Of a stretch of 64,000 nucleotides of DNA, positions 1 to 64,000 are shown piece after piece. Made by a program: the position numbers and the translations under genes. The notes beneath the pieces were generated by a model, which saw only the letters and a list, made by a program, of their open reading frames with translations, searched no databases and was not told the DNA's origin. Origin of the DNA: Deltaproteobacteria bacterium (GTDB taxonomy: Bacteria; Desulfobacterota; Desulfobacteria; C00003060); the NCBI GenBank assembly GCA_030667105.1, contig DAOUWN010000001.1, forward strand, positions 1 to 64,000. The letters run 5' to 3'. The stretch's first letter is position 1; each line of letters begins with the position of its first letter.

Positions 1-3000
1 CGAAAGTTCAATGTCGCGCTCGGAGGTCATATAAGCCTCGATATCTACTTGGTTCCGATCTTTTATGATGGTCTCGAGGGTCTTGTCGTAGAGCTTCTTG
101 ATATTGCCCTCCATGGTGGTGAACATAATAGCGTCTTCGGTTCCGCGCTTGGGAGAGATGTAGCTCCCTGCAATGGCGCTGGCAGCGTACACGGAAGATA
201 TGGCCGTCTCGGGGGTTTCGCCCGGAGGCAATATTTGACGCTCTTTGATGTAATCATAATAACGCTTGTTCTGAGGCGTAAGGGCTTCGTATTGCGCATC
301 GGATAGCTCCAACAGATCGCCTGCCTGCAAACCCTTCTTGGCCATTTTCTCTTTACGCACAATCCCATGAATGCGATCCACCATGCGCTGGTATAATGAG
401 TGCGCGGCTTCTGTAAGCGATGGGCGTTGTTTGGCGGGTTGTGAGCTGATGTAATCGCTGTGATATTGTTTAATTACAGCGTCTGCCTCTTCGGGCGTCG
501 TGGGCATCGCAGGCGGTGGGCCGGAAGGTTCAGGCTTGCCAATAAAAGGCTCTTCCTTCTTGCCAGATACTTCGAGCTTGGCTTCTTTCTCCGCGCGATC
601 TATGCGCTCGGCCACCTCGGCCCGTGAAAGCCTTGCGTATTCCTTGTTCATTAAGGCCCGGAACACGTCATCAACATTATCAAGGCCCTTTTTCTTGAAG
701 CCGTTTACAATGGCCTTGGAAAAAGCTATCAACCGGTCCCAGACTCTCCGAACCCACGTCGGATGCTTGAAGGCCCTCTCCCCTTTCTGTTTGAGTACGA
801 AGTCCGCGAATGCCTTGGCAGCCTCTTCCTCGTTCCCATAATGCTTGATAACCCTATCAACCGCATGCTCCGGCATGACCATCTTCATGGCAACGTGGAA
901 TCCCTCGTGATAGACAGTCCCAAAGCTGGCATGGTCGTAGGCAAAGGAAACAAGAGGAACAAACCCGACCCCTGTTTCCAGAAACTGAGTCATTCCAGCA
1001 ACCCTGACAGGTCCCCTCCCGGCCATGATGTCAAAGGCCTCTTGCTCAGAACAGCCATGAAGTTCAAGCGATTTAAGGGCCGTCTTGTTGAGCTTGATCA
1101 CTTCGGCAACGCGAATGTCGGTCATTTTCGCCAGGCTTTTCGGCAAGACCTCTTCCATGGCGCTTCGAAAAACGTCTTTGATAAGGCGATCATTGAAATT
1201 CTCGGCCTTGAATTTCTCGACGGAAAGTTTGACCTCGCCTTTAGGCTCAATCTCTGCCTCTTCCGGCCAAAGGGTTTCGTATCTCTTGCGAAGTTCGTCA
1301 GGCAGGACAATACCGGAATCCGGTCCCCGCATCGGCATTACGCAAGCGACAGGAGATTCTTTGATCTTGAAGACTATAGGGGATTCCGTGTCTTTGATGT
1401 ACGGCTTGGCATCCGGATAATGGGTAAAGACAACATCCACGTAATCGGCCCGGGCAAAAATTTCCGTGCCGTCTTTGGTTTTGAAATGAACCAGCGGAGT
1501 TGCTCTTTCATCTACAATCCCATCGTAAAGCTCGCCCATTATCTTGGCGGCCTTGAGTTTTCCCTTCGGAATAGCACCCTTAATGTCCGGGGCCTTCGTG
1601 CCGGAAAGCATGGGGTGTTTGGTTTTCGGCTTGGGAGAGAGATTAATTGCATAGTGCCCCTGGGAAAACCAGCCATCCCTGTAAAACTGGGTTGCGTTCT
1701 CTTTACCATCAACCAGGTTAGGAGGGCTCTCCGCCAGTTTATTCTTTGTCGGCTGGTATAGATTATAATAAGCAACAGGCCCTATCTGACGTTTGCCCGT
1801 GGGCTTGCCAGATATTCGCCTAATACCTGTTGCGATATCGACCTTGACAGGAAACCTTTTTGCAGATTCCTTGAACTCCTTGAGGCTTGTTTTGTTATTG
1901 AAAACCCTGAATTCGCCATCGCCGGGGACGTGAATGGTGACATAGCCGCCCCTCTTGGCCTTGACATATCGGCGCATTGCAGCTTGCAGCTCTTCCTCGT
2001 AGCTTTCTGCATTGTCCTCCGTCCACTGTTTTGCGGCCTCCCGACCGGGAGGCATGTCACGATAACCCTCTTTTTCTATCTGCCTTTGCTTGGCAGCAAA
2101 CTCCTTCACAATCTCTCTGGGCTTGGTGATAATAAATCGCAAGCCCACTGTTTCAGATTCTTCTGGAGCGGCCTCTATGGCCTTATCGATTTCGGCAAGG
2201 AGATATTTTTTCTGCTCGGCGGGCTTTAAGGCTTCGGCTTCTTCCTCGGGAAGCTCGACTGTGACTTCTTTGGCCTTCTTTGGGCCGGTGATCTTGATCT
2301 CGGGCTCTGCAGGCTTTTCCTCAACAGCGACTTTCTTTTCGGCTTTGCCCTTCTCCTTTTTTGGTGTTGGAGCTTCGGCCTTCTCGGGCTTAGCCTTCAA
2401 CTCAGGATACTCGGCAAGGACAGAGGGGGGGACGGGCTTCTTGGAGGCGAGGGCTTGTTGGACCTGTCCTTTATGCCACTGCAACCATTTGATGCCCGGA
2501 CGGTCTGGGCCATGTTTGCCCGTTGCTATTTTTTGTTCAGCCGTCCACGCTTCCGACTGAATCATTTCCCAGGGCTCTTTCGCCTTTTTCTCCGTTTTGC
2601 GTTTCTCAACCTTGCCCTTGTCGCCTATTTGCGCCGCGGGGGCTCCAGTTTCGACGATCTCAACTTTCCCCGTAGGTTCTCCTGCCTTTTCGGGAGATAT
2701 GGCCTCCTGGCCTGCCTCCGTTCGCGTAGTGGGCGTTTCCGGAACTTCCCCGACCTCTTCCTCGGCCGCAATCTGGTCAAAAAGGTCATCGAGTTGATCT
2801 TCAGTGATGACGGTCTCCATACCAACGGGTGCGGAAGCCTCAACTGAGATTGGCGGGGGCACAACTTCCGGAGCCACCGGCTCGGGCGGAACCACCTCGG
2901 CCTGCCTGGCCTGCACCGCTTGCTGCAACATCTGAAGACGCTCAAGCTGGATCTCGTTGCCCCTTGTTTTGATCTGCTCAAGCCGATCCGTCGCCTCTAT

Positions 3001-4599
3001 GATCATCTGCCGGATCTTCTTGGTCTTGATCGGAACTGCGTTCAGGTTATCGAGGCGCCTCTCCATCTTGGCCTCTTCGTCATTCAAGGCCTGCATCTCG
3101 GTTTCCTGCTGTATGGTGAAACCGCGCTCGGTGAATCCGGGCAGTTTGATCTGCTGAGTTTCAAGGAGTTCCTCGGCCTTTCTCTGGATTGCCAGGGGAT
3201 CGGCCATGGGCGGTTCGGTGATGCTCACTTCCCCCATAAGAGGCTGAAAGTGCTCAAATGACATCTGGGAAAGTTCATCGCCGGACAACCCGGAAGTCAT
3301 GGGCTCCGGAGCCGGGGCCTTGGGCCATATACCGGGGATCTCGCCGGGTATGTCCTCAGGCATAGGCTTAGGCGTCAGCTCTTCGGCAATATCCTTGACG
3401 GCCCCTCCGGGAGATGCCATCGGCTCAATCTTACCCTCCCCCTCTTTCCTGATCTCCTCGGGCTTCTTAACATAGTGCTCAAGCTGGGTGGAGATAGGGA
3501 GCTTCCTGGATATCAGGCTTGCAGCCTCTTCAAACCATGCTTCTCCCAACTCGGGATCCACGGCTTTCATCTGGGCCGCCACGGTACCGGCCGCCCTTAA
3601 CCGCTTCTTGGGGTCCGCGTTCCGACTTTCAAGAGCCTTGACCGTGGATCGTCTCTGGGCCTCCGATATGCTATGAGCCCCGCCGCCAAGAAAGGCAGTC
3701 AGGATAATCGTTGCCCCGAATGCCTCCCCGGTCCCCTCATGCCACGGCTGATCAGGCAGGACCCCATGCTTTTTAAGGGTGATATTTTGCAGGATGGTCT
3801 GGCCTTCCTCCGTGCTGACTTCCGCAGCAAACAAGGTGGCCATGTTCTTCATGAAGCCCTTCCAGGTAGGAGCCTTCAACACCTGCTTCAGGGGTTGCTT
3901 CATCGCTGGTTTGCCGATCTTCATCCAGGCAAAAACAGGAATGTTTGAAACCGACTCGCCAATGAACTCTATAAGCCCGGTCTGGTTGGCAGCCTTTCGT
4001 GCGGTTTGCTCGATCTGATCCGCAATCTCCGGCGTATTCGGATCCTGTCCGGCCGCAATCGCCTGTTGACTGAGTTGCTGCTTCCCCAACTCATAATCTT
4101 GCCCGGCTGCGCTCACGCCGAAAAAAGCGCCGCCCGCAGTGGCAGCGGCTATGGTGGGAACCCACAAGGGTGCAGTGGGCGCGGCCAGGGCAACCCCGGC
4201 CCCAACGGGTGCGCCGAGTGCAATAGCCGATACCGACATGGGAATCATTTCGCCGGCCGCTCGAACCATGCGCTTGGGATGCCACTCGGATAACGTCTCC
4301 AGTTCTCTTGCCCGCTTTTCCTCCGGGTGCGCCTCCCTTGCCCTCTCGGTAACATCGACAAGGCTTTGGCCCCAATCACCCCATGGCAAGCCACCAGGTC
4401 TATCCACAAACTGCATGGCACGGCCCGCAGCCTCGGGAAGACCACGTACCCCATGCTTTAAGCCGGTGGCAAACGTGTCCAGGTAGCCCCTGGATTCGGG
4501 GACTTTTTGGGCCTGCATCGTGTCCCAGATAGCTTTCAGGTCATCGATGGTAAGCTCGGATAAGGGAGTGTCTGCCGTTATTTGGAGTTTGTCTGGCAT
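1..4599 (-). CDS. Giant polyvalent virion protein, N-terminal part (zincin-containing), runs off the window
   Basis: An open frame of 1533 codons starts at the ATG at 4599, directly after the stop of the previous gene, and reaches position 1 without a stop. Residues 120-163 form a Gly/Ala-rich hydrophobic stretch. Residues 360-800 are rich in charged, coiled-coil and low-complexity sequence. Residues 1231-1235 read HEGFH (bases 895-909), an HExxH zinc-protease motif, followed about 30 residues later by an acidic NEEEAAKAF segment that could supply the third ligand. Such giant multi-domain proteins are packed in virions and ejected with DNA, and carry enzymatic domains that act in the new host. 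The role is inferred from family architecture. The C-terminus is outside the window; see 62979-64000. Confidence 0.85.
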   Translation of the reverse strand, partial: MPDKLQITADTPLSELTIDDLKAIWDTMQAQKVPESRGYLDTFATGLKHGVRGLPEAAGRAMQFVDRPGGLPWGDWGQSLVDVTERAREAHPEEKRARELETLSEWHPKRMVRAAGEMIPMSVSAIALGAPVGAGVALAAPTAPLWVPTIAAATAGGAFFGVSAAGQDYELGKQQLSQQAIAAGQDPNTPEIADQIEQTARKAANQTGLIEFIGESVSNIPVFAWMKIGKPAMKQPLKQVLKAPTWKGFMKNMATLFAAEVSTEEGQTILQNITLKKHGVLPDQPWHEGTGEAFGATIILTAFLGGGAHSISEAQRRSTVKALESRNADPKKRLRAAGTVAAQMKAVDPELGEAWFEEAASLISRKLPISTQLEHYVKKPEEIRKEGEGKIEPMASPGGAVKDIAEELTPKPMPEDIPGEIPGIWPKAPAPEPMTSGLSGDELSQMSFEHFQPLMGEVSITEPPMADPLAIQRKAEELLETQQIKLPGFTERGFTIQQETEMQALNDEEAKMERRLDNLNAVPIKTKKIRQMIIEATDRLEQIKTRGNEIQLERLQMLQQAVQARQAEVVPPEPVAPEVVPPPISVEASAPVGMETVITEDQLDDLFDQIAAEEEVGEVPETPTTRTEAGQEAISPEKAGEPTGKVEIVETGAPAAQIGDKGKVEKRKTEKKAKEPWEMIQSEAWTAEQKIATGKHGPDRPGIKWLQWHKGQVQQALASKKPVPPSVLAEYPELKAKPEKAEAPTPKKEKGKAEKKVAVEEKPAEPEIKITGPKKAKEVTVELPEEEAEALKPAEQKKYLLAEIDKAIEAAPEESETVGLRFIITKPREIVKEFAAKQRQIEKEGYRDMPPGREAAKQWTEDNAESYEEELQAAMRRYVKAKRGGYVTIHVPGDGEFRVFNNKTSLKEFKESAKRFPVKVDIATGIRRISGKPTGKRQIGPVAYYNLYQPTKNKLAESPPNLVDGKENATQFYRDGWFSQGHYAINLSPKPKTKHPMLSGTKAPDIKGAIPKGKLKAAKIMGELYDGIVDERATPLVHFKTKDGTEIFARADYVDVVFTHYPDAKPYIKDTESPIVFKIKESPVACVMPMRGPDSGIVLPDELRKRYETLWPEEAEIEPKGEVKLSVEKFKAENFNDRLIKDVFRSAMEEVLPKSLAKMTDIRVAEVIKLNKTALKSLELHGCSEQEAFDIMAGRGPVRVAGMTQFLETGVGFVPLVSFAYDHASFGTVYHEGFHVAMKMVMPEHAVDRVIKHYGNEEEAAKAFADFVLKQKGERAFKHPTWVRRVWDRLIAFSKAIVNGFKKKGLDNVDDVFRALMNKEYARLSRAEVAERIDRAEKEAKLEVSGKKEEPFIGKPEPSGPPPAMPTTPEEADAVIKQYHSDYISSQPAKQRPSLTEAAHSLYQRMVDRIHGIVRKEKMAKKGLQAGDLLELSDAQYEALTPQNKRYYDYIKERQILPPGETPETAISSVYAASAIAGSYISPKRGTEDAIMFTTMEGNIKKLYDKTLETIIKDRNQVDIEAYMTSERDIELS

Positions 4600-5823
4600 T
4601 TATTGAAACATCCTGGAAAACGGAGAACCTGGTGGTTTCTCGATAGGCCGAACTGCCTTTAACTGGCCCCAGGCTTCCGCTGCGCCAGTCCTTACCTTCC
4701 GACCTCGCTGGTAATGTTGTTTATCTATCTCCGTAGGCGACAAGCCTGTTTTTTGTTGAGACAAGGGAATAGGTCTTTTTTTGCTCACAACCTTGCCATT
4801 TACCGGCTTGGGCTCTGAGGTTTGTTTTGGTTTTTTGCCAGTGAATGTCTCCACGAATTGCAATAATTCAGCAAAGGTTTTTGGTTGTTGGTCCTTCGGC
4901 AAACTGTCTAGTGCAGTAAGAGCTTCAACAGCCGCAGGCTGTTTTGATGTGGGAGCAGTCGCTTTCGGCAAGAACTGTTCGGGAACGCTGACGCCAAGGT
5001 GTTTCTTGCCTTGATAAAGCGCGGCCCTTCTGTTTTGAAGCCGTTCGAGTTCGGCATTGAGCCTGGGAATCGATTGATCATCAACCATAGGATCCAGCTT
5101 CGCTATTTCAAGATTTGTCCGGTTGATATCGTCATCTATCGCCTGGATCTGCTTATCCAGTGCCGCATCCTGGGCTCTCAAAAGCCTGTCCGTCTCTTTC
5201 TGATTTTTAGCATCCCACGCTTTCTGTTGTTCCGGGGTGAATTTCTCGCCCCTGGCAAGAACGCCCTCCAGGGTAGTCGGGGGAGCCGCCTCGGCAACCT
5301 TTATCTGCTGCTCAACGGCAGCCTCCGCAGCATATAGCTTGGTCAAATATTCTTTCTGGTTCGTAATACGGAACTTTATTTCGTTGCCGACCTTTTGAGC
5401 TTCCAACTCCTTTCCCGCTTGTCCAAGGGTCGTTTGTTTCTTCGTCAACTTGGAAATTTCTTCATCTAGTTCAAAAGTGGCCGTCTCTCTTAGTTGCTTT
5501 ATGATGAGAGGATTGCCCTTCAACCATTGATCCATTGTAGCCAAAACATTCTTGCGCGGCCCGGTCATATTCTCTTTGCCGAAACTTTCTATGAATTTCT
5601 GTTTTGTCATTTCCGGCATCGTTTGAATCATAGGATGATTGGCGACGTTTATTATTTCGCTTTCATGGGCAATGCGCTTTTTCTCTTCCTGCAATTTCAG
5701 AGCGTTCAGTTCCTGCTCTTGCCCCGAAACCTCAATATCCTGAAGGGCGGCAAAGGGCTGAATTGCCTGTCCCATCCTCCCCGGTATATTCGCCCTGCCG
5801 ACATCGGCCAGCCAATTAGCCAT
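4600..5823 (-). CDS. Coiled-coil internal virion protein candidate
   Basis: This 407-residue protein starts MANWLADVG at 5823. The start overlaps the upstream stop by 8 nt and is preceded by GGGGGTG; an earlier ATG at 5844 has a poorer site. Most of residues 20-270 are predicted coiled coil rich in Lys, Glu and Gln, followed by a basic Pro/Lys tail. It lies between a glycine-zipper protein and the giant polyvalent protein, in the position of ejected internal core proteins of podoviruses. Function is inferred from position only; no family was recognised with certainty. Confidence 0.75.
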   Translation of the reverse strand: MANWLADVGRANIPGRMGQAIQPFAALQDIEVSGQEQELNALKLQEEKKRIAHESEIINVANHPMIQTMPEMTKQKFIESFGKENMTGPRKNVLATMDQWLKGNPLIIKQLRETATFELDEEISKLTKKQTTLGQAGKELEAQKVGNEIKFRITNQKEYLTKLYAAEAAVEQQIKVAEAAPPTTLEGVLARGEKFTPEQQKAWDAKNQKETDRLLRAQDAALDKQIQAIDDDINRTNLEIAKLDPMVDDQSIPRLNAELERLQNRRAALYQGKKHLGVSVPEQFLPKATAPTSKQPAAVEALTALDSLPKDQQPKTFAELLQFVETFTGKKPKQTSEPKPVNGKVVSKKRPIPLSQQKTGLSPTEIDKQHYQRGRKVRTGAAEAWGQLKAVRPIEKPPGSPFSRMFQ

Positions 5824-7081
5824 TTTGCACCCCCGTTCCCGCATTTTGATAACATGCCGCGTAATTTCTATGCAGCAACACGGGATATTGGATTTGCCTG
5901 CCCTCCCACTTGAACCATCTTAGAAGCAGGCGGGCCACCTTCTTTTTCCAGTACGGTATTTTCTTGCCCTTCAGCTTATAGAGCATGTATTCGTGAAAAG
6001 GTTTTACCAGCAGGCTTTCGACCATGTTCTTTGTCTCGGGATACATCTTGCACATATCTATTACCTTTGAACCTGCCTCGATGTAGCCGAGATAAGTTTG
6101 CGGGTCCATGTGCCTTGCACAGTAGGTTTTGGCGTATCGTTCTTGTCTTGAGTGAAGGCCGTAGAAGTGGCGGAAGATGATGCAGCCGCCACCAATGGCC
6201 CCGGCTACCGCGCCGATGATTGCGCCTGCGCCAGTTCCGATACCTGGCATCACAAATGTACCAATTGCCGCGCCAGCCGCCGCGCCTGTCAAGCCACCCG
6301 TTACCGCAGCATGTTCCTGTTCGCCACCATGCTGACCCATCAAAAACTCGCCGACATCTTTTCCAGTACCACTTTTGCCGATGTATTTACCTGCCATATA
6401 ACCTGCTGCCGCAGGTGCAGCATAAGCTCCTGCTCCGACTTCCCCGGTACCGGCAACGGTTGTTAATGTACCTTCACCGCCAGCCCCAACGCCCACAGTT
6501 TGAGTGCCTGCCATTGCTGCGGCAGCTTCACTCCCGGCTGCGTAGGTTGTTGGGCCAGCTACCACAGGACCAGCTACCGCAGGGGCAACCGAAGCCTGAG
6601 CCCCTTCAACTACTGGCGCTCCACTCACGGCAGGCGTAGTAGGTGTCACAGCAGGTGTAGTCTCACCGCCCCCAGGCCACACGGCCCTTGCACCCTTGCT
6701 TATCCAGCCGCCACCCTTCTCGCCTTTAGTGGCGTATTCTACCAGGGCGGCCGTAGTGCCGATATCGGTTACACCCGAGATCGTGGCGGCCCGATCCGCT
6801 ACCTTCCTGGCCTCTTCTCTCTCGGCCCTGTTCTGTATAGACTCTCCCTTGCCAAATGCGAATTGAGCCTTGCTCAACTCAAGGGCATCTTCACGTACCT
6901 TCCTGTCCTCGCCCGCCTCCACCATCCTGAGCCATGGCCCGTATTTGGCGGACAAAGCCCCCCTGTGCGCCTCGTGCTCCGCACCAGGCGGAACAAAACC
7001 CCTGGTTGCCCTTAGCCTTCTGTAAAGATTCGCTATGCTCCTCTGAACTCCTGAATCGTAGCCCAACGCTGCTTCTGCCAT
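5816..7081 (-). CDS. Internal virion / DNA-ejection protein candidate with glycine-zipper segment
   Basis: The protein has 421 residues if started at the ATG at 7081, which has AAGGGGGTG upstream; an ATG at 7108 is possible. The N-terminus is helical, the middle is Ala/Thr/Pro/Val-rich low complexity, and residues 265-312 are a glycine-zipper hydrophobic segment (GAAAGAAIGT, GTGAGAIIGAVAGAIGGG). A Cys-containing basic C-terminus follows (YAKTYCARHMDPQTYLGYIE). Glycine-zipper segments next to tail genes are typical of ejection proteins that form a channel in the cell envelope. This role is inferred. Confidence 0.75.
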   Translation of the reverse strand: MAEAALGYDSGVQRSIANLYRRLRATRGFVPPGAEHEAHRGALSAKYGPWLRMVEAGEDRKVREDALELSKAQFAFGKGESIQNRAEREEARKVADRAATISGVTDIGTTAALVEYATKGEKGGGWISKGARAVWPGGGETTPAVTPTTPAVSGAPVVEGAQASVAPAVAGPVVAGPTTYAAGSEAAAAMAGTQTVGVGAGGEGTLTTVAGTGEVGAGAYAAPAAAGYMAGKYIGKSGTGKDVGEFLMGQHGGEQEHAAVTGGLTGAAAGAAIGTFVMPGIGTGAGAIIGAVAGAIGGGCIIFRHFYGLHSRQERYAKTYCARHMDPQTYLGYIEAGSKVIDMCKMYPETKNMVESLLVKPFHEYMLYKLKGKKIPYWKKKVARLLLRWFKWEGRQIQYPVLLHRNYAACYQNAGTGVQNG

Positions 7082-7094
7082 CGGACCCACCCCC

Positions 7095-10000
7095 TTAAGT
7101 CGTGTCAATCCTGCTTATCTTATACATTGCTATCACGAAAAGCGGTTCAAAGCGCACGTCCCCACTTGCCCGCGTCAGTTGAAATTTCAAGGAATGAAAC
7201 ACATGCGGCCCCAGGCTATCGCTTTTGGGCGTGTTTACCAGCCTGTATCCCGAATTAGTCTGAACCATTGTCATGGCCGTGCCTGTTGCCTTAGAGTCGC
7301 CATAATGAGTGCATGTCACGCTTCCGCCATTTGAGTTTTGGGCTGTGGCTATCAGCCGAATGTTGCGTAACCGAGTCTCATAGGAAATCTTACCCTCATG
7401 CAGTGCCATATCGCCAAACTGAAATTCACAGTCGATATCGCCGCCATCAAAATCATTCCCGTTCTCCAGGCGTTCCATGTACCCGGTGTCAATGCAGCCG
7501 TATGTGTAGGTATTTCCATCCGTGTCCTTTACCCCAAAAGCACACTGGAGACGCTTGCCGGTTCCACGATCTATCTCGAACCACTTTTGTTCCCTGATAC
7601 TAAATACCCATTCTTTGTTCAGGGTTGTCGCGGATGCCCCGCTTGCAAACAGCCAGTGGTATTCCAGCTTTTCGTGGTCTATCCAACCGTCAGAATCACC
7701 TATCTTGCTTGCCCTGATGCACTCGCTCTTGCTCTTGTCAAAGTAGTTTTCGATGCTGCCGTGTATCGGGACAGGTGCCCGTCCGTCGCTCATATAGATA
7801 CCGTTCGCGCCCTGCCAGATTGCAAGAGATCGGTTTCCGCCCTGTGCAACTTCAATCGGTAGGTCTACTACGTCCATGGTCAAGGGTGCCGGACAGCCTA
7901 CATTCTCCGAAAGCCTGTATTTTACCCAATCCTCCGGCCCGTTTCCTGAAAGCACCCAAGATTCGTTGGCCTTGCAGAAAATGTTGATATTATAAAGTGA
8001 AGAACCGAACTGGCTGAACAGATTGGCGGCGGCGGTCAGGTCTGCATCGTCGCCAAACTCAAACTCCATCGAATCTTCGCCGTTAAAACATACGGTAGAG
8101 CCAGTAGTAGAGCAAAGCGCACTATTTTTCCTAGCGGCTTTTTGCCCACATAACCAATTTCTATCATGGGACATGAACGGGAAGTTGTAGCCCTGGATTT
8201 CCTTCTGGGCAGGAATACCGGAAATGTAATAAAGCCATGGCAGGTTTGCCGGGAAGGTCTGGTTGAATACTATCTTGTAATAATAGAGAGACGGTGAGTT
8301 ACCTATCTCAGTCCTGAACTCTTCTTCCCTGTTAGGCGCAGACCAGCTAATAACGCCGGTTTGAGCCAATGAAATACTATTTTCGGATGTGCCATCTACT
8401 ATCGTGCCCACGCTTGTCCAGGCCGAGCCGTTCCAATAATAGACAGTTGCGGTCGTAGCGGCAGTCGTATTCTGCTTGCCGGATACGATATTGAGGCTGA
8501 TGGCAGTTGTGCGCTCGGCAAATCCTACGTACAGGGCATCAACGGTGGCTGCCAGCGCGTTCAGATCGGCATACGTGCCGCTATTGGTTGAAATATATTC
8601 GTTCCCAAAGACGTTCAGCGTTAAATCATTATAGACGTTTCCCGAGTTATCCCACCATTGAAAAGATATGAGTTCCCTGTCAATTCCATCCCAGAGATCC
8701 CGAAGTTTTTGAAACGGTGCATCAACCGTTGTGTAATATATATCTGCATTTGCAGTGGCAGCTCCGATATAGAATTGATACCAATATAAGAGCATACCCT
8801 GGAGATATTTCATCTTGGAGGTATCTTCGGTTGAACTCCAGGTTACGGTGCCTGTTTTAGCTAATGGCACCCCCCCGGTTGCCGTGTTATCCGTAATCGT
8901 GAGAGTATCCCAAGCGGCCCCATTCCATTCCTTGCATGTCATCGTGCCGGATATAATGTTGGCATTCTTGACATAGTATTTAACGCCTTGAAGTGGCTTG
9001 TCGTTTCCCACCAACCAATAAGTGCCTGCCGACCTATAAGCTCTTGTCGACGGCGTGAAGTTGCCATTGTATCGAGCAGCGTTCGAAAGACGGAACTCGT
9101 CTATGTAGCCGTTGGTTGTGGCAAGTAAGCTTCTGCCGATATAAAACTTACCGTCTGCAGCGGTATCGTCAAAGTTTGGCACAGAAGCGCCATTAACCTC
9201 TACAGCAACCGCAACGCCATCAACATATAAGCTCCAGGTATTAACCACACGTTCAACAGCTATGTGATACCAGATGTTTGGCTCATCAAGACCGTTATAA
9301 GGATTTACGGTCACGTCAATAATTGTATTGCCGGCAGACTTGACCTCAAAAGATAATTCGTTGGCCGTGCCACCAACATTATCGGTATAGACAAGCTGAT
9401 AAGCATTGTTATCATCCTGCCTGTGCATAAACAGGCCGTCAACCCAGCCGCCGCCAGCCGCATTGTTATGCTTCCACCAAAAATCTATACAGGTATTACC
9501 ACTCGGCGTCCAATCGGCATGATCGGGGGCGGTAATGCAATCGCTGCTTCCATCAAAATAGCATGATGCGCTGGGAAATTTGTGTGTAAGCCTAAGTTGC
9601 GCATCATCGACTGCGGTGAAAGTGTGACCCGTTACCCCGTCGTCTGTAAATGTCGTGCCGCCCCCAACACCATTAAAATGCAATAGAACTTTTGCGTTAG
9701 CATCGTTTCCGCCGCCTATAGTCGCCGATTCCTTTATGGAATTTATGTTATTTCTTACCTGCTCGGTATGTTCCATGGGGTTGGTAATCGTGTTCGTGAT
9801 AGCGGCTGTAGCGGTAATGAATGAAGAAGCCTCCCCCTCATCTCCAGACCAAATCATGGACTCTTCGCCATTGCAGTAGCCGACACAACCCCTTGGCGCA
9901 CTACTGAACCTGCCACGCCCGGCCCCGGAAGCATCGGTATGGAGTGCTGTGCCCGAAAAATCACCTTGGTTTGGGATAGCTGTTTCGTTCTGAAGAACTT

Positions 10001-10286
10001 GAGACGCGGTCAAACCGGTATTATAAGCCTGAACCAGCACATGGTTTTCGGCAGGTTGTTTCTTCTCAAAGTGAAACCCGTTCCGGCATTTCAGATAACC
10101 GGATAATGCAGTTGCGTTTATCTTGGTCATGCCGTCTATCGCCTTGATATGCCCGGGCGTAGGACGCATGTTCTTCAAGGATTGAAAATTGTCCCCCACA
10201 AGAGCCGGGTCCAGCGCAGTCACCAGCTTTTTGTTCAATGGGATCTCTTTGGGGATAAGTTTCTTGTTGTCTTCAACTCGTGCCAT
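7095..10286 (-). CDS. Tail nozzle / stabilisation-like protein with inserted LamG (concanavalin-like) domain
   Basis: A 1063-residue beta-rich protein. The N-terminus (about 1-190) and C-terminus (about 700-1063) resemble beta-propeller nozzle or packaged-DNA stabilisation proteins. Motifs such as SLKNMRPTPGHIKAIDGM near the start and IWQGANGIYMSDGRAPVP near residue 830 fit that fold. Residues 200-425 form a LamG/laminin-G-like lectin domain (ALLHFNG-type start, WYHIAVERV, YIDEFRLSNAARY). It sits two bases after the adaptor gene. The LamG insertion suggests carbohydrate binding at the tail tip. Assignment rests on pattern and position; domain limits are approximate. Confidence 0.8.
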   Translation of the reverse strand: MARVEDNKKLIPKEIPLNKKLVTALDPALVGDNFQSLKNMRPTPGHIKAIDGMTKINATALSGYLKCRNGFHFEKKQPAENHVLVQAYNTGLTASQVLQNETAIPNQGDFSGTALHTDASGAGRGRFSSAPRGCVGYCNGEESMIWSGDEGEASSFITATAAITNTITNPMEHTEQVRNNINSIKESATIGGGNDANAKVLLHFNGVGGGTTFTDDGVTGHTFTAVDDAQLRLTHKFPSASCYFDGSSDCITAPDHADWTPSGNTCIDFWWKHNNAAGGGWVDGLFMHRQDDNNAYQLVYTDNVGGTANELSFEVKSAGNTIIDVTVNPYNGLDEPNIWYHIAVERVVNTWSLYVDGVAVAVEVNGASVPNFDDTAADGKFYIGRSLLATTNGYIDEFRLSNAARYNGNFTPSTRAYRSAGTYWLVGNDKPLQGVKYYVKNANIISGTMTCKEWNGAAWDTLTITDNTATGGVPLAKTGTVTWSSTEDTSKMKYLQGMLLYWYQFYIGAATANADIYYTTVDAPFQKLRDLWDGIDRELISFQWWDNSGNVYNDLTLNVFGNEYISTNSGTYADLNALAATVDALYVGFAERTTAISLNIVSGKQNTTAATTATVYYWNGSAWTSVGTIVDGTSENSISLAQTGVISWSAPNREEEFRTEIGNSPSLYYYKIVFNQTFPANLPWLYYISGIPAQKEIQGYNFPFMSHDRNWLCGQKAARKNSALCSTTGSTVCFNGEDSMEFEFGDDADLTAAANLFSQFGSSLYNINIFCKANESWVLSGNGPEDWVKYRLSENVGCPAPLTMDVVDLPIEVAQGGNRSLAIWQGANGIYMSDGRAPVPIHGSIENYFDKSKSECIRASKIGDSDGWIDHEKLEYHWLFASGASATTLNKEWVFSIREQKWFEIDRGTGKRLQCAFGVKDTDGNTYTYGCIDTGYMERLENGNDFDGGDIDCEFQFGDMALHEGKISYETRLRNIRLIATAQNSNGGSVTCTHYGDSKATGTAMTMVQTNSGYRLVNTPKSDSLGPHVFHSLKFQLTRASGDVRFEPLFVIAMYKISRIDTT

Positions 10287-10287
10287 T

Positions 10288-11208
10288 CTAACTATACCCC
10301 CTGCCAGACAGCCCCTGAAGCACCTGCTTTGCTATATCCCGCTTGGTCTGGTTGACCTCCCGAGTATAATCAAGATAGAACCTGTCACCGAAATTCGGCT
10401 CTTCGTCTCGATATTTGTAGTTAAAAGCGGCTTTCTTGATGATTCCGTGGCAGGCGCTCGGCTTGAAAGGCCAAACCCGGTAGGAACTGTAAACCGGGTC
10501 CTGAAGACCGTAATATGGAAGGACAATGGTGTGCCCGGCAGTCTCTGACGGATCGCTGAGCACGATCTTCTTTTCAAACTCCGGCTGAACGATGACGACG
10601 CTACCGCTTATCTGGGCCGTGGCCGCAGCGCCAAGGGAGTCAAACAAGGCTACCTTGAGACTGCTGGAACTCTCGACCTCAAGGACAATGCCGTAAGTGC
10701 TGTTGTCTACATCGTGAACCCTGGCTCTCGCATGAACATTCTCAAAGACGCCGTTCGAGCCGACAACCCGGACTTCTTCTCCGGCCAGGGCGCTACTGCT
10801 TATGGCATTGGTCGATATCTGCGCCTGAAGAGTCGCATCCGTAATGGAGAAATAATCCGGAGCGTTCCGACTCCCGGTCAGATTGGCCCGGTTCGCCTGC
10901 CACAGATAATCATAGCTCTTGAGATACGGCCAATAGTAGATACTATTCACATTGTCATAATATCTGGCCATGCTGCGCTTTTTCGAATCACGGGCAGCGC
11001 ACTCAATAAAGCCTGGGGGAAGATTATATTCCTGCTGATCGGTATCGGTGGTAATAGTCGCGGTCTTGGCAATCCCCTTCGTTTCCCGGACAAAATCGCT
11101 CGCAGCGGCATCCAGCATCTCGCAGGTGAAAAAATCGGTCAGGAAAGAAGAGTCTGTCAGCTCGTTGAGGATGCCGATCAAGACCTGTTTCATAGTCTTG
11201 CCGTCCAT
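10288..11208 (-). CDS. Head-to-tail adaptor / tail tubular protein A-like
   Basis: A 306-residue protein with a strong AAGGAGG site before the ATG at 11208. The N-terminal helical part (residues 1-60) is followed by TTDTDQQEYNLPPGFIE, a motif common in podoviral adaptor proteins ('DxQxYxLPxxF'). A beta-rich insertion and a helical C-terminus rich in Arg follow (FGDRFYLDYTREVNQTKRD). Placement between the capsid block and the nozzle protein supports a connector ring below the portal. Confidence 0.7.
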   Translation of the reverse strand: MDGKTMKQVLIGILNELTDSSFLTDFFTCEMLDAAASDFVRETKGIAKTATITTDTDQQEYNLPPGFIECAARDSKKRSMARYYDNVNSIYYWPYLKSYDYLWQANRANLTGSRNAPDYFSITDATLQAQISTNAISSSALAGEEVRVVGSNGVFENVHARARVHDVDNSTYGIVLEVESSSSLKVALFDSLGAAATAQISGSVVIVQPEFEKKIVLSDPSETAGHTIVLPYYGLQDPVYSSYRVWPFKPSACHGIIKKAAFNYKYRDEEPNFGDRFYLDYTREVNQTKRDIAKQVLQGLSGRGYS

Positions 11209-11220
11209 ACTGGCCTCCTT

Positions 11221-11583
11221 CTATGCGCGTCGGCTCTCCGATACTTTGTTCACGACATCGTTGAACGAAGACGCCTTTGGAGTCTCTTTCGGAGTAATCC
11301 CGACCTTCTGAACCTGAATGGAGATGCTGTGCCGAGTCCGTTCCTTTCCCTTGTCCGTAATATTAACCCTCGTTACCTTCCCCATGCCCTCGATACTGAC
11401 CATGGTTCCGGCCTGAAAACTCCCAAGGTTGAGTTTATCGATCTCCCGTTTATCAAGAGTCAACTCAAGGCCGTAAGGGTAGCGGTCCTGCTCATACTCA
11501 GACGAAGTAACTGGACTTTCCTTTGCCTCGGCCTCAAGCTGCTTCTTGGTTTTCTTAGGGATCAGCATATCAATGAGCTTCAT
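11221..11583 (-). CDS. Small charged structural-region protein, function unknown
   Basis: A 120-residue protein. The basic helical N-terminus (LIPKKTKKQLEAEAKE) is followed by a beta-rich centre (GLELTLDKREIDKLNLGSF, MVSIEGMGKVTRVNITDKGK). It is encoded between a zinc-ribbon peptide and the adaptor, so a virion or assembly role is plausible. No family was recognised. Confidence 0.75.
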   Translation of the reverse strand: MKLIDMLIPKKTKKQLEAEAKESPVTSSEYEQDRYPYGLELTLDKREIDKLNLGSFQAGTMVSIEGMGKVTRVNITDKGKERTRHSISIQVQKVGITPKETPKASSFNDVVNKVSESRRA

Positions 11584-11595
11584 GATTTTTCCCCT

Positions 11596-11694
11596 CTACG
11601 TCATTTTACGTCCGCAACGCGGGCACTTATCTCCGTGGATCCTGGGATCCTCGGAAAAAATTAATCCACAGCGGGGGCACCTTCTGATTGCCAT
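11596..11694 (-). CDS. 32-residue zinc-ribbon peptide
   Basis: The ATG at 11694 overlaps the upstream TAA as TAATG, so translation is probably coupled. The product contains two CPRCG knuckles 15 residues apart (RRCPRCGLIF and DKCPRCGRKM), a minimal treble-clef or zinc-ribbon fold. It lies inside the capsid operon. Short zinc peptides of this type are common in phages; function is unknown. Confidence 0.75.
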   Translation of the reverse strand: MAIRRCPRCGLIFSEDPRIHGDKCPRCGRKMT

Positions 11695-12371
11695 TATGCA
11701 CCTTCCCCAGATAACGATTCCGATGGATCGGTAAAAGAAACATCCGCGTCCGGCTTCAGCTCAAACTGTTCATCGGAACGGACATCGGGAACGAAATAGC
11801 GCCTGAAGGTAAATTGCTGCCCGTCTATCTTAAGCTCGATCTCGGCCTCCGGACCCCACCAGTCGGGCTGCTCTTCAAAACCGAAAGCCGGCCAGTCCTT
11901 CGGGTTGGTGTGATTGATCGCATTGCCCTTGGCGCGACTATAGAGCGGCCGCATCATGGGCACCTCAGTGGCTTGAGTGCCGCCCTGAAGCATAGCGCCG
12001 AGAGAAACCAGGAACTCGGACTGCTGTTTTCGCATAACATCCAGCACGGCAGTCACCATGGCAATCTGGCTAGGACCATCGGCTTTGGGCTCTTTGGCCT
12101 TTTCCTCTTCCGACACGATCAAGCCCTTAGCTTCGGCCTCTTTCCGATCCTGGTACCCTCTCCACCATTTCTCGGCCATTCGCTTTTCTTCATCCGGCAT
12201 TTTGCTGAAATATTTCGGGTCTTCTATCGGCTTGCCGTCAAGGCTTATGTAGTCCCCTTCCGGAGTCAATCCGATCTGAATGCCGCTGGCGTCAGACCAT
12301 ATCCTTACGACACGAACATTCAGAAGCTCAGGCCCGTCTTTTCCCCTAACCGTTCGTTTCAATACTTGCAT
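11694..12371 (-). CDS. Capsid-region protein, function unknown
   Basis: A 225-residue protein if started at the ATG at 12371, which has GGGAGG nine bases upstream; the ATG at 12404 lacks a site. It begins beta-rich (VLNVRVVRIW, DGQQ segments), has a charged helical middle (EEKRMAEKWWRGYQDRKEAE), a helix near residue 110-135, and an acidic C-terminus. The position between structural genes suggests a virion or assembly factor. No family was recognised. Confidence 0.75.
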   Translation of the reverse strand: MQVLKRTVRGKDGPELLNVRVVRIWSDASGIQIGLTPEGDYISLDGKPIEDPKYFSKMPDEEKRMAEKWWRGYQDRKEAEAKGLIVSEEEKAKEPKADGPSQIAMVTAVLDVMRKQQSEFLVSLGAMLQGGTQATEVPMMRPLYSRAKGNAINHTNPKDWPAFGFEEQPDWWGPEAEIELKIDGQQFTFRRYFVPDVRSDEQFELKPDADVSFTDPSESLSGEGA

Positions 12372-12419
12372 GGTTTGTATCCTCCCGTGTCTTGGTTCAA
12401 TCAAAAAAGGTCTTAAGGT

Positions 12420-12800
12420 TTATTCTCCATAGACCATCACATCCACATTGACGGTCGGCGTTGATCCGCTGATAAGCTGCACCAAAGGATGAGCCATCGC
12501 AGATCCGCTTATTGGCGTACTGTATGGCTGCAGCAAGACAACCTTGTGGTTGTCCTGATCATAACGAACCTCATAGCTGCTTCCCTCGCCAGGCTTGTGC
12601 GGCTGCTGGATAACCATCAACTTGAGTTCTTTGCTGAACCCGAAGTTGCCGATTCCGGGAAGCGGAACGCCCCCGCTGCAATAAGCGAGAGACCCATCAC
12701 CAAATGAGATATTGGCCTTCGCGCAACGCAGCTTTTGAATTGCGTATCTGTCACGATTATTCATCGTGATCGTCACATTTGAACTTGCGAAAAAAGCCAT
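12420..12800 (-). CDS. Small virion protein candidate
   Basis: A 126-residue, mostly beta-strand protein with an AAGGAG site before the ATG at 12800. It has a Gly/Ser-rich centre and a C-terminus ending TVNVDVMVYGE. Size, beta content and location directly after the capsid decoration candidate suggest a minor capsid or decoration protein, which is inference only. Confidence 0.7.
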   Translation of the reverse strand: MAFFASSNVTITMNNRDRYAIQKLRCAKANISFGDGSLAYCSGGVPLPGIGNFGFSKELKLMVIQQPHKPGEGSSYEVRYDQDNHKVVLLQPYSTPISGSAMAHPLVQLISGSTPTVNVDVMVYGE

Positions 12801-12827
12801 GGCAATATTCTCCTTGTCTTTTCAGAA

Positions 12828-12847
12828 GAGGGGGGTATGCCCCCCTC
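12828..12847 (-). terminator. Perfect 8-bp G/C hairpin between two structural genes
   Basis: GAGGGGGG and CCCCCCTC arms flank a 4-base loop, located in the 67-bp gap between the genes ending at 12868 and starting at 12800. The minus-strand side continues with a pyrimidine stretch but no U-run, so it may be a weak terminator, pause or mRNA stability element rather than a full terminator. Confidence 0.55.
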
Positions 12848-12867
12848 CGTTAAGGTCAATAATGATG

Positions 12868-13338
12868 TTATCCGATGGTCGCAGCCACCATATTAGTGTT
12901 ATTGCCGGGTACCTCGGGAACGTAGTTGACCAGAAGAACCGGCTGCACAACCCCGGCAGACGCCACAACGGCAAGCTGCACAACAACCTCATCGCCCTCA
13001 TTGAAGGTGATGGCGCTGGACCCAGAGGCCAGGTCGAAGTAAACGTAGCTGCCCGAACCGATGCCATAGAGCACAAAGTTACCGCAATCGCCATCAGTCC
13101 GTGAGACATCCGAGCCCGCTGTCGGCCGGTGGTCGAATTTGAGATGACCCTTGACTGCGGTGGCCCCGGTGACATTCGATCTTATCAGGCAGGCCGCCCT
13201 GTAAAACTCGCACTTGAACGGAATGGCGAACCAGGCCACGTCGCCGGCAGTATCGGTCAAGTCGATGCCCTTTACGCCCTGGCCTGCACCGGCGGAAATG
13301 TTTGCGGGCAGGGTAAATGGACCTTGAATGTTATACAT
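12868..13338 (-). CDS. Capsid decoration / minor virion protein candidate
   Basis: A 156-residue beta-rich protein (GDVAWFAIPFKCEFYRAACL, GDEVVVQLAVVAS). GGAGG precedes the ATG at 13338, and the first 8 nt overlap the stop of the HNH gene inserted upstream. Without that insertion it would follow the major capsid gene directly, the usual place for decoration proteins. This role is inferred from gene order. Confidence 0.7.
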   Translation of the reverse strand: MYNIQGPFTLPANISAGAGQGVKGIDLTDTAGDVAWFAIPFKCEFYRAACLIRSNVTGATAVKGHLKFDHRPTAGSDVSRTDGDCGNFVLYGIGSGSYVYFDLASGSSAITFNEGDEVVVQLAVVASAGVVQPVLLVNYVPEVPGNNTNMVAATIG

Positions 13339-14173
13339 GGTTAGTTCCTCCCTCTGCTAAGCGTTCAAAACGCTGTTTGAGTTTGTAATTCTCCAAGGCA
13401 AGTCGCTCAATGTCCTTAGTGTAAATATCGGCGAGTCTCTTGCCGGTTGGGTGACCTTTTTGAATCCACAGTTCAAGATTCTCGGGATCATTATCACCCC
13501 GTTTTGTGTTTTTGTGATGGACTGTTTCCCATGGGTGAAGATAGCGGCCAAGAAGTTGCTCCATGACAAGACGGTGTTCCTGCACTCTTCGATTAATTGC
13601 AGCGGGATGGTCAGAAGCATAAACAAGAACATAGCCCTCGCTAGTGACATATTTCTCACCATCCTTTTTCCGTAAAACCATGCCAGCGCATTCGCGAGAA
13701 CAAAATCGCTTGCCGCTATTGCGCCCTCCTAACCGCTTGCCACAACGTTCACAATGTTTTTGCTTTTTCCTAACCGAGTCGTCATGGCATTCACTTGAAC
13801 AAAATTGCCCTTTACTCTTGGCAAGCTCTTTGTCGGTCAGGTTCCGGATAAACGACTTCCTACATTGTTTACACGTAAGATGTCTGTCGTTCCGTTTTCC
13901 CTGAACAACAGCAAGAGCATTTGCACATTCCAAGGAACAAAAACGTTGATGTTTGTGACTGCCTCCGTAAACAAATTGTTTCTTGCAATGCTCACAAAGG
14001 CGGGCTTTGTCTGCTAAGGTTAACTTACGATCTTTCTGTTGGTCTTTACTTTTACAAGAAGGTGAACAATATCGTTTCGTACCTTTCGCCAAGCTAGAAG
14101 GTGGAATGTATCGTTCAAACTTCTTGCCGCACCAACCACAAACTCCCTGATAATTCGGTTTTTTCTCGTTCAT
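13331..14173 (-). CDS. HNH homing endonuclease with four N-terminal zinc fingers
   Basis: A 280-residue protein from the ATG at 14173, which has AGGAGG upstream; an ATG at 14260 has none. Four CxxC...CxxxC fingers occupy about residues 9-175 (CGWCGKKF, CEHCKKQF, CKQCRKSF, CERCGKRL, each followed by FCS-type Cys pairs). An HNH_3 nuclease core then follows (EHRLVMEQLLGRYLHPWETV, HHKNTKRGDNDPENLELW). It separates the major capsid gene from its likely downstream partner, as expected of a free-standing homing endonuclease. A promoter-like sequence lies just upstream. Confidence 0.88.
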   Translation of the reverse strand: MNEKKPNYQGVCGWCGKKFERYIPPSSLAKGTKRYCSPSCKSKDQQKDRKLTLADKARLCEHCKKQFVYGGSHKHQRFCSLECANALAVVQGKRNDRHLTCKQCRKSFIRNLTDKELAKSKGQFCSSECHDDSVRKKQKHCERCGKRLGGRNSGKRFCSRECAGMVLRKKDGEKYVTSEGYVLVYASDHPAAINRRVQEHRLVMEQLLGRYLHPWETVHHKNTKRGDNDPENLELWIQKGHPTGKRLADIYTKDIERLALENYKLKQRFERLAEGGTNHV

Positions 14174-14204
14174 AATATTACCTCCTTGAAGGAAATTATG
14201 AACA

Positions 14205-14233
14205 AGCATACCAGCAATATCAGGGCTTGTCAA
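14205..14233 (-). promoter_or_regulatory. Sigma70-like promoter for the HNH gene
   Basis: On the minus strand TTGACA (14233-14228) and TATGCT (14210-14205) are separated by exactly 17 nt, about 32 nt before the HNH start. The -35 box is perfect and the -10 box matches consensus at four of six bases. It is likely a private promoter carried with the mobile gene. Confidence 0.6.
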
Positions 14234-14284
14234 ATCATTATGTAGCTGATGGCTTAGCATTGTTTGTTCAATACCCCATACTAG

Positions 14285-15244
14285 CTAAGAACTTGCAATG
14301 CGAATTATCTTTGCTTCCCCGTCGGTAGCCGTCGCCCAGAAGGGCGCGAATTTTATCACGCCATACCAGGCAACTGCTTTTGTGCGCCCGAAATCTCCCT
14401 GGTAGTTCGGATCAAGTCTCAAATGCGGGGCCTCGGCCTCAACGCGGGCAACTCCCTCGTCGCCAAAGACCACACCCTCGCCGGTAATGGAGCCCGTACC
14501 GATGGAATTGGACAAAGCGTTTTCCCGGTTGACCTGAACGCATCGAATATTTTCTGCCATGCCGACTTCGCCCTTGAAGAAAAGCTCGCCCTTTTTTAGG
14601 TACATATGAACCGCCTGCCAAAGGGGATCGCCCTTCAAGCCCCGAAGAGCCTTTCGGGCGAAGCAGCCCACGTAATTGTCGCTCTCGTAAAATGGAACGT
14701 GCAGGTCCCCAACCATATAGTCGGAGATAACGCCCATGTGATCGAAACTAAGGTTGTTCGCGGCGGCGGTGCTCGGAGTACCATCGGTGTCCCAGGTCCC
14801 ACCAGTCAGACTGGTAGGAATGAAGATTACCTTGACATCCGTGTGCTTAAAGGCAGCAGCGGCTGCCGTGTCCATAACCCTTTCCATTTGCAGCTTGAGA
14901 GCCTTCTGAATTTCGTTCACGATATCGAACTTGGAAAGCAGCTCAAACAAATGGGAATGCTCGATACCACGGCCCATCTCAACAAGCGTGATCTGCCTTG
15001 AGCCCATCTCAACCGTATCGATGGGGATTCTGGTTGTTTCCGAAAGCTCGGCTGTCGTCGGCTCGTCAACGTGCTTGATGTGCATGAGCGTGACCGACTC
15101 GCCCTTACCCTTGCCAAAATCGTTGATAGGTGATGTAAACGGCACCATCTTCATCTCTTCAACCGCTACATGGAGTAACTTGTTGGAAATGTAGTGATTT
15201 TTATAGATTCCTGATGGCGCGTCAAATGTCCACGTAGTAGCCAT
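14285..15244 (-). CDS. Major capsid protein, N4 gp56-like HK97 fold
   Basis: A 319-residue protein. The N-terminal arm, the segment GKGESVTLMHIKHVDEPTTA followed by AELSETTRIP, then GSRQITLVEMGRGIEHSHL and a long helix (LFELLSKFDIVNEIQKALKL) match the pattern of N4-gp56 family capsid proteins. It is shorter than N4 gp56 (about 400 residues) but usual for marine and gut members. Position directly after the scaffold candidate supports the call. Confidence 0.8.
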   Translation of the reverse strand: MATTWTFDAPSGIYKNHYISNKLLHVAVEEMKMVPFTSPINDFGKGKGESVTLMHIKHVDEPTTAELSETTRIPIDTVEMGSRQITLVEMGRGIEHSHLFELLSKFDIVNEIQKALKLQMERVMDTAAAAAFKHTDVKVIFIPTSLTGGTWDTDGTPSTAAANNLSFDHMGVISDYMVGDLHVPFYESDNYVGCFARKALRGLKGDPLWQAVHMYLKKGELFFKGEVGMAENIRCVQVNRENALSNSIGTGSITGEGVVFGDEGVARVEAEAPHLRLDPNYQGDFGRTKAVAWYGVIKFAPFWATATDGEAKIIRIASS

Positions 15245-15263
15245 GTTGGTTCCTCCTTGTTAG

Positions 15264-16298
15264 TTATATGACCCTGGCGGCTTCGACGTTGCCAACAACA
15301 GCTCTCAGCGACATAGGCTTGTCCCACTTTTTCTCGGAATCATCCTTGGGATCGCCGCTCTGTCCGGGACTACCACCGGGTACGGCAGAGCCACGGCCAA
15401 GAGGTTGATCTCCGTCCTGCTTTTCCTCGGCCTTGCGCTGAGCCTCTGTCACCTTGTATTCTTCCAGGGCGTTGAGTTTGTAGGTTTTAACCATTCCCAC
15501 GGTTTTGTTGATCGCATCCTGGGTCGAAACGGGCAGTTTCGTAGTCGTATCGATCAACTGCGTTCCGACCACCTGAAAGCGATTCGAATAATGGGAAAAC
15601 ATCCCGCTATCCGGAGAATCCGTAACCGGGTCAAGACCTGCCTCTTTCATGGCCTCGCTGATCTGGACCTGAACCGCTGCCTTACTGTCTCCATCGGTTT
15701 GCTCGGCGGCAACCTCCGCTTTGAGCTGTTTGTGATAATGATCCTGAATGTCCTTGTCCGCCTTGGCCTGAGCATCCGCAACCTTGTCCTTGTAGTCTTC
15801 CTCATCCGGATCAAGCGCCTCCACATCGCTCATGGCCTCCCTCCGCCGCGTCTTTACAAAGTCCTTTTCGGGAGGAATCGTTTCCGATGCCGGTTGACCA
15901 GCGGGTTGCCCCGATTGATTGGCGAGCGCCCTTAGAAGAAGGGATTTGGTTTCTTCCAGGTCAGTGGCCAGCCTGCCAACCGCCTGCTCTTGCTCGGTCA
16001 GCTTTCCCTCGGCTTCTTCTTGATCCTTGAACCTGGGAGTGAACTTCGGCTCTTCCTCTCCGGGTTTTTCTCCCGGAGGGGTCTCTTTTGGTTTGCCCCC
16101 GGCACCTTCACCCTGGCCCGGTGTCTCCTCATCAGGCGTAAGCGATGCATCCTCGGCCGGATGACCGGAAAGGAGCGCGTCCGCGCCAGCCTCATCGCTT
16201 GTGGGCTTGCCGTCGAATTGACGATCAGCAGCGCCCAGCGCATCAGAGACAGAATCGTTTGTGATCTCGGGTTTCTTGCCTTCAGCTTCTATTGTCAT
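15264..16298 (-). CDS. Scaffolding / capsid assembly protein
   Basis: A 344-residue protein from the ATG at 16298 (GGGAGG site); longer in-frame starts have no site. It is very acidic and low-complexity over residues 1-110 (Glu/Pro/Gly-rich), then has long charged helices, and a Lys-rich C-terminus near PMSLRAVVGNVEAARVI. Acidic, helical, Pro-rich proteins immediately upstream of the capsid gene are the usual scaffolds. Function is inferred from composition and position. Confidence 0.75.
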   Translation of the reverse strand: MTIEAEGKKPEITNDSVSDALGAADRQFDGKPTSDEAGADALLSGHPAEDASLTPDEETPGQGEGAGGKPKETPPGEKPGEEEPKFTPRFKDQEEAEGKLTEQEQAVGRLATDLEETKSLLLRALANQSGQPAGQPASETIPPEKDFVKTRRREAMSDVEALDPDEEDYKDKVADAQAKADKDIQDHYHKQLKAEVAAEQTDGDSKAAVQVQISEAMKEAGLDPVTDSPDSGMFSHYSNRFQVVGTQLIDTTTKLPVSTQDAINKTVGMVKTYKLNALEEYKVTEAQRKAEEKQDGDQPLGRGSAVPGGSPGQSGDPKDDSEKKWDKPMSLRAVVGNVEAARVI

Positions 16299-16370
16299 GA
16301 TTTCCTCCCGCAATCCGCACCGGGGATATTCTTCCTCTCGGAGGGATTGACTTGATGGTTTTCCCCAATA

Positions 16371-16429
16371 AAAAACCCGGCGACAAATCACGTTCATTAT
16401 TCATGAACATTGACCTGTAAACGCCGGGT
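16371..16429 (-). terminator. Terminator or attenuator with nested hairpin
   Basis: ACCCGGCG (16375-16382) pairs with CGCCGGGT (16422-16429). On the minus strand the stem is followed by a run of five or six T. The 39-nt loop holds a second hairpin, GTTCAT/ATGAAC (16392-16397 and 16403-16408). It lies between the portal-distal small gene and the scaffold gene, so it could reduce or modulate read-through into the capsid genes. Confidence 0.6.
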
Positions 16430-16463
16430 GCCCTTGTTCTAAGCCTGTCCCTTAGCCTACAAC

Positions 16464-16688
16464 TTACTTAGCTTGTATTATTTCAGAAAATTTCTTAACT
16501 TCGTCACGCTTCATTTCGTCAAAGGTTTTTACCTCGTGCTCCTCAAAATTCGGGTGACCCAGACCTCCGAACTTGAAATTCAGGGTCATAACACACTTGC
16601 CAGTGAAGACCTGCTCACCACACCTTTCCACATAAGACCAAAAATGTCCTACAGCAAGGTCAAATTGTTCTTTTAGTCTTCGGTCCAC
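16464..16688 (-). CDS. Small protein between portal and scaffold genes
   Basis: A 74-residue ORF beginning at a GTG (16688) that overlaps the upstream stop by 16 nt; the start is uncertain because the site is weak. It is amphipathic and charged, with KFGGLGHPNFEEHEVKTFDE as the most distinctive segment. No family was recognised. Confidence 0.55.
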   Translation of the reverse strand: MDRRLKEQFDLAVGHFWSYVERCGEQVFTGKCVMTLNFKFGGLGHPNFEEHEVKTFDEMKRDEVKKFSEIIQAK

Positions 16689-17035
16689 GGCCTATTCACC
16701 TGGTTTTTCAAGGTCTCAATACGTTTTCGTACTACCCTGGCAACCACCAATTTGGAACTCATACCATCTGCTATTCGTGATAAAGCCTGACAAGTAGGAT
16801 CTGCGGCCGCCAGTTCGTCCAGTCGATCAATCCATGCTTTTTCCAGTAAACCAAAGAGTTGTTCCCCCTCTTTCCCCCTGAGGGCCGCAATGTCTGTCTC
16901 GTGCTGAGTAAGTTTCTTTTGTTCCATTGCCAACTTTTCTTTGGCCGCCGTATCCTCAACCGGATCTTCCTGCAAACAACCCGAAACAATATCCTGACTA
17001 TGCCCGTGGCTTAGGTTGTGACCTTCCGGACTCAT
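16673..17035 (-). CDS. Helical protein following portal, function unknown
   Basis: A 120-residue protein from the ATG at 17035 (AGGAGAGG upstream), overlapping the portal C-terminus by 38 nt. It is almost entirely helical and charged (KEKLAMEQKKLTQHETDIAA). Gene order suggests a head-assembly accessory; no homology is claimed. Confidence 0.65.
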   Translation of the reverse strand: MSPEGHNLSHGHSQDIVSGCLQEDPVEDTAAKEKLAMEQKKLTQHETDIAALRGKEGEQLFGLLEKAWIDRLDELAAADPTCQALSRIADGMSSKLVVARVVRKRIETLKNQVNRPWTED

Positions 17036-18866
17036 TCTTTGGTTCCTCTCCTGACTCAAGCATTCCGTGCTCTTTGAAAAATTCAAGCTGAATGTTCATC
17101 ATACGGATCATGTTGTCTATTTTCTTCGCCATTTCCGGCTCTACGCAAAAGCCTTCATCCTTGACGTTGGTGCGCTCTTCCAGGGCCTTCAGGATCTGGT
17201 ACGGATTCATATACTTGGCCCATGGAGGCCTCTCCGCCATGGGGGCAAACTGTTCGGCAATAGCCTTTATCGTCTCTGCCTCCTTGGCAATCGTCGAAAG
17301 GCCCGAAATATGAAAACTCCCGTCCAGCACAGGCAGGCTCAGACCGGTTCCGGTCGGAGACTCCAGGTCGATGAACTGATCGGCTTCCTTGCCAAAGACC
17401 TCACGCAATTCCTGGATGCTGATATTTGCCCTTACAACATCTGCCGAGGCCTTAAGAGAGTCTACAGCTCCCCACTCGCTATTTTCTCCGATAAGACCAA
17501 ATACCCCGAGGGCCTGCTCAAGCAGCATCTGGCTTTCCCGCCATGTCATATCCTTGCGGTATCCGGGCAAGCCCTGAATGGCATCGTTTATGAACGTGCC
17601 CCGCTGAAAATTCTGATCGGCATAGGCAAGGTTCGGTAGGATATCATTGGTGATAAACCTGCGATCTGTTGTTCTTACGACCTGGTTTCCGCTCAAGGTG
17701 TTTTTCGTCAAGTAGGTTTTTCCCGGCCACCGCTCAACATCGGTCGGATCCACCAGGGCGTCGACATTGATTTCCGTTTCCGGATTGACGATCCAGGTTT
17801 GATAATCCGCATGGAGGCACATCATGTTGCACATATATTCCCAGAGAGACTTGACACCTTCGAGCAACCCGCGCCCGCCGAACCTGAGAAAATCAGGCAA
17901 GGGCGAAAAACTCATGCCGGGCCACCGGATATTGTGAAAGCCGGTCATTCGCGGCTTCTTTATGACATGAAGGCCTGCAGCAACCGTGTAGTAACCATTG
18001 GGAAGCAATACTTCTCCCCTGGGATCAAGCACCGTGCCCCAAAACTCGGAAGTGAAGATGAGTTTCCTGAATTTTGATTTCTGGTGAATATAACCGCGCT
18101 TGAGCTTCAGTTCTTCCTTCGTAAGGCCATCATTGGCTATGCTTGAGCCGCCATGATCTTTTGCCCGGTCAACATCGTGATAAATGCCCTTTTTCTCGCC
18201 TTCTTTCAGTACGAAATAGTCAACCCACTCGGAATGAATCCAGAACATACCCGACTGCGGATCCATTGTTATAGCGTCAGGATCCCGGTCAATCTTCCAG
18301 GGTTCTACCAGCGTATATTGCAGGCCCTTGCCCTTGACCCATCTGGGAATCATCTCAAGGCTGTGGCCTATGGCCAGGCCCATGCCGCTGGCGATGGTAA
18401 AGACCTGCCGGAATCTGGCATGCTGCTCGTTGTGCTGAAACGTCATGAGCTTTTCCCAGAACTCGGCGCTGGCCTTATTGGTATAGTTATCGATGGATAA
18501 GAACCGTGGCTGAAAAGCCTTTTTCACGGCGGCCATGCCGAACTGGACGGCCCCGAAAGGTTTTGGAACTACAATCCTGTTCTGCCAATCCTCCTTGTCG
18601 GCATAAAAAGAGGGCTCTTTTTCCAGATACATATCGTAGAGAACGGACTGGATTCGCCGCACCTCATGCATGGCTTTCCGGGACTGTTCTATGCAATCCC
18701 TGGCATAGTCCGCAAAATGCTTCTCGTTTTCGCCGGCATAGGCATCTGCCGCCTCTTCGCGCTCGAAACGCTCTTGCCGATCTATTACATGCGTTGCGGG
18801 ACGAGACATAATCTCTCGTATTCTGTTAAATACCTCGTCGCGCGGGTCTGATACTTGAATAGGCAT
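16998..18866 (-). CDS. Portal protein
   Basis: A 622-residue protein, the typical size for a podoviral portal. The N-terminal part is helical (EKHFADYARDCIEQSRKAM), the middle is a beta-rich wing (YTLVEPWKIDRDPDA, SGMFWIHSEWVDYFVLKEGE), and the C-terminal helical region holds the MTWRESQMLLEQALGVFG stem-like segment. The ATG at 18866 overlaps the preceding TAA. Order TerL, (glycan cassette), portal, scaffold, capsid supports the assignment. Confidence 0.85.
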   Translation of the reverse strand: MPIQVSDPRDEVFNRIREIMSRPATHVIDRQERFEREEAADAYAGENEKHFADYARDCIEQSRKAMHEVRRIQSVLYDMYLEKEPSFYADKEDWQNRIVVPKPFGAVQFGMAAVKKAFQPRFLSIDNYTNKASAEFWEKLMTFQHNEQHARFRQVFTIASGMGLAIGHSLEMIPRWVKGKGLQYTLVEPWKIDRDPDAITMDPQSGMFWIHSEWVDYFVLKEGEKKGIYHDVDRAKDHGGSSIANDGLTKEELKLKRGYIHQKSKFRKLIFTSEFWGTVLDPRGEVLLPNGYYTVAAGLHVIKKPRMTGFHNIRWPGMSFSPLPDFLRFGGRGLLEGVKSLWEYMCNMMCLHADYQTWIVNPETEINVDALVDPTDVERWPGKTYLTKNTLSGNQVVRTTDRRFITNDILPNLAYADQNFQRGTFINDAIQGLPGYRKDMTWRESQMLLEQALGVFGLIGENSEWGAVDSLKASADVVRANISIQELREVFGKEADQFIDLESPTGTGLSLPVLDGSFHISGLSTIAKEAETIKAIAEQFAPMAERPPWAKYMNPYQILKALEERTNVKDEGFCVEPEMAKKIDNMIRMMNIQLEFFKEHGMLESGEEPKNESGRSQPKPRA

Positions 18867-18997
18867 TACTTCACCTTGTCAAAGGACTTTTTTTTGATAG
18901 CGCCCGTTGGGGTTTTGACCACTCGAATCTTTCGCTTTTTTTCGGGCAGGCCCTCATGCTTCGTCTCGGCCAAGTGCCTAAGATCCTCTTTGCTCAT
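18866..18997 (-). CDS. 43-residue basic peptide
   Basis: The ATG at 18997 follows AGAGGGAC, and the stop overlaps the portal start as TAATG. The product is Lys/Arg-rich (LPEKKRKIRVVKTP, GAIKKKSFDKVK). Function is unknown; the tight coupling to portal argues that it is translated. Confidence 0.65.
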   Translation of the reverse strand: MSKEDLRHLAETKHEGLPEKKRKIRVVKTPTGAIKKKSFDKVK

Positions 18998-19045
18998 TTT
19001 TTTAAGTCCCTCTGCTGCTGATTCTGACTGACACTAGGCATCGAC

Positions 19046-19483
19046 CTACACCTTGATCGCTTGTTTCATAAGTTTGTTAATCTGTTCTAGTCCATTGATC
19101 GCCTGCCTGTTTTGCCAGTCATAAGGCATGAAAAACAGCGACTGATCAAACAATGTTCGCGCTTCGTGTATGCTGCCGACCTTGATTTTCAGCGTCGCCA
19201 GGCCGTTCAGGACATGATAAATCCTGCCCATGCCGTCATACCTTGCGGCCGCCTCTTCCATGTAGCGCAATGCCTGAAAGTGATTGCCTTTCGAATCGTG
19301 ATATTGCGCGGCCATATACAGGTAAATGCCGTTGGGATGAAACCGGACAGCCCGCTCAAGGGACTTAATGTCATCATAGTTTTTGTGCTGCTTATAGGCA
19401 TAAATGGAGGCCAAGAAAGGCGCCATCCCATAGATCGTAAAGACCAGAAGCATCACGGTTATGCCAATCTTGACTAGGAACAT
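19046..19483 (-). CDS. Membrane-anchored TPR-like protein of the O-antigen cassette
   Basis: About 145 residues from the ATG at 19483, overlapping the preceding ORF by 10 nt. One N-terminal membrane segment (IGITVMLLVFTIYGMAPFLA) is followed by tetratricopeptide-like helices (LERAVRFHPNGIYLYMAAQY, FQALRYMEEAAARYDGMG, HEARTLFDQSLFFMPYDWQ). In many bacterial O-antigen ligases and polymerases a TPR region is fused at the C-terminus. Here it is a separate ORF right after the polymerase-like pair. Confidence 0.65.
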   Translation of the reverse strand: MFLVKIGITVMLLVFTIYGMAPFLASIYAYKQHKNYDDIKSLERAVRFHPNGIYLYMAAQYHDSKGNHFQALRYMEEAAARYDGMGRIYHVLNGLATLKIKVGSIHEARTLFDQSLFFMPYDWQNRQAINGLEQINKLMKQAIKV

Positions 19484-20070
19484 ATCAACCCCGCTATCAC
19501 CCACATAAACAGTCCGGGCGCGGCATCTCGCATGGGATACGTTGTCAGGGCAACCGCCAGGCTAGAAACAAGGGCAGCTCCAAGAAATGGCTCGGTGCAA
19601 TTCCAAAGAGCCATGGCAAAGATCATAAAGCAAAGTCCAAAACCAACAATGCCCAACTCAACAAGCTCTTCGGCCCAATCGTTATGAGTTCTTTCGGCCA
19701 CGGGCGCCGGGAAATAATCCGGATCCAGGTATTTGCCGTCCGTCTCCTGGTCGAGTTCAGCGGCGACCCTCGGCCAAAGCAGCGGCCACGAGTTGATGCC
19801 ATGGCCGAAAAAAGGGCGGCTTTTGATCATCTTCCGGGCGGCTATCAAGAACTTCACCCTCTGGATCGCGGTGTTGCTGGCAAAAAGTCCAGGTTTCACA
19901 GGCCCCGGGCCAGTAATGAACTTGGCCTTCCCCTCGCATTTAGGGCACTCAGAGCCCTTCATCTGCCCGCCTTCCTGCTTTTGGCCGATGATACCGGAAC
20001 CGCGACACCGACTGCACGGTTCTGCCGGTTGCCGATAGTAGTATTTTTCTAAAAAGCCAAGTATAGACAT
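19474..20070 (-). CDS. O-antigen ligase/polymerase-like protein, C-terminal half with DnaJ-type zinc finger
   Basis: A 198-residue ORF. Residues 16-48 contain CSRCRGSG and CPKCEGKA, a CxxCxGxG zinc finger unusual for this family. Residues 64-100 read RVKFLIAARKMIKSRPFFGH then GINSW, and RTHNDWAEELVELGIVGFG carries the conserved His-Asn of the Wzy_C/WaaL periplasmic loop. Two or three membrane segments close the protein. It is probably the second half of the enzyme begun at 20687; a minus-one shift would join them. Confidence 0.75.
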   Translation of the reverse strand: MSILGFLEKYYYRQPAEPCSRCRGSGIIGQKQEGGQMKGSECPKCEGKAKFITGPGPVKPGLFASNTAIQRVKFLIAARKMIKSRPFFGHGINSWPLLWPRVAAELDQETDGKYLDPDYFPAPVAERTHNDWAEELVELGIVGFGLCFMIFAMALWNCTEPFLGAALVSSLAVALTTYPMRDAAPGLFMWVIAGLICS

Positions 20071-20687
20071 GCCGCCAAAAACCCCACGTATGCAGATCGA
20101 GATTTAGAGTGAAGTACGCCGAGAAAAGCAAGTCCTGCCACAACCAGGACTGCGATCATTTCCCAACCCCAACTTAAAGAGCCCATAATATGTAAAGCCA
20201 CGAACAGTCCGGGCAGATACACCGCCCCGGCCTTCCAGGCATTTCCCATTGATCCGTAGGCCTTCCTGGATTTTGTGTATCGCTTGGCCATCTCCGGGTG
20301 AGGCCTGAACCATCGATAAAATCCCCAAAAAGCCGAGACGCCAACAGCAAGCGCGATCACCTTTGATGTCAGTGCGTCAAAAGGAGGCTTCGCGTTGTAT
20401 GCCACCAGAAAGAAGAAAACAAACGAGGCCTTCTGGAACAACCCCTCTACGGCTATGCGCTTATTGGCCGTCCAGGTGATAGAAGCGCAGGCGTACAGCA
20501 GATAGACAATAGCTAACTGGCAGGGCAGGGGAGTCACATCAAGGCCAGCCCAAACAGACCACGCAGCTCCCAGGCCCGCGCACAGGATCAGGGCCGTCTC
20601 CTTGGGACACTCATACATCATGTAGGACTTCCTGTAGAGGCCCAGAACCGTCAAGATGATCGCTGCGTAGAGAGTGAGTATGATCAT
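20049..20687 (-). CDS. O-antigen ligase/polymerase-like membrane protein, N-terminal half
   Basis: About 212 residues from the ATG at 20687 (GGAGA site, TGATG overlap with the upstream stop). Six or seven hydrophobic segments alternate with short loops, including the ASITWTANKRIAVEGLFQKA loop typical of Wzy/WaaL-family proteins. It ends GCT TTT TAG inside the start of the next ORF. Five consecutive T allow UUU-on-UUU slippage into UUA GAA of the downstream frame. Either a programmed frameshift or a split enzyme is likely. Confidence 0.75.
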   Translation of the reverse strand: MIILTLYAAIILTVLGLYRKSYMMYECPKETALILCAGLGAAWSVWAGLDVTPLPCQLAIVYLLYACASITWTANKRIAVEGLFQKASFVFFFLVAYNAKPPFDALTSKVIALAVGVSAFWGFYRWFRPHPEMAKRYTKSRKAYGSMGNAWKAGAVYLPGLFVALHIMGSLSWGWEMIAVLVVAGLAFLGVLHSKSRSAYVGFLAACLYLAF

Positions 20688-21004
20688 CAGTTTCTCCAGT
20701 TGACCCAATTGTAACGATCCCGATAACTATCCGTTACCCTGGACGCGGCCCGCGTACTCTTCGTATGCGCCCGGCACTCCCTCGTACACTTTGACAGGTC
20801 GGGTTCCCCGCCGTAGTCCCCAAGGGCGTCTGTCTCCGCGCCGCACTCCATGCACTTGTGAACCTTGACCTCCTCGGTCACAATCTTGGCATTGTCATTG
20901 ACTCCGGCCCGCTGTTGGCGCATCGGCCAAAATTTCTGATAGCCGGACAGATCTACACTACGCTTTTTTGCAAGACTCCGGTGCGATGTTGCCGTTCTAC
21001 CCAT
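20687..21004 (-). CDS. Small zinc-binding protein in the glycan cassette
   Basis: 105 residues from the ATG at 21004, overlapping the upstream stop by 8 nt. Residues 48-78 contain CMECGAETDAL and CTRECRAH, possible zinc ligands; the rest is basic. No family was recognised. Confidence 0.6.
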   Translation of the reverse strand: MGRTATSHRSLAKKRSVDLSGYQKFWPMRQQRAGVNDNAKIVTEEVKVHKCMECGAETDALGDYGGEPDLSKCTRECRAHTKSTRAASRVTDSYRDRYNWVNWRN

Positions 21005-21785
21005 GAATCGACATTCCTCCAATTCCGCAAATCGCCGCCACAAAATACAGAAAAATCACGGCTTGTCTTTTCCCGAAAAGCTGCCGTGCCAAAAGATGAG
21101 ACACATGGTCCCGGCCACCCTTCCACGGGGGCCTTTTGCGAAAAGCGCGAGTCACCGTGACCATGGACGTATCAAAAAGTGGCACCGCAAGAATGAGCAT
21201 GGTCACAACGGGCGCAATGGAAACAGATGATCGCATGGGCAAAAGGGCTAAAATTAGCCCGACAAGCAGGCTGCCGCTATCCCCCATGTAAATACTCGCG
21301 GGTTGATAGTTGAACAAAAGAAACCCGGCCAGGGCTCCGCAAAGCATCAGTGCCAAAACATCCCCGGTAATTGAGTAAAAAAACCCTCCGGCAATAATTC
21401 CCAAACCTGCGGCCAGGCCGTCCATGTTGTCGCTCAAATTCAGGGCGTTCATCATGCCCACGATCCAGAAAATAGTGAGGCCAACGTCCATGCAAACATT
21501 CTGGGTCCAATGAAGCCGGTATCCAAACATGATTAAAAAGCTGGCGATTAAGAGTTCCGGGATGATCTTTTTTATGGGCTTCAGATTACAGATATCGTCA
21601 GTGGCGCCAAGGACCCATGCCAAAAGCAAAAGGCAAGCAAGCGTCCATTCTGTAAAAAACAGGAGCACCACAACAGCCAGGGCAATCGCAAGCCCACCTC
21701 CCTGTGAAATCTTAGTTGCTCGACAACTGAACTCGCTCAAGAGCCGGGTGGCTAATAGGCTGATTGCGAAAGAAAGCCACAACAT
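20997..21785 (-). CDS. Polyprenyl-phosphate sugar-1-phosphate transferase (MraY/WecA-like)
   Basis: About 262 residues; ATG 21785 or GTG 21788, with GGAGG 9-12 bases upstream. It overlaps the epimerase by about 74 nt. Family motifs are visible: GATDDICNLKP (acidic motif I), MMNALNLSDNMDGLAAG (motif II), IYMGDSGSLLVG (motif III) and GGRDHVSHLL (His-box). Around nine membrane segments are present. These enzymes load GlcNAc-1-P or a similar sugar phosphate on undecaprenyl phosphate to prime O-antigen or teichoic acid synthesis at the inner membrane. Confidence 0.88.
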   Translation of the reverse strand: MLWLSFAISLLATRLLSEFSCRATKISQGGGLAIALAVVVLLFFTEWTLACLLLLAWVLGATDDICNLKPIKKIIPELLIASFLIMFGYRLHWTQNVCMDVGLTIFWIVGMMNALNLSDNMDGLAAGLGIIAGGFFYSITGDVLALMLCGALAGFLLFNYQPASIYMGDSGSLLVGLILALLPMRSSVSIAPVVTMLILAVPLFDTSMVTVTRAFRKRPPWKGGRDHVSHLLARQLFGKRQAVIFLYFVAAICGIGGMSIHG

Positions 21786-22692
21786 CACGAATCGATTCCT
21801 CCAATGTGATCTTCGGTTGAAATTCAATGAACTTCTTGATCTTGTCTGTATTCGGAGATCCCCGATGGTTATCTCCGAATCTGTCACCATAAGGAAAATC
21901 CACGATCTGAACGGGAGAGCTTGACCCCGCGATTTTCCTGACCATGTTCGCCAGGTCCAGGATTGAGATTCGCCGTGTCCCGCCGACATTAAAAACCTCG
22001 CCCACAGCCGTTTGGGTATCCATAAGGGCCATAAGTGCGGAAACCATATCTCTCACGTCTATGAACGTGCGCTTTTGGTCACCCTCTCCATAAACAGTGA
22101 TCGTCTCACCGGAAAGGGCCTGGGACACGAACCCGGGAACGACCATGCCATATTTTGACAATTGCCTGGGGCCGATAGTGTTGAAAAGACGCGCGACAAC
22201 GACCTGCAGGCCGAGTTGGGCATGAAGAGCAAAAGCAATGTGCTCCCCGGCCAGCTTGCTCAAGCCGTACACGGAACGGTAGTTTTCCGTAACCGGATGG
22301 ACCCTCGACGTGGCCCACTCTATGCACTCCTGACACCCTGAGTCCCCGTACACTTCGGACGATGAAGCAAAAAGCACTTTCTTTGCCCTAATGGCGGCGT
22401 TTTTCAAAACGCTATCCGTGCCAAGAATGTTCGTATCCAGGGTTTTTAGCGGATCCGTGTAGACGTTGCTCACGCCGACAACGGCAGCCAGATGATAAAC
22501 CTGGTCGCATTCATCCATAATCTCGCCAACAAGCACCGAGTCAAGGATGCCTCCTTTGACGATTTTGGATCCAAAGGGCCACTTGCCGGTGGAATAGTCG
22601 TCAAGAACGGTCACATGGTCCCCTCGCGCCATCAAGGCCTCAACCAAGTGGCTTCCAATGAAGCCGGCGCCGCCTGTGACAAGAATCTTCAT
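21712..22692 (-). CDS. NAD-dependent sugar epimerase/dehydratase (SDR, GalE-like)
   Basis: 326 residues from the ATG at 22692, overlapping the GT stop as ATGA. GGAGFIGSHL is the Rossmann NAD-binding motif, SSSEVYGDSG the catalytic Ser region and YGLSKLAGE the YxxxK pair. The C-terminal half shows the substrate-binding segments YGEGDQKRTFIDVRDM and EVFNVGG. It converts a nucleotide sugar (GalE, UDP-glucuronate or similar; the exact substrate is unknown) and probably feeds the neighbouring transferase. Confidence 0.9.
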   Translation of the reverse strand: MKILVTGGAGFIGSHLVEALMARGDHVTVLDDYSTGKWPFGSKIVKGGILDSVLVGEIMDECDQVYHLAAVVGVSNVYTDPLKTLDTNILGTDSVLKNAAIRAKKVLFASSSEVYGDSGCQECIEWATSRVHPVTENYRSVYGLSKLAGEHIAFALHAQLGLQVVVARLFNTIGPRQLSKYGMVVPGFVSQALSGETITVYGEGDQKRTFIDVRDMVSALMALMDTQTAVGEVFNVGGTRRISILDLANMVRKIAGSSSPVQIVDFPYGDRFGDNHRGSPNTDKIKKFIEFQPKITLEESIRDVVAFFRNQPISHPALERVQLSSN

Positions 22693-23696
22693 GCCATACA
22701 CTCCCGGTAGAGTTTCATCGTCTCGGACCTGAGGCCATCTGCGCTATGAAGTTGTAAGGTCTCAATGTTCGACAGATCCAGAACGTCATTAACACCGCCA
22801 ACGGGAGGCCTCCAAAGAACCGGGCAACCGCTCAGCTTAGCCTCGACAATGGTGGCCGGGACCCCCTCGTTTCGGGATGTCAGCACAAGGGCGTTAATCG
22901 CCTTGTAAACAAGCTCGATGTCATCTCGCCAAGGCTCCCAATGGATCCAATCGGGAATCTTTTCGCGGTCCGGTCCGTCTCCTACAACGACAAACCAGTA
23001 ACGGTAATATTTATAATATTTGGCACAAAATTGGATAAAGCCGTCCACGTTCTTAACGGGAACAAGCCTTCCAACGAAACCGAATATTTGTCTATCCTTG
23101 GGCCATCCAAGTCGCTTCCTGGCCTCTTTTTGGGAAATATTGTTGTCGAACTTGCTCAGATCGTAGCCGTCCCGAATGACCACGATCTTTTTCCGGTGCC
23201 CAATGTATGAAGCGATCTCTTCCTTTTGAGAAGGAGAAATCGCAATTATCCGGGTTGTGATGTAACCAAGAAGATGTTCGAGGATCCTAAAACACCAGGT
23301 CTTGAGGAAACCCCAATAACCGTAAAGGGTGTGGCCATGAAACGTGTGAATCCTGACAGGTACCCGAGCGATCCAGGCCGCGATCCGGCCCAGAAAACCG
23401 GCTTTAGAGGTATGGGTATGAACGATATCCGGCTTGAACTTGATAAGCCGCCAAATGATACAAAAAAGAGCTGTCAGGTCATCAAGGAAATGAATTTCTC
23501 TCTGAAGGGGCACATACGCATGATTAACGGCAGGAATACCCATATTTCCTTCCCTATCGTCTGGCATGCCACAAAGAACGAGATAATCAACTGGCATCTT
23601 CGATAACTCCTGGACCTGTCTCGCGGGACCGCCTATATTTAATCTAGTGGCGATCCTACAGACCTTCAGCTTTTCAGGTGTTTTTCCCTTGCGCAT
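22689..23696 (-). CDS. Glycosyltransferase family 4
   Basis: 335 residues with GT-B architecture. The N-terminal acceptor domain carries RLNIGGPARQVQEL, DIVHTHTSKAGFLGRIAA and HTFHGHTL. The C-terminal donor domain starts near residue 195 (FGFVGRLVPVKNVDGFI) and contains VVVGDGPDREKI and RNEGVPATIVEAKLSGCPVL (E-x7-E type). It is cytoplasmic and probably adds a sugar to the undecaprenyl-linked intermediate made by the 20997 product. Confidence 0.9.
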   Translation of the reverse strand: MRKGKTPEKLKVCRIATRLNIGGPARQVQELSKMPVDYLVLCGMPDDREGNMGIPAVNHAYVPLQREIHFLDDLTALFCIIWRLIKFKPDIVHTHTSKAGFLGRIAAWIARVPVRIHTFHGHTLYGYWGFLKTWCFRILEHLLGYITTRIIAISPSQKEEIASYIGHRKKIVVIRDGYDLSKFDNNISQKEARKRLGWPKDRQIFGFVGRLVPVKNVDGFIQFCAKYYKYYRYWFVVVGDGPDREKIPDWIHWEPWRDDIELVYKAINALVLTSRNEGVPATIVEAKLSGCPVLWRPPVGGVNDVLDLSNIETLQLHSADGLRSETMKLYRECMA

Positions 23697-23809
23697 TTCT
23701 CAACGATCCTTCGAATCTCGGTATCGTTCTTCCCCTTGAGGTCTTTTTCCGTGCGCCTGCTCATCAGGATCTTCTGCTTCCTCGTCAATTTCTTGACTTG
23801 TTTACCCAT
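23666..23809 (-). CDS. 47-residue basic peptide
   Basis: The ATG at 23809 lies in the last 8 nt of the extended terminase frame (ATGGGTAA) with AAAGGAC upstream. The product is Lys/Arg-rich and helical (KKLTRKQKILMSRRTEKDLK). Its overlap with the downstream terminase stop supports the terminase gene ending at 23802. Function is unknown. Confidence 0.65.
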   Translation of the reverse strand: MGKQVKKLTRKQKILMSRRTEKDLKGKNDTEIRRIVEKCAREKHLKS

Positions 23810-25232
23810 AAGTCCTTTGCTTGCTTGGCATGCTCGGCCCGAAACCCCTGGCCGCATAGCTCCCGGCCCTCTTTTGCATTATCTTCTTTGGCACCCTCGG
23901 CAATTTCGGCCGCTGGATAATCGGCAGCATAATCGCGCATCCGTACCCGAAAGCGTCTCCGGGGTGTGAATGTTTATTTTTTTGCGGCTTATTCTTAACC
24001 ACATTGCCCGAATTATCTTTCTTGTAGTGCCAGCCACCCTTCAGCGCCCGCCGAAGCAGATGATTAGTCTTTCAGATATAAACGGCAGGAAGCCCGTCCG
24101 GAGCGTATGTAAGAGCATGCTGGACGGCCTCTTTTCTCAGGTTCCACTTGTCCGGCCCCGGCTCGAACCGGCAGCCCAAAAGATTCTCGACAACACTGGC
24201 CGTGGTAATACTGGTATTGCTCTGATCCGGCACAAGCATGGAGCGGTCCCCGATATCCCTCCAGTTGCTAACCTTGTCCCTCCACTTCGGGCTCTCAAGC
24301 AAAGGAAGACAGGAGCTTTCAATCAACTGCTTCATACCGATGCCATCGCCATAAAGCGTATCCGTAAAAAACAGCCGACCGTTCGGATAGATCTGGCCAA
24401 GCAAAATACAGGGATGGTGCCAGGCGTCATAAAACCGGAATCCCCTGAGCCCGGGCAGCACTTCCAGCGGCTCCTTGCTTACATGGGTCGACTCCTTAAA
24501 TGCTTGAGCAACCGCTATTCCCGGCTGCAGGAACGAAAATTCCCCCTCGACATACCGCTGGTACAACTCGGGATCCCCGGCCAAGGCCGCCGCGTTCACC
24601 TGGCGCTGTTTTTCCCCAAGAAATGAGTTCTCGCCCTTCGGGATCGTAAATACTTCTTTGCGAACTAGCGGAAACCGTGAATCAAAATCCGGTGCCTCTA
24701 TAAGCCTCTTGAACGTCCAATGCTCCTCGTCGGCCGGGTTCATACTGACCATGACGAGCGGTGGTATGTTCCCTCTGGTACTTCGACTGAGAGAAAAATT
24801 AAAGACGGGCTCCGCAAGCCCCGCATTCTCCTTGTAGATAATCGGCGCCGGCTCTTCCAACCAGAATATCGAAACGCCTACCATGCCCTGAAGTCTCGAC
24901 ATGGCCGCGGCATCATCGATACCAAGACAAAATCCCTCGATCTTCGGGTTGCTCTTAATCTCGAACTGACGATCCCCGTCAAAAAACCGCACCCGGTTGC
25001 CCAAAGCCTCTTTCATCGTCAGCTTGACCGAGATCTTGATGTTCTCCAAAGTGTCCCGGATAACGCACATCCTGCACGGCACACCATGCTTTGCCGCATG
25101 ATAAAGAGCCTTGATCACCACTCCCCATGATTTTCCCTCTCCGAACGGCCCGATCAACGCACAAACATCGGCAGTGGATAAAACAAACCTTTGAATCGTT
25201 TCACTTATCCGAAAATCCAGTGAAGTAGCCAT
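23802..25232 (-). CDS. terL: Terminase large subunit, interrupted by an in-frame UGA codon
   Basis: The ATPase half shows the Walker A-like GPFGEGKSWG near residue 28 and the Walker B-like VSIFWLEEPAP. The nuclease half has FRFYDAWHHP and WRDIGDRSM acidic residues. A TGA at 24074-24072 ends the first 386 codons. The same frame then continues with terminase-like sequence (LKGGWHYKKD, HSHPGDAFGYGCAI) to TAG/TAA at 23802, where the next gene overlaps by 8 nt as elsewhere in the operon. The HPGDAFGYG aspartate is a likely third metal ligand, so the truncated product should lack nuclease activity. Read-through, a recent mutation or a sequence error are all possible. Confidence 0.85.
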
Positions 25233-25237
25233 GCCGC

Positions 25238-25507
25238 CTAAAACTCCCTATACAAAATCGGATTCGCCCCCGCCGTCTCGAAAAATAAAAACGGGTACCG
25301 CAATTTCGCCCGCCTTAACGATATCGGCGCCCAACCAGGTAACCGCCTCAAATCCCCATGACTCAACAGCAACCTCACTACCTGATCGTTCGACAAATAC
25401 GAAACCGCCTGAATCTCCACACCATCCGAAAATACATAAACAAAACCGTCCGCCGCACTCTCCAAAACCGAAATGTCCAAAACTACCTCGTTGGAATAAT
25501 TAACCAT
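25238..25507 (-). CDS. Small protein next to terminase, function unknown
   Basis: 89 residues from the ATG at 25507, overlapping the upstream stop by 8 nt. Alternating beta and helix (VVLDISVLESAADGFVYVFS, SNDQVVRLLLSHGDLRRL). Similar small proteins upstream of terL occur in podoviruses, but no family was recognised. Confidence 0.7.
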   Translation of the reverse strand: MVNYSNEVVLDISVLESAADGFVYVFSDGVEIQAVSYLSNDQVVRLLLSHGDLRRLPGWAPISLRRAKLRYPFLFFETAGANPILYREF

Positions 25508-25682
25508 CTTCGCTAAGCTCCACATTCGGAAAACCAAAATCATAAACAGGCGTAGAACCGGAAATCTGAGTGGTGTCAGGAAAACCAGCTATCAGCCTAC
25601 ACATTTCCGCAACCTCCCGAGTATCGGCCTTCTCAAACATCTCGGTTGTCTCAAGAAATACCAAATCAGGCGAATCAGGCAT
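25500..25682 (-). CDS. 60-residue acidic protein
   Basis: GGAAGTGAGAG precedes the ATG at 25682. Acidic product with a helix (TREVAEMCRLIAGF); its last 8 nt overlap the next gene. Function is unknown. The 138-bp gap upstream (25683-25820) is G-rich on the plus strand and shows no gene. Confidence 0.6.
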   Translation of the reverse strand: MPDSPDLVFLETTEMFEKADTREVAEMCRLIAGFPDTTQISGSTPVYDFGFPNVELSEDG

Positions 25683-25820
25683 CTCTCACTTCCAAGGGGT
25701 GTGGAAAAAGACACGGGTTGGAAAAAGAAAAAAATGTGGGGGAGAGGGGTATGAACCCAGGGGGGAGGGTACCCGATCTTTGCCTTTTCTTCGATCCGGT
25801 TGGCCGTTAGTTGACATAGA

Positions 25821-26303
25821 TCATGGAAATACTGGAACGACTCCACTTTCTGCCCCCCCTGCTCTATGCCAGCGCATGTGCTCTGCCTGGCTTGCGAATA
25901 CCAACAGGTTATCAGGTTCATTGTTGGTATTATCACTGTCTTTATGATGAACAACGTGCTCCGATGCCAATAGAAAACCACAACGCTTGACCATTGTACG
26001 AGCATTTCTCTGGCCCTGCCTGTTGGCGTTATAGTCGGGATTGTCGATAGAAGCATAATAGTGATCTGAGCAACAATAATGCTTGCGACTGCGCCGTGCG
26101 CGCTCTCTGGGCTTCTCAAAGGCTTTGCCGCAATAATCACATACGACCTGCTGTATTGTCTTGCCGGTGTCAATGTCACGCCTTCTTAGGTACACACGGA
26201 CAGCCTGCCTGGTTACGCCAAAGTAATCGCCTATCATCTGAAGCGAATACATATCCTTTTGCCAGAGATCAATTGCCAGTTCGTTTACGATTGCCTTACG
26301 CAT
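25821..26303 (-). CDS. HNH homing endonuclease between TerS and TerL
   Basis: 160 residues from the ATG at 26303 (GGAGATGTG site). Residues 1-50 are a helix-turn-helix (MIGDYFGVTRQAVRVYLRRR). CDYCGKAFEKP with a paired YCCSDH follows, then an HNH core: ASEHVVHHKDSDNTNNEPDN and QAEHMRWHR. It splits the terminase pair, a common target of homing endonucleases, and has its own promoter-like sequence. Confidence 0.88.
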   Translation of the reverse strand: MRKAIVNELAIDLWQKDMYSLQMIGDYFGVTRQAVRVYLRRRDIDTGKTIQQVVCDYCGKAFEKPRERARRSRKHYCCSDHYYASIDNPDYNANRQGQRNARTMVKRCGFLLASEHVVHHKDSDNTNNEPDNLLVFASQAEHMRWHRAGGAESGVVPVFP

Positions 26304-26328
26304 GTCACATCTCCAATGATTTTTGGTA

Positions 26329-26357
26329 GTTGTAACATTATTAAAAGGCAAAGTCAA
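26329..26357 (-). promoter_or_regulatory. Sigma70-like promoter for the HNH gene
   Basis: Minus-strand TTGACT (26357-26352) and TACAAC (26334-26329) are 17 nt apart, about 25 nt before the HNH start. The 158 bp between the HNH and TerS genes (26361-26515) are AT-rich and otherwise appear empty. Confidence 0.55.
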
Positions 26358-26515
26358 CATAATCTACGTCTTATAATAACTATTATGAATCCCTTTTTTG
26401 CAATACACACAACTAACCTTATCAAAAATGCCTGATACCGTTAGTTATCACGAGAAAAGCCCCTCTGAAAACTGCCTAATAATCTTGCCTCTTACATGGC
26501 CGCCAGTGCCCATAA

Positions 26516-27007
26516 TTAGCTCTTATCGCCTGATATCGAGATTGGGTATAGATTTGCGCCTTGGGAGGCCTTTTTATCCTCTGTCTCGACCTCGCCCTCC
26601 TTGGAGACCAGGATTCTGATCTGAGCGCCTGCGTCGCCATCGAAATCCTTGGCCTTGAGAATGCCCTTGGCCTCTCCAACCGTCTTCAACCAGGTATTCA
26701 TGTCCTTCAGGCTGCGCTTGGCTTTCACGTGTCTTTCAAGCCAAATGACATTCCTGACCCATCTCGAATCAGTCAAACCCGCTTGGTTTAAAAGTTCTTC
26801 CCGGCCTGCCTGGGATTCATACTTTTTTATTATTCTATCTGCTGTTTGGACGAGGGCTGATCTGCGTTTACCTTTATAATTCGCAATTTTAGCGCATTTC
26901 CATTTTGGGATACCGTTCCAATAGAGATTTAGGACGAGTTGTTCTTGAGGTTTGAGATTCTGCCAGGCGTCCAGTGGGGGAGTTGCGTGATCGGTTTGAG
27001 ATTCCAT
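26516..27007 (-). CDS. terS: Terminase small subunit candidate
   Basis: 163 residues. An N-terminal helix-turn-helix-like region (KPQEQLVLNLYWNGIPKWKC, AKIANYKGKRRSALVQTADR) is followed by oligomerisation helices (LTDSRWVRNVIWLERHVKAK, WLKTVGEAKGILKAKDF). The acidic-to-polar C-terminal tail resembles TerS proteins. The position as the first gene of the packaging block supports a DNA-recognition role for pac or cos sites. Confidence 0.75.
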   Translation of the reverse strand: MESQTDHATPPLDAWQNLKPQEQLVLNLYWNGIPKWKCAKIANYKGKRRSALVQTADRIIKKYESQAGREELLNQAGLTDSRWVRNVIWLERHVKAKRSLKDMNTWLKTVGEAKGILKAKDFDGDAGAQIRILVSKEGEVETEDKKASQGANLYPISISGDKS

Positions 27008-27051
27008 ATAAATACCTTATGAGTGGTGTGATAACATCAGGATATCAAGAG

Positions 27052-27080
27052 GAGTTGAATAGAAGTCAACTCTTTTTTTT
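27052..27080 (+). terminator. Rho-independent terminator, plus orientation
   Basis: GAGTTGA (27052-27058) and TCAACTC (27066-27072) form a 7-bp stem followed by eight T. It points toward higher coordinates, so it would stop antisense transcription entering from the packaging genes. On the minus strand the same DNA gives TTGACT, a possible -35 box for TerS, but the -10 is poor. Confidence 0.6.
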
Positions 27081-27165
27081 TAGATACAATACTTAATGGG
27101 GTGCGAAATGGAGGGGTACATAATATGCGGGGATGTTGAAAGTGGCGTATTTTTTTTAAAGGAGG

Positions 27166-27192
27166 GGGCCTCCGTGGGTGAGTCGGAGGCCC
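27166..27192. other. Strong 9-bp hairpin in the gap before the packaging operon
   Basis: GGGCCTCCG and CGGAGGCCC flank a 9-base loop. Neither side has a U-run, so it is not a classic terminator; it may be a transcript-end, processing or protein-binding element. It separates the early/middle genes ending at 27241 from TerS. The 233-bp gap contains this hairpin and the plus-strand terminator and no evident gene. Confidence 0.5.
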
Positions 27193-27240
27193 TATTTGGT
27201 GGGTGGTGGACGGTATGGGGATACCGTGGCGGGAGTTATG

Positions 27241-27519
27241 TTAGATCCAGTTTGGATTAATGGCGTTTTCTTGTTCTCGTTGGGGATAAATTGCTATGTG
27301 ATGATCGTCGTCACCTGCGCCATTGGTTGTAATGAGGACCCTAACTTCGCCTTGTGTTTTGATATCGCTTTGCAAACCCACAACAATGCCGATCAAGATA
27401 TCGGCCAAGACGCGAATTTCTTTGTATTCGTCCCAGTCCCCCGCGAGTTCTACGGCAAGCTGAATGCTTTGTGGGTTCTGGCTTTCATATGCGGCGTCTA
27501 TGGTAATAATGTTTCGCAT
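27241..27519 (-). CDS. Small protein, function unknown
   Basis: 92 residues, AAAGGAG site before the ATG at 27519. Alpha/beta pattern (RNIITIDAAYESQNPQSIQL, VRVLITTNGAGDDDHHIAIY). It is the last gene of its operon before the hairpin region. No family was recognised. Confidence 0.7.
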   Translation of the reverse strand: MRNIITIDAAYESQNPQSIQLAVELAGDWDEYKEIRVLADILIGIVVGLQSDIKTQGEVRVLITTNGAGDDDHHIAIYPQREQENAINPNWI

Positions 27520-27575
27520 AATATAATCACTCTCCTTTCTTGCGCATTCTCACGCCAGAATTTGGCGTGGAGATG

Positions 27576-27953
27576 TTATGGTTTCCGAATGAAATTGAAG
27601 TGCCGTGCCAGTTCCAGGGCATCTTCATCCCTTAAGAACGTCTTGGCGCCATAGCTGCCGTCCTCGATGTCAATACCGAAGAGCTTATAATCCTCATGCC
27701 ATGTAACGCGGCCCACTTTGCCGTCGATCTCCACTATTCGAACTCTGGTTGAGTAGGTGGCGCATTTTGGCTTGTACGTGCGCCCGTTCATCGTGGATTG
27801 CTTGACATACCTTTGGCCGCGCTTTGGGTGGGTTTCGACAAAGAAGTGCATGGAGCATCGTTGTTTGCGGCCCCATGGCCAATCATGCACTGTCAGGGTT
27901 TTTCTTATGGATGGCTTTGGCCTTGGTGATACCGAAGGAGAAGTCTCTGTCAT
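27576..27953 (-). CDS. Small protein, function unknown
   Basis: 125 residues; the ATG at 27953 overlaps the upstream TAA (TAATG). Basic N-terminus with several Trp and His, then a beta-rich segment (TRVRIVEIDGKVGRVTWHED). No family was recognised. Confidence 0.7.
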   Translation of the reverse strand: MTETSPSVSPRPKPSIRKTLTVHDWPWGRKQRCSMHFFVETHPKRGQRYVKQSTMNGRTYKPKCATYSTRVRIVEIDGKVGRVTWHEDYKLFGIDIEDGSYGAKTFLRDEDALELARHFNFIRKP

Positions 27954-28135
27954 TACCCAAGCCCAAAAAGTATACAAGCTATACCAACAATACTTATGCC
28001 AATCCCAAAGAAGCCACCGCTGTTCATATGCTCATCTTCGGCGCCAGCTTTATAAACTATAATTCCAAGTCCAATCATTGCGAAACCAACCACACCGAGA
28101 ATAACAGCACAAGCAGCACATATTATTTCTATCAT
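27953..28135 (-). CDS. Small membrane protein with two TM segments
   Basis: 60 residues from the ATG at 28135 (AAAGGGG site). Segments IICAACAVILGVVGFAMIGL and FFGIGISIVGIACILFGLG are membrane-spanning, joined by a charged loop (AEDEHMNSGG). Phage early regions often carry such peptides; it could be a superinfection or envelope effector. This is inference. Confidence 0.7.
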   Translation of the reverse strand: MIEIICAACAVILGVVGFAMIGLGIIVYKAGAEDEHMNSGGFFGIGISIVGIACILFGLG

Positions 28136-28440
28136 ATTAAACCCCTTTCTGTGAATCGCCACACAGGGGCTTCCACAAAGCCCGTGGGCACCCGCTTGCC
28201 GGTGTCCTCGAAAAGCCCGCTTGCGAGTACATCCGGGATGATTCTCTCGTTTTCGCTCCAACCCTTCACAAAGAATTCCCCGTCCTCCAGGGGTTCTTCG
28301 GGTAAGTTGACTGTAATCGTTGCAATTGGTCCCTGCTTATCAGAAAACAATTGTAGGGCAACACGACCATTCGCGTACGCCCCTTGCACTAAACGGCACG
28401 GCCCCCATTCTTTCAATTCAATGACGTGTCCTGTATCCAT
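28132..28440 (-). CDS. Beta-rich small protein (DUF4313-like)
   Basis: 102 residues with GGGGAGGTG before the ATG at 28440. Segments NGRVALQLFSDKQGPIATIT and VNLPEEPLEDGEFFVKGWSE followed by an ending helix resemble the DUF4313 group found in phages and mobile elements. Role unknown; the family assignment is tentative. Confidence 0.6.
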   Translation of the reverse strand: MDTGHVIELKEWGPCRLVQGAYANGRVALQLFSDKQGPIATITVNLPEEPLEDGEFFVKGWSENERIIPDVLASGLFEDTGKRVPTGFVEAPVWRFTERGLI

Positions 28441-28491
28441 ACTTCACCTCCCCTTTTAGTTCGTGGCCACTTCCGGGACCACATTCTTGGG

Positions 28492-28914
28492 TTATGTATC
28501 CTCGATGTACTGACGCGCCTTGTCCTCGATCTTGTAGAATCTCTTAACCTTGTTTATCTCCTTTTGATCGACTCCATCCCTGGCTACTGCTACATTAGGC
28601 GTACCATCGACATCGGTATTGACCTCTACGTACTCACCTTTATAGCAAGCGAAGGCCATGGGTCCATAGGTGCCTCCAGCGCCATGCATCCCGTAAAACG
28701 TAAGCCCGGCCTTTGCCAGCTTTTCTAACTGTCCATACCATCCGTAATTGGCCTCGCAGATCCTGGCATTGACCTCTGTATTGCTTCCGTCCTCTTCGTC
28801 CCACCACATGCCCTCATCCGGCCCGTACCAAACCGCTTCATCTTTCAGGGCCTCATCGAATTGTGGCAGATCGACCCTGGCACAGTTTATGTTCAACGAA
28901 CAGCTATCTCCCAT
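28492..28914 (-). CDS. Acidic protein, function unknown
   Basis: 140 residues from the ATG at 28914 (GAGGTG site). Rich in Asp/Glu with conserved-looking GPDEGMWWDEEDGS, a helix (ICEANYGWYGQLEKLAKAG) and a beta segment (GEYVEVNTDVDGTPNVAVA). An antirestriction-like acidic mimic is conceivable but unsupported. Confidence 0.65.
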   Translation of the reverse strand: MGDSCSLNINCARVDLPQFDEALKDEAVWYGPDEGMWWDEEDGSNTEVNARICEANYGWYGQLEKLAKAGLTFYGMHGAGGTYGPMAFACYKGEYVEVNTDVDGTPNVAVARDGVDQKEINKVKRFYKIEDKARQYIEDT

Positions 28915-28915
28915 C

Positions 28916-29056
28916 TTATTCACCTCCCTCTCTCTTTATTAGCCCCCTGATGCCCTCTGACGCGCTGATCCCGCGATCCAGGCACTTCTTGCGAAACTTG
29001 ATCCAGTCACCCTTGGGGACGTCCCGGACGTTGATTGTGACTCTCTCTTCCGTCAT
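28916..29056 (-). CDS. 46-residue ribbon-helix-helix-like protein
   Basis: AAAGGAGGTG precedes the ATG at 29056. ERVTINVRDVPKGDWIKFR is strand plus first helix, ISASEGIRGLIKREG the second helix; this is the Arc/MetJ pattern. It may bind the palindromes 220-360 bp upstream. Regulatory role is inferred. Confidence 0.65.
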   Translation of the reverse strand: MTEERVTINVRDVPKGDWIKFRKKCLDRGISASEGIRGLIKREGGE

Positions 29057-29076
29057 TGGCTGTTTCACCTCCTTTG

Positions 29077-29238
29077 TTAATCTTCACCAGTCCATGTGTT
29101 TGTTTTTAATTCCCAATAGGTTTTCCTTCCTTCCTCAGAGTCTACGCGTCCTTGAGTATAGCCTTCTGAGACTAGCCGGGTTATTTCCTCTTGTTCCATC
29201 TCATCTAGGTCTACATTGTTAAACTCTTGCTCTTTCAT
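29077..29238 (-). CDS. 53-residue acidic protein, first gene of the minus operon
   Basis: AAGGAGGTG before the ATG at 29238. Helical and Glu-rich (LDEMEQEEITRLVSEGYTQG). It is transcribed from the palindrome-flanked promoter at 29269-29299. Function unknown. Confidence 0.65.
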   Translation of the reverse strand: MKEQEFNNVDLDEMEQEEITRLVSEGYTQGRVDSEEGRKTYWELKTNTWTGED

Positions 29239-29268
29239 GTTATTCACCTCCTTCCCCGTTTTTGGCTT

Positions 29269-29299
29269 ATTATACCCATAATGATTAGCATTATTGCAA
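29269..29299 (-). promoter_or_regulatory. Promoter overlapped by a palindromic operator
   Basis: Minus-strand TATAAT (29274-29269) is a perfect -10 box; TTGCAA (29299-29294) is a candidate -35 at 19 nt. An inverted repeat ATAATG-N5-CATTAT (29278-29294) lies between the boxes, where a repressor would block RNA polymerase. It likely drives the small-gene operon from 29238 downward. Confidence 0.6.
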
Positions 29300-29418
29300 G
29301 TTGAGCTAAACTCAACTAGAGCCTATTATCCGCAAATATGCCCGTTGCGTAATCCACAACAACTAAGTTTAGAGCTTTTGTCGTTTTTTCGGCCCATAGC
29401 TCCTATATAATATATAGG
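29300..29418. promoter_or_regulatory. Palindrome-rich control region
   Basis: GTTGAG-N5-CTCAAC at 29300-29316 and a perfect CCTATATA-N-TATATAGG at 29402-29418 lie in a 350-bp gene-free stretch between the divergent minus genes (from 29238) and plus genes (from 29589). These are plausible operator sites, and the AT-rich palindrome could also be an origin element. Confidence 0.5.
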
Positions 29419-29453
29419 CCAGGTTGCCGAGCGAAAAAAGGCGCAAAAAGCTG

Positions 29454-29482
29454 TTGACAAATCCACAATATACCAATAATGT
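29454..29482 (+). promoter_or_regulatory. Sigma70-like promoter for the plus-strand cassette
   Basis: TTGACA (29454-29459), a 17-nt spacer and TAATGT (29477-29482), about 107 nt before the ATG at 29589. The perfect -35 box and spacing favour a real promoter. Confidence 0.5.
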
Positions 29483-29588
29483 TTTAGAAAAAGCAGAGAG
29501 GGAGGAGGTGGTTGAAATGCAAATCACGAACCGAGAACTGATTTTGGACATCACAGCGCGTTTCACCATGCGCGAAAGGAGTGTGAAT

Positions 29589-29819
29589 ATGAACATAGGG
29601 ACTGCTACTAGATTCTTGGGTTACGAGCCGATCAGATGGCGACAAGGAACGTCTGCCCTTATGTGTCCCGTGTGCGGGGAGCGGGAGGCCACTCTGAAAG
29701 CGACCATTCATCACGCCAATGGTCAGATACTAAAAATCTGCGTGTGCAACCAGTGTTTGGTAATGGGAGCCGAGGGAATAATCAACGCGAGTTCATACGG
29801 TATCCGATGCGCAGGCTAA
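29589..29819 (+). CDS. Zinc-binding small protein (plus-strand cassette)
   Basis: 76 residues from the ATG at 29589 (AAAGGAG site); an in-frame upstream ATG at 29424 would precede the promoter. CPVCGEREATL and ICVCNQCLVMG supply four Cys. One of the few genes transcribed opposite to the rest, so it may be a separately regulated accessory gene. Function unknown. Confidence 0.65.
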   Translation: MNIGTATRFLGYEPIRWRQGTSALMCPVCGEREATLKATIHHANGQILKICVCNQCLVMGAEGIINASSYGIRCAG

Positions 29820-30019
29820 TCCTGACTGTTTCTCTAGGGGTTGGCATCTTGCTGACCCCTGGTAATATCGAGCCAGCGGATTTACAAGAGATAGACTATT
29901 CAGTGTTTCGATTGCCTGCGGATATTATGCAGGTGAGGTTTGTAGATGAAACCTGGACGTACAGACTCTATGATGACGGAATGGTGAAAAAATATGTGGA
30001 CAGACTGGACAGAAATTAA
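29807..30019 (+). CDS. Small exported or membrane-anchored protein (plus-strand cassette)
   Basis: 70 residues; the ATG at 29807 lies inside the end of the previous gene. A hydrophobic N-terminus (RRLILTVSLGVGILLTPG) resembles a signal anchor; the rest is polar (MQVRFVDETWTYRLYDDGMV). No strong ribosome site is seen. Function unknown. Confidence 0.5.
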   Translation: MRRLILTVSLGVGILLTPGNIEPADLQEIDYSVFRLPADIMQVRFVDETWTYRLYDDGMVKKYVDRLDRN

Positions 30020-30036
30020 AATCGCGACCTTGGTGG

Positions 30037-30411
30037 TTATCCTGCTGTTGATCTTGAGTCGGTGTTGATTTTGCCAGCAACCCACGCCTTAGCCCGTTTC
30101 ATCAGAGACAATCGCATATCAAAAATATCATCAAGCATCTTCCTGAAATTAGGGTTGTGATGTAGGCGAGGTTTCCCGGTGAGATCTGGAATCACGATTG
30201 CTTCCGTTAGGCTTATTCCCCTCCGCTTGATGATAACATAGACTTCATGCAAATACTCAAACTCACGAAAGGCATCATCCTCTAACATGAAACGATTAAA
30301 GTCCTCAACACAATCCAGGCAAAGAAAGACCCAAACACCCTGGAGCATCTCCACAAGCTGGGTCGAACCACCCTGGCACCTAGCGCAACAATCTCCGTTT
30401 CCTCTGTCCAT
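30037..30411 (-). CDS. Zinc-binding protein, function unknown
   Basis: 124 residues from the ATG at 30411 (GGGGGGA site). CCARCQGGS and LCLDCVEDF give a Cys4 zinc site near the N-terminus, followed by helices. It directly follows the RuvC-like gene and converges on the plus-strand cassette with an 18-bp gap. Confidence 0.7.
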   Translation of the reverse strand: MDRGNGDCCARCQGGSTQLVEMLQGVWVFLCLDCVEDFNRFMLEDDAFREFEYLHEVYVIIKRRGISLTEAIVIPDLTGKPRLHHNPNFRKMLDDIFDMRLSLMKRAKAWVAGKINTDSRSTAG

Positions 30412-30415
30412 AACA

Positions 30416-30919
30416 TTATCCCCCCTGTTTCTCAGTGTTGATGGGCTTGCGCGCGCATGTTCGCTGTAGATCGAGAGCCAGCAAGAGCGCAACACATCGT
30501 CCGTCCTTAATCCCACCCCGTGGCCCCGTCAACTCAACCCCAGGAAAGAAGCGACATGCCGTTTGGTAGTATCTTTCCTTCTTCTTCAATTTCTTCGGTG
30601 CGTCTATGATTTTTCTCCACCTAGCAGGCGTGACCAGCTCGAAGGGTATATTATACGCCGCGAGAATCCCCCTCCACATACCATAGTTCCGATTGAGCAA
30701 AGTCGCAGGCACAACCTGCATGTCTCCTTTCTTGTTCTTGAATCGTATAACTCGCGGCTGTTTTTCAATCGCGGCCCTGGGTGAAAGACTGGCCGGCAGC
30801 CCACGTAAAAGCCTTGACATGCCCTGCTCGGTGGAAGGGCAGTCATAGACTTTAACCAGGTTTTCTCCCAGAAAGGCGATGGCACCGTCTTTCCCGGGAT
30901 CTATACCTATACTTAGCAT
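30416..30919 (-). CDS. RuvC-like Holliday-junction resolvase
   Basis: 167 residues. IGIDPGKDGAIAFLG carries the first catalytic Asp of the RNase H fold, AAIEKQPRV the second acidic residue, and IKDGRCVALLLALDL the terminal Asp. Basic LKKKERYYQTA may contact DNA. It probably resolves branched replicative DNA before packaging. Confidence 0.85.
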   Translation of the reverse strand: MLSIGIDPGKDGAIAFLGENLVKVYDCPSTEQGMSRLLRGLPASLSPRAAIEKQPRVIRFKNKKGDMQVVPATLLNRNYGMWRGILAAYNIPFELVTPARWRKIIDAPKKLKKKERYYQTACRFFPGVELTGPRGGIKDGRCVALLLALDLQRTCARKPINTEKQGG

Positions 30920-30946
30920 GCTTTTTACTCCTTCTTTTTGAAAGAT

Positions 30947-31267
30947 TTATTTATCCGGCAACGGCTTTCTTGGTTCGTATGGAATAAACCCGCTGCCCTC
31001 AAGGCCTCCTGTGACCCTCAAAAAATCGACTTCAACCTTTGCCGAATTGATGATGGCCTGGGCCGCGCTGCTGATCGCCTTCGCTCGGTTTAGTTCCATT
31101 GGACTTTGCAGGAACGCTTGGCTTTTTCGTAGGCCGAGGCTGTGTGCCTGACCATATATAGCGGACTCCGATCTATTTAGCTCTTTTGTAAGTTTCCAAG
31201 TAGCCATTTCAGGATAACGCGCGCGCAATATACTCAAATCTTTTTTTGTCCAAGGCTGTCCGTTCAT
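30947..31267 (-). CDS. Helix-turn-helix DNA-binding protein
   Basis: 106 residues. WTKKDLSILRARYPEMATWK and SAIYGQAHSLGLRKS fit a Myb/SANT-like or sigma-factor-type HTH seen in phage regulators. The C-terminal half is a helix plus Pro-rich tail. Target unknown. Confidence 0.65.
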   Translation of the reverse strand: MNGQPWTKKDLSILRARYPEMATWKLTKELNRSESAIYGQAHSLGLRKSQAFLQSPMELNRAKAISSAAQAIINSAKVEVDFLRVTGGLEGSGFIPYEPRKPLPDK

Positions 31268-31296
31268 AGCTCACCTTCACCAAATTGGTTGCTTAC

Positions 31297-31497
31297 TCAT
31301 GGATGTCTTTCAATAATCTTCATTGGTGGTATTTTTGATATTAGGTCACTAAATTCTTTTTCAATGCCTAAATGCTTAGTAAATTCCAATGCTATTTTTG
31401 TTACCTCAATGTTCATCTTTCCTTCACTCTTAAAGTCTTTCCAGAGAATGATTGCTAGAGCTAATTCTTTCTTACCGGCTTCAGATAGCTCTTTCAT
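31297..31497 (-). CDS. Small helical protein
   Basis: 66 residues; the ATG at 31497 overlaps the upstream stop (ATGA). Charged helices (KELSEAGKKELALAIILWKD). No family was recognised. Confidence 0.65.
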   Translation of the reverse strand: MKELSEAGKKELALAIILWKDFKSEGKMNIEVTKIALEFTKHLGIEKEFSDLISKIPPMKIIERHP

Positions 31498-31715
31498 AAT
31501 GGTTCCTTCAAGGCTTGCCGATCTAGTGTTCGTTGCACCTGCTGCATAGCCCAATCAAGTTTTTCACTTTCCATATTGTCAACTACATCGTCGATAAGCA
31601 TTTCTAAATTTCCCTTGGCATACATGCGCTTGAACAAAAGTTGCTGTCCTTCCGTGCATTGGGCTAATCCTTGTTTTAACGTATCCCTGGCAAAACTTTC
31701 TATTTGTTCATTCAT
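31494..31715 (-). CDS. Small helical protein
   Basis: 73 residues, start coupled to the previous stop by ATGA overlap. Contains LKQGLAQCTEGQQLLFKRMY; wholly helical. Function unknown. Confidence 0.65.
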   Translation of the reverse strand: MNEQIESFARDTLKQGLAQCTEGQQLLFKRMYAKGNLEMLIDDVVDNMESEKLDWAMQQVQRTLDRQALKEPL

Positions 31716-31948
31716 TTTGAATCCTCCAGGGCTTGCTTGAGATCCTCATCATATTGTTTCCTTTCAGGTACAGACATTGAAGGCTTCCCAAAAAGAGCAA
31801 TAGCGTTTCCACGACACTGCATTTCTTCGCATCTTTCACGATATTGAACGTGCCCATTATGCCTATGCCATAGATTGTCCATGCAGACTAAGCGTAAGCG
31901 CAGTTTCTCGTTCTCTGCCTCAAGTATATCAACTCTACTCATCCTCAT
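31712..31948 (-). CDS. Small helical protein
   Basis: 78 residues; either the first (31948) or third codon ATG may be the start, each with a purine-rich site (GGGGAG, AGGAG). Leucine-rich first helix (DILEAENEKLRLRLVCMDN). Function unknown. Confidence 0.65.
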   Translation of the reverse strand: MRMSRVDILEAENEKLRLRLVCMDNLWHRHNGHVQYRERCEEMQCRGNAIALFGKPSMSVPERKQYDEDLKQALEDSK

Positions 31949-31976
31949 CTCCTGTCTCCCCTCAGGGCTTGTGTTA

Positions 31977-32453
31977 TTAAAACGGTATCTCCGGTTGCTT
32001 TTCGGTTTTGTTTTCCAACCTCTTTTGTTCCTTCATGGCCCTCCTACCACACCTATCGCACAGATCCGGAGGAACCTCCGTACCTGGATACTTAGGATTA
32101 GATTTCGCATAATGCTTCGCCTGAAACTTCCTTCCGCATTCCTCGCAGGGCTTGATCGTGACCACGACCATATGTTTCTGCATTTCCTTGCCCATCGGCT
32201 CACAAATAACAGCCCAACGTATCTTCCCATCGGGACCAGTACCGTTCTGCATGTACCCATGGAATGCCGCCAGATCAAATAATTCCTTAACTGCCTCTAA
32301 CTCATCAGGGGAAACCTTAGGCTTAGCGCCCCATCGTTCCAGGGCAAAGGACCTTTTCACCGCTGCTGTTATCAAAGCCATTTCATCCTCGTCAAACAGA
32401 TCCCAGGGAGGCGTGGCGTTGCGGATCAGGGGTTTACGGTTGAATATTTTCAC
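31977..32453 (-). CDS. Zinc-binding protein beside the replication gene
   Basis: 158 residues. CEECGRKFQAK and CDRCGRRAMKEQKRL form a treble-clef-like Cys4 site at residues 103-145. The N-terminal part is helical (DEMALITAAVKRSFALERWG). Its start overlaps the replisome-organiser stop by 4 nt, so a replication-linked role is likely but unproven. Confidence 0.7.
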   Translation of the reverse strand: MKIFNRKPLIRNATPPWDLFDEDEMALITAAVKRSFALERWGAKPKVSPDELEAVKELFDLAAFHGYMQNGTGPDGKIRWAVICEPMGKEMQKHMVVVTIKPCEECGRKFQAKHYAKSNPKYPGTEVPPDLCDRCGRRAMKEQKRLENKTEKQPEIPF

Positions 32454-33193
32454 TTGTGACCATCCTCTTTCTTCTTTTTCTTTGCTTGATATTGTTTGAA
32501 GGCTTCGGATTCGACACCCTTAAAATCAGCTCCCTCTTTTTCCATATCTTCAAATACGGCACGCGCTACCCAAGTAAAAACAGCATGATAATCAGACTTG
32601 TATGTATAGCCCTTCGCGCCTTTGCCGTTGTTGAGTTTTTCAATGATCTGTTCCGTTATCCTGTCTCCATATTTTTCGATCAGCTTTCGATGTTCGTCCT
32701 CGGTCAGTGAAACAAACTCGGCATATTTGATTTTTTCATCTTCGATTTTTTCCTTCCCCCCAGACCCCCCTTTTTCTGAATCCCTCTTCTTTGAATCCCT
32801 ATTACTTACACATACTGGACATTTACATTTAATGTCATGCAATGACATGTCATGACATTTAATTACATTTTCAGAACACTCTGGAATTCTTGATTTTTTT
32901 TCGTGCGGATGAGGATTTTGATGTTCTAAAAATGTTGGTATCCATCCATAGTCGTTTCCATCTATTTCGTACCTTAAAATAAAGTTTTTTTGAGCTAAAG
33001 CATCAAGTAATGACATGACATTACATTTATCGTAAGGCAGGATCAGAGCCTTAATTTTTTTCGGTTTCCACTCAAACCGTCCTTCTCGATCAGCAAAACA
33101 CCACAGACCAGCAAATAATATCCGGGCCAAAGGTATAAGATCGGACAACTCATCGTTTTGGAAAAAACCTGGCTTGATATTTCTTGCTCTCAT
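32450..33193 (-). CDS. Replisome organiser / replication initiator
   Basis: 247 residues. Residues 1-95 (IKPGFFQNDELSDLIPLARI, WKPKKIKALILPYDKCNVMS, LLDALAQKNFILRY) match the winged-helix N-terminal domain of phage replication proteins. A Cys/Lys-rich linker leads to a C-terminal helical part (EHRKLIEKYGDRITEQIIEK, YHAVFTWVARAVFED) of the DnaD/helicase-loader type. It is the only replication-initiation gene recognised in the window. Confidence 0.8.
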   Translation of the reverse strand: MRARNIKPGFFQNDELSDLIPLARILFAGLWCFADREGRFEWKPKKIKALILPYDKCNVMSLLDALAQKNFILRYEIDGNDYGWIPTFLEHQNPHPHEKKSRIPECSENVIKCHDMSLHDIKCKCPVCVSNRDSKKRDSEKGGSGGKEKIEDEKIKYAEFVSLTEDEHRKLIEKYGDRITEQIIEKLNNGKGAKGYTYKSDYHAVFTWVARAVFEDMEKEGADFKGVESEAFKQYQAKKKKKEDGHK

Positions 33194-33694
33194 TTAAAAA
33201 TCAATATCCTTAGTCAGAACCGCCTTGCCGTTTCCGTTATGACTGTGCTGCCTGATCACAGTCTCGATCTTAGATATCTTCCCGCTTATCCCCGTGAAAA
33301 CATCTGAGCTCCAGCCCATCCGATCTACGATCTGCTTAACGGCCTTGATCTTGGCAACCCAGACCTCCACTTTTTTCGTGAGGCTCTTGATCTCTGCTTC
33401 CATCGGCTCATATTCCCCTCGGAGAAGCGTGGTCAGCCTGGTCAACTCTTTCTGTAGTTCTTCCCTGGTTACGGGTTGTTCATTTCCCATCTTATTCACC
33501 TCCTTCTCGTTCGGTTTCGTGGGGTCCGGTGGTTCCGGCAACCTTGTATGGACAACCACCTCCTGTTCTCCGTCTCCCGAAGGCATCGGCTGTCCGTTTC
33601 TCCAGGCGTCCAGCCTCACACAACCTTTATAGCACTCTTCTTTTGGCTCATCCACCCGTTCGCAGGACCTGCAGGGGCTCACATCTTCATGCAT
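33194..33694 (-). CDS. Coiled-coil protein with Cys motif; possible internal start
   Basis: 166 residues from 33694 (CRSCERVDEPKEECYKGC near the N-terminus). An in-frame ATG at 33490 has a much stronger site (AAGGAGGTG) and would give a 98-residue coiled-coil protein (MGNEQPVTREELQKELTRL). Both forms may be made. Function unknown. Confidence 0.65.
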   Translation of the reverse strand: MHEDVSPCRSCERVDEPKEECYKGCVRLDAWRNGQPMPSGDGEQEVVVHTRLPEPPDPTKPNEKEVNKMGNEQPVTREELQKELTRLTTLLRGEYEPMEAEIKSLTKKVEVWVAKIKAVKQIVDRMGWSSDVFTGISGKISKIETVIRQHSHNGNGKAVLTKDIDF

Positions 33695-33956
33695 TTCGCC
33701 TTTTCCTTTTTATCCGCGTATGTTGGCCTTTCCACGCCGCCCGCGATCTCTTGAGTTTTTGAATTACCTGGTAAAGATCGAGAACCTGGTCTTTGAGCAT
33801 GGCGTTCAATCGTCTTACGCCCTCTAGGTTTTCAGAAAGCGCATGGTTTTCTTCCACAAGCTCGGAACACTGTGCGGTCTCCAGGTCATGAATGTATGAC
33901 CACAATGGTTCTGGTGCCTGATTGATTTGCTTAATCAGAAGAGCTTTTCTCTTCAT
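33687..33956 (-). CDS. Coiled-coil small protein
   Basis: 89 residues, basic N- and C-termini around a coiled coil (LVEENHALSENLEGVRRLNA). Its stop overlaps the next gene. Function unknown. Confidence 0.65.
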   Translation of the reverse strand: MKRKALLIKQINQAPEPLWSYIHDLETAQCSELVEENHALSENLEGVRRLNAMLKDQVLDLYQVIQKLKRSRAAWKGQHTRIKRKRRNA

Positions 33957-34162
33957 CCTTTTTCACCAACCAGGAGGGGGGGCTTGATTGTTTTCTTTCT
34001 CTCTAACAGCATTCCTTGCCAGCGAAACTTACAAGCAAAGCACTTAATCAGGCCATCCTTGTCAAGTGACCGATACAATTCGTCATGCCCGCATTTCGGG
34101 CACAGGGGCCAGCCGTCGCCTCGGTATTCCTTGAAGGGAGGTTGGTTATCCTGGGTACTCAC
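33953..34162 (-). CDS. Zinc-ribbon protein
   Basis: 69 residues from the GTG at 34162 (GGGA upstream); a TTG at 34210 is less likely. CPKCGHDELYR and CFACKFRWQG form a Cys4 ribbon. The start overlaps the HNH gene end by 17 nt. Function unknown. Confidence 0.6.
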   Translation of the reverse strand: MSTQDNQPPFKEYRGDGWPLCPKCGHDELYRSLDKDGLIKCFACKFRWQGMLLERKKTIKPPLLVGEKG

Positions 34163-34634
34163 TATGTTCCCTGCCGTCGAGCAGACGGCCTGCGGCTTTC
34201 TTGGTGACAAATTGTCCTATATCGTTTTTGTTCATTGTCTGATTATGATGAATATTGTGGCTACTTCTGGTTTTTAATTCCAAATTCTCAAGGCGGTTAT
34301 CTGACTTGTTCTCATTTTTATGGTGAATTAATTCATTTGCTTTAGGAGGTATTTTCCCGGCTGAATACCATACCAAAAGGTGCTCATAGGCGTAACCGTT
34401 TGGATCTGCTAGTGGATGATTTCGCCCCACTCTTATTTTTATATACCCATGGCTACTGATAATTTTATCAGTATTCCAGCGTCCAGCATTCACGCTTTTC
34501 GCATGGTTTTTGTGTTTCCCTCTGCCATCAGCAGGTAATCCTTTGTTAATTCGCTTAATACGTTCTCGGTCTTGCCATCGCTTTTTACGTTCTTTCGCCT
34601 TTTCCTTGGCGACAACGGGATCTTTATATGGCAT
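34146..34634 (-). CDS. HNH endonuclease
   Basis: 162 residues with GGGAG before the ATG at 34634. A basic N-terminus (KEKAKERKKRWQDRERIKRI) is followed by GYIKIRVGRNHPLADPNGYA, YEHLLVWYSAGKIPP and ELIHHKNENKSDNRLENLEL, the HNH_3 signature. Free-standing homing endonuclease inserted beside the DUF5131 gene. Confidence 0.88.
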   Translation of the reverse strand: MPYKDPVVAKEKAKERKKRWQDRERIKRINKGLPADGRGKHKNHAKSVNAGRWNTDKIISSHGYIKIRVGRNHPLADPNGYAYEHLLVWYSAGKIPPKANELIHHKNENKSDNRLENLELKTRSSHNIHHNQTMNKNDIGQFVTKKAAGRLLDGREHSEYPG

Positions 34635-35550
34635 CTGGATACTCCCTTATCATTAAATCGTTTGGTATTGCGTGACGTTCTTTTGTGGTTTTGCCTGACA
34701 TTTGTTTCATAAACCAAGGCACACCCGCGTCAACGCACTGGTCCCTGTCTTGTCTGAAGTAATCCGGGTGGGATGGCCTTGCACGAGGACCGGATTCTCC
34801 CCCGGACACAAGCCATGCTCTATTTCCAAGGGCAAGAAATTCAGGAGGATAGACTATTGGCCCAAGGGCGGGCTCATGGGATATCCAGTAAACCGCTGCG
34901 GGAATCTGCAATAGGGTTTCGATGCGGTCCTTGTGGTCATCGTTCTCGACCGTAACGCCAAGCCAGAGGTTGGGTAATGGCCATGGCCAAGCAGTGGCAT
35001 CGCCTATAGATGTACTTGGTTTTTTCCCATGGTAATAACAGCGCATTTTTTCCCAAGCCCGATTAGACGAGATGCGCTCATCTGTGGTGGACAGATATCC
35101 AAATTCTCCATGGATATAACCACGAGAATTGTTTCGTATTGATTGAAAATATTCCAACATTCGGTCGGGCCGTTTAGTTAGGATCAAAAAAGTGTGTTGA
35201 AAACCGTACATCATCGTAGCAAAAACCTGGTCTATAAACTCAGACGGCACATCCTCATGAAACAGATCCCCCATGCTCACCACAAAGATCCTGCGAGGTT
35301 TTTTCCAGCGAAGGGGCTTTTCTAATTCTTTAGGATTAAACCGCACCTCCCCGGTCCACTGTGGATGACCATTACGCATCACTGCCAGGCCTTTATAGTT
35401 CGGGTGATGCTTTAACCTGGTGGCTGCCAGCCTTGCGGCATAGCAGTTGTCACATCCAGGGGAACCTGCATGGCTACATCCAGTCATTGCGTTCCAGGTT
35501 TCCCCCGGTGTTTTGTCGTCGGCTCGTACCCATTCAATCTTTGTTGGCAT
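34624..35550 (-). CDS. DUF5131 / phage Gp37-Gp68 family protein
   Basis: 308 residues. IEWVRADDKTPGETWNAMTG, then CSHAGSPGCDNCYAARLA (Cys cluster), FVVSMGDLFHEDVPSEFID, ILTKRPDRMLEYF and WISHEPALGPI are hallmark blocks of the family, which has a radical-SAM-like barrel and Cys ligands. The biochemical role is not established. It is frequent in phages and may act in nucleotide or DNA modification (speculative). Confidence 0.85.
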   Translation of the reverse strand: MPTKIEWVRADDKTPGETWNAMTGCSHAGSPGCDNCYAARLAATRLKHHPNYKGLAVMRNGHPQWTGEVRFNPKELEKPLRWKKPRRIFVVSMGDLFHEDVPSEFIDQVFATMMYGFQHTFLILTKRPDRMLEYFQSIRNNSRGYIHGEFGYLSTTDERISSNRAWEKMRCYYHGKKPSTSIGDATAWPWPLPNLWLGVTVENDDHKDRIETLLQIPAAVYWISHEPALGPIVYPPEFLALGNRAWLVSGGESGPRARPSHPDYFRQDRDQCVDAGVPWFMKQMSGKTTKERHAIPNDLMIREYPDAI

Positions 35551-35551
35551 C

Positions 35552-35836
35552 TTAAAACTCCACCTTCCCTTTCGGTATCTTCTTCAACACCTGATCTACG
35601 ACTTTCTTCAGTTCATTCCATGTGCTTCGTGCCAGTTTGTGCTGCTGCAACTGAGTCTTCGCCGGATTCGTCAAGTCTATCGAGGGCAGCGTGATCATGT
35701 TCTTGTATTTGGTTTTGTTGGTCTTGCCTTTTTTGTTGCGGAGGATCCGCACAACCTTGACGCACAGATAGGTCTTGTTCTCCCATCGATCCCAGGTGAT
35801 CTCGTAATATTCAAGTTGGGATTTTTTGATCTTCAC
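35552..35836 (-). CDS. Basic small protein
   Basis: 94 residues, beta-hairpin-like N-terminus (LEYYEITWDRWENKTYLCVK) and a helical C-terminus (STWNELKKVVDQVLKKIPKG). It follows the next ORF with a 4-nt overlap. Function unknown. Confidence 0.65.
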   Translation of the reverse strand: MKIKKSQLEYYEITWDRWENKTYLCVKVVRILRNKKGKTNKTKYKNMITLPSIDLTNPAKTQLQQHKLARSTWNELKKVVDQVLKKIPKGKVEF

Positions 35837-36105
35837 TCATCACCCATTGGCCATTCTAAGTGTTTTCTGATAATCGACTCCAGTGAACTCACGAGACCCA
35901 AACAGAACAGGGTAGAGTCTTCTCCAAACCAGTAGTAGCCAATCGAGTTAACAAACCCCTTCCGTTCTTCACCATCTTTATATTCTTCAGTATATGCCAG
36001 CGTGAGGTTCTTTACTCGGCCCTCGTGATAGGCCTTCATCAGATCGTCGATAACTTCAGGCAGTTTTCCCTTGATGTTTGGGAAGTAGACTATTTTATTA
36101 CTCAC
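35833..36105 (-). CDS. Small alpha/beta protein
   Basis: 90 residues (KIVYFPNIKGKLPEVIDDLM, NLTLAYTEEYKDGEERKG, STLFCLGLVSSLESIIRKHL). Start overlaps the GT fragment stop by 4 nt. A common phage early-gene type; function unknown. Confidence 0.65.
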   Translation of the reverse strand: MSNKIVYFPNIKGKLPEVIDDLMKAYHEGRVKNLTLAYTEEYKDGEERKGFVNSIGYYWFGEDSTLFCLGLVSSLESIIRKHLEWPMGDE

Positions 36106-36611
36106 ATCACCCTCCGGTACACCTCCAGCGTCTTGTCGGCCATGGTCTCAGCAGAGAAATTATGAGCTTGATCGAAGTCGGCCGGAAATTTCAGTATTGC
36201 GATAATCGCAGTTCCAAAGCACTTGGCATCACCCGGCTTACACTTAAAACAGTTGATGATCTCTCGAAACGGCGTAATATCACTGCACACCACAGGCAGC
36301 CCCGCCGCCATCGCCTCTATGAGCACCAGGCCCAGGCCTTCGTCTGTTGAGGCCAGCGCAAACACATCCAGCTCGGAGAGGAATTTCGGGATATCCTCAA
36401 CAAAGCCCTCAAGTATTACTTTACCGTCCAGGTCGAGAAAGTGGATGAGGTCTTTCAACTCTGCCAAGTACCCGTCCGGATCCGCGCCGGCAATCCTGAG
36501 TTGAGCATCGGGAAACTCATGGAGAATGTACGGCATGGCCTCGATGAGGGTCTTGTGGCCCTTGCGCGGCTGCAAGCGGCCTATGGAGCCGATGGTTTTT
36601 GGTTTGCTCAT
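36102..36611 (-). CDS. Glycosyltransferase C-terminal (donor-binding) domain, separated half
   Basis: 169 residues from the ATG at 36611 (GAGGA upstream). It begins SKPKTIGSIGRLQPRKGHKT, the first strand of a GT4 donor domain, and contains FALASTDEGLGLVLIEAMAA (E-x7-E). No acceptor domain is attached; the matching half lies 1.4 kb upstream at 38054-38605. The intervening genes look inserted. The halves may still assemble into an active enzyme, or this may be a relic. Confidence 0.85.
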   Translation of the reverse strand: MSKPKTIGSIGRLQPRKGHKTLIEAMPYILHEFPDAQLRIAGADPDGYLAELKDLIHFLDLDGKVILEGFVEDIPKFLSELDVFALASTDEGLGLVLIEAMAAGLPVVCSDITPFREIINCFKCKPGDAKCFGTAIIAILKFPADFDQAHNFSAETMADKTLEVYRRVM

Positions 36612-36612
36612 A

Positions 36613-37047
36613 TCAGTCCTCGTTTGTTCTTGTTCCGTTATCCCATTGCTTCCAATCCAATCCAATCCTCTCGCAGATCATCTCCAGTATGGGTTTGCCG
36701 TAATAGTGGTAGTTTGCTTTGTATTCTTTCTCTACCTTCTCCAAAAATTCATCTTCTTCAGCTAACCACAGCCACGCAATACAGTGGTTAATAGACCTGT
36801 TTGCAGATATTCCTCTGCAATCATTGGCTTTGTCCCAAGCAAAAGCCATATAGTTCTTAATCGCATCAATTGGAGTGGTGACAGCACTTCTGTGTTCTGC
36901 CCATTGTTCTTCTGTCACGTCCTCCTTTAAGAACGGCTTTGCGTGGTCAAAGTCCAGATAGTCTACATATTCCGAAACTTCAAAGACCAAAAAATCATTG
37001 GTTCTACGCTGGTTGATTCTAGCCACTATTTCATCTTGTGTTCTCAT
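36613..37047 (-). CDS. Conserved phage protein, function unknown
   Basis: 144 residues from the ATG at 37047 (AAAGGAG site). MRTQDEIVARINQRRTNDF, FEVSEYVDYLDFDHAKPFL, YMAFAWDKANDCRGISANRS and CIAWLWLAEEDEF are well-spaced conserved-looking blocks. I recall similar proteins in many phages, without known function. Confidence 0.75.
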   Translation of the reverse strand: MRTQDEIVARINQRRTNDFLVFEVSEYVDYLDFDHAKPFLKEDVTEEQWAEHRSAVTTPIDAIKNYMAFAWDKANDCRGISANRSINHCIAWLWLAEEDEFLEKVEKEYKANYHYYGKPILEMICERIGLDWKQWDNGTRTNED

Positions 37048-37048
37048 A

Positions 37049-37243
37049 TCAAATCTCCTTTCCAACGGCATCTCCTGCCTTGCCCTTGTCCGGACTCACT
37101 ACCTGCCCTATCATCTCCGTAGCCTGCTCAAGATTCCATGTGTCGAGTTTCTTAAACTTGCTCTCGGCCTGAATGCTCTTGAGTTCCGAAAGCACTCTCT
37201 CCAGCCGGTACTTAGCCAATGCGTTAATTCTCTGTCGCGCCAT
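37049..37243 (-). CDS. Small basic helical protein
   Basis: 64 residues (ALAKYRLERVLSELKSIQAE). The stop lies 2 nt before the next start. Function unknown; part of the segment that separates the two GT halves. Confidence 0.6.
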   Translation of the reverse strand: MARQRINALAKYRLERVLSELKSIQAESKFKKLDTWNLEQATEMIGQVVSPDKGKAGDAVGKEI

Positions 37244-37273
37244 GATCGTTCACCTCCTTTGTTGGATAAAACC

Positions 37274-38050
37274 TTAGAACATGTTATTGGCTTTATTAAT
37301 CATTTTCCCCAAACATTCCGCAACCTGAACCACAACAGCGTTCCCAGTCATTTTAGCCACTGCTGTTTTAGATATTGAATCAAACCATCCACTTGGAAAC
37401 CCTGCAAACTGTCGCCTTTCTTCACTATCTGCAACGCTAAGTCCTTTCCCGTCCCAAATGTAACCATCCCGAGCATCCCACCTATACGCGTGGGTAGTAA
37501 GAACAGGATAGGCCGATGTTTTTTCATATTGCGTTTCAATATACCTTTTATTGCTTTCGTGGACAGGTATCGCCTTGATAAATGCTTTGCGGTTTTCTGG
37601 AGGACATCCCACAATAAAATCCCTCTCTCTGTTTTGAGCCGTAATCGTAGCGGCATTTGCTGAGATAATAACAATTCGGTATCCGAGCATTTCCAATGCG
37701 GCAGAGAAGTGGACATCATCTGATGCAGGAACATTTTCGCGGACCACCCACCCGGGCCGCATTCTTGCGACCACGGCAAGGAAGTATCCGGATAGGTCGG
37801 GTTGTTTCGTTTTCCACATTGCTCTTGCTTTGCTTCTAATCGGGCACGGATCGCCTCCGCAAATAAGTTCAACTGATGTGTAATCATTATCCTCTGTTAT
37901 ATCCCTAAAGATTGGTGTATTAGGCCAGTGGCGTTTTAAAAGTTTTCTACATTGACTATCTTTCTCGCACTGCCATAAAACAGACATGCCAGCCCGCTCA
38001 AATCCAAGGTCAAAACCACCACAACCTGAAAAAAGAGAGCCAAAATTCAC
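37274..38050 (-). CDS. C5-cytosine DNA methyltransferase
   Basis: 258 residues, short but complete. Motif I GSLFSGCGGFDLGFERAG, motif IV GGDPCPIRSKA with catalytic Cys, motif VI VRENVP, motif VIII QNRERDFIVG and motif X AKMTGNAVVV are all present. Its target-recognition segment is short. It probably protects phage DNA from host restriction. No cognate nuclease is adjacent, so it appears to be an orphan methylase. It starts 4 nt after the GT N-half stop. Confidence 0.92.
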   Translation of the reverse strand: MNFGSLFSGCGGFDLGFERAGMSVLWQCEKDSQCRKLLKRHWPNTPIFRDITEDNDYTSVELICGGDPCPIRSKARAMWKTKQPDLSGYFLAVVARMRPGWVVRENVPASDDVHFSAALEMLGYRIVIISANAATITAQNRERDFIVGCPPENRKAFIKAIPVHESNKRYIETQYEKTSAYPVLTTHAYRWDARDGYIWDGKGLSVADSEERRQFAGFPSGWFDSISKTAVAKMTGNAVVVQVAECLGKMINKANNMF

Positions 38051-38053
38051 AAT

Positions 38054-38605
38054 TCAACACTTCGCCCTCACGTCCTCGCTATCTCTCGCCACAAAGCCTA
38101 TACTCTCAACCCCATAATATATAACCCTCGCTTTTTCCTCAGGGACTCCATTTTCAACAAGCCAATCTTTCACATGCTGCGTAATTGCGATCACCGCATC
38201 GGCCCGTTTCCAGACCCAGAACATCAGCCGTAAAAACCTCATGCCCCTCCATTCGTGGTCCGGGTTGAATCGATCGTGGACCGTACAGACCCAGGGAGTG
38301 CCCCGAAAGATCAGTTTAGACAGGATCAACCCTAAAAAATCGGCTTTTGGCAGATGAGTGTGGATCAAATCATAGCCCAAATCGGAACGGAGGCAGGCCA
38401 GGATAAGAGATCTTGCCTTGGCGCGACGACTCGTAACTCCTGAGAGGTTGAACGCGCCACAAAGGCTGTTTGACGCCTTGCCGTTTTTTTTGAGGTAAAT
38501 GACACGCAAATCGCAACCCCGAGACTTCAGTTCACGGCAAAGCGTCAGTAAACTTTTCTCCGCGCCCCCGGTTGCGATGCTGGTTATGATGTGGAGGATT
38601 TTCAT
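38054..38605 (-). CDS. Glycosyltransferase N-terminal (acceptor) domain, separated half
   Basis: 183 residues: ILHIITSIATGGAEKSLLTL, LIHTHLPKADFLGLILSKLI, WVCTVHDRF and ARVIYYGVESIGFVARDSED are the GT4 acceptor-domain blocks. It stops right after VRAKC, where a normal enzyme enters the interdomain linker. Sequence at 36611 continues the family pattern. The start overlaps the Dam gene by 4 nt. Confidence 0.85.
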   Translation of the reverse strand: MKILHIITSIATGGAEKSLLTLCRELKSRGCDLRVIYLKKNGKASNSLCGAFNLSGVTSRRAKARSLILACLRSDLGYDLIHTHLPKADFLGLILSKLIFRGTPWVCTVHDRFNPDHEWRGMRFLRLMFWVWKRADAVIAITQHVKDWLVENGVPEEKARVIYYGVESIGFVARDSEDVRAKC

Positions 38606-39489
38606 GCATCAAACAAATTTCTTTGCTGTTTCTCCAACTTGTAATTCATCAGGACTAATTCTTCGACCCTTGATCGAGACCCATTCGCACATTGGGCATT
38701 CTTGACCGACGATAGATGGATCCGGCGCCATTTCGGTTCAGGATACAATTCATCAATAAGGGGATTCGGATAATATGTTACCATGGCCTTTCCCTGAATC
38801 TCGTTAAGGCATACAGATAAGTCTCTATGGTCTTGTTCTGAAAAGTTTCCCCTATAATATCCTTCCGTGCCAACATATGGAGGATCTACGAAAAAGAAGG
38901 TGCCTGTGGCCCATTGCGACCCGGGCCCGCCTTTAAAGCCCCTGTCCCATTGTTGAAAAACTTTGCGAAAATCGGAATGTTCGATATAGACATGGCGCAA
39001 TCGGTCTGCAAATCTATCCAATTGCTCTATGGTTCGCTTGAATTGGTTCACCTCTTTAGCCCCGGCGCAATGGTTGCCTACGGAGAAACGCCAACGACCC
39101 GGTGACTGACCGGTTTTACGGCCGCCACTTCGGTACCCACCCCACGCCATTTTGGCCAGGATAAAAAATCGTTTGGCTCGCAAAACGGGGTCTCGAGGTA
39201 TTTCCGATTTGCAGGCCTCTTCGTAAACTTGCCTGGAATATGGCACAAAACACAATTCCTCTATTAATCTACTGGCCATGCGTCTACGCTGCAGAACCCT
39301 GAAAAAATTAACAATTTCCGAATCAGTATCGTTTATACATTCGACGTCGCTTGGCTGTTTAGTGAAGAGCAGGGCACCGGATCCACCAAATACCTCAACA
39401 TAAGTTTGGTGCCGTGGAACAAGTCTAACCAAATGTCGTGATAGGCGCCATTTTCCGCCGACTATTGGGAAAATTGCTTTTATCTTCAT
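38602..39489 (-). CDS. D12-class N6-adenine DNA methyltransferase (Dam-like)
   Basis: 295 residues; the ATG at 39489 overlaps the upstream TGA (TGATG). FPIVGGKWRLSRHLVRLVP and YVEVFGGSGALLF form the AdoMet site, and TFFFVDPPYVG is the catalytic DPPY motif. The D12 domain spans the whole protein. Likely methylates GATC-type sites on phage DNA against restriction. Confidence 0.9.
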   Translation of the reverse strand: MKIKAIFPIVGGKWRLSRHLVRLVPRHQTYVEVFGGSGALLFTKQPSDVECINDTDSEIVNFFRVLQRRRMASRLIEELCFVPYSRQVYEEACKSEIPRDPVLRAKRFFILAKMAWGGYRSGGRKTGQSPGRWRFSVGNHCAGAKEVNQFKRTIEQLDRFADRLRHVYIEHSDFRKVFQQWDRGFKGGPGSQWATGTFFFVDPPYVGTEGYYRGNFSEQDHRDLSVCLNEIQGKAMVTYYPNPLIDELYPEPKWRRIHLSSVKNAQCANGSRSRVEELVLMNYKLEKQQRNLFDA

Positions 39490-39746
39490 CAGCCAGGAGG
39501 CCACTTCTTGCCCTGATATTCGCAGGCAAACTTGCTCTTTGGGAAATGTTCCAAAACAGCTCCCACTAACCAGTTAACCCCATCTTGGAGTTGTTCGAAG
39601 TCTATTTCAGCGACAATCCCGTTTACATGGTCTCCTAGCTGAATCGTGAAACCAGAATCCCAAAATGTCAGGATCTGAAAATTAATCTCGCTGTCCTGGA
39701 TTGCCTGCAGTGTTGGAATAACAAGCAGAACAGTATTGTTCCCCAT
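39489..39746 (-). CDS. Small protein, function unknown
   Basis: 85 residues, beta-rich (NTVLLVIPTLQAIQDSEINF, FTIQLGDHVNGIVAEIDFEQ), with a translational-coupling overlap with the Dam start. No family was recognised. Confidence 0.65.
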   Translation of the reverse strand: MGNNTVLLVIPTLQAIQDSEINFQILTFWDSGFTIQLGDHVNGIVAEIDFEQLQDGVNWLVGAVLEHFPKSKFACEYQGKKWPPG

Positions 39747-39758
39747 CGTTTACCTCCC

Positions 39759-40133
39759 TCATTCCTTAATCACATTCGCCGGCACATCGAACAGCCCCAA
39801 CTGGCCTCTCCAGGGAATCGGCTTCTTGAACTCCACCGGGTTCGCCAGCTCCAACCCGAACGGCCCGTAGAACCATCGGGAGTCGGCATCGTCCAGGCAG
39901 TCGATAACCTCCACGCGCCCCACTATGGCGCCGAATACATGGTGATCCTTGCTCGGAACCCACTCGTCCATGAATTGGCCCGTCAAGAATTCGTAGCCCC
40001 TTTGGTCCCAGGTCTTGCTTGTATGGATTAGAAGGGGACCCCGGTGGTTACTGGACCAGGGCCTATTTTCGAAGTCTTTCTCTAAATGAAAAATGGCGTA
40101 TGGCCAGGGATTTCTGAGCGATAGACATTTCAT
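39759..40133 (-). CDS. ASCH-domain RNA-binding protein
   Basis: 124 residues from the ATG at 40133 (ATGA overlap). CLSLRNPWPYAIFHLEKDFE, NRPWSSNHRGPLLIHTSKTW and HVFGAIVGRVEVIDCLDD are ASCH/PUA-fold blocks. ASCH domains bind RNA or modified nucleosides; the specific target is unknown. Confidence 0.85.
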   Translation of the reverse strand: MKCLSLRNPWPYAIFHLEKDFENRPWSSNHRGPLLIHTSKTWDQRGYEFLTGQFMDEWVPSKDHHVFGAIVGRVEVIDCLDDADSRWFYGPFGLELANPVEFKKPIPWRGQLGLFDVPANVIKE

Positions 40134-40351
40134 AAGATCCCCCATATTTCAGACATAAAGATCTTAATCCGGTATTCGATATAGCGTCTTTGCGCCTTGG
40201 AGCTCTTCAGGTTCGTTGGTATCTGGCAAAACTCGCAATCGAGATCATAACCGCGTATCTTATCCACCAAGACGAGAACAAACCCACGGGGTGGCCTGTT
40301 TCTATATTCTGCCATTAAACCCGGAACCACCTTTTCAGCCTGTTTCTCCAT
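40130..40351 (-). CDS. Small basic protein
   Basis: 73 residues with beta strand GFVLVLVDKIRGYDLDCEFC and a helical C-terminus. Overlaps the next ORF start by 4 nt and lies partly under the end of the preceding gene. Function unknown. Confidence 0.6.
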   Translation of the reverse strand: MEKQAEKVVPGLMAEYRNRPPRGFVLVLVDKIRGYDLDCEFCQIPTNLKSSKAQRRYIEYRIKIFMSEIWGIL

Positions 40352-40593
40352 ACGGGCACCCTCCTTTGCTTTCTGCTCTTTTTCCAGTTGGGATTGTCCG
40401 GCCAGAGACCCTCATCATAATCGCGTTTCTGTTCTCTCAGCTTCGCGTCCATGCGCTTGCCATAATCGTAGGCCTCTTTCAGGAGCGCCAGGACCTTATT
40501 CTTGGGTTCGTCGGCCTGCACGGCATCGTGGATCTCCCTATGCACTTCGCAGATCGTGCGACGTCGGCTTGCCCTTTTTTCGGCTATTGACAT
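40315..40593 (-). CDS. Small basic protein downstream of the TIGR array
   Basis: 92 residues from the ATG at 40593, which follows the last repeat core of the array. The core's own GAG sits about nine bases upstream and may act as a weak ribosome site. Charged helices (ADEPKNKVLALLKEAYDYGK) and an Arg-rich tail. Function unknown; not needed by known Tas systems. Confidence 0.6.
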   Translation of the reverse strand: MSIAEKRASRRRTICEVHREIHDAVQADEPKNKVLALLKEAYDYGKRMDAKLREQKRDYDEGLWPDNPNWKKSRKQRRVPVWRNRLKRWFRV

Positions 40594-40594
40594 C

Positions 40595-40939
40595 GGTGTA
40601 CGCTCTTTCTCAATGGTGCTCTCCAATCGTTTGGCTCACTCTCACACAGTGGTACTCTCTATTCTTTTGGTTCACTCTAGCTCTTTGGTACCCTCACAAT
40701 AGATGGTTCGCTCTGTGCCCATGGTGCTCTCCACAGACGTGGCTACGCTCCTAATCCTTGGTACTCTCCCTGGTAGTGGCTGTACGCTCTTGTGTGATGG
40801 TATTCTCAAAGACACTGGCTGCGCTCACATATTGCGGTACCCTCTAATTATATGGCTCGCTCATCTTGCTTGGTACTCTCCGTGAATGTGGCTCGCTCAT
40901 TCCGATTGGCACTCTCTCAGGTAGTGGCTATTCCGCCTC
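40595..40939 (-). repeat. TIGR-like array: two alternating short repeats with eighteen 9-nt variable spacers
   Basis: On the minus strand, core A (nine copies, always 9 nt, GAG-RNN-RCC: e.g. GAGAGTACC) alternates strictly with core B (GAG...RCC, 9-12 nt, e.g. GAGTGAGCC, GAGCGTAGCC; a 14-nt version spans the stop codon of the neighbouring gene). Every spacer is exactly 9 nt and all eighteen differ; 17 of 18 begin with A. Unit length is 18 nt, super-period 36 nt. This is the known layout of TIGR arrays (36-nt dual-spacer guide RNAs). The array abuts the tas-like gene and is in transcription order after it. Confidence 0.9.
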
Positions 40940-41713
40940 GATCATGTGCACATGCCCCAAGTGCTCAATCACGTATGGCTTGGGCGGTGCTTCATCGTAA
41001 TGGTGCTCGTACATCTTTTCGTGCCAATGGGCCAAAAAGAGCTTTACCGCCCACCGCTTGGCCCTGCTGTGGATATGACCCGGGGCGAGCTTCCCTTCCT
41101 TGTTATACTTGTACGCCTTGGTCTTCTTACCCACACGATCCGTCGCCACAGAAGCCTGATCCCTGAAATCGCCCCGCTCGTTTCTCTCGATCTCCTTTGC
41201 CTTCCGCTCAACGTATAGCTCCCCGTAAAAACTCCCGTTACCGCTCACCTTCACAAACGACTCGCCGATCTTCCAGAATAGTGTTTTCAGTGAAGCATTC
41301 CAGGGCCTTTTTTGTTTCTTTTCCCAGATACAGGTCGGGTCATACCCGCCAAACCGCCAGATATGACCTACCGTGGGAGCCATTGTAATATCTATGTGAG
41401 CGAGCAGGCCAGCGGCTATCACCGGGCCGATGCCCTTTACGGTACGAGACCAGCAGCCCACTGGATGGTTATACGAATAGACATCGAGCGCTATTTTGAT
41501 CTCGTTTTCCAGGGCATCATTCATCTGCGCTATCCATGTTATTATTTCCGATGGTTCCTGTATCTCTGCCATGGATCGCAGTTGATTGTTGGCTCGTTTC
41601 CGGTTTTCCTGAAACGTATAGTAGGTATCTACCAAATATCGGACCTCCTGGGTCGATAGCGTCAATGCGGCTTGTTTTATGTCGGTGCTAAGCAGTTTAC
41701 TTTTATCGCTCAT
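40928..41713 (-). CDS. TasA-like (Nop-domain, IS110-related) protein of a TIGR-Tas system
   Basis: 261 residues. The N-terminal 80 residues are helical. Residues 92-180 hold a helix-hairpin-helix/Nop-like core: VKGIGPVIAAGLLAHIDI, TVGHIWRFGGYDPT, NASLKTLFWKIGESFVKVSG, FYGELYVERKAKEIERNERG. This is what generic annotation calls 'IS110/IS116 transposase', but there is no DEDD RuvC domain and no insertion-sequence ends. C-terminal part is basic with His-rich ends (HIHSRAKRWAVKLFLAHWHE). No HNH or RuvC nuclease is fused, so it resembles the nuclease-less TasA type. Its stop codon lies inside the first array repeat. Confidence 0.85.
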   Translation of the reverse strand: MSDKSKLLSTDIKQAALTLSTQEVRYLVDTYYTFQENRKRANNQLRSMAEIQEPSEIITWIAQMNDALENEIKIALDVYSYNHPVGCWSRTVKGIGPVIAAGLLAHIDITMAPTVGHIWRFGGYDPTCIWEKKQKRPWNASLKTLFWKIGESFVKVSGNGSFYGELYVERKAKEIERNERGDFRDQASVATDRVGKKTKAYKYNKEGKLAPGHIHSRAKRWAVKLFLAHWHEKMYEHHYDEAPPKPYVIEHLGHVHMIEAE

Positions 41714-42333
41714 AACTTATCTCCTTTCACCACCCTGACTCCCAATGCCGGCGCGAACATGGTCGGCCAGGAGTGCGCCAGGATCCAGCCCACGGTTTTC
41801 CCAAAGCGGACAGGGCACGAATATTTCCATTGATCGATCTTTCCCCCGGCCTCTTCAACAAGACACGTCAGGGCTTTGGGATTCATCCAGTAGCAATGTT
41901 TCCGCGATGGCCTCATAAGCGCAGGATACCGACCTCTGAGAACCTGGAGGCGTTGCTTCCAGTAGGAGAAATTGGGAACCACGATCACGGCTTCTTTGGA
42001 CACCCTCAACATTTCTTTCAAAACAAAGGCCGGATCTCGCAAGTGTTCGAGGACGTCCAGTGCAACAGATGTTCTAAAGTGTTCTGACGGAAAGGGCAGG
42101 CCTAAACTGCTGTTCAAATCTACTAACCTAACGTGGTATCCCTTTTTCTCTGCCGCCCAGAGAGATACCTGCGATTTGTCAATAATTACGTTTTTAGATC
42201 CCCAAGCAAACAGATTTTTACGGCCGGCCATATCAAAGAACGTCCCGCTCCCCCCTCCCACGTCCAGAATGGGGTAATAGCCGTCACGGTCCCTCATCAA
42301 GTCTAACGCCAAGTGGTATCTAGTCTGTGTCAT
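41710..42333 (-). CDS. SAM-dependent methyltransferase (MetW-like)
   Basis: 207 residues from the ATG at 42333 (GGGAGG site); the earlier in-frame start would run into the neighbouring gene. PILDVGGGSGTFFDM is motif I, LDVLEHLRDPAFVLKEMLRV motif IV region and VIVVPNFSYWKQRLQVL follows. Its end overlaps the tas-like gene start by 4 nt, so the two are co-translated. Probably modifies a glycan or small molecule; substrate unknown. Confidence 0.8.
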   Translation of the reverse strand: MTQTRYHLALDLMRDRDGYYPILDVGGGSGTFFDMAGRKNLFAWGSKNVIIDKSQVSLWAAEKKGYHVRLVDLNSSLGLPFPSEHFRTSVALDVLEHLRDPAFVLKEMLRVSKEAVIVVPNFSYWKQRLQVLRGRYPALMRPSRKHCYWMNPKALTCLVEEAGGKIDQWKYSCPVRFGKTVGWILAHSWPTMFAPALGVRVVKGDKL

Positions 42334-42359
42334 GCCTCGAATCCCTCCCGTATAGCTGT

Positions 42360-42611
42360 TTACTTGGCCAGAACGAGAGACGTAATGGCCTTGCCTTTCT
42401 TTGCGAAAATGATCGACAGTTTCTTCCGGCACTTCTTGCACATATCCTCACTATCGAGGGTCCGGGCAAGGGCTTGCAGGGAGCCGGGTGAAATCCTTTT
42501 GCAGCCCTTTTGCCATGGGGTACCGCACGCATATTTGTTAACGCCGTATCCAGCAGATAATCCAAGGTGGATCGTTTTGTTGGATGTTTGAAACAGTGCA
42601 TAAGGTTTCAT
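42360..42611 (-). CDS. Small Cys-pair protein
   Basis: 83 residues, start coupled to the GT stop by ATGA overlap. Contains DMCKKCRKKLSIIFAKKGKA. One CxxC is visible, so a single metal site or disulfide is possible. Function unknown. Confidence 0.6.
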   Translation of the reverse strand: MKPYALFQTSNKTIHLGLSAGYGVNKYACGTPWQKGCKRISPGSLQALARTLDSEDMCKKCRKKLSIIFAKKGKAITSLVLAK

Positions 42612-43663
42612 AAGTTACTCCTTTGAATGTGGTTTATAATTTTTCCCAGGAGGGATTCGAGGCTGTGTTGTTCGGCAATTTCTCGCCAGATGGTAAAACT
42701 TGGCGAAGGGTCTTTCGAAAAAAGTAACCGGAGCCTGATTGCAGCGGCTTGGGCATTGACATCATATGGATCTACAATATGCGTTTCACACGCCCCTTCT
42801 GGCAGTATTTCTCTCACACACGGATGGCACGAGATCACCGGCAGTCCGCAGGCCATGGCCTCCATAACGGCCCGGTCCAGGGCACACGAGTCGTAGGCGA
42901 AGTTGAGGTACGCACGATAGCGGTTGAGGATCTTCGGCAATTCTTGCCTTGAAACTGCACCATGGAATGTAATAATAGCGGGAGCCTCCCAAAACACCTT
43001 ATGCATGTATTCCTCATCTCCTTGAACCATATGCCAAGGCCCGTAGACATCTAACGTATAGTTCGTGCCATGTTTCTCGTTGCACAGCTTCAGAGCTTTG
43101 ATCATCTGATGTATCCGCTTCGCCTTGCACACCCGCCCCACGGTCACCAGGTCCCCAACCTTCTTAACCTCCGGCATGGGCCGAAAGTGATTCACATCCA
43201 CTCCCTGGCCCAAGGGAATCACTCTCTTGGACTCCACGGGATAGGCCGAGGGAGTAGACGTGAAAGACTTCGTAAGGCAGAAATGGGTGAAGATGCGGTC
43301 CCAAACACTGACCTTCCGGTGGGCTTTCCAGCGGTAAACGGGCTTGCCCATGAGACGAAAGGGCAAGAGCAATAGAGGATACCAGCCGCCGCCCCAGATG
43401 AGGAAATGATCAATACTGTGACTATGAGACACACGCCGAATCGCAGAATAAAAATGCCAGAGCGTCTTTATTCGGTTTTTTTCTCTGAAAGCCTCAACAT
43501 AGGGATGCATTATGTGATACCAGCGATGATCATCCTCTTCGAGGCAAAGAACGGCAATTTCTTGAACCTCCGGCCTTTCGCTCAACACCTCGATCCAGCG
43601 CACCAGAGAGGCGTTAATGGGATGCTCGGAGTCAACGGTTGGACAGATAAGACACAAGTTCAT
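42608..43663 (-). CDS. Glycosyltransferase (GT-B)
   Basis: 351 residues from the ATG at 43663 (ATGA overlap with the upstream zinc-ribbon gene). The N-domain has HFLIWGGGWYPLLLLPFRLM; the C-domain starts VTVGRVCKAKRIHQMIKALK, with RAYLNFAYDSCALDRAVMEA and MACGLPVISCHPCVREIL (donor-binding). Part of the surface-glycan block. Confidence 0.85.
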   Translation of the reverse strand: MNLCLICPTVDSEHPINASLVRWIEVLSERPEVQEIAVLCLEEDDHRWYHIMHPYVEAFREKNRIKTLWHFYSAIRRVSHSHSIDHFLIWGGGWYPLLLLPFRLMGKPVYRWKAHRKVSVWDRIFTHFCLTKSFTSTPSAYPVESKRVIPLGQGVDVNHFRPMPEVKKVGDLVTVGRVCKAKRIHQMIKALKLCNEKHGTNYTLDVYGPWHMVQGDEEYMHKVFWEAPAIITFHGAVSRQELPKILNRYRAYLNFAYDSCALDRAVMEAMACGLPVISCHPCVREILPEGACETHIVDPYDVNAQAAAIRLRLLFSKDPSPSFTIWREIAEQHSLESLLGKIINHIQRSNL

Positions 43664-43809
43664 TGGTTCACCTTTTTCGGCTTTTCGCGCCAGGTTGTTC
43701 TGATCACATTCTGGCAATGAGGACACACCTCTCGGATGATGGTCCCCCCGTTGTTCTCATCCTTCCTCGGCTGAATGTCTTTTCGGCAATTGCGGCAGTA
43801 GAGTTTCAT
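43660..43809 (-). CDS. 49-residue zinc-ribbon protein
   Basis: ATGA overlaps on both sides. LYCRNCRKDIQP and CPHCQNVIRTTW make a Cys4 ribbon typical of phage 'Com-like' translational regulators. Function unknown. Confidence 0.7.
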   Translation of the reverse strand: MKLYCRNCRKDIQPRKDENNGGTIIREVCPHCQNVIRTTWREKPKKVNQ

Positions 43810-44534
43810 CTAAACTCCCTCCAATGTCTTATGCGAAAGAGGCGGTCATACCCACCGTTGAGCCACGCCCTCCACAGCCACTCGGGTTGATTTATGTCCA
43901 GTTGATCCCTGGGGCATTCATAAGGGTCCGTGTCCTCCGTGTAGAAGCCGGGGATCGTGGTGAAGGCGTGGGTGATACGCGGATTATCCATGAGCACCTT
44001 CTTGACCGCACAGTTCCATGTTCCGGGGCCACCGTAGGGATAGGCAAAATAGGAAGTGAGCTGACGACCTACTTTCCTTCGCATGTCGATCATGTGGTCG
44101 TGGATCTGCGTCTCCAGGGTTACTATTTCTGTAATCTTCTGGAGATTAAAATGGCTCTGCGTGTGAGAACCAACCTGCCGAAAAACCCATTGCGTGTTGA
44201 TAGGAGCATTCGCATTGCCAAAATCCGAAAACGGCAAGCCACCCGATACAAAAAATGTTGGCGTGACCTCATGTTTATCGCAAATAGGAAACACCCTGTT
44301 TTCCCAATCATAGAAGAACCTGTCATCGAACGTGAGGGCCACAGCGGGCAGGGGTACGTCAGGATCACTCAGCAGTCTCGTAAGCGGCACAACATAGTAA
44401 TTCCGACAAAGCCAAGCGATACGCCTTTCAAACTTCTCTTCATGTTCAGCCTCATGCAGGCAGATCACCCGCTTGCCTACGCGCTTCTTGCGGCCAAAAA
44501 GCCAGATGAGATAGTTGCGAATTAAGTGTTTCAT
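43806..44534 (-). CDS. Polysaccharide deacetylase (NodB/CE4)
   Basis: 242 residues from the ATG at 44534 (TAATG overlap). VALTFDDRFFYD carries the catalytic Asp-Asp, RQVGSHTQSHFNLQ the metal-binding His-x3-His, and YFAYPYGGPGTW the third NodB motif. Removes N- or O-acetyl groups from a glycan. No signal peptide is obvious, so it acts on cytoplasmic intermediates or needs release at lysis. Confidence 0.88.
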   Translation of the reverse strand: MKHLIRNYLIWLFGRKKRVGKRVICLHEAEHEEKFERRIAWLCRNYYVVPLTRLLSDPDVPLPAVALTFDDRFFYDWENRVFPICDKHEVTPTFFVSGGLPFSDFGNANAPINTQWVFRQVGSHTQSHFNLQKITEIVTLETQIHDHMIDMRRKVGRQLTSYFAYPYGGPGTWNCAVKKVLMDNPRITHAFTTIPGFYTEDTDPYECPRDQLDINQPEWLWRAWLNGGYDRLFRIRHWREFR

Positions 44535-44770
44535 TATGATGCCACCCAAGATAGAAAGATTAGCGAACTAACGATTGACACAAGAATCAAGACGCAAACG
44601 CGCCACCACCAAGGCAGTCGCCGCCAAGCCGGCTTTCTTATTGCAATGGGGTAATGGCCGAGGAAATCTTTATAGTCATAGGTTAAATGCCTCTCCAAGA
44701 TGAGGCCTGTTTTTAGATCCATGGTTGCCCATTCGGCAATTGGTTCGTGCTGTTTGACTTTGCGTTTCAT
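44534..44770 (-). CDS. Tail-anchored small membrane protein
   Basis: 78 residues; a polar N-terminal half precedes one C-terminal hydrophobic segment (VCVLILVSIVSSLIFLSWVA). Overlaps both neighbours. Function unknown; in the glycan block it could be a membrane partner of the transferases. Confidence 0.7.
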   Translation of the reverse strand: MKRKVKQHEPIAEWATMDLKTGLILERHLTYDYKDFLGHYPIAIRKPAWRRLPWWWRVCVLILVSIVSSLIFLSWVAS

Positions 44771-44928
44771 TCGACAGTCTTCCCCTTCGTTATAATGAGA
44801 AAAAGTATCCCATACCCTATCAATGGCATCATAAAGAAAGTAAACTTGCTAAACCCAACTACGACATACGAAGCGTATGTTGGCAGACAACAAAGAACAA
44901 AAAAGCAACCCTTCAACATTTTGTTCAT
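44767..44928 (-). CDS. 53-residue membrane protein
   Basis: ATG at 44928, TGA overlapping the next start. Hydrophobic segments MLKGCFFVLCCLPTYASYVV and FFMMPLIGYGILFLIITKG span the membrane. Function unknown. Confidence 0.65.
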   Translation of the reverse strand: MNKMLKGCFFVLCCLPTYASYVVVGFSKFTFFMMPLIGYGILFLIITKGKTVE

Positions 44929-44940
44929 CTCAACCTCATT

Positions 44941-45201
44941 TTATTTCCAATACCACGCTTTGGTCTTACAGTTTGGACACCAAAAATCATTTGAAAAGCG
45001 GGGAATGAAGTTGAACCAGAAACTGGCGCATGTGACCATGGACTCCGGAGATGGATCCCCTGGGTCACAAAGCAGATCCCTGAGTTGTCCGCTCCATCCG
45101 CAAAGACACACTGCCTCAAGATCTAAAACCTCAGAGTTCGGATTTTCCCACTGCGTCCGAGTTTCTTCTCCAACCGTTATTGCGTTACTTGGTGCAGACA
45201 T
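44941..45201 (-). CDS. Zinc-binding small protein
   Basis: 86 residues; the ATG at 45201 overlaps the sulfotransferase stop (TAATG). CLCGWSGQLRDLLC and FWCPNCKTKAWYWK give four Cys. Part of its coding strand carries a 34-nt inverted copy of sequence at 59827-59860. Function unknown. Confidence 0.65.
   Translation of the reverse strand: MSAPSNAITVGEETRTQWENPNSEVLDLEAVCLCGWSGQLRDLLCDPGDPSPESMVTCASFWFNFIPRFSNDFWCPNCKTKAWYWK
45007..45040 (+). repeat. Dispersed inverted repeat, copy 1
   Basis: 34 nt beginning GAAGTTGAACCAG and ending GACCATG; 32 of 34 positions match the reverse complement of 59827-59860, including 21 in a row. The two copies are in opposite orientation and lie in two unrelated genes, so shared protein ancestry does not explain them. 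Confidence 0.65.
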
Positions 45202-46052
45202 TATTTCCACCCCTCCGGCAGTTCAAATCCAGGGCAGCCAATAATGCCCTCTAGTTGTTCGACATCCTTCCCGTAATAGCCTTTCAGGAACTCCCTCTCG
45301 TTCTCCGAGACAATCACATCTACCCGCTGCCGGTTTATCGAAAGCATGATATTACGCATGCGGACGCACCACGATGACCACCAGAACGAAGGAACGCTTG
45401 GAATTCGGTTGTAGACGAACAGCCTGAGCCGAAATAAAGACTTCTCGACCCATTGACTCCTGGGTATGCCTCCGGCGTTGACTCGCTGGTTCAGAAGGGG
45501 AGGATCGAAGAGAGGATCAACATGCAGGTCCTCGTACAGCCAATACAGCGTGGTGCTTGGATGGGCTCCCATGGTGTCGTAGATGATAATGTGGCATTCA
45601 TGGTTCTGTAGCCACCATCCAGCCGCTTCCGCATACCGTCCCCTATAGAGGATTTGGGGATGGGCAGAGATCGCGTCCCGGATGGTCCAGGCCTTGGGAA
45701 TCTTCCCGTACCTCATAAGGTGCTTATAATGTGAGATCGCACGGTCTACGGGTTCCCGGAGGCACATGATGATCTTGGCGTCTGGGTAATACTTGGATAT
45801 TTTCATCCAGGCGAGAATGCTGTCCAGATAACTGGTGGAGAATTCCCCGCATATCTTTTCCTGGGGACATCGGCCAAACCTTTCCTCATATTCGCGGATA
45901 TCCCTGGACGAGGGGTCCCTGGACCAAAAATTGAGATCCTTCCTGGGCAAGTAAATCTGCGGATGGGCTCTCAGGCATGCCGCCAGCCAACTTGTCCCGG
46001 CCTTCATCGCGCCTATGCCAATGAAATCAGGCTTGCGAGTTTTCACAGACAT
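45201..46052 (-). CDS. PAPS-dependent sulfotransferase
   Basis: 283 residues. DFIGIGAMKAGTSWLAACLR is the 5'-phosphosulfate-binding loop and IIMCLREPVDRAISHYKHLM the 3'-phosphate-binding segment. It transfers sulfate from PAPS to a carbohydrate or lipid acceptor; the acceptor is unknown. Sulfotransferases are uncommon in phages, and it fits a surface-modification role in this block. The start at 46052 is the most likely of several. Confidence 0.85.
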   Translation of the reverse strand: MSVKTRKPDFIGIGAMKAGTSWLAACLRAHPQIYLPRKDLNFWSRDPSSRDIREYEERFGRCPQEKICGEFSTSYLDSILAWMKISKYYPDAKIIMCLREPVDRAISHYKHLMRYGKIPKAWTIRDAISAHPQILYRGRYAEAAGWWLQNHECHIIIYDTMGAHPSTTLYWLYEDLHVDPLFDPPLLNQRVNAGGIPRSQWVEKSLFRLRLFVYNRIPSVPSFWWSSWCVRMRNIMLSINRQRVDVIVSENEREFLKGYYGKDVEQLEGIIGCPGFELPEGWK

Positions 46053-46086
46053 GACTCTATTAACCCCCAAACTCTCTGTCACTCCG

Positions 46087-46260
46087 TCACGGTCCAACGA
46101 AACCCACCATTAGAGAAATTATCAATGTGGTAAAGCCCCACACCTTCATTAAGCCCCAAAAACTGGCTTCACAAAAAAAGACCGCGATCACGCCTATTGG
46201 TAAGTATATGAGCAACAACGGAACCAAAGAGGTGCCTGTCTCTGTCAAGTCAACACTCAT
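46087..46260 (-). CDS. 57-residue membrane protein
   Basis: The ATG at 46260 lies in the last 11 nt of the glycosyltransferase gene. Hydrophobic segments VPLLLIYLPIGVIAVFFCEA and TLIISLMVGFVG span the membrane. Function unknown. Confidence 0.65.
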   Translation of the reverse strand: MSVDLTETGTSLVPLLLIYLPIGVIAVFFCEASFWGLMKVWGFTTLIISLMVGFVGP

Positions 46261-47251
46261 CGCTAATTACCCCCTCTATTAACCCCCGATAGTTCTCCAC
46301 GTACTCTTTCGTGGAATACAGCTCATAAGCCGTGGCATGCGCCAGGTGCCCCATTACCCTCGTATCGTCCGGGTTGCTCAGGACATACTCGATCCAATGA
46401 GCAAGTTGCTCTGCATCGCCCGGTTCCACCAGAAAGCCCGTAACGCCCGTTTTGACAATCTCGGGCAGGCCCCCAACGGCAGAGGCGATCGCGGGTGTTC
46501 CGGTTGCCATGGCCTCAACTGCTACCCGGCCATAGCCCTCCCGGAGAGACGGGACCACAACCACATCGGCCTGGGCCATGCGCCTGGCAAGTTGTTCCTG
46601 TGGCATGAATTGCTCGAAAGATATTCGCAAGTTTTCAGCATTACGACGCAGGGCAAGCGTTGCCAAATAGTTCAGGTTTCTGGGCTGCGCCTTGCCAACT
46701 ACAATGAGCGTTGCATCGGGATCTCGCAACAACCTGAAGGCATTAAACAAGACATCCAGGCCCTTATGCCTTGCAATTTCCCCCGCATACAGAATGATCC
46801 TCTCCCCTGGCTTCTTGTACTTAGTGTACGCATCCATAAAGAGATCGATATCCGTCCAGGCGGGAAAGGTTTCGATCATAAGGGACTCTCTGCGGCTCCA
46901 GGGATACTTTCCGGCAAGAGGTAGAAACTGTTTCAGGGTGGAATCGGAAACGGCTCGTATGCCGGCAGCACGAGACATGACAAACTTTGCAATCCACTTA
47001 TTACGCTGAGACAGGTCCCCGTGGTTTTCAACTATAAGGGGAGTTCCAGGAGCAAACAAACAGGCCAGCAGTCCATGATATACCGTCTGGGCCACGATCA
47101 GGTCATGGCCGCGCAACTTCCAAGGACACCGAGAAATGCCGTAGGACCAATCACAGGCATGCATTCGGATATCGAAATGCTTCGCCAACAAAAACCACTT
47201 CTTGGCAGGCATTCTGCCTTTGTGATTAAGAAAACAGACTTTAGGCTTCAT
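46250..47251 (-). CDS. Glycosyltransferase family 4
   Basis: 333 residues. The N-domain holds DLIVAQTVYHGLLACLFAPG and TPLIVENHGDLSQ. The C-domain begins ILYAGEIARHKGLDVLFNAF and contains VVVVPSLREGYGRVAVEAMA (E-x7-E), TGTPAIASAVGGLPEIV. Cytoplasmic sugar transferase in the glycan block. Confidence 0.9.
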   Translation of the reverse strand: MKPKVCFLNHKGRMPAKKWFLLAKHFDIRMHACDWSYGISRCPWKLRGHDLIVAQTVYHGLLACLFAPGTPLIVENHGDLSQRNKWIAKFVMSRAAGIRAVSDSTLKQFLPLAGKYPWSRRESLMIETFPAWTDIDLFMDAYTKYKKPGERIILYAGEIARHKGLDVLFNAFRLLRDPDATLIVVGKAQPRNLNYLATLALRRNAENLRISFEQFMPQEQLARRMAQADVVVVPSLREGYGRVAVEAMATGTPAIASAVGGLPEIVKTGVTGFLVEPGDAEQLAHWIEYVLSNPDDTRVMGHLAHATAYELYSTKEYVENYRGLIEGVISDEC

Positions 47252-47253
47252 GG

Positions 47254-47865
47254 CTAAAACTTCTCCTCTTCGGACTGATCGTCCTCGGTCTTTTTAACCA
47301 ACACCATTTCAATGAGGTCTCCCTCGGGGAAACTGAACAAGCCCGTGCTCGGATCCTCGAAAAACAGGTGCCCGTCCGCCAAGCCCTCATAAACGACCGT
47401 CTTGTGTGTAGCGGTTTCCTCTTTCTCAGCATCAACATAAGTTACATTGCAAACCTGGCCTTCTTTCAGGGCCAAGGGATCCTCGGCTTGTTGATCATCC
47501 TTTTCTTCCGGAGGCGGAGGGAGTTTCCTTTGCTCTTCAACCAGGTCGGCCTCGGCCACCTCCCCTTCGGGAGAATTCACCTCGTCGTCTCTGGACTCCG
47601 CAGCAGGGGTCCCGAAAAGGTCAGGTTGATCCGGGTCCGGGTTGAAGTCTTTCACCTGCTTAGACTTTACCCGGTCCTGCACGAAGTTGGTGTCAACGCT
47701 CAACTTGAAGTAATTTGCCTTTTTGGATTCATCAATCGTCAAAGTCAACTTGACCGGCTCGAAACCGCCTTGCCTCTGCAATACCTGTTCGATTTCTTCC
47801 TTGTACTTCGAAAAGTCGTCCCATGCCATTTGCACCAGTTCTTTGAAAATCAATTTTGCGTCCAT
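47254..47865 (-). CDS. Acidic protein, possible ssDNA-binding or replication accessory
   Basis: 203 residues from the ATG at 47865 (AAAGGAG site). N-terminal KLTLTIDESKKANYFKLSVD resembles a beta-strand domain; the middle is acidic and Pro-rich (RKLPPPPEEKDDQQAEDPLA). Acidic C-terminal tails are usual in ssDNA-binding proteins. Only a hint; function unknown. Confidence 0.6.
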   Translation of the reverse strand: MDAKLIFKELVQMAWDDFSKYKEEIEQVLQRQGGFEPVKLTLTIDESKKANYFKLSVDTNFVQDRVKSKQVKDFNPDPDQPDLFGTPAAESRDDEVNSPEGEVAEADLVEEQRKLPPPPEEKDDQQAEDPLALKEGQVCNVTYVDAEKEETATHKTVVYEGLADGHLFFEDPSTGLFSFPEGDLIEMVLVKKTEDDQSEEEKF

Positions 47866-47885
47866 TAAAATCTCCTTTGTTTTAT

Positions 47886-48464
47886 TCAATTTGATTCCTT
47901 TCTGAAAAAAGCTGGCATACCCGCCCCCATCGGAAGGGTCAGCTTTTGCCATGTTCTGCAACCCAACAATTCATCTCCGGCACGCTTCACCCCGTCATGG
48001 CTGCCACCGTAGTCATGCATCGCCAATACCCCCCCCTCCACCAACACCGGGGCTATTATCTCAATGTCGCGCTTGGCACCCTCATACGAGTGATCGCCGT
48101 CGATAAAAGCAAAGTCGAAACGACAACCCACAAGGTTGAGCATCACTGAATTACAGTTGAGCACATGAACGGGTAGTCTCAAAACTCGGGACCACTTTCT
48201 GAGATAATTGGCACGTCTTTTATTTATTTCTACGGCAAAGTGCTTCCCCCTCACTTCTTTGGCATGTATCCCGAGGCAAAGAGACACATACCCCTGGCTC
48301 GCCCCAATTTCTATCGTGGTCCTGGCATCTATGAGTTTACATAGATGGTAAAACATCGGCCCCAAATCAAATGTTCCTATGGGCCTGCCGATTGCTCGTA
48401 ACGGCATCCAGCCAAGGCTAGGGCCAAAAACTCTTTTCGCTTTCTCTTTCAGGTTTTTTATCAT
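47886..48464 (-). CDS. SAM-dependent methyltransferase (Methyltransf_24-like)
   Basis: 192 residues. TTIEIGASQGYVSLCLG is the AdoMet-binding loop and FDFAFIDGDHSYEGAKRDIE the acidic catalytic segment; GGVLAMHDYGGSHDGVKR follows. Such enzymes sit in glycan and natural-product clusters and methylate sugars or O-groups. Substrate unknown. Confidence 0.82.
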   Translation of the reverse strand: MIKNLKEKAKRVFGPSLGWMPLRAIGRPIGTFDLGPMFYHLCKLIDARTTIEIGASQGYVSLCLGIHAKEVRGKHFAVEINKRRANYLRKWSRVLRLPVHVLNCNSVMLNLVGCRFDFAFIDGDHSYEGAKRDIEIIAPVLVEGGVLAMHDYGGSHDGVKRAGDELLGCRTWQKLTLPMGAGMPAFFRKESN

Positions 48465-48476
48465 CCGATCACTTCC

Positions 48477-49055
48477 TTATAGTTTCCTCGCCAAAATTCG
48501 ATAACCAACCGCAAAAGATGCGGGAGATCTGGGCATCAACACGCTGTCCAGCCAATAACCAAGATCCCTGATCAACCTAACAAGAAAGCGTAAGCGAATA
48601 AGACCAAAAGGCCTTCCGAGTATCATTGCCAATATGCTGAAAATCCAGCGTGTGTTATCAAAGTACAGTATTCGCCAACCCTTCAGCAGTTCACGTATGC
48701 CAAGGGGCGTCCACCTGTAATAATCCGTTTTATGAAACGGGTGCATGAGCGGGAAAGTGAGGGCCAGGAGACCCCCCTTGCTCAAGACAGAGGCAACCGA
48801 GATAATAACCTGTTGAGGATTTCTAAAATGCTCCAGGGTGTCCTTGCTGATTATCAGCGTGAAAGCAGACTCTTTGAACGGGAGATGGTGGGCATCCCCG
48901 ATCACATCGGCCTTGTCGCCAAGATCCAGGTTGACATACTTGTAACCCAGGGCCTCTATGAGCTCTTGCATGTGCCCGTTCCCGCCCCCGAGATCAAGGC
49001 ACCAGCCGGAGCCCGGAGACAGTATTTCCAGTATGTATTTTGCGGGTGTACTCAT
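48477..49055 (-). CDS. SAM-dependent methyltransferase (Methyltransf_11-like)
   Basis: 192 residues. WCLDLGGGNGHMQELIEALG (motif I), LIISKDTLEHFRNPQQVIIS (motif IV), and a hydrophobic C-terminal stretch (FDNTRWIFSILAMILGRPFG) that may associate with membrane. Likely modifies lipid-linked sugars. Confidence 0.82.
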   Translation of the reverse strand: MSTPAKYILEILSPGSGWCLDLGGGNGHMQELIEALGYKYVNLDLGDKADVIGDAHHLPFKESAFTLIISKDTLEHFRNPQQVIISVASVLSKGGLLALTFPLMHPFHKTDYYRWTPLGIRELLKGWRILYFDNTRWIFSILAMILGRPFGLIRLRFLVRLIRDLGYWLDSVLMPRSPASFAVGYRILARKL

Positions 49056-49070
49056 GCCCTCTTCCTGTGC

Positions 49071-49337
49071 TTAACCGAAAAACCTTTGCTGCTCTTCCGT
49101 TGCCTTGCCCTCGACATCTTTGATGTGCTGGCGATATGCATCCGAACATTCAGGGCAGAGCATTTTTTTGTCATCTCCGAGATGCACCCAGGATGTGCCT
49201 GGCGCGTATTGTATCGTCCTGGACTTAACAAACCCTGCTATCTTATCCAGATGCCCAACCTCGTGGATATGATGTGTCTGGGCCTCCTTAATCTTTGCCT
49301 TGCCGCACTTGTCGCATTGAATAATAATTTGAATCAT
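49071..49337 (-). CDS. Zinc-binding protein
   Basis: 88 residues from the ATG at 49337 (AAAAGGAGG site). CDKCGKAKIKEAQTHHIHEV and CPECSDAYRQH supply Cys4, with several His. A common small phage protein; function unknown. Confidence 0.7.
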   Translation of the reverse strand: MIQIIIQCDKCGKAKIKEAQTHHIHEVGHLDKIAGFVKSRTIQYAPGTSWVHLGDDKKMLCPECSDAYRQHIKDVEGKATEEQQRFFG

Positions 49338-49354
49338 CGGCTTTACCTCCTTTT

Positions 49355-49570
49355 CTACCACTCAAAATTCTCGCAAGTCCTTTCCCCCGGAGGCCGCCAC
49401 TCCTTGCGCTGCATAAGATCTCCGCCTACCGGAGGAAAGGGGTTGTCGAACCAATCATCATAGAACTCGCAATATGCCCAACCGGGCTCTTTCCGATACC
49501 GGAAAGCATAATGCTCGCAGAGCCAACATCGTTGCTCTTCCTCATCGAGGTGTTTCTTTACGATTGGCAT
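49355..49570 (-). CDS. Cys-containing small protein
   Basis: 71 residues (CWLCEHYAFRYRKEPGWAYC, TCENFEW). Four Cys could bind zinc or an Fe-S cluster. The start overlaps the next gene's 3' end. Function unknown. Confidence 0.65.
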   Translation of the reverse strand: MPIVKKHLDEEEQRCWLCEHYAFRYRKEPGWAYCEFYDDWFDNPFPPVGGDLMQRKEWRPPGERTCENFEW

Positions 49571-49835
49571 TTGATTGCTCTATGGTTTCCCAGAAACAGC
49601 CCCTTCGAATTCCGTTCTGAATCGCCTTGAAAGTCATCTGAATCACAAAATCAGGATGCTTCGGACGGTCATTGTAAAAAACCCACTTTCCGCGCTCCAG
49701 GACCTCGGCCAGGTAACCCACGGTCCTGATCTTCAGGCCACGCGAAAACCTCTTTTTTCTGTGTCTGCTCCTGTTGGGCTTAGGCTGTTGTTGCACGGGC
49801 ATGGCATTCCACCTGCTCATACGCGGATCATTCAT
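49542..49835 (-). CDS. Basic small protein
   Basis: 97 residues from the ATG at 49835 (AAAGGGGGTGG upstream). Arg-rich (SRHRKKRFSRGLKIRTVGYL) and likely nucleic-acid binding. Sits after RecT with a 14-nt gap. Function unknown. Confidence 0.65.
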   Translation of the reverse strand: MNDPRMSRWNAMPVQQQPKPNRSRHRKKRFSRGLKIRTVGYLAEVLERGKWVFYNDRPKHPDFVIQMTFKAIQNGIRRGCFWETIEQSNANRKETPR

Positions 49836-49849
49836 AAGAGCCACCCCCT

Positions 49850-51052
49850 TTAAGATGCAGGTGGCTTGTCGGTCTTTTTGGTCTGCTTCTTCTTTTTGTC
49901 CGCCTGCAAGCCTGCCTTCTCGGCCAGGGGAAGCCATTTATCCGCCGTGTCCAGAATCATCTGCAGGATATCCAGGGAGGTCTCGCTGTAGGAATACTTC
50001 CCGAACTGGTTTTTCGCGATCTTCCCGCTAAAGGTCGTGGTCGTTTGATCGAGCCATTCCTTCAGCTTCGGGCCGTCCAGCTTGTGCTTCTTAACCAGGG
50101 CATCGACCTCCTCTTTTTTCTCTTTCTGGATAGCGGCTTCGTCCTCCGTCTGGGGGGTAAAGGCGAGCTTGTACCCGGCATTCAGGAGATCCCGCTTGAA
50201 GGCCTCGTAGGTCTCGGGCGTGATGCTTTTTTCGCCCTGCTTTTTCAGATATTCCTCAAATGAGAGTTGCACTTCTTCCCACCTTTGCAGTAAGTCGGCA
50301 GCCACAGGCTCCATCATAGTAGCCATGGAAGGTTGGCCTTGCTCATTCGCCTCGATGTTGCCCTGCTCGAACAGGAAATCGGCCAATAACGGCCATTGCT
50401 CTTCGGGAACCAAGGCCAGGAATTCGGCAAGTTGCTCCTGGCTCAACATGGGAATGTCGGAACCGGATGCGTCAATGTCGATATCTCCAGCGATCTCTTG
50501 TTCTCCACCGCTATCGCTTACGGTCACAGGAATGCCGACTTCCTCCGCAAGAACCACTCCGCTCGTAATGGCAGGTGCATATTGTTTTGAAAATCTTGAC
50601 ACCGCTCTCCAAAACATCATGTCTTTTGTGTATTTTTGCCATGGCTGTTTTGACGTATCGTTGAGAAGGCCAGCGTCATCTGCGTCTTTCCTTGTAAATT
50701 CAGCAGAGACCCATTGCCCTCCAGGAGATCTGCCGGTCACGGTTGCTCCTTTGTCCGTAATTTTGTGCTGTTTGAACTCAAAGCCAGCTCGCTGCATTAA
50801 GCTCATGAGTAATTGTCCCATACAAACGACACGTCCGTTGACAACGTACAGGCTGCTCAGGGCCTCCATTGGAGGAACGCCTAGCTCTGCACCTTTCATC
50901 AAGATTGCTATTGCCTGTTCTTTCTTCTTGATGTGCACTGGCAAGAAACCAGAGGCAAGCAACGTCTCCGACATTTGAACCATGGCATCCCAGTTGTTAA
51001 TCATGAGATCCAGGCTTCCAGTTCGTGGCACGAGGGCCGTTGACTCATCCAT
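49850..51052 (-). CDS. recT: RecT-family ssDNA annealing protein
   Basis: 400 residues. The core at 25-175 carries LASGFLPVHIKKKEQAIAIL, MKGAELGVPPMEALSSLYVV and YTKDMMFWRAVSRFSKQYAP, the blocks shared by RecT/Redbeta-like annealases. The long acidic and Lys-rich C-terminus is a phage variation. With the PD-(D/E)XK nuclease at 53755 it forms a two-component recombination system. Confidence 0.85.
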   Translation of the reverse strand: MDESTALVPRTGSLDLMINNWDAMVQMSETLLASGFLPVHIKKKEQAIAILMKGAELGVPPMEALSSLYVVNGRVVCMGQLLMSLMQRAGFEFKQHKITDKGATVTGRSPGGQWVSAEFTRKDADDAGLLNDTSKQPWQKYTKDMMFWRAVSRFSKQYAPAITSGVVLAEEVGIPVTVSDSGGEQEIAGDIDIDASGSDIPMLSQEQLAEFLALVPEEQWPLLADFLFEQGNIEANEQGQPSMATMMEPVAADLLQRWEEVQLSFEEYLKKQGEKSITPETYEAFKRDLLNAGYKLAFTPQTEDEAAIQKEKKEEVDALVKKHKLDGPKLKEWLDQTTTTFSGKIAKNQFGKYSYSETSLDILQMILDTADKWLPLAEKAGLQADKKKKQTKKTDKPPAS

Positions 51053-51154
51053 AATTTTCTACCTCCTTTTGTTTTCGATTGTGATAATTGAGCAGACACT
51101 TTTCATTCCAACAAGCGCGATGATATGTTTTGCCATCTTTCGATTTACTGATAA

Positions 51155-51445
51155 TCAGGTTACGGGGAGCGTCGTATTGTTTGCAAACGCAACACTTCCT
51201 CCAGGTCGGATTACCGCATTTGCATCGGCATTTGGGTGTTTTGGCGCGTGAATTAAGATATAGCCGTCTGGTCTTTTGAATCGGCCACCGTTCCAGGTAG
51301 CTGGCCTTCGGCCCCTGTTTTCATGGCCTTTGATAAAGTGAACAGGTTGGCCTTTTATCCAACCACGCTTTTTAACCGTTTGCTTGGCTAGATTCGTTTT
51401 ATTTCCGCATCCACAATGACAATAGCCATGTGGGGTTTGTTTCAC
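51155..51445 (-). pseudogene. Truncated HNH-type endonuclease remnant
   Basis: 96 residues. YCHCGCGNKTNLAKQTVKKR, then GWIKGQPVHFIKGHENRG and GYILIHAPKHPNADANA are the N-terminal zinc-finger and first blocks of a phage HNH family. The EH..HH..N core is missing and the frame ends in unrelated sequence. Frame-shifted downstream DNA (51054-51225) still encodes a Cys-rich zinc-finger segment without a start codon. Probably a decaying homing gene. Confidence 0.7.
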
Positions 51446-51492
51446 TTGAAATGCCTCCTTTGCTTATTTATGTTAATTTGGTGTTTCAGTGT

Positions 51493-51542
51493 GCCTTGCC
51501 CAGCCTCGCCGCGCCGTGCCCAGCCTCGCCGGGCCTCGCCTC
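51493..51542. repeat. Pentanucleotide array GCCNN, ten units
   Basis: Ten consecutive 5-nt units each begin with GCC and end in two variable bases (TT, CA, TC, GC, GT, CA, TC, GG, TC, TC). It lies in the 100-bp gap between the helper gene ending at 51546 and the truncated HNH gene. On the minus strand it reads NNGGC. Function unknown; not coding in the flanking frames. Confidence 0.7.
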
Positions 51543-51545
51543 ATC

Positions 51546-52295
51546 TTAAAACGTGACCGCCCTAGTTCTCGTGCTCGTCTTCTCCCAGATCCTGACCCCC
51601 GCAATGTTCTTTATGCCGGCCCGAACCACCTTGCCGATCTTTCCCAAATCAGGCATCAAGTACTCCCTGGGTAATAGGGACTCATCAACAACCTCAAATT
51701 GAGGATCTTTCCGAAAGGAAACCGATCCGCCCCCCGCCGTGCGCCTGATTCTTTCCACCGGCTTGCCTACGGGCTTAGGAGGCTCATACGCCTTGGTGAG
51801 CGTATCCTCTGCGTCCAAGACCTTCTCCGTAGCAGCCTCGACCTCTTCCTCCGTCTCGGCCTTATCCAGGGCTTCCTGGGCCTTCCTGGCCTCTTCATCG
51901 GCCAGTCTCTGTACCTCTTCCTGACGCTTGCGATCCCTTTCCTCTTTTTCGCGCTCTATCCTCTCGTGTTCTCGTTGAAAGGCGGACATGCGCTCATCGA
52001 GAACGGTATCTGCTTCGCTCAGCGGGCCTTCCAGTTCCTTGAATAACTGGATAATCTCTTTCTTGCGTTTTTCCACAGGCCCGGTTAGGGCCTTTTTCTC
52101 CGTCCCGACCGCCTTCAACAAGGCCTTCAAAGAAGTCTTGTACTCTGCGGCCTTGTCCATGGTGGGCTGTGAACGGACCACATGGGCCTTGGCCGTTTTC
52201 AGGATCTCCAGGCACTTGGTTTTTAGGGCCTGGTAGACTTTCCCGCCTTCGATTTCGTGCGGGGCCATTACCGTAAGTGATTTTTCTTCTGCCAT
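51546..52295 (-). CDS. Coiled-coil protein, RecT-associated (DUF1351-like)
   Basis: 249 residues from the ATG at 52295 (AAGGAGG site). A long Glu/Lys coiled coil spans about residues 70-165 (RKKEIIQLFKELEGPLSEAD, ERIEREKEERDRKRQEEVQR); the C-terminal part is globular. Such proteins commonly neighbour recT in phages. Role unknown. Confidence 0.72.
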   Translation of the reverse strand: MAEEKSLTVMAPHEIEGGKVYQALKTKCLEILKTAKAHVVRSQPTMDKAAEYKTSLKALLKAVGTEKKALTGPVEKRKKEIIQLFKELEGPLSEADTVLDERMSAFQREHERIEREKEERDRKRQEEVQRLADEEARKAQEALDKAETEEEVEAATEKVLDAEDTLTKAYEPPKPVGKPVERIRRTAGGGSVSFRKDPQFEVVDESLLPREYLMPDLGKIGKVVRAGIKNIAGVRIWEKTSTRTRAVTF

Positions 52296-52337
52296 AGAAA
52301 CCTCCTTGTTAAAGCCAGCAGTGCCGGCCATATCTGG

Positions 52338-52904
52338 TTACTCATTCCTGGCTATAGCCGCATTCGCTACTGCCATGCAGTGTTTTATGAACGCCTCGAC
52401 GCTCACACTATTCTTTGCTCGGTTACACCATGTACAACACGGAACACAATTTTCTATTGTGTATCCCTTTGAGTTATCCTTTCTGTCTATTCCAGAAGCA
52501 AAGATAGATGCTCTGCCTCTTTGAGATGGTCTTTCTTCCGGAGAAGATTTGCAATATTCACAAGGCTGTGAACATATTGCCTTAAATTGTTCAAAGGAAA
52601 TTGAACATGGGATTTTTCTAACCTTCGCGTTTCTTTTGTATTGGTTATAGTTCCATGTCCACGCAGCCTCTTCGGCAGAACGATACACTTTTCGAGATGA
52701 TCCAGTATTAAGAGGCCAGCGCCTCAAGCAACCGCAAGGCTTTGTGTTACCTCTTTTAAGACTGTAACCCCTTGTGGTTATCTTGCCACCGCACTCACAA
52801 AGACAATTCCAAAAGTAAAGGCCAAACTTGTCTCTTGGGCCACGGCTGATTACTGTTAATCGACCAAATTTCATTCCAATCAAATTGATTACTTTTCGTG
52901 CCAT
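52338..52904 (-). CDS. HNH homing endonuclease with N-terminal zinc motif
   Basis: 188 residues. IGMKFGRLTVISRGPRDKFG and CLCECGGKITTRGYSLKRGN form the N-terminal zinc-binding part; CEYCKSS, then GIDRKDNSKGYTIENCVPCC and CNRAKNSVSVEAFIKH make the HNH core. It starts inside the Acb2-like gene stop (TAATG). Confidence 0.88.
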   Translation of the reverse strand: MARKVINLIGMKFGRLTVISRGPRDKFGLYFWNCLCECGGKITTRGYSLKRGNTKPCGCLRRWPLNTGSSRKVYRSAEEAAWTWNYNQYKRNAKVRKIPCSISFEQFKAICSQPCEYCKSSPEERPSQRGRASIFASGIDRKDNSKGYTIENCVPCCTWCNRAKNSVSVEAFIKHCMAVANAAIARNE

Positions 52905-53104
52905 TATTCATTCCTACCAATTGAGGCCTGCGCCCAAAACACAGACTCTTCGATCTTGGTGATAGCCAAGGATCGTTCCCTGCTTTCGGGGCATTTGTCC
53001 TCAACCAACTTAGCTAAGGCTTTAGCATTGGCCCTGATTAGACCGTAGCGCTCCGGCTGGTCTCCCTTCGGGGAATGATAGGTAAACCGATTCTCCAAGC
53101 TCAT
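52904..53104 (-). CDS. acb2: Acb2/Tad1-type anti-CBASS nucleotide sponge
   Basis: 66 residues, strong AAAAGGAGGTG site. RFTYHSPKGDQPERYGLIRA, NAKALAKLVEDKCPESRERS and LAITKIEESVFWAQASIGRN match the compact helical hairpin of Acb2-like proteins, which bind cyclic di- and trinucleotides and block CBASS and Thoeris signalling. It lies beside recombination genes, where such anti-defence genes are often found. Assignment rests on sequence pattern only. Confidence 0.8.
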   Translation of the reverse strand: MSLENRFTYHSPKGDQPERYGLIRANAKALAKLVEDKCPESRERSLAITKIEESVFWAQASIGRNE

Positions 53105-53125
53105 GTGAAATCACCTCCTTTTATG

Positions 53126-53737
53126 TCAAAATTGACGAAACAAAATCTCTCTGCGAATTACTGCCTCACAATACTCAAGTGCGGCCCGATACTTTGCCTC
53201 ATCACACACCGTGACGTTGTGTTTCTGCATAATCTCAGACCACTTCGAGTGCCACTCCGCGAACGTATGAAATTCACATCCTATTTTTAAAAATTTATTG
53301 TATGCCGTTACATTGAAGGAACAGGCACCTATAAGATTAACAATGGCAGTAAAGCGAAAAACCCAGGCATCCCCGTAGACCCAGGCATCCCCGGAGACCC
53401 TGGCATTCCCGGAGACCTCGGCATTCCCGTAGACCCTGGCATTCCCGGAGACCTCGGCATCCCCGTAGACCCTGGCATCCCCGTAGACCTCGGCATTCCC
53501 GGAGACCCTGGCATTCCCGGAGACCTCGGCATCCCCGTAGACCTCGGCATTCCCGGAGACCCTGGCATTCCCGTAGACCCAGGCATTCCCGGAGACCGAA
53601 AGATTGTCAGCCCTTTCGATATATCCGCCGACATCCCCTTTCCGTATGTCTCCAAAAGAGACACAAGCCTTGATTCTAAAAAGTGTTCGACTACGAAATG
53701 AAATGGTTTGTTCTTTGATTAACTTAAATTTTTTCAT
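53126..53737 (-). CDS. Hexapeptide-repeat (left-handed beta-helix) protein
   Basis: 203 residues from the ATG at 53737 (AAGGAGGAACAGG site). After a globular N-terminus, residues 48-130 consist of about 14 six-residue repeats (V-[SY]-G-[ND]-A-x). The DNA shows matching 18-nt near-identical units at 53360-53600. Repeats are nearly exact, so copy number probably changes fast. C-terminus is globular (HTFAEWHSKWSEIMQKHN). Such proteins are common in phages; function unknown. Confidence 0.85.
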   Translation of the reverse strand: MKKFKLIKEQTISFRSRTLFRIKACVSFGDIRKGDVGGYIERADNLSVSGNAWVYGNARVSGNAEVYGDAEVSGNARVSGNAEVYGDARVYGDAEVSGNARVYGNAEVSGNARVSGDAWVYGDAWVFRFTAIVNLIGACSFNVTAYNKFLKIGCEFHTFAEWHSKWSEIMQKHNVTVCDEAKYRAALEYCEAVIRREILFRQF

Positions 53738-53754
53738 AGTTCCTGTTCCTCCTT

Positions 53755-54333
53755 TCACGCTGATTTTAATCGACGATACATCCGCAGTGCCCACAGAAAC
53801 TCCTGGTAGGCCTGATCGTGGTCCTTAAACTCAATCGCCTTCGGCCACCCTCCCGAATCGCCCTTCGGCACATGCATGGCCATACGCTTAAAGGGTCTTT
53901 GCTTACAGGAAAGAATCACGCCTTTGCGATAAGCAGCGGTCTGCAAATCGGCCATGAGGCGCGAAAGAGGGGAGAAGGCCAAATAATATTTCCAATCCAA
54001 TAAGGCAGGCAGCCGATCACCCTTGAGAATAACCAGGGCATCGGCGCGGCCTTGCGTTTTCTGGGATGGGATTTTCACATATCGTTCGACCCAGAGAACT
54101 TTTTCAATGCAGTGCTCTTTGTAGGTCTTCATGCTGGAAAGGGCAGGGGTGAGATCGAGCGGCCAAGCAACGTCTATATCCCTCATAATAAGGGAGGTGA
54201 ACTTGTGCATCCTGTGGCCGTCATCGGCGGCTTTCTCAAGGACGGCCTTGGGCACACCTGCATACGGTTTGAAGACCGCACTCAAGACTTCAGTGATGCT
54301 CGGCCAGTTAAGCGGATATCTCTTCTTAGTCAC
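53755..54333 (-). CDS. PD-(D/E)XK exonuclease (RecB/Cas4-like)
   Basis: 192 residues, GTG start at 54333. GRADALVILKGDRLPALLDW then KYYLAF gives the D-x(n)-DxK active site (D and LDWK), and LMADLQTAAYRKG carries the motif-III Gln/Tyr pair. Probably the nuclease partner of RecT. Clustered with the helper coiled-coil gene. Confidence 0.85.
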   Translation of the reverse strand: MTKKRYPLNWPSITEVLSAVFKPYAGVPKAVLEKAADDGHRMHKFTSLIMRDIDVAWPLDLTPALSSMKTYKEHCIEKVLWVERYVKIPSQKTQGRADALVILKGDRLPALLDWKYYLAFSPLSRLMADLQTAAYRKGVILSCKQRPFKRMAMHVPKGDSGGWPKAIEFKDHDQAYQEFLWALRMYRRLKSA

Positions 54334-54511
54334 CCTTTTTCAGCCCCAACATTTCGTCCATGCCGTCTATCATCTGCTCATAGGTCATGTGCGGCCCGCG
54401 GTTCGTGGGCAGAAGGCTGTCGATAACCTCAACAAACGCTTCGCCCCGCCTGAGCCAATCCAAGATCTGGTGTTTCAGGCTCAACAACACCATCGCCTCA
54501 TGTTCTTCCAT
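54326..54511 (-). CDS. Small helical protein
   Basis: 61 residues from the ATG at 54511 (GGAGA site), overlapping both neighbours. Helices HQILDWLRRGEAFVEVIDSL and TYEQMIDGMDEMLGLKKG. Function unknown. Confidence 0.65.
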   Translation of the reverse strand: MEEHEAMVLLSLKHQILDWLRRGEAFVEVIDSLLPTNRGPHMTYEQMIDGMDEMLGLKKGD

Positions 54512-54878
54512 GGGTGTCTCCAAACATGATTTTTGGGGGGATACCGAATAAACTCGCAATCTTCTTTTGTTGGAGACGATCCTTGCGGTCTCCCTGAATA
54601 TAGTTATTAAAGGTTTGTCGCTTCATGCCAATGGCCTTAGCGATCTCTTCCTGCCGTATTCCCATCAACTTAATGAGGGCCGGTCGAATCCGGTCCTCTG
54701 GCCACCCCATCTTGAGCAAGCCGACAAACGTCTCCAGCAGATTTTTTTTGTCTTGATTCATGTTTTCCCCTTGTGGATTTTGCAACAATGCTTTATGTTG
54801 TGTTGCGGGTAAGTCTCTGAGACTTAAAAGGTTTTCGGAACTTTGTCGCTTGGCATGTACCTGGAGTTCCGTTGTCAT
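54498..54878 (-). CDS. XRE-type helix-turn-helix regulator, first gene of the operon
   Basis: 126 residues from the ATG at 54878 (GGAGG at 7 nt); an internal ATG at 54761 has a weaker site. QEEIAKAIGMKRQTFNNYIQ is a clear HTH (residues 79-105), followed by a short C-terminal helix. Located next to divergent promoters, so it could control them, like a Cro or early repressor. Confidence 0.75.
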   Translation of the reverse strand: MTTELQVHAKRQSSENLLSLRDLPATQHKALLQNPQGENMNQDKKNLLETFVGLLKMGWPEDRIRPALIKLMGIRQEEIAKAIGMKRQTFNNYIQGDRKDRLQQKKIASLFGIPPKIMFGDTHGRT

Positions 54879-54926
54879 GGTCATCCTCCAAGGTTCTTAG
54901 ATTATCGTAAAATCGAAGCCTAAAGT

Positions 54927-54955
54927 TTTCTACAAGGACCTTATGGCTTTGTCAA
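54927..54955 (-). promoter_or_regulatory. Promoter for the early/recombination operon
   Basis: Minus-strand TTGACA (54955-54950), 17-nt spacer, TAGAAA (54932-54927), about 50 nt upstream of the XRE gene. Perfect -35 box and spacing. Confidence 0.65.
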
Positions 54956-55081
54956 CAGAAAAATAGAGATAAAAAAAGGGACGGCGTCAAGCAGAACGTG
55001 TTATATTGAGAAATATCAAAGAGTTTTCGCGGCAATATTTTTTTAAAAAAATCTTTGAGAAAAAAACTCTACCGTTTTTTG

Positions 55082-55110
55082 TTGACAACGCCACAGCTAT
55101 TTGTTATTTT
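55082..55110 (+). promoter_or_regulatory. Divergent promoter for the plus-strand secreted protein
   Basis: TTGACA (55082-55087), 17-nt spacer, TATTTT (55105-55110), 27 nt before the ATG at 55137. AT-rich DNA between the two promoters holds inverted AGAGTTTT/AAAACTCT (55020-55027, 55073-55080), a possible regulator site. Confidence 0.7.
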
Positions 55111-55136
55111 CAATGAAAATCAGAAAGGAGGATATT

Positions 55137-55418
55137 ATGAAAAGGCTGGTACTGGCATCAATGTTGGCAACCTTATTTCTAGCGGGGACGGCTTTAGCAG
55201 GCCAAAAGTATAACGCTTTTACGAACCGATGGGAAACGGTCCCGGATCGGTATGAAATGAAATATAATCCCCATAACAACAATTGGAGCTATCAGGCCCC
55301 CAAAGCAAGACCTGAGTATAACCCGCATCAAAATACGTGGGATTGGAACCCAGAGCCTTATGGAACGCAACGGCAAGGGTTGCAAAATCCGTATGAGCCT
55401 GATGGGTTGAATTGGTAG
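55137..55418 (+). CDS. Secreted small protein with YN-x3-N-x-W repeats ('moron')
   Basis: 93 residues from the ATG at 55137 (AAAGGAGG site). A Sec signal (VLASMLATLFLAGTALA) ends at AxA, followed by three repeats of the form YNxxxNxWxxxP (YNAFTNRWETVP, YNPHNNNWSYQAP, YNPHQNTWDWNP). Own promoter and opposite strand suggest independent expression, like lysogenic conversion or superinfection genes. An ACCCA-TGGGT hairpin follows. Function unknown. Confidence 0.8.
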   Translation: MKRLVLASMLATLFLAGTALAGQKYNAFTNRWETVPDRYEMKYNPHNNNWSYQAPKARPEYNPHQNTWDWNPEPYGTQRQGLQNPYEPDGLNW

Positions 55419-55762
55419 GTTTGGGCATAACCATACCCACCGTAATGGGTGAGGAGGAACCCAATACGGGTAAAAAACCTAACTCAAATACAACATAATA
55501 GAAGATTGCGCCTTTTGGAGCCCTGTCTTGTTCGTATCAGGAACTAACGAGGTGTTGCCAAGCCCCGGATGACCCAGATAAGGCTTTCGCCATTTACAGG
55601 GATTTTCCGCCTGTTCTTAACCTATGAGAACGCAGGCGCATTTTAAAAGGTACCCCATTTAACGCCCCTTTATTCCTGTAACACCGTGTTGTGCAGTGCC
55701 AGGACGGTCGGTGGGTAAATCCATTTGATCCGGACGCTATCTTCTGGCTGTGTTCTTGGCAC

Positions 55763-55864
55763 AAAAAAACCCCGAGAGGTTTACGCCCCTCGGGGTTTAA
55801 ATTTTGAGGACCTGCTCCGGTTGATAAGACCGAGCCCCTCTTGATTGAAAGGGCAATCCTCAAA
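55763..55864 (-). ncRNA. Candidate structured small RNA ending in a terminator
   Basis: An 8-bp stem (TTTGAGGA at 55857-55864 with TCCTCAAA at 55803-55810, read on the minus strand) closes two inner hairpins (GCCC/GGGC, and ACCGAG/CTC(C)GGT), giving a three-way junction. It is followed by a perfect 10-bp terminator (AAACCCCGAG/CTCGGGGTTT, 55767-55798) and seven T. A TTGACA at 55929-55924 with 17-nt spacing to TAAATG may start it. No tRNA pattern. Neighbouring 55419-55762 and 55865-56148 appear gene-free. Confidence 0.55.
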
Positions 55865-56148
55865 CTGAACTGTTTCATTATCAAATACGAGCATGCAACC
55901 CATTTATCTCAGCGAAAACGGAATGTCAACAAGAAATCAACATACCATATTTCCAACCTCCTCTTCTATCCCCTGAGCTACGTGCCTATGCGGGTTTGCG
56001 GTGGTAATACAGTTTTTGTATTATCAAGTGTATTATCGGGGAGAAGGACATGAAAAGGACCATAGTTGATTGACCCTGCTTTGTCAATAGATGCAAATCC
56101 CAACCTGCTCTTCCAAATCCTGAGCGCAGGCAAGCTCGGATAAAACCA

Positions 56149-56304
56149 TTACGGTTTTTGATTTCCGATTGCTTTTCCAACGGCCACTCCAAACAATCCT
56201 GTAAGGCCACTGTTTACGATAGTTGCCGCCGCATCCTTCATTTGGAACATGGCGCAAAGCACAATAAGGGTGGCGCAAATGATTACGATCACTTTATCGT
56301 CCAC
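56149..56304 (-). CDS. Holin-like small membrane protein
   Basis: 51 residues with a GTG start at 56304 (AAAGGAGG site). An N-terminal hydrophobic segment (VIVIICATLIVLCAMF) and a glycine-rich second one (GLTGLFGVAVGKAIG) suggest a small holin or membrane effector. It lies next to the lysis genes. Inference from size and topology. Confidence 0.65.
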   Translation of the reverse strand: MDDKVIVIICATLIVLCAMFQMKDAAATIVNSGLTGLFGVAVGKAIGNQKP

Positions 56305-56473
56305 GAGAGCCTCCTTTCAACTCTGCCATGAGACCCGCCGAGCGCTTTTCCTCGTTGTTTATCAGTTCGTCAAGCTCGGCCTCAGTAAGATTCTCGATAG
56401 TTCTCAAGGCCCACTTAGCGGCTGTGTCGATAATCATTAAAAGAAACATGAGTTCTTGAGGCGTTAATTTCAT
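56294..56473 (-). CDS. 59-residue helical protein
   Basis: The ATG at 56473 overlaps the lipoprotein stop (ATGA). KLTPQELMFLLMIIDTAAKW is amphipathic; the rest is charged. Function unknown; it may be a lysis regulator. Confidence 0.65.
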   Translation of the reverse strand: MKLTPQELMFLLMIIDTAAKWALRTIENLTEAELDELINNEEKRSAGLMAELKGGSRGR

Positions 56474-56826
56474 TGGGTACCTCCTTCCAACTCAAAAATG
56501 CCATACCTGAACAACAGCCTGAAAATCTCCATCTTAATCCGGTTGTACGCTGCCTGCTTGTCGGCCACCGTCGCATCTTTCAGATCGACGGCCTCACCCC
56601 ACAGGTCCAGGGCTGTTGAGCCCTCATAAAAGAATATCTCGATGTCCATTCGTTCCTCATCGGTCAGTGTGGACCGCTGGATCAGATAATTCTCAAGGGC
56701 ATCGTTGAACGTGACCCTGGCAACGTAATGGCTGCCCTTAACCGGATGTTGTTCGATCACCTGCGCGGCTGAACAGCCGATAAATGCCAGTAAAAACAAA
56801 ACCCATAGTACCTTTACCTTTTTCAT
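56470..56826 (-). CDS. Phage lipoprotein
   Basis: 118 residues with a lipoprotein signal: VLWVLFLLAFIGC, lipobox at FIGC. The mature part is charged and helical (DEERMDIEIFFYEGSTALDL). Position in the lysis module suggests an outer-membrane component, but it lacks the Pro-rich pattern of typical Rz1 o-spanins. Strong AAGGAG site. Confidence 0.75.
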   Translation of the reverse strand: MKKVKVLWVLFLLAFIGCSAAQVIEQHPVKGSHYVARVTFNDALENYLIQRSTLTDEERMDIEIFFYEGSTALDLWGEAVDLKDATVADKQAAYNRIKMEIFRLLFRYGIFELEGGTQ

Positions 56827-56844
56827 GCGCTTCTCCTTTTTGTT

Positions 56845-57474
56845 TCATTCCTTGATTGTATGTGAAAAGTTGAGACGGGCAAATTCACCATGATGTTTTT
56901 TAGCCGCTTCATCATAAGCAAATGCCGCTTGTATTTTATTGTTGAATCGGCCTAAATACATTTCCTTGTAATCAACCTTAATCCTTGCGATCCACCTATT
57001 TCTTTGTTTGTCCCAATGTACACCCTTGTATCCGCTAGTGTTGTTTTTGGGTTTCCTTAAATTACAGGCATTTTGACAATGTTCACAAGTTCTCAGATTC
57101 TCTTTTCTGTTATCCAATAAGTTCCCATCCTTGTGATCGCCTTCTCGGTTGTCATCTTTTGAAAGGCCCAAGATGACACGATGTAGTTTTAATCCCTTTT
57201 GACAATTAACAATATACCCTCTGCCATCCAATCCCCATCTTACATTTTTTATCTTGTCATGGTCTTCTGCATCAACAATAGCTTCTGCCTTCACGTCACC
57301 ATTTCTATCATAAAGTTTCACCTGACAAATATTTTCATGAATAATATACCCATTCAAATTGTATCGAATTTTTGGATCTGTGCTCCCATGCCGCAACCAT
57401 CTTTCATAATGCTTCCTGCACCATCCCCTTACATAAACAAGAGCCTGACAATCCTCACTTTTACATTCTTTCAT
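56845..57474 (-). CDS. HNH-AP2 homing endonuclease
   Basis: 209 residues. Zinc motif CKSEDCQALVYVRGWCRKH at the start, HNH_3 at LKLHRVILGLSKDDNREGD and HKDGNLLDNRKENLRTC, then an AP2 DNA-binding domain (SGYKGVHWDKQRNRWIARIK, AAFAYDEAAKKHHGEFARLN). Separates the lipoprotein from the peptidase gene. Confidence 0.9.
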   Translation of the reverse strand: MKECKSEDCQALVYVRGWCRKHYERWLRHGSTDPKIRYNLNGYIIHENICQVKLYDRNGDVKAEAIVDAEDHDKIKNVRWGLDGRGYIVNCQKGLKLHRVILGLSKDDNREGDHKDGNLLDNRKENLRTCEHCQNACNLRKPKNNTSGYKGVHWDKQRNRWIARIKVDYKEMYLGRFNNKIQAAFAYDEAAKKHHGEFARLNFSHTIKE

Positions 57475-57566
57475 TGATGATTACTCCCTTCTGTAATCCC
57501 CTTATTTCTTTTATTTAGGGCAGGGTGACTAAGGGATGCCACCTTTTCGGCTCTAGCAACCTAGCC

Positions 57567-58145
57567 CTATAATCTTTTACAAGTTTCCGATCTAGCCTGC
57601 AAGTGGAAATGAGCGCCAAAATCTCTCAAAAATCCACTTCCGGCATGACATTCAGGACAGACAGTTGACGAAAGAACCCCTATATCGGGATCGACCTCGA
57701 ATTTGTGTCCGCACTTGTTGCAGCGCACGGTCTGATGATACATGCATACCTGGTATGGCTCCTTGCCGTAGTCCCATTCTCGGTTGATCTCCTGTTCTAC
57801 AATACGTGGATTGGAAAACTCCATACTTCGCCAATCTGTGCCCCTCATCTTCGGGAGCGCCCCGTGCACTCCTTTATCCCCTGCCCTAAATCCAGATGTA
57901 AAGACAACCTGCCCTGGCCAGCGCTCTATACCCCAAAAAACAACCTCCTTGAGCATAGGATGCCATGGAACAACAATAAGCTCTTGCATGACAACAGCGC
58001 TTTTGACACGGATCGAAGAAGAGCAATCAGGTAAATGCCCCGTCACTTGATCAATCCTATGCGTGGCCTGCTCAATACGGCGTTTTGATAACGCCAAATC
58101 GCTCACCGCATGTCTCAATTCGTGATGTATTTCATCCTGTTTCAT
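57567..58145 (-). CDS. M15-like peptidase endolysin with zinc-ribbon insertion
   Basis: 192 residues. VFTSGFRAGDKGVHGALPKM, RGTDWRS and FGAHFHLQARSE give the H...D...HxH pattern of M15/DUF882 D,D- or L,D-peptidases. A Cys4 ribbon (CNKCGHKFEVD...TVCPEC) is inserted before the last His pair. Likely the murein hydrolase of the lysis module. No signal peptide, so it needs a holin. Confidence 0.75.
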   Translation of the reverse strand: MKQDEIHHELRHAVSDLALSKRRIEQATHRIDQVTGHLPDCSSSIRVKSAVVMQELIVVPWHPMLKEVVFWGIERWPGQVVFTSGFRAGDKGVHGALPKMRGTDWRSMEFSNPRIVEQEINREWDYGKEPYQVCMYHQTVRCNKCGHKFEVDPDIGVLSSTVCPECHAGSGFLRDFGAHFHLQARSETCKRL

Positions 58146-58150
58146 TTTGG

Positions 58151-58570
58151 TTACCCGCTGCTCTTGGGGATCTCAATTCCATCCTTGCTGGCAATTAAGG
58201 AAACAATCGTTTCGATCTTGACCATACACATGGCGGTCTTGTTCATGCCCTTCTGTACGCCCTCTAGTTTTTTTTCGATTGCTCCAAACCTTTCCTGGCC
58301 ACGCCCCAAATCCTTCTTAATGTCTTTTGCGAGGTGCCCCATATCTTTCATGATTCCCTCTTCCAGTTTTTCGTGTTCGCCGTCACAATCCGGAGTATTT
58401 GTCTCCCTGTATTCCTTGCACTTTTCTTCAAACTCATTCAGCGAAAGGAGTTGATCTCCGGGTTTTCGCCTTTTTGTTAGCTCCTTGTAATAGCCCCAGG
58501 CAAACTTTACCATAATCCCTATGCCGATACCGCCCCATACGACATCCTTTATCCAGCCAAAACCTTCCAT
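58151..58570 (-). CDS. Single-TM coiled-coil protein, lysis module
   Basis: 139 residues from the ATG at 58570. One N-terminal membrane segment (VVWGGIGIGIMVKFAWGYY), then a coiled coil (EEGIMKDMGHLAKDIKKDLG). Topology fits an i-spanin-like or holin partner. Inference from topology and location. Confidence 0.65.
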   Translation of the reverse strand: MEGFGWIKDVVWGGIGIGIMVKFAWGYYKELTKRRKPGDQLLSLNEFEEKCKEYRETNTPDCDGEHEKLEEGIMKDMGHLAKDIKKDLGRGQERFGAIEKKLEGVQKGMNKTAMCMVKIETIVSLIASKDGIEIPKSSG

Positions 58571-58574
58571 GGAA

Positions 58575-58928
58575 TTATCTCGGCCCGAACCTGCGCTCCG
58601 TAGCAATGATGATGATCTTAGCCCCGGACGTGAACGAGCTGGATCCAAAATTGAGATAGGGCTGCAGTCGCTCACCGAAATAGTCCGCTTTTCTCTGATC
58701 GGTAGAGTCCGCGCATTTCACATCGAAAATAGACGGGCCGTTGGGATTGCCGCCAGCGGTCTCATCATAGCCGCCTTTAATAACACAGGCATCGTTTGCG
58801 GCGGCCGGATTGAACTGGATCGAAAGCACGCCCATGTCTTCACTGAAATGCTCACTCCATTTCCAGTGGCTGTCTACGGGGGTAATTTCGAGCCCCCGAT
58901 CCTTGAAAGTCTTGTACGTGTTAGCCAT
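58575..58928 (-). CDS. Small virion-region protein
   Basis: 117 residues, AAAGGAG site. Beta-rich (MGVLSIQFNPAAANDACVIK, AKIIIIATERRFG). It follows the secreted beta-helix protein. Possibly an appendage component; function unknown. Confidence 0.65.
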   Translation of the reverse strand: MANTYKTFKDRGLEITPVDSHWKWSEHFSEDMGVLSIQFNPAAANDACVIKGGYDETAGGNPNGPSIFDVKCADSTDQRKADYFGERLQPYLNFGSSSFTSGAKIIIIATERRFGPR

Positions 58929-58951
58929 GACTTATCTCCTTTGTCTTTACT

Positions 58952-59533
58952 TTACCACCTGCGCCACCAGCGGCGTTTTGCATGTTTGATATATTCATCT
59001 GAACCCATATCTACGCCATCGCCGTATTTGCGTACTGCGCCTCGTCTGTCTGTTAATATATTATATGGAGCCTGTGTTACGTCGAGGCCCTGGTCGATAC
59101 AGGGAGAGGTTGATTGAAGCCCGAAGTTGTCGTTTGCAGCGTCGATGAAGAGGGGGTCGGTTGCATATTTGTCTGCCGTGTCCGTGTTGGTATAATTTGT
59201 CGCATTGGCAACATCCAACCGTGAAGCAACGGTCGTTCCGCTTACAGACACAGACGCAGCATTTCCAGGAAATGCCCCATCATAGATTATTCCTGCTGTG
59301 GTGGGATCTGGAGTTGTGGTGATCGCTCCGCCCACATACACGATATCACCAGATGCTAATGCCCCAGCGCCCAAAGTGCCTGAGTTGGCATCAGCAATAC
59401 TGTCGGGCACAGAAGAGGTTGAACCGTCACCTGTGCCGGATTGCGTAACATAATACTCAACCCCCCAGGCCGCACTCCCCGCCATCAGCAGCAGAGCCAG
59501 GGTTAAAATCAATCGAAACATCAGATTTTTCAT
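58952..59533 (-). CDS. Secreted beta-helix fragment protein (choice-of-anchor Q-like)
   Basis: 193 residues. N-terminal Sec signal (MFRLILTLALLLMAGSAAWG). Repeating ...YATDPLFIDAANDNFGLQST, SPCIDQGLDV, and GDGVDMGSDEY match the ends of bacterial right-handed beta-helix surface proteins. Probably exported from the infected cell or part of the particle surface. Start at 59533 overlaps the TTG-start gene by zero bases and has GGAT upstream. Confidence 0.7.
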   Translation of the reverse strand: MKNLMFRLILTLALLLMAGSAAWGVEYYVTQSGTGDGSTSSVPDSIADANSGTLGAGALASGDIVYVGGAITTTPDPTTAGIIYDGAFPGNAASVSVSGTTVASRLDVANATNYTNTDTADKYATDPLFIDAANDNFGLQSTSPCIDQGLDVTQAPYNILTDRRGAVRKYGDGVDMGSDEYIKHAKRRWWRRW

Positions 59534-59537
59534 GTTC

Positions 59538-59702
59538 TCAAATCCTTATATGCATAGCGTCCCCAAGCCTGCGGTGCCAATACCTGCCCGTTGGAGTATA
59601 TGACTCCAATGCACCCAACAGGCCCCAAGTTAAAATATGCGGGATGCTAAGTCCGCCGCCAGTTACGAGGAACCCCGCGCTTACGATGCCTAAACCGTCC
59701 AA
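59538..59702 (-). CDS. 54-residue protein with TTG start
   Basis: The TTG at 59702 lies seven bases after GGAGGTGATC, a near-perfect ribosome site inside the end of the upstream gene. Product is small and hydrophobic in the middle (LGIVSAGFLVTGGGLSIPHI, LTWGLLGALESYTPTGRYWH). Function unknown; typical of small phage structural peptides. Confidence 0.65.
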   Translation of the reverse strand: MDGLGIVSAGFLVTGGGLSIPHILTWGLLGALESYTPTGRYWHRRLGDAMHIRI

Positions 59703-60255
59703 AGCTGATCACCTCCCATGTCCACTTTGCTGCTTTCTTCAATTTTCTACCTGTCCACTTCATCCAGGGTGGGATAGACAGAAACCTCTTGATGGGCGTT
59801 ACCATGGCGTCTATGCGAAGAAGCAGCATGGTCGCATGAGCCAGTTTCTGGTTCAACTTCGTTACCCGCTTTTCAATGGCCTCATTCAGTTGTACTAGCC
59901 CGCTTTCTATGCCCTCGATCCTTTCATTAAACTTGAACGGGTCCTCAGCAGGATCGAGGCCAACCCCTTCAATCAATTCTTCCTGGATCATCCTGCATCT
60001 TTCGAGCACATAGTTGTCCAGCCAAAATGATTCGGGGAAAACGCCCTCTTCCATGCGCTTGCGGTAGGTCTCCGGATACATCAAGGATTCTCGATACCAC
60101 TCCTTGCCCTCCAGCAGCTCTTCAGCCACTTCCCGGATGCCAAGAACCGCTACCTGAGGGACAATCCCCTGCCTTGGCTGTTGGAGCCATCCCAGGAGCT
60201 TTCCGAGATTAGTTCCCCGCCCTTGAAACGCTGCTTCTATCTGATGCTTTTTCAT
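59647..60255 (-). CDS. Helical appendage-region protein
   Basis: 202 residues. Coiled coil (FNERIEGIESGLVQLNEAIE) followed by a basic C-terminus (SFGRFRHRKRGVPRNWRRT). A 34-nt segment here is repeated inversely at 45007. Function unknown; probably structural. Confidence 0.65.
   Translation of the reverse strand: MKKHQIEAAFQGRGTNLGKLLGWLQQPRQGIVPQVAVLGIREVAEELLEGKEWYRESLMYPETYRKRMEEGVFPESFWLDNYVLERCRMIQEELIEGVGLDPAEDPFKFNERIEGIESGLVQLNEAIEKRVTKLNQKLAHATMLLLRIDAMVTPIKRFLSIPPWMKWTGRKLKKAAKWTWEVISFGRFRHRKRGVPRNWRRT
59827..59860 (-). repeat. Dispersed inverted repeat, copy 2
   Basis: Reverse complement of 45007-45040 with two mismatches; starts CATGGTC and ends GGTTCAACTTC on the plus strand. 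Inside the coding part of the 59647-60255 gene. Confidence 0.65.
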
Positions 60256-60260
60256 AATAG

Positions 60261-61331
60261 TTACACCGGCAGTCTATAGTTATGGCTGCTGTCCGTATAG
60301 ACCTGGAAAGAAAGGCCTGGAGTAGAACCGTCATCTTTGAACATCGTTAAAGTGTCAGGTGTTTGATTCTCGTCTACATCCCACTTGTTCGCCACGAACC
60401 ACTTGTCTTGCCTCAAAACCTCGGCCAGGGAATCCGCAACCGGGGAGTCACCGTCTCCGCAAGCGGAAACAGCGGAGATCAGATCGGTGGCCGCCTTGAT
60501 AGCATCAAAAATCAGATCAAGCCGTTCACCATCTGCAAGATCATCCGCTTGGGCCTTAATAAGTGTCAGATGAGAACCAGCCGCCTCGATAGCTGTCCTG
60601 ATTGCAGCGGCGGTTGGTATGGCGTCGGCCACAGCCTTCAAAGCAATTATATCGGCAGCAACATCCGTACCGGCTGCATTTGTGATAACTGCTGCCACTA
60701 TTGCAGCAATCTCAGTGTCAAGGTATCCGGCAATGGCAGTAAGGAGTGTATTGTTGTCTGCTGTTTGTGGGGTGTTCCCTGTATATGAACCAATAGACCC
60801 AGACAGGTTTCCTGTGATATTTCCGATAATAGCTGCAGTAAGTGCCGTGGTAATTGTCGTCGCGGCATTCGTGCCCGCTATAAACCCGCCACCGGCTGCG
60901 CCAGGCACGGCATCGGCTAAACTATTCACCGTTCCTGTAGGCGATGCCTTATCAAAGAACTTATTTATCGCCGCACAGGGCTGAACAACGAATAGTGTAT
61001 CCCACAATGTAGCGGGAATAATGACAAAATCAGCTTCGCAAGGCAATGCGGTGGCAGGAACGCCATAAATAACCTTTAGCCTTCCAGGTGTTCCGATATC
61101 AGTAGCATCGAGGTCAACGAGATAATATCCAAAAGCGTCATAACTGGGTTCCGTAGCAGTCGTCCTTGCAGCCAAAGCACCGCCGTTCTTCGAGATTCTA
61201 ACGCCCGTATCAGCGTGGTTCATCGCCGTTGCAAGCCCGACTTCATAAGTTACACCATCGCCTTTATCTACATACGAACCCAAAGGAATTACGGCCGCTG
61301 TATCTTCTCTTAAATATCCTTGAAAGGCCAT
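60261..61331 (-). CDS. Tail appendage / baseplate-like protein
   Basis: 356 residues, GGAGG site. N-terminal beta domain (VTYEVGLATAMNHADTGVRI, ARTTATEPSYDAFGYYLVDL), a helical Ala-rich trimeric-looking middle (TDVAADIIALKAVADAIPTA) and a beta C-terminus (GLSFQVYTDSSHNYRLPV). Pattern of phage fibre or adsorption proteins. Role inferred. Confidence 0.7.
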   Translation of the reverse strand: MAFQGYLREDTAAVIPLGSYVDKGDGVTYEVGLATAMNHADTGVRISKNGGALAARTTATEPSYDAFGYYLVDLDATDIGTPGRLKVIYGVPATALPCEADFVIIPATLWDTLFVVQPCAAINKFFDKASPTGTVNSLADAVPGAAGGGFIAGTNAATTITTALTAAIIGNITGNLSGSIGSYTGNTPQTADNNTLLTAIAGYLDTEIAAIVAAVITNAAGTDVAADIIALKAVADAIPTAAAIRTAIEAAGSHLTLIKAQADDLADGERLDLIFDAIKAATDLISAVSACGDGDSPVADSLAEVLRQDKWFVANKWDVDENQTPDTLTMFKDDGSTPGLSFQVYTDSSHNYRLPV

Positions 61332-61340
61332 TCGGTCCTC

Positions 61341-62534
61341 CTAGCTCATTCCTTGTTGTTTTCTATGATGCATTGCCACCGGAATCGAGAGGCCCCCTGC
61401 CGCCGCCGTATAATCGACATAAAAAGAATATTTTCTTGCTTCCTTAGCTCCCAAGTCCGGCCAGGGATCAGGAAGGTCAGCAACACCATTACGGGTAACA
61501 CCTTGATTTGCTGCTCCACCATCATAATAAAACTCTATTCTGAAATGCTCAGGCCAAAGAGCAAACCAATACTTTGTACTCCCTGTCAAACCTGTGGAAT
61601 AGCCTACACTTTTATCGGCAGCCGCATCTGCTCCGGTAACAGATCCTTGAACTTCAACAGCGAGTTGAGCTTGAGGAAACCCGTTAACAGCGTCATCATC
61701 GTACATACATAAACTAAAATTTTGAGCACCGGTCCCACCCGTTGAACCTATCCATGCGTGAATAGCCGTGACTGTACCCGCTTCCGTTGTCGTGTCATGG
61801 CTAGCATAGTTACCCCCAGCCACATTATCAATGCCAGTTCCTCCCTGAGTGGTAAGGCCGAAAGTGGCGTCTACTAACCACCAGGTAGCTCCTAAATACT
61901 GAAATGCCGCTTGTGGAATACATTTTGTTATAGTGCCCTTCTGAAAATCCCACTCCCATTTACCCCAAGTAAAGTTACCAAGAGAGTCCTGACACCACGG
62001 ACGCAGAATGTGACATACCTTGCCTGTTTGATATTGATTATTTGTCTTTGCCCTGTGATAAATGGCTATACTATCTATTATGTGTTCTGGTCTTCTAGCA
62101 CCATCATCTATTTCGTCTTGATTGAGAGGCCCCTGGTGGAAAAATTCCATATCCTCATAACCCGACATTTGAAATTCAAAACGAGCATAGCCATCAAGGT
62201 CAATTTTGGGGATGCCGTTTAATAGGATATGAAACTTGGCACCAGGCCATGTAACGCCGGAGAGTTCATTTGGTAGATTGACTGACAAAGGACTGAACGT
62301 GTATTGTTCCTTACTATCCTCCCAAAGCAGGGCAGAATGGTCTGAAACACTAGCTCCTACCGAAAGACTTGAAGAAGTGTCTTTCCATATTTTCAGGCTG
62401 TCCTCTTGCCAGGGATTTATTTCGAGCACAGGCTCGAACAACTGACTTTTAGAATTGCCAAGGATAATCTCTCTCTCAGCACTTCCTTCTTGCCAGAATG
62501 TGGTAGGAGCTATCTGTTCAAACTGGTCAGCCAT
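61341..62534 (-). CDS. Tail appendage / receptor-binding protein candidate
   Basis: 397 residues, GAGGAAA site. Mostly beta-sandwich segments (WPGAKFHILLNGIPKIDLDG, NFSLCMYDDDAVNGFPQAQL) and a C-terminal sandwich (GSTKYWFALWPEHFRIEFYY). Downstream of the secreted FN3 gene and upstream of the other appendage gene. Function inferred. Confidence 0.7.
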   Translation of the reverse strand: MADQFEQIAPTTFWQEGSAEREIILGNSKSQLFEPVLEINPWQEDSLKIWKDTSSSLSVGASVSDHSALLWEDSKEQYTFSPLSVNLPNELSGVTWPGAKFHILLNGIPKIDLDGYARFEFQMSGYEDMEFFHQGPLNQDEIDDGARRPEHIIDSIAIYHRAKTNNQYQTGKVCHILRPWCQDSLGNFTWGKWEWDFQKGTITKCIPQAAFQYLGATWWLVDATFGLTTQGGTGIDNVAGGNYASHDTTTEAGTVTAIHAWIGSTGGTGAQNFSLCMYDDDAVNGFPQAQLAVEVQGSVTGADAAADKSVGYSTGLTGSTKYWFALWPEHFRIEFYYDGGAANQGVTRNGVADLPDPWPDLGAKEARKYSFYVDYTAAAGGLSIPVAMHHRKQQGMS

Positions 62535-62549
62535 TTTCCATTTCCTCTA

Positions 62550-62951
62550 TTAAACAACCCTGGCATGAAATCCAAAGTGACTCATGAGCCAAGATATAAT
62601 CAGCTTGATGATTGCCCAGAAACCTGTAGGCGGTTCGGGTGGGGTTTCGTCAACAACAAGAACCACCTCGTTGCTGTAATCACTCTCGTTGCCAGCAAGA
62701 TCAAACGCTGTCAGTACCCAGAAGTGTGTTCCTTCTGCCACGTCCTGTTGTGTATAGGTTTGTGTTCCGGCAGGAATCTCGTCAACGAAAGTTGAACCGT
62801 ATTCCCCCGACGTTGCAGATTGATACAGCCGGTAACCCCCGAGGTCGGATTCCAAGTTTTTGTTCCAGCCGAAAGATACCTCGGCCGCATAACATGGTAC
62901 AGTGAAGGCGAATAGGATTAGAGCTAGAGTGATAAGTGTGAGTCTTTTCAT
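62550..62951 (-). CDS. Secreted fibronectin-III domain protein
   Basis: 133 residues. Sec signal (LTLITLALILFAFTVPCYA), one FN3-like domain (EVSFGWNKNLESDLGGYRLY, THFWVLTAFDLAGNESDYSN), a Pro hinge and a C-terminal hydrophobic helix (FWAIIKLIISWLMSHFG). AAGGAGG precedes the ATG at 62951. May anchor in the envelope or particle. Confidence 0.75.
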   Translation of the reverse strand: MKRLTLITLALILFAFTVPCYAAEVSFGWNKNLESDLGGYRLYQSATSGEYGSTFVDEIPAGTQTYTQQDVAEGTHFWVLTAFDLAGNESDYSNEVVLVVDETPPEPPTGFWAIIKLIISWLMSHFGFHARVV

Positions 62952-62978
62952 GTCAATTCCTCCTTGTTATAGAATACT

Positions 62979-64000
62979 TCATGGATTTGCCTGTTGCCGA
63001 TAAGAACTAACCCACGTGCCGGTTACATATTCTCCGGCCGGACGTTTCTTTTCTTGTTTCTTAAGCTCTTCAAGTTTTTGGCCGTACCATTTGTTGAATG
63101 CCCTGGCGATATCGGTCATTCTGCGATTGAGGGCCTTGATTTTTTCGCGCTTCTCTTCTTCCGGCGCATCCGATTCGTACAGCCTCTGTTTTTTCGATCT
63201 CAGGTCCGCCAGGCGTTTCTCGGTCTTTCTGGTTCTTTTTGCGAACCTGTACTCGGGGTGTTCCTTCCTGAACGCCTTGTAACCTTCCAGGTCTCGCTTC
63301 GCATGAAGGCTTCTCAACCCTTGCTCCGCCTGGATAATGCCCTCCACGTTTTCATAGAATCGATTAACGCTCTCGCTGGCGCTGCCAATCGGCTCCCTGG
63401 CTATCAAGCCCTTTATGATTGGTATTCGTTTCAAAATCGGCTCTTTTAGTTTCGTCGTCGGCTTTACTCCTATAGCGGCTAATGGGTAGCCCGCCAGTTG
63501 CATGGCGTACATGCCCATACCGCCAGCCCAGGAACGCACCCAGTTTTCAAATTTCACGGGAGATACATCGAATATTTTGCCGACTTCTTTGGCGATCTCC
63601 GGTGTCCAAGCCCTGTATCGTTGACTAACCGGCAAGCGTTTCAGGGCTTCCCCCTCTATTGGACGCTGGAGGAAAAAGTTGTAATCGGCCTCGGACTCAA
63701 TAAACGGCACCAATGCAGTGGGTAGATAACCGGGAGCAAGCCCCTCGCCCAGGGTTTTCAGGGTAGCCTCCAGGGCCTTGGGATCTCTCTCATAGCAATA
63801 ATTCAGGAAACCCTCGGTCATGACGCCAACCGCGATCCATGGTTTAGGCAGACTGATAATGGGGCCATCTTTGCCGCATACAATATTCCAGCATAGCAAC
63901 TTGCGCCACCCGGGAAGCTCCTTGTAACGCTCATCATCCTTGTTGATTGCCCACAAGATAACAGTAGGCGCGATAATTCCCTTCGCTATCCTAAGCCAGG
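62979..64000 (-). CDS. Giant polyvalent protein, C-terminal part (LPD38-like), runs off the window
   Basis: 339 residues to the TGA at 62979; the frame is open to position 64000 with no start. WLRIAKGIIAPTVILWAINK, DDERYKELPGWRKLLCWNIV and LPKPWIAVGVMTEGFLNY are the hallmark of the LPD38 domain found at the C-terminus of giant polyvalent phage proteins. Coiled coil (RKTEKRLADLRSKKQRLYES) and PAGEYVTGTWVSSYRQQANP close it. Together with 1-4599 it may form one gene across the window junction. Confidence 0.8.
   Translation of the reverse strand, partial: WLRIAKGIIAPTVILWAINKDDERYKELPGWRKLLCWNIVCGKDGPIISLPKPWIAVGVMTEGFLNYCYERDPKALEATLKTLGEGLAPGYLPTALVPFIESEADYNFFLQRPIEGEALKRLPVSQRYRAWTPEIAKEVGKIFDVSPVKFENWVRSWAGGMGMYAMQLAGYPLAAIGVKPTTKLKEPILKRIPIIKGLIAREPIGSASESVNRFYENVEGIIQAEQGLRSLHAKRDLEGYKAFRKEHPEYRFAKRTRKTEKRLADLRSKKQRLYESDAPEEEKREKIKALNRRMTDIARAFNKWYGQKLEELKKQEKKRPAGEYVTGTWVSSYRQQANP

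What the first reader, a model, noticed from the sequence alone, without database searches (positions are those of the whole stretch)
40595..41713. A TIGR-Tas RNA-guided system encoded by a phage
The gene at 40928-41713 has a Nop/IS110-like core without nuclease or DEDD domain. It is followed directly by 18 spacers of exactly 9 nt, separated by two alternating short repeats (core A 9 nt, core B 9-14 nt), 36-nt super-period. Spacers in transcription order: ACTACCTGA, AATCGGAAT, ACATTCACG, AAGCAAGAT, ATATAATTA, GCAATATGT, AGTGTCTTT, ATCACACAA, ACTACCAGG, AAGGATTAG, ACGTCTGTG, ATGGGCACA, ATCTATTGT, AAAGAGCTA, AAAAGAATA, ACTGTGTGA, AAACGATTG, ATTGAGAAA. This is the layout reported for TIGR arrays and Tas proteins (dual-guide 36-nt tigRNAs, TasA without nuclease). 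Length variability is confined to core B, consistent with a loop and a stable edge. The nuclease-less form raises the question of what it does: block, mark or regulate targets.
Basis: partly seen in the sequence, partly recalled or inferred. Interest (0 to 1): 0.96.

Follow-up and report, generated by a model that had tools for sequence, protein, structure and literature searches.

The report
Phage-encoded TIGR-TasA RNA-guide system
A bacterial virus carries a small RNA-binding protein gene followed by nine paired 8-letter guides, a member of the recently described TIGR-Tas family of RNA-guided DNA binders; the locus looks intact, but what it aims at is still unknown.

Summary
Confirmed. On the minus strand, tasA (40928-41713, 261 aa) runs into an array (40594-40928) of two alternating repeats and 18 spacers, far beyond chance (parser score 209.8; best of 20 shuffles 12.5). 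The protein is a nuclease-less Tas protein: best sequence, profile and fold matches are TasR and TasH, ahead of IS110. Two corrections: spacers are 8 nt, since the leading A belongs to box C (CCA), and the length-variable repeat is the edge, not the loop. All 80 viral relatives kept by one scan carry a same-strand array, and related phages share colinear, partly replaced guides. A comparative test shows spacer A and the reverse complement of spacer B joining like contiguous natural DNA (z 4.1; 3.0 without near-duplicates; reverse order 0.1 and 0.5), so pairs match 16-bp sites on opposite strands, as published for TasR. No target was established: none in this phage, no clear excess in other TasA phages, none in lysogen-host genomes for four patterns tried. 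One guide hits a phage SSB gene family, but a follow-up prediction failed. New member of a known kind.

The parts
40928..41713 (-). tasA: 261-aa solo Nop-domain, nuclease-less Tas protein
   Evidence: PDB sequence hits 9mty TasR E 1.4e-16 and 21kl TasH 8.4e-7; profile 5.4e-22 and 7.1e-14; AlphaFold model pLDDT 86.6, Foldseek ranks 1-10 all TasR/TasH; PHROG 4285 8.1e-52
40594..40928 (-). TIGR array: 5' truncated edge GCCA (its G is the last base of the tasA stop codon), 18 spacers of 8 nt (9 A/B pairs), 9 loop repeats (GAGAGTACCA type, 10 nt), 8 internal edge repeats (GAGYGARCCA type, 10-13 nt), 3' truncated edge at 40594-40605
   Evidence: sequence, parser, shuffle control
40606..40924 (-). 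span of the nine spacer pairs, A1 CTACCTGA / B1 ATCGGAAT through A9 AACGATTG / B9 TTGAGAAA
40315..40593 (-). downstream ORF, 92 aa, its ATG directly after the last truncated edge; no Pfam match
41710..42441 (-). upstream methyltransferase-like gene overlapping the tasA start by 4 nt (probable operon, inference)

Best explanation
A TIGR-TasA system in a tailed-phage genome. The tasA mRNA continues through the array. The transcript is cut in the edge repeats into about nine 36-nt tigRNAs, each holding spacer A, the loop and spacer B. [quoted passage not shown] with no nuclease it binds and bends rather than cuts. The most likely use is interference with other mobile elements in the same host, by blocking transcription or replication. 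Shown here: the protein family, the array anatomy, guide turnover, and, statistically for the family, the contiguous opposite-strand geometry. Inferred from the published TasR, TasH and TasA work: processing, dimer, pairing, bending. Inferred without direct evidence: interference with other elements.
For: Protein homology. Array in 80 of 80 viral relatives (74 of 80 with an array of 10 or more repeats) and in 7 of 11 genome relatives by the strict parser. In 100 non-redundant relatives all 185 parsed array segments lie on the tasA strand; some are pieces of one array. Junction test: z 4.11, 0 of 2000 reshuffles, correlation 0.92 with the dinucleotide bias inside spacers; the two other arrangements give z 0.11 and -1.45. 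After removing near-duplicates z 2.98, p 0.002, reverse order z 0.46. Shared units are colinear (170 concordant, 11 discordant pairs) with internal replacement. No match of the window's guides to the window at up to 1 mismatch and gaps -4 to 8. Published: FpTasA binds 36-nt RNAs; targets are A plus reverse complement of B, gaps of 0-2 tolerated (PMC12045711: sections 4, 6-10, 24 and figure legends read; section 5 in passages).
Against: No target was established: none in the window; in other TasA loci the one-mismatch count at gap 0 is 69 against 49 and 56 in two mispaired controls, and 44 against 21-50 in an earlier run with five, not a clear excess. None in 90 Halomonas genomes for 3 of the 6 parsed units of that lysogen, none in 150 genomes of the Propionivibrio family for 1 pattern covering 2 of 6 units; both searches were exact-match only. 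No terminator follows the array here. The discoverers saw no protection from conjugation or phage with TasR in E. coli, though they did see plasmid loss, which needed the nuclease.
Confidence: 0.82

Rival explanations
1. The guides regulate the phage's own genes or host genes (dCas-like repression, or an aid to recombination), not other mobile elements.
For: TasA lacks a nuclease; the paper lists gene regulation, counter-defence and help to integrases among the possibilities. The gene sits among methyltransferase genes.
Against: No self-match at up to 1 mismatch in the 64-kb window. Across 73 non-redundant loci, self hits number 5 over all gaps against 5-12 in five mispaired controls, and 0 at gaps 0-2 against 0-4 (most loci cover only part of the phage). 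No exact match in host-group genomes for all 4 patterns tried. Guides turn over between related phages, unusual for own-gene regulators (inference).
Confidence: 0.2
2. An IS110-type transposase with element ends and a bridge RNA.
For: Weak Pfam Transposase_20 match, E 0.037, below the cut-off; PHROG 4285 is labelled transposase.
Against: 261 aa with an all-helical model and so no N-terminal DEDD domain; ISCro4 and IS621 rank behind all listed TasR/TasH chains by fold (E 3.9e-3 and worse against 1.9e-7 to 1.8e-6) and behind them by profile; a guide array follows instead of a single bridge RNA. Element ends were not searched for.
Confidence: 0.02
3. A coding or satellite repeat mistaken for guides.
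For: The 18-nt period is a multiple of 3, so chance ORFs cross such arrays in relatives.
Against: Edges of 11 and 13 nt break the frame in the window; spacers vary while repeats are kept; the spacer-pair junction behaves like natural DNA only in the A to reverse-complement-B order.
Confidence: 0.02

Closest known systems
TIGR-TasA (solo Nop), e.g. the Flavonifractor plautii FpTIGR locus (PMC12045711)
   Same: Nuclease-less Nop protein with a dual-repeat array beside it, truncated edges at both array ends; many published loci are in phages
   Different: Spacers 8 nt (FpTIGR has 18 nt per pair); repeats open with GA where TasR repeats open with UG; no terminator found after the array
TIGR-TasH of Salicola phage CGphi29
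   Same: Phage-encoded; 16 nt of guide per tigRNA in the paper; homologous protein (24.4% identity over 77% of the query by tblastn)
   Different: TasH has an N-terminal HNH nuclease; absent here
IS110 / IS621 transposase with bridge RNA
   Same: Shared Nop-like RNA-binding core (profile E 3.3e-4)
   Different: No DEDD domain; a guide array instead of a bridge RNA

Membership tests
TIGR-Tas (TasA) | Nop-domain protein of the Tas group | tested here: met
   Best hits are TasR 9mty and TasH by phmmer, hmmsearch and Foldseek; no tree was built
TIGR-Tas (TasA) | No HNH or RuvC nuclease domain | tested here: met
   261 aa; all-helical model; the only Pfam match is a weak Transposase_20
TIGR-Tas (TasA) | Adjacent array of two alternating 8-12-nt repeats with short constant spacers | tested here: met
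   10-nt loops, 10-13-nt edges, 8-nt spacers. One 13-nt edge lies just outside the published range. The paper gives 9 nt as usual and 16 nt per pair for SpTIGR
TIGR-Tas (TasA) | Array begins and ends with truncated edges | tested here: met
   GCCA at the tasA stop codon; GAGCGTACACCG at the end
TIGR-Tas (TasA) | Box C and box D shared by both repeats, edge pair supported by covariation | tested here: met
   CCA ends 17 of 18 repeat copies, truncated first copy included; the box D position reads GA, not UG (the paper allows divergence). In relatives columns 3:8 covary: 1213 of 1523 Watson-Crick, 700 expected if independent. Relatedness was not corrected for; the anchoring mixed some loops with edges, which confounds the 4:7 pair
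TIGR-Tas (TasA) | Rho-independent terminator after the array (typical in the paper, not defining) | tested here: not met
   None on the minus strand within 39500-42600 by a simple consensus scan
TIGR-Tas (TasA) | 36-nt processed tigRNAs bound by Tas | not testable with these tools
   Needs small-RNA sequencing
TIGR-Tas (TasA) | Tandem-spacer targeting of opposite DNA strands | tested here: inconclusive
   Geometry supported statistically for the clade; binding itself not testable
IS110 transposase | DEDD/RuvC catalytic domain | tested here: not met
   All-helical 261-aa model; fold matches rank below Tas
IS110 transposase | Element ends and target site | not tested
   No search for element ends was made

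The most novel reading that the evidence does not exclude
Phage TasA arrays are weapons between viruses: guide pairs match conserved 16-bp sites in essential genes of competing large phages, such as the single-strand DNA-binding protein gene, and related arrays carry variant guides that follow variants of the target, blocking it without cutting.
Probability: 0.2. Interest if true: 0.88.

Novelty: new member of a known kind. Interest (0 to 1): 0.48.

Why it matters
Natural targets of TIGR systems are an open question, stated as such by the discoverers. This window adds an apparently intact phage locus. More usefully, its clade is large (5073 related proteins found, 120 listed), and the loci fetched here give about 1,500 natural guide pairs (1536 unique). 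They support, from sequence alone, the contiguous opposite-strand geometry for nuclease-less TasA, and show guides being replaced inside arrays. That makes target finding in matched metagenomes feasible.

Tried and rejected
Self and cross targeting among TasA loci: no clear excess over mispaired guides (counts under evidence against).

Codon signature of near-duplicate guides. It first looked good: differences spaced by multiples of 3 across the junction at gap 0, 121 of 311 against 101.8 expected, p 0.003, but no such excess within the halves, 90 of 339 against 84.6; one family varies only at positions 2, 5, 8, 11 and 14. It did not hold up in a synonymous-change test: p 0.047 for the widest families at gap 0, and not significant for the tighter sets or other gaps. 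An earlier within-array version was not significant, and pair statistics show no 3-base periodicity. Treated as suggestive only.

SSB target. The guide TCGAACAATATGGTTT, shared by 4 non-redundant arrays, has 33 exact records in viral contigs. Of the 33, 14 lie at one codon position of one protein family, in about 5 diverged lineages; two members tested are single-strand DNA-binding proteins by PHROG. Relatives lie in 61 phage records, 38 of the 40 listed being 284 kb or longer. Against: a variant guide in a fifth array puts a stop codon in that frame. In two large phage contigs and a 49-kb piece of a third, exact gap-0 matches number 3 against a control mean of 0.6, but 2 of the 3 are this selected guide; one-mismatch counts equal the control, 20 against 21.6. 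A prediction written down beforehand, that a second shared guide would cluster in nrdA (gene named by eye from the sequence, no family search), failed: 1 of 32 records (L324). Two other guide patterns gave no large diverged cluster (5 records; 36 records). Hits from samples that also hold a TasA phage occur in three of the four scans (at least L241, L288, L297, L314, L321, L334, L344), so sample sharing says little.

Palindromic targets: A and B differ at 2 or fewer of 8 positions in 17 of 1481 units against 9.2 expected; a small excess, not tested further.

Host targets: 0 of 90 genomes for each of 3 patterns and 0 of 150 for one, exact matches only.

Gene neighbours (87 of 101 loci in which the script found tasA): beyond two clusters that look like chance ORFs across arrays (54 and 12 loci), no family occurs in more than 10 loci; replication-like genes by eye.

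Full report
What is there. Read on the minus strand, tasA (40928-41713) ends with a TAG stop whose G is the first letter of GCCA, the 5' truncated repeat of an array. The array runs to 40594, and the next ORF starts at 40593. It holds nine loop repeats (GAGAGTACCA and close variants, 10 nt) and eight internal edge repeats (GAGCGAGCCA, GAGTGAACCA and variants, 10-13 nt), with 18 spacers of 8 nt between. The same parser gives at most 12.5 on 20 shuffled windows against 209.8 here, and no array in 100 relatives shuffled once.

The A opening 17 of 18 spacers is the end of box C (CCA), so the guides are 8 + 8 nt. The variable-length B repeat is the edge: both array ends are B halves, which yields nine complete A/B pairs, and B carries a 4:7 pair with one compensatory change (C-G to T-A), one wobble and one mismatch among eight. 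Length variation in the middle of an edge falls where published processing cuts, so it should be harmless (inference).

The protein. phmmer against PDB sequences gives 9mty (TasR, E 1.4e-16) and 21kl (TasH, 8.4e-7). A 30-sequence profile gives 5.4e-22 and 7.1e-14, then IS621 at 3.3e-4 and ISCro4 at 2.1e-3. The AlphaFold model (pLDDT 86.6, all helical) matches TasR and TasH chains at Foldseek ranks 1-10 (E 1.9e-7 to 1.8e-6); IS110-family chains follow at 3.9e-3 and worse. 9MTY is the deposited TasR structure of the discovery paper.

The phage. A terminase (24072-25232), a weak major head protein match (14285-15244), a RecT-like annealing protein, an exonuclease and a baseplate match mark a tailed phage. 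No near DNA match exists in the phage collection for window 20000-44000. TasA relatives are rare there: 3 of 50,697 records, all distant, two of them the same phage; none in 72,556 plasmid records.

Relatives. A protein search found 5073 relatives, 120 listed. Three viral scans, each keeping the best 80 of 290, 290 and 328, one genome scan (11 loci), and loci gave 214 locus records, many overlapping; with the window, 215. By the parser 206 of 215 hold an array; 101 are non-redundant, window included. In the first scan 80 of 80 viral loci have an array, 74 of them of 10 or more repeats; so do 7 of 11 genome loci. All 185 parsed segments in the 100 non-redundant relatives lie on the tasA strand. 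The parser demands GA..CA repeats, so more divergent arrays are missed (L088-L090 show periodic repeats). Related phages share units in the same order (170 of 181 unit pairs concordant) but differ by blocks gained, lost or replaced throughout the array, not at one end only (18 array pairs shown, two of which are the same pair of phages fetched twice).

Geometry test. If a spacer pair matches one contiguous site, the last base of A and the first base of the reverse complement of B are neighbours in real DNA and should show its dinucleotide bias. They do: z 4.11, 0 of 2000 within-array reshuffles, correlation 0.92 with the bias inside spacers, TA 83 against 105.8 expected. The reverse order gives z 0.11 and A followed by B gives -1.45. 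With near-duplicates removed (1244 units, 96 loci) z is 2.98, p 0.002, the reverse order 0.46, and this is the highest of the 64 position pairs tried. This agrees with the TasR rule (opposite strands, no gap). I found no such evidence for nuclease-less TasA in print. My searches for TIGR-Tas (19 papers, listing seen), tigRNA (5) and two related term sets (1 each) brought up the discovery paper as the only research paper on the system that I recognised in the listings; of the others I saw passages of PMC12385481 and PMC12154849 only. bioRxiv itself is not held.

Targets. None established. The SSB hint (14 of 33 exact records in one gene family) is the best lead, but a variant guide contradicts its reading frame and the follow-up prediction failed. 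Own genome, TasA relatives and the tested lysogen-host groups give nothing clear.

Verdict. Its own novelty is modest; the clade-level guide set is the useful part.

Noticed in passing
window 53361-53597 (minus-strand ORF 53126-53794): 18/36-nt tandem repeat that is coding: a YdcK-type beta-solenoid repeat protein (Pfam PF18836, E 4.8e-15), unrelated to the array despite the same period
   Followed up: partly
window 37274-39504: C5-cytosine and D12 N6-adenine DNA methyltransferases with a short glycosyltransferase-like ORF between, downstream of the array
   Followed up: partly
window 38054-47251: Glycosyltransferases, a polysaccharide deacetylase and a methyltransferase-like gene around the locus, perhaps for surface or DNA modification
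   Followed up: no
window 34624-35550: DUF5131 protein (Pfam PF07505, E 1.8e-68; PHROG 2045), function unknown
   Followed up: no
L080 (same contig as L195), arrays at 10775-11219 and 13210-13616: Many guides of this phage resemble each other in part (7 unit pairs with 5 differences of 16), as if the two halves diversify separately
   Followed up: partly
L083/L003, L084/L028, L087: TasA arrays in Halomonas sp. NO4, Acidobacteriaceae KBS 96 and Candidatus Propionivibrio aalborgensis contigs, probable prophages (not checked): possible hosts for a native test
   Followed up: partly
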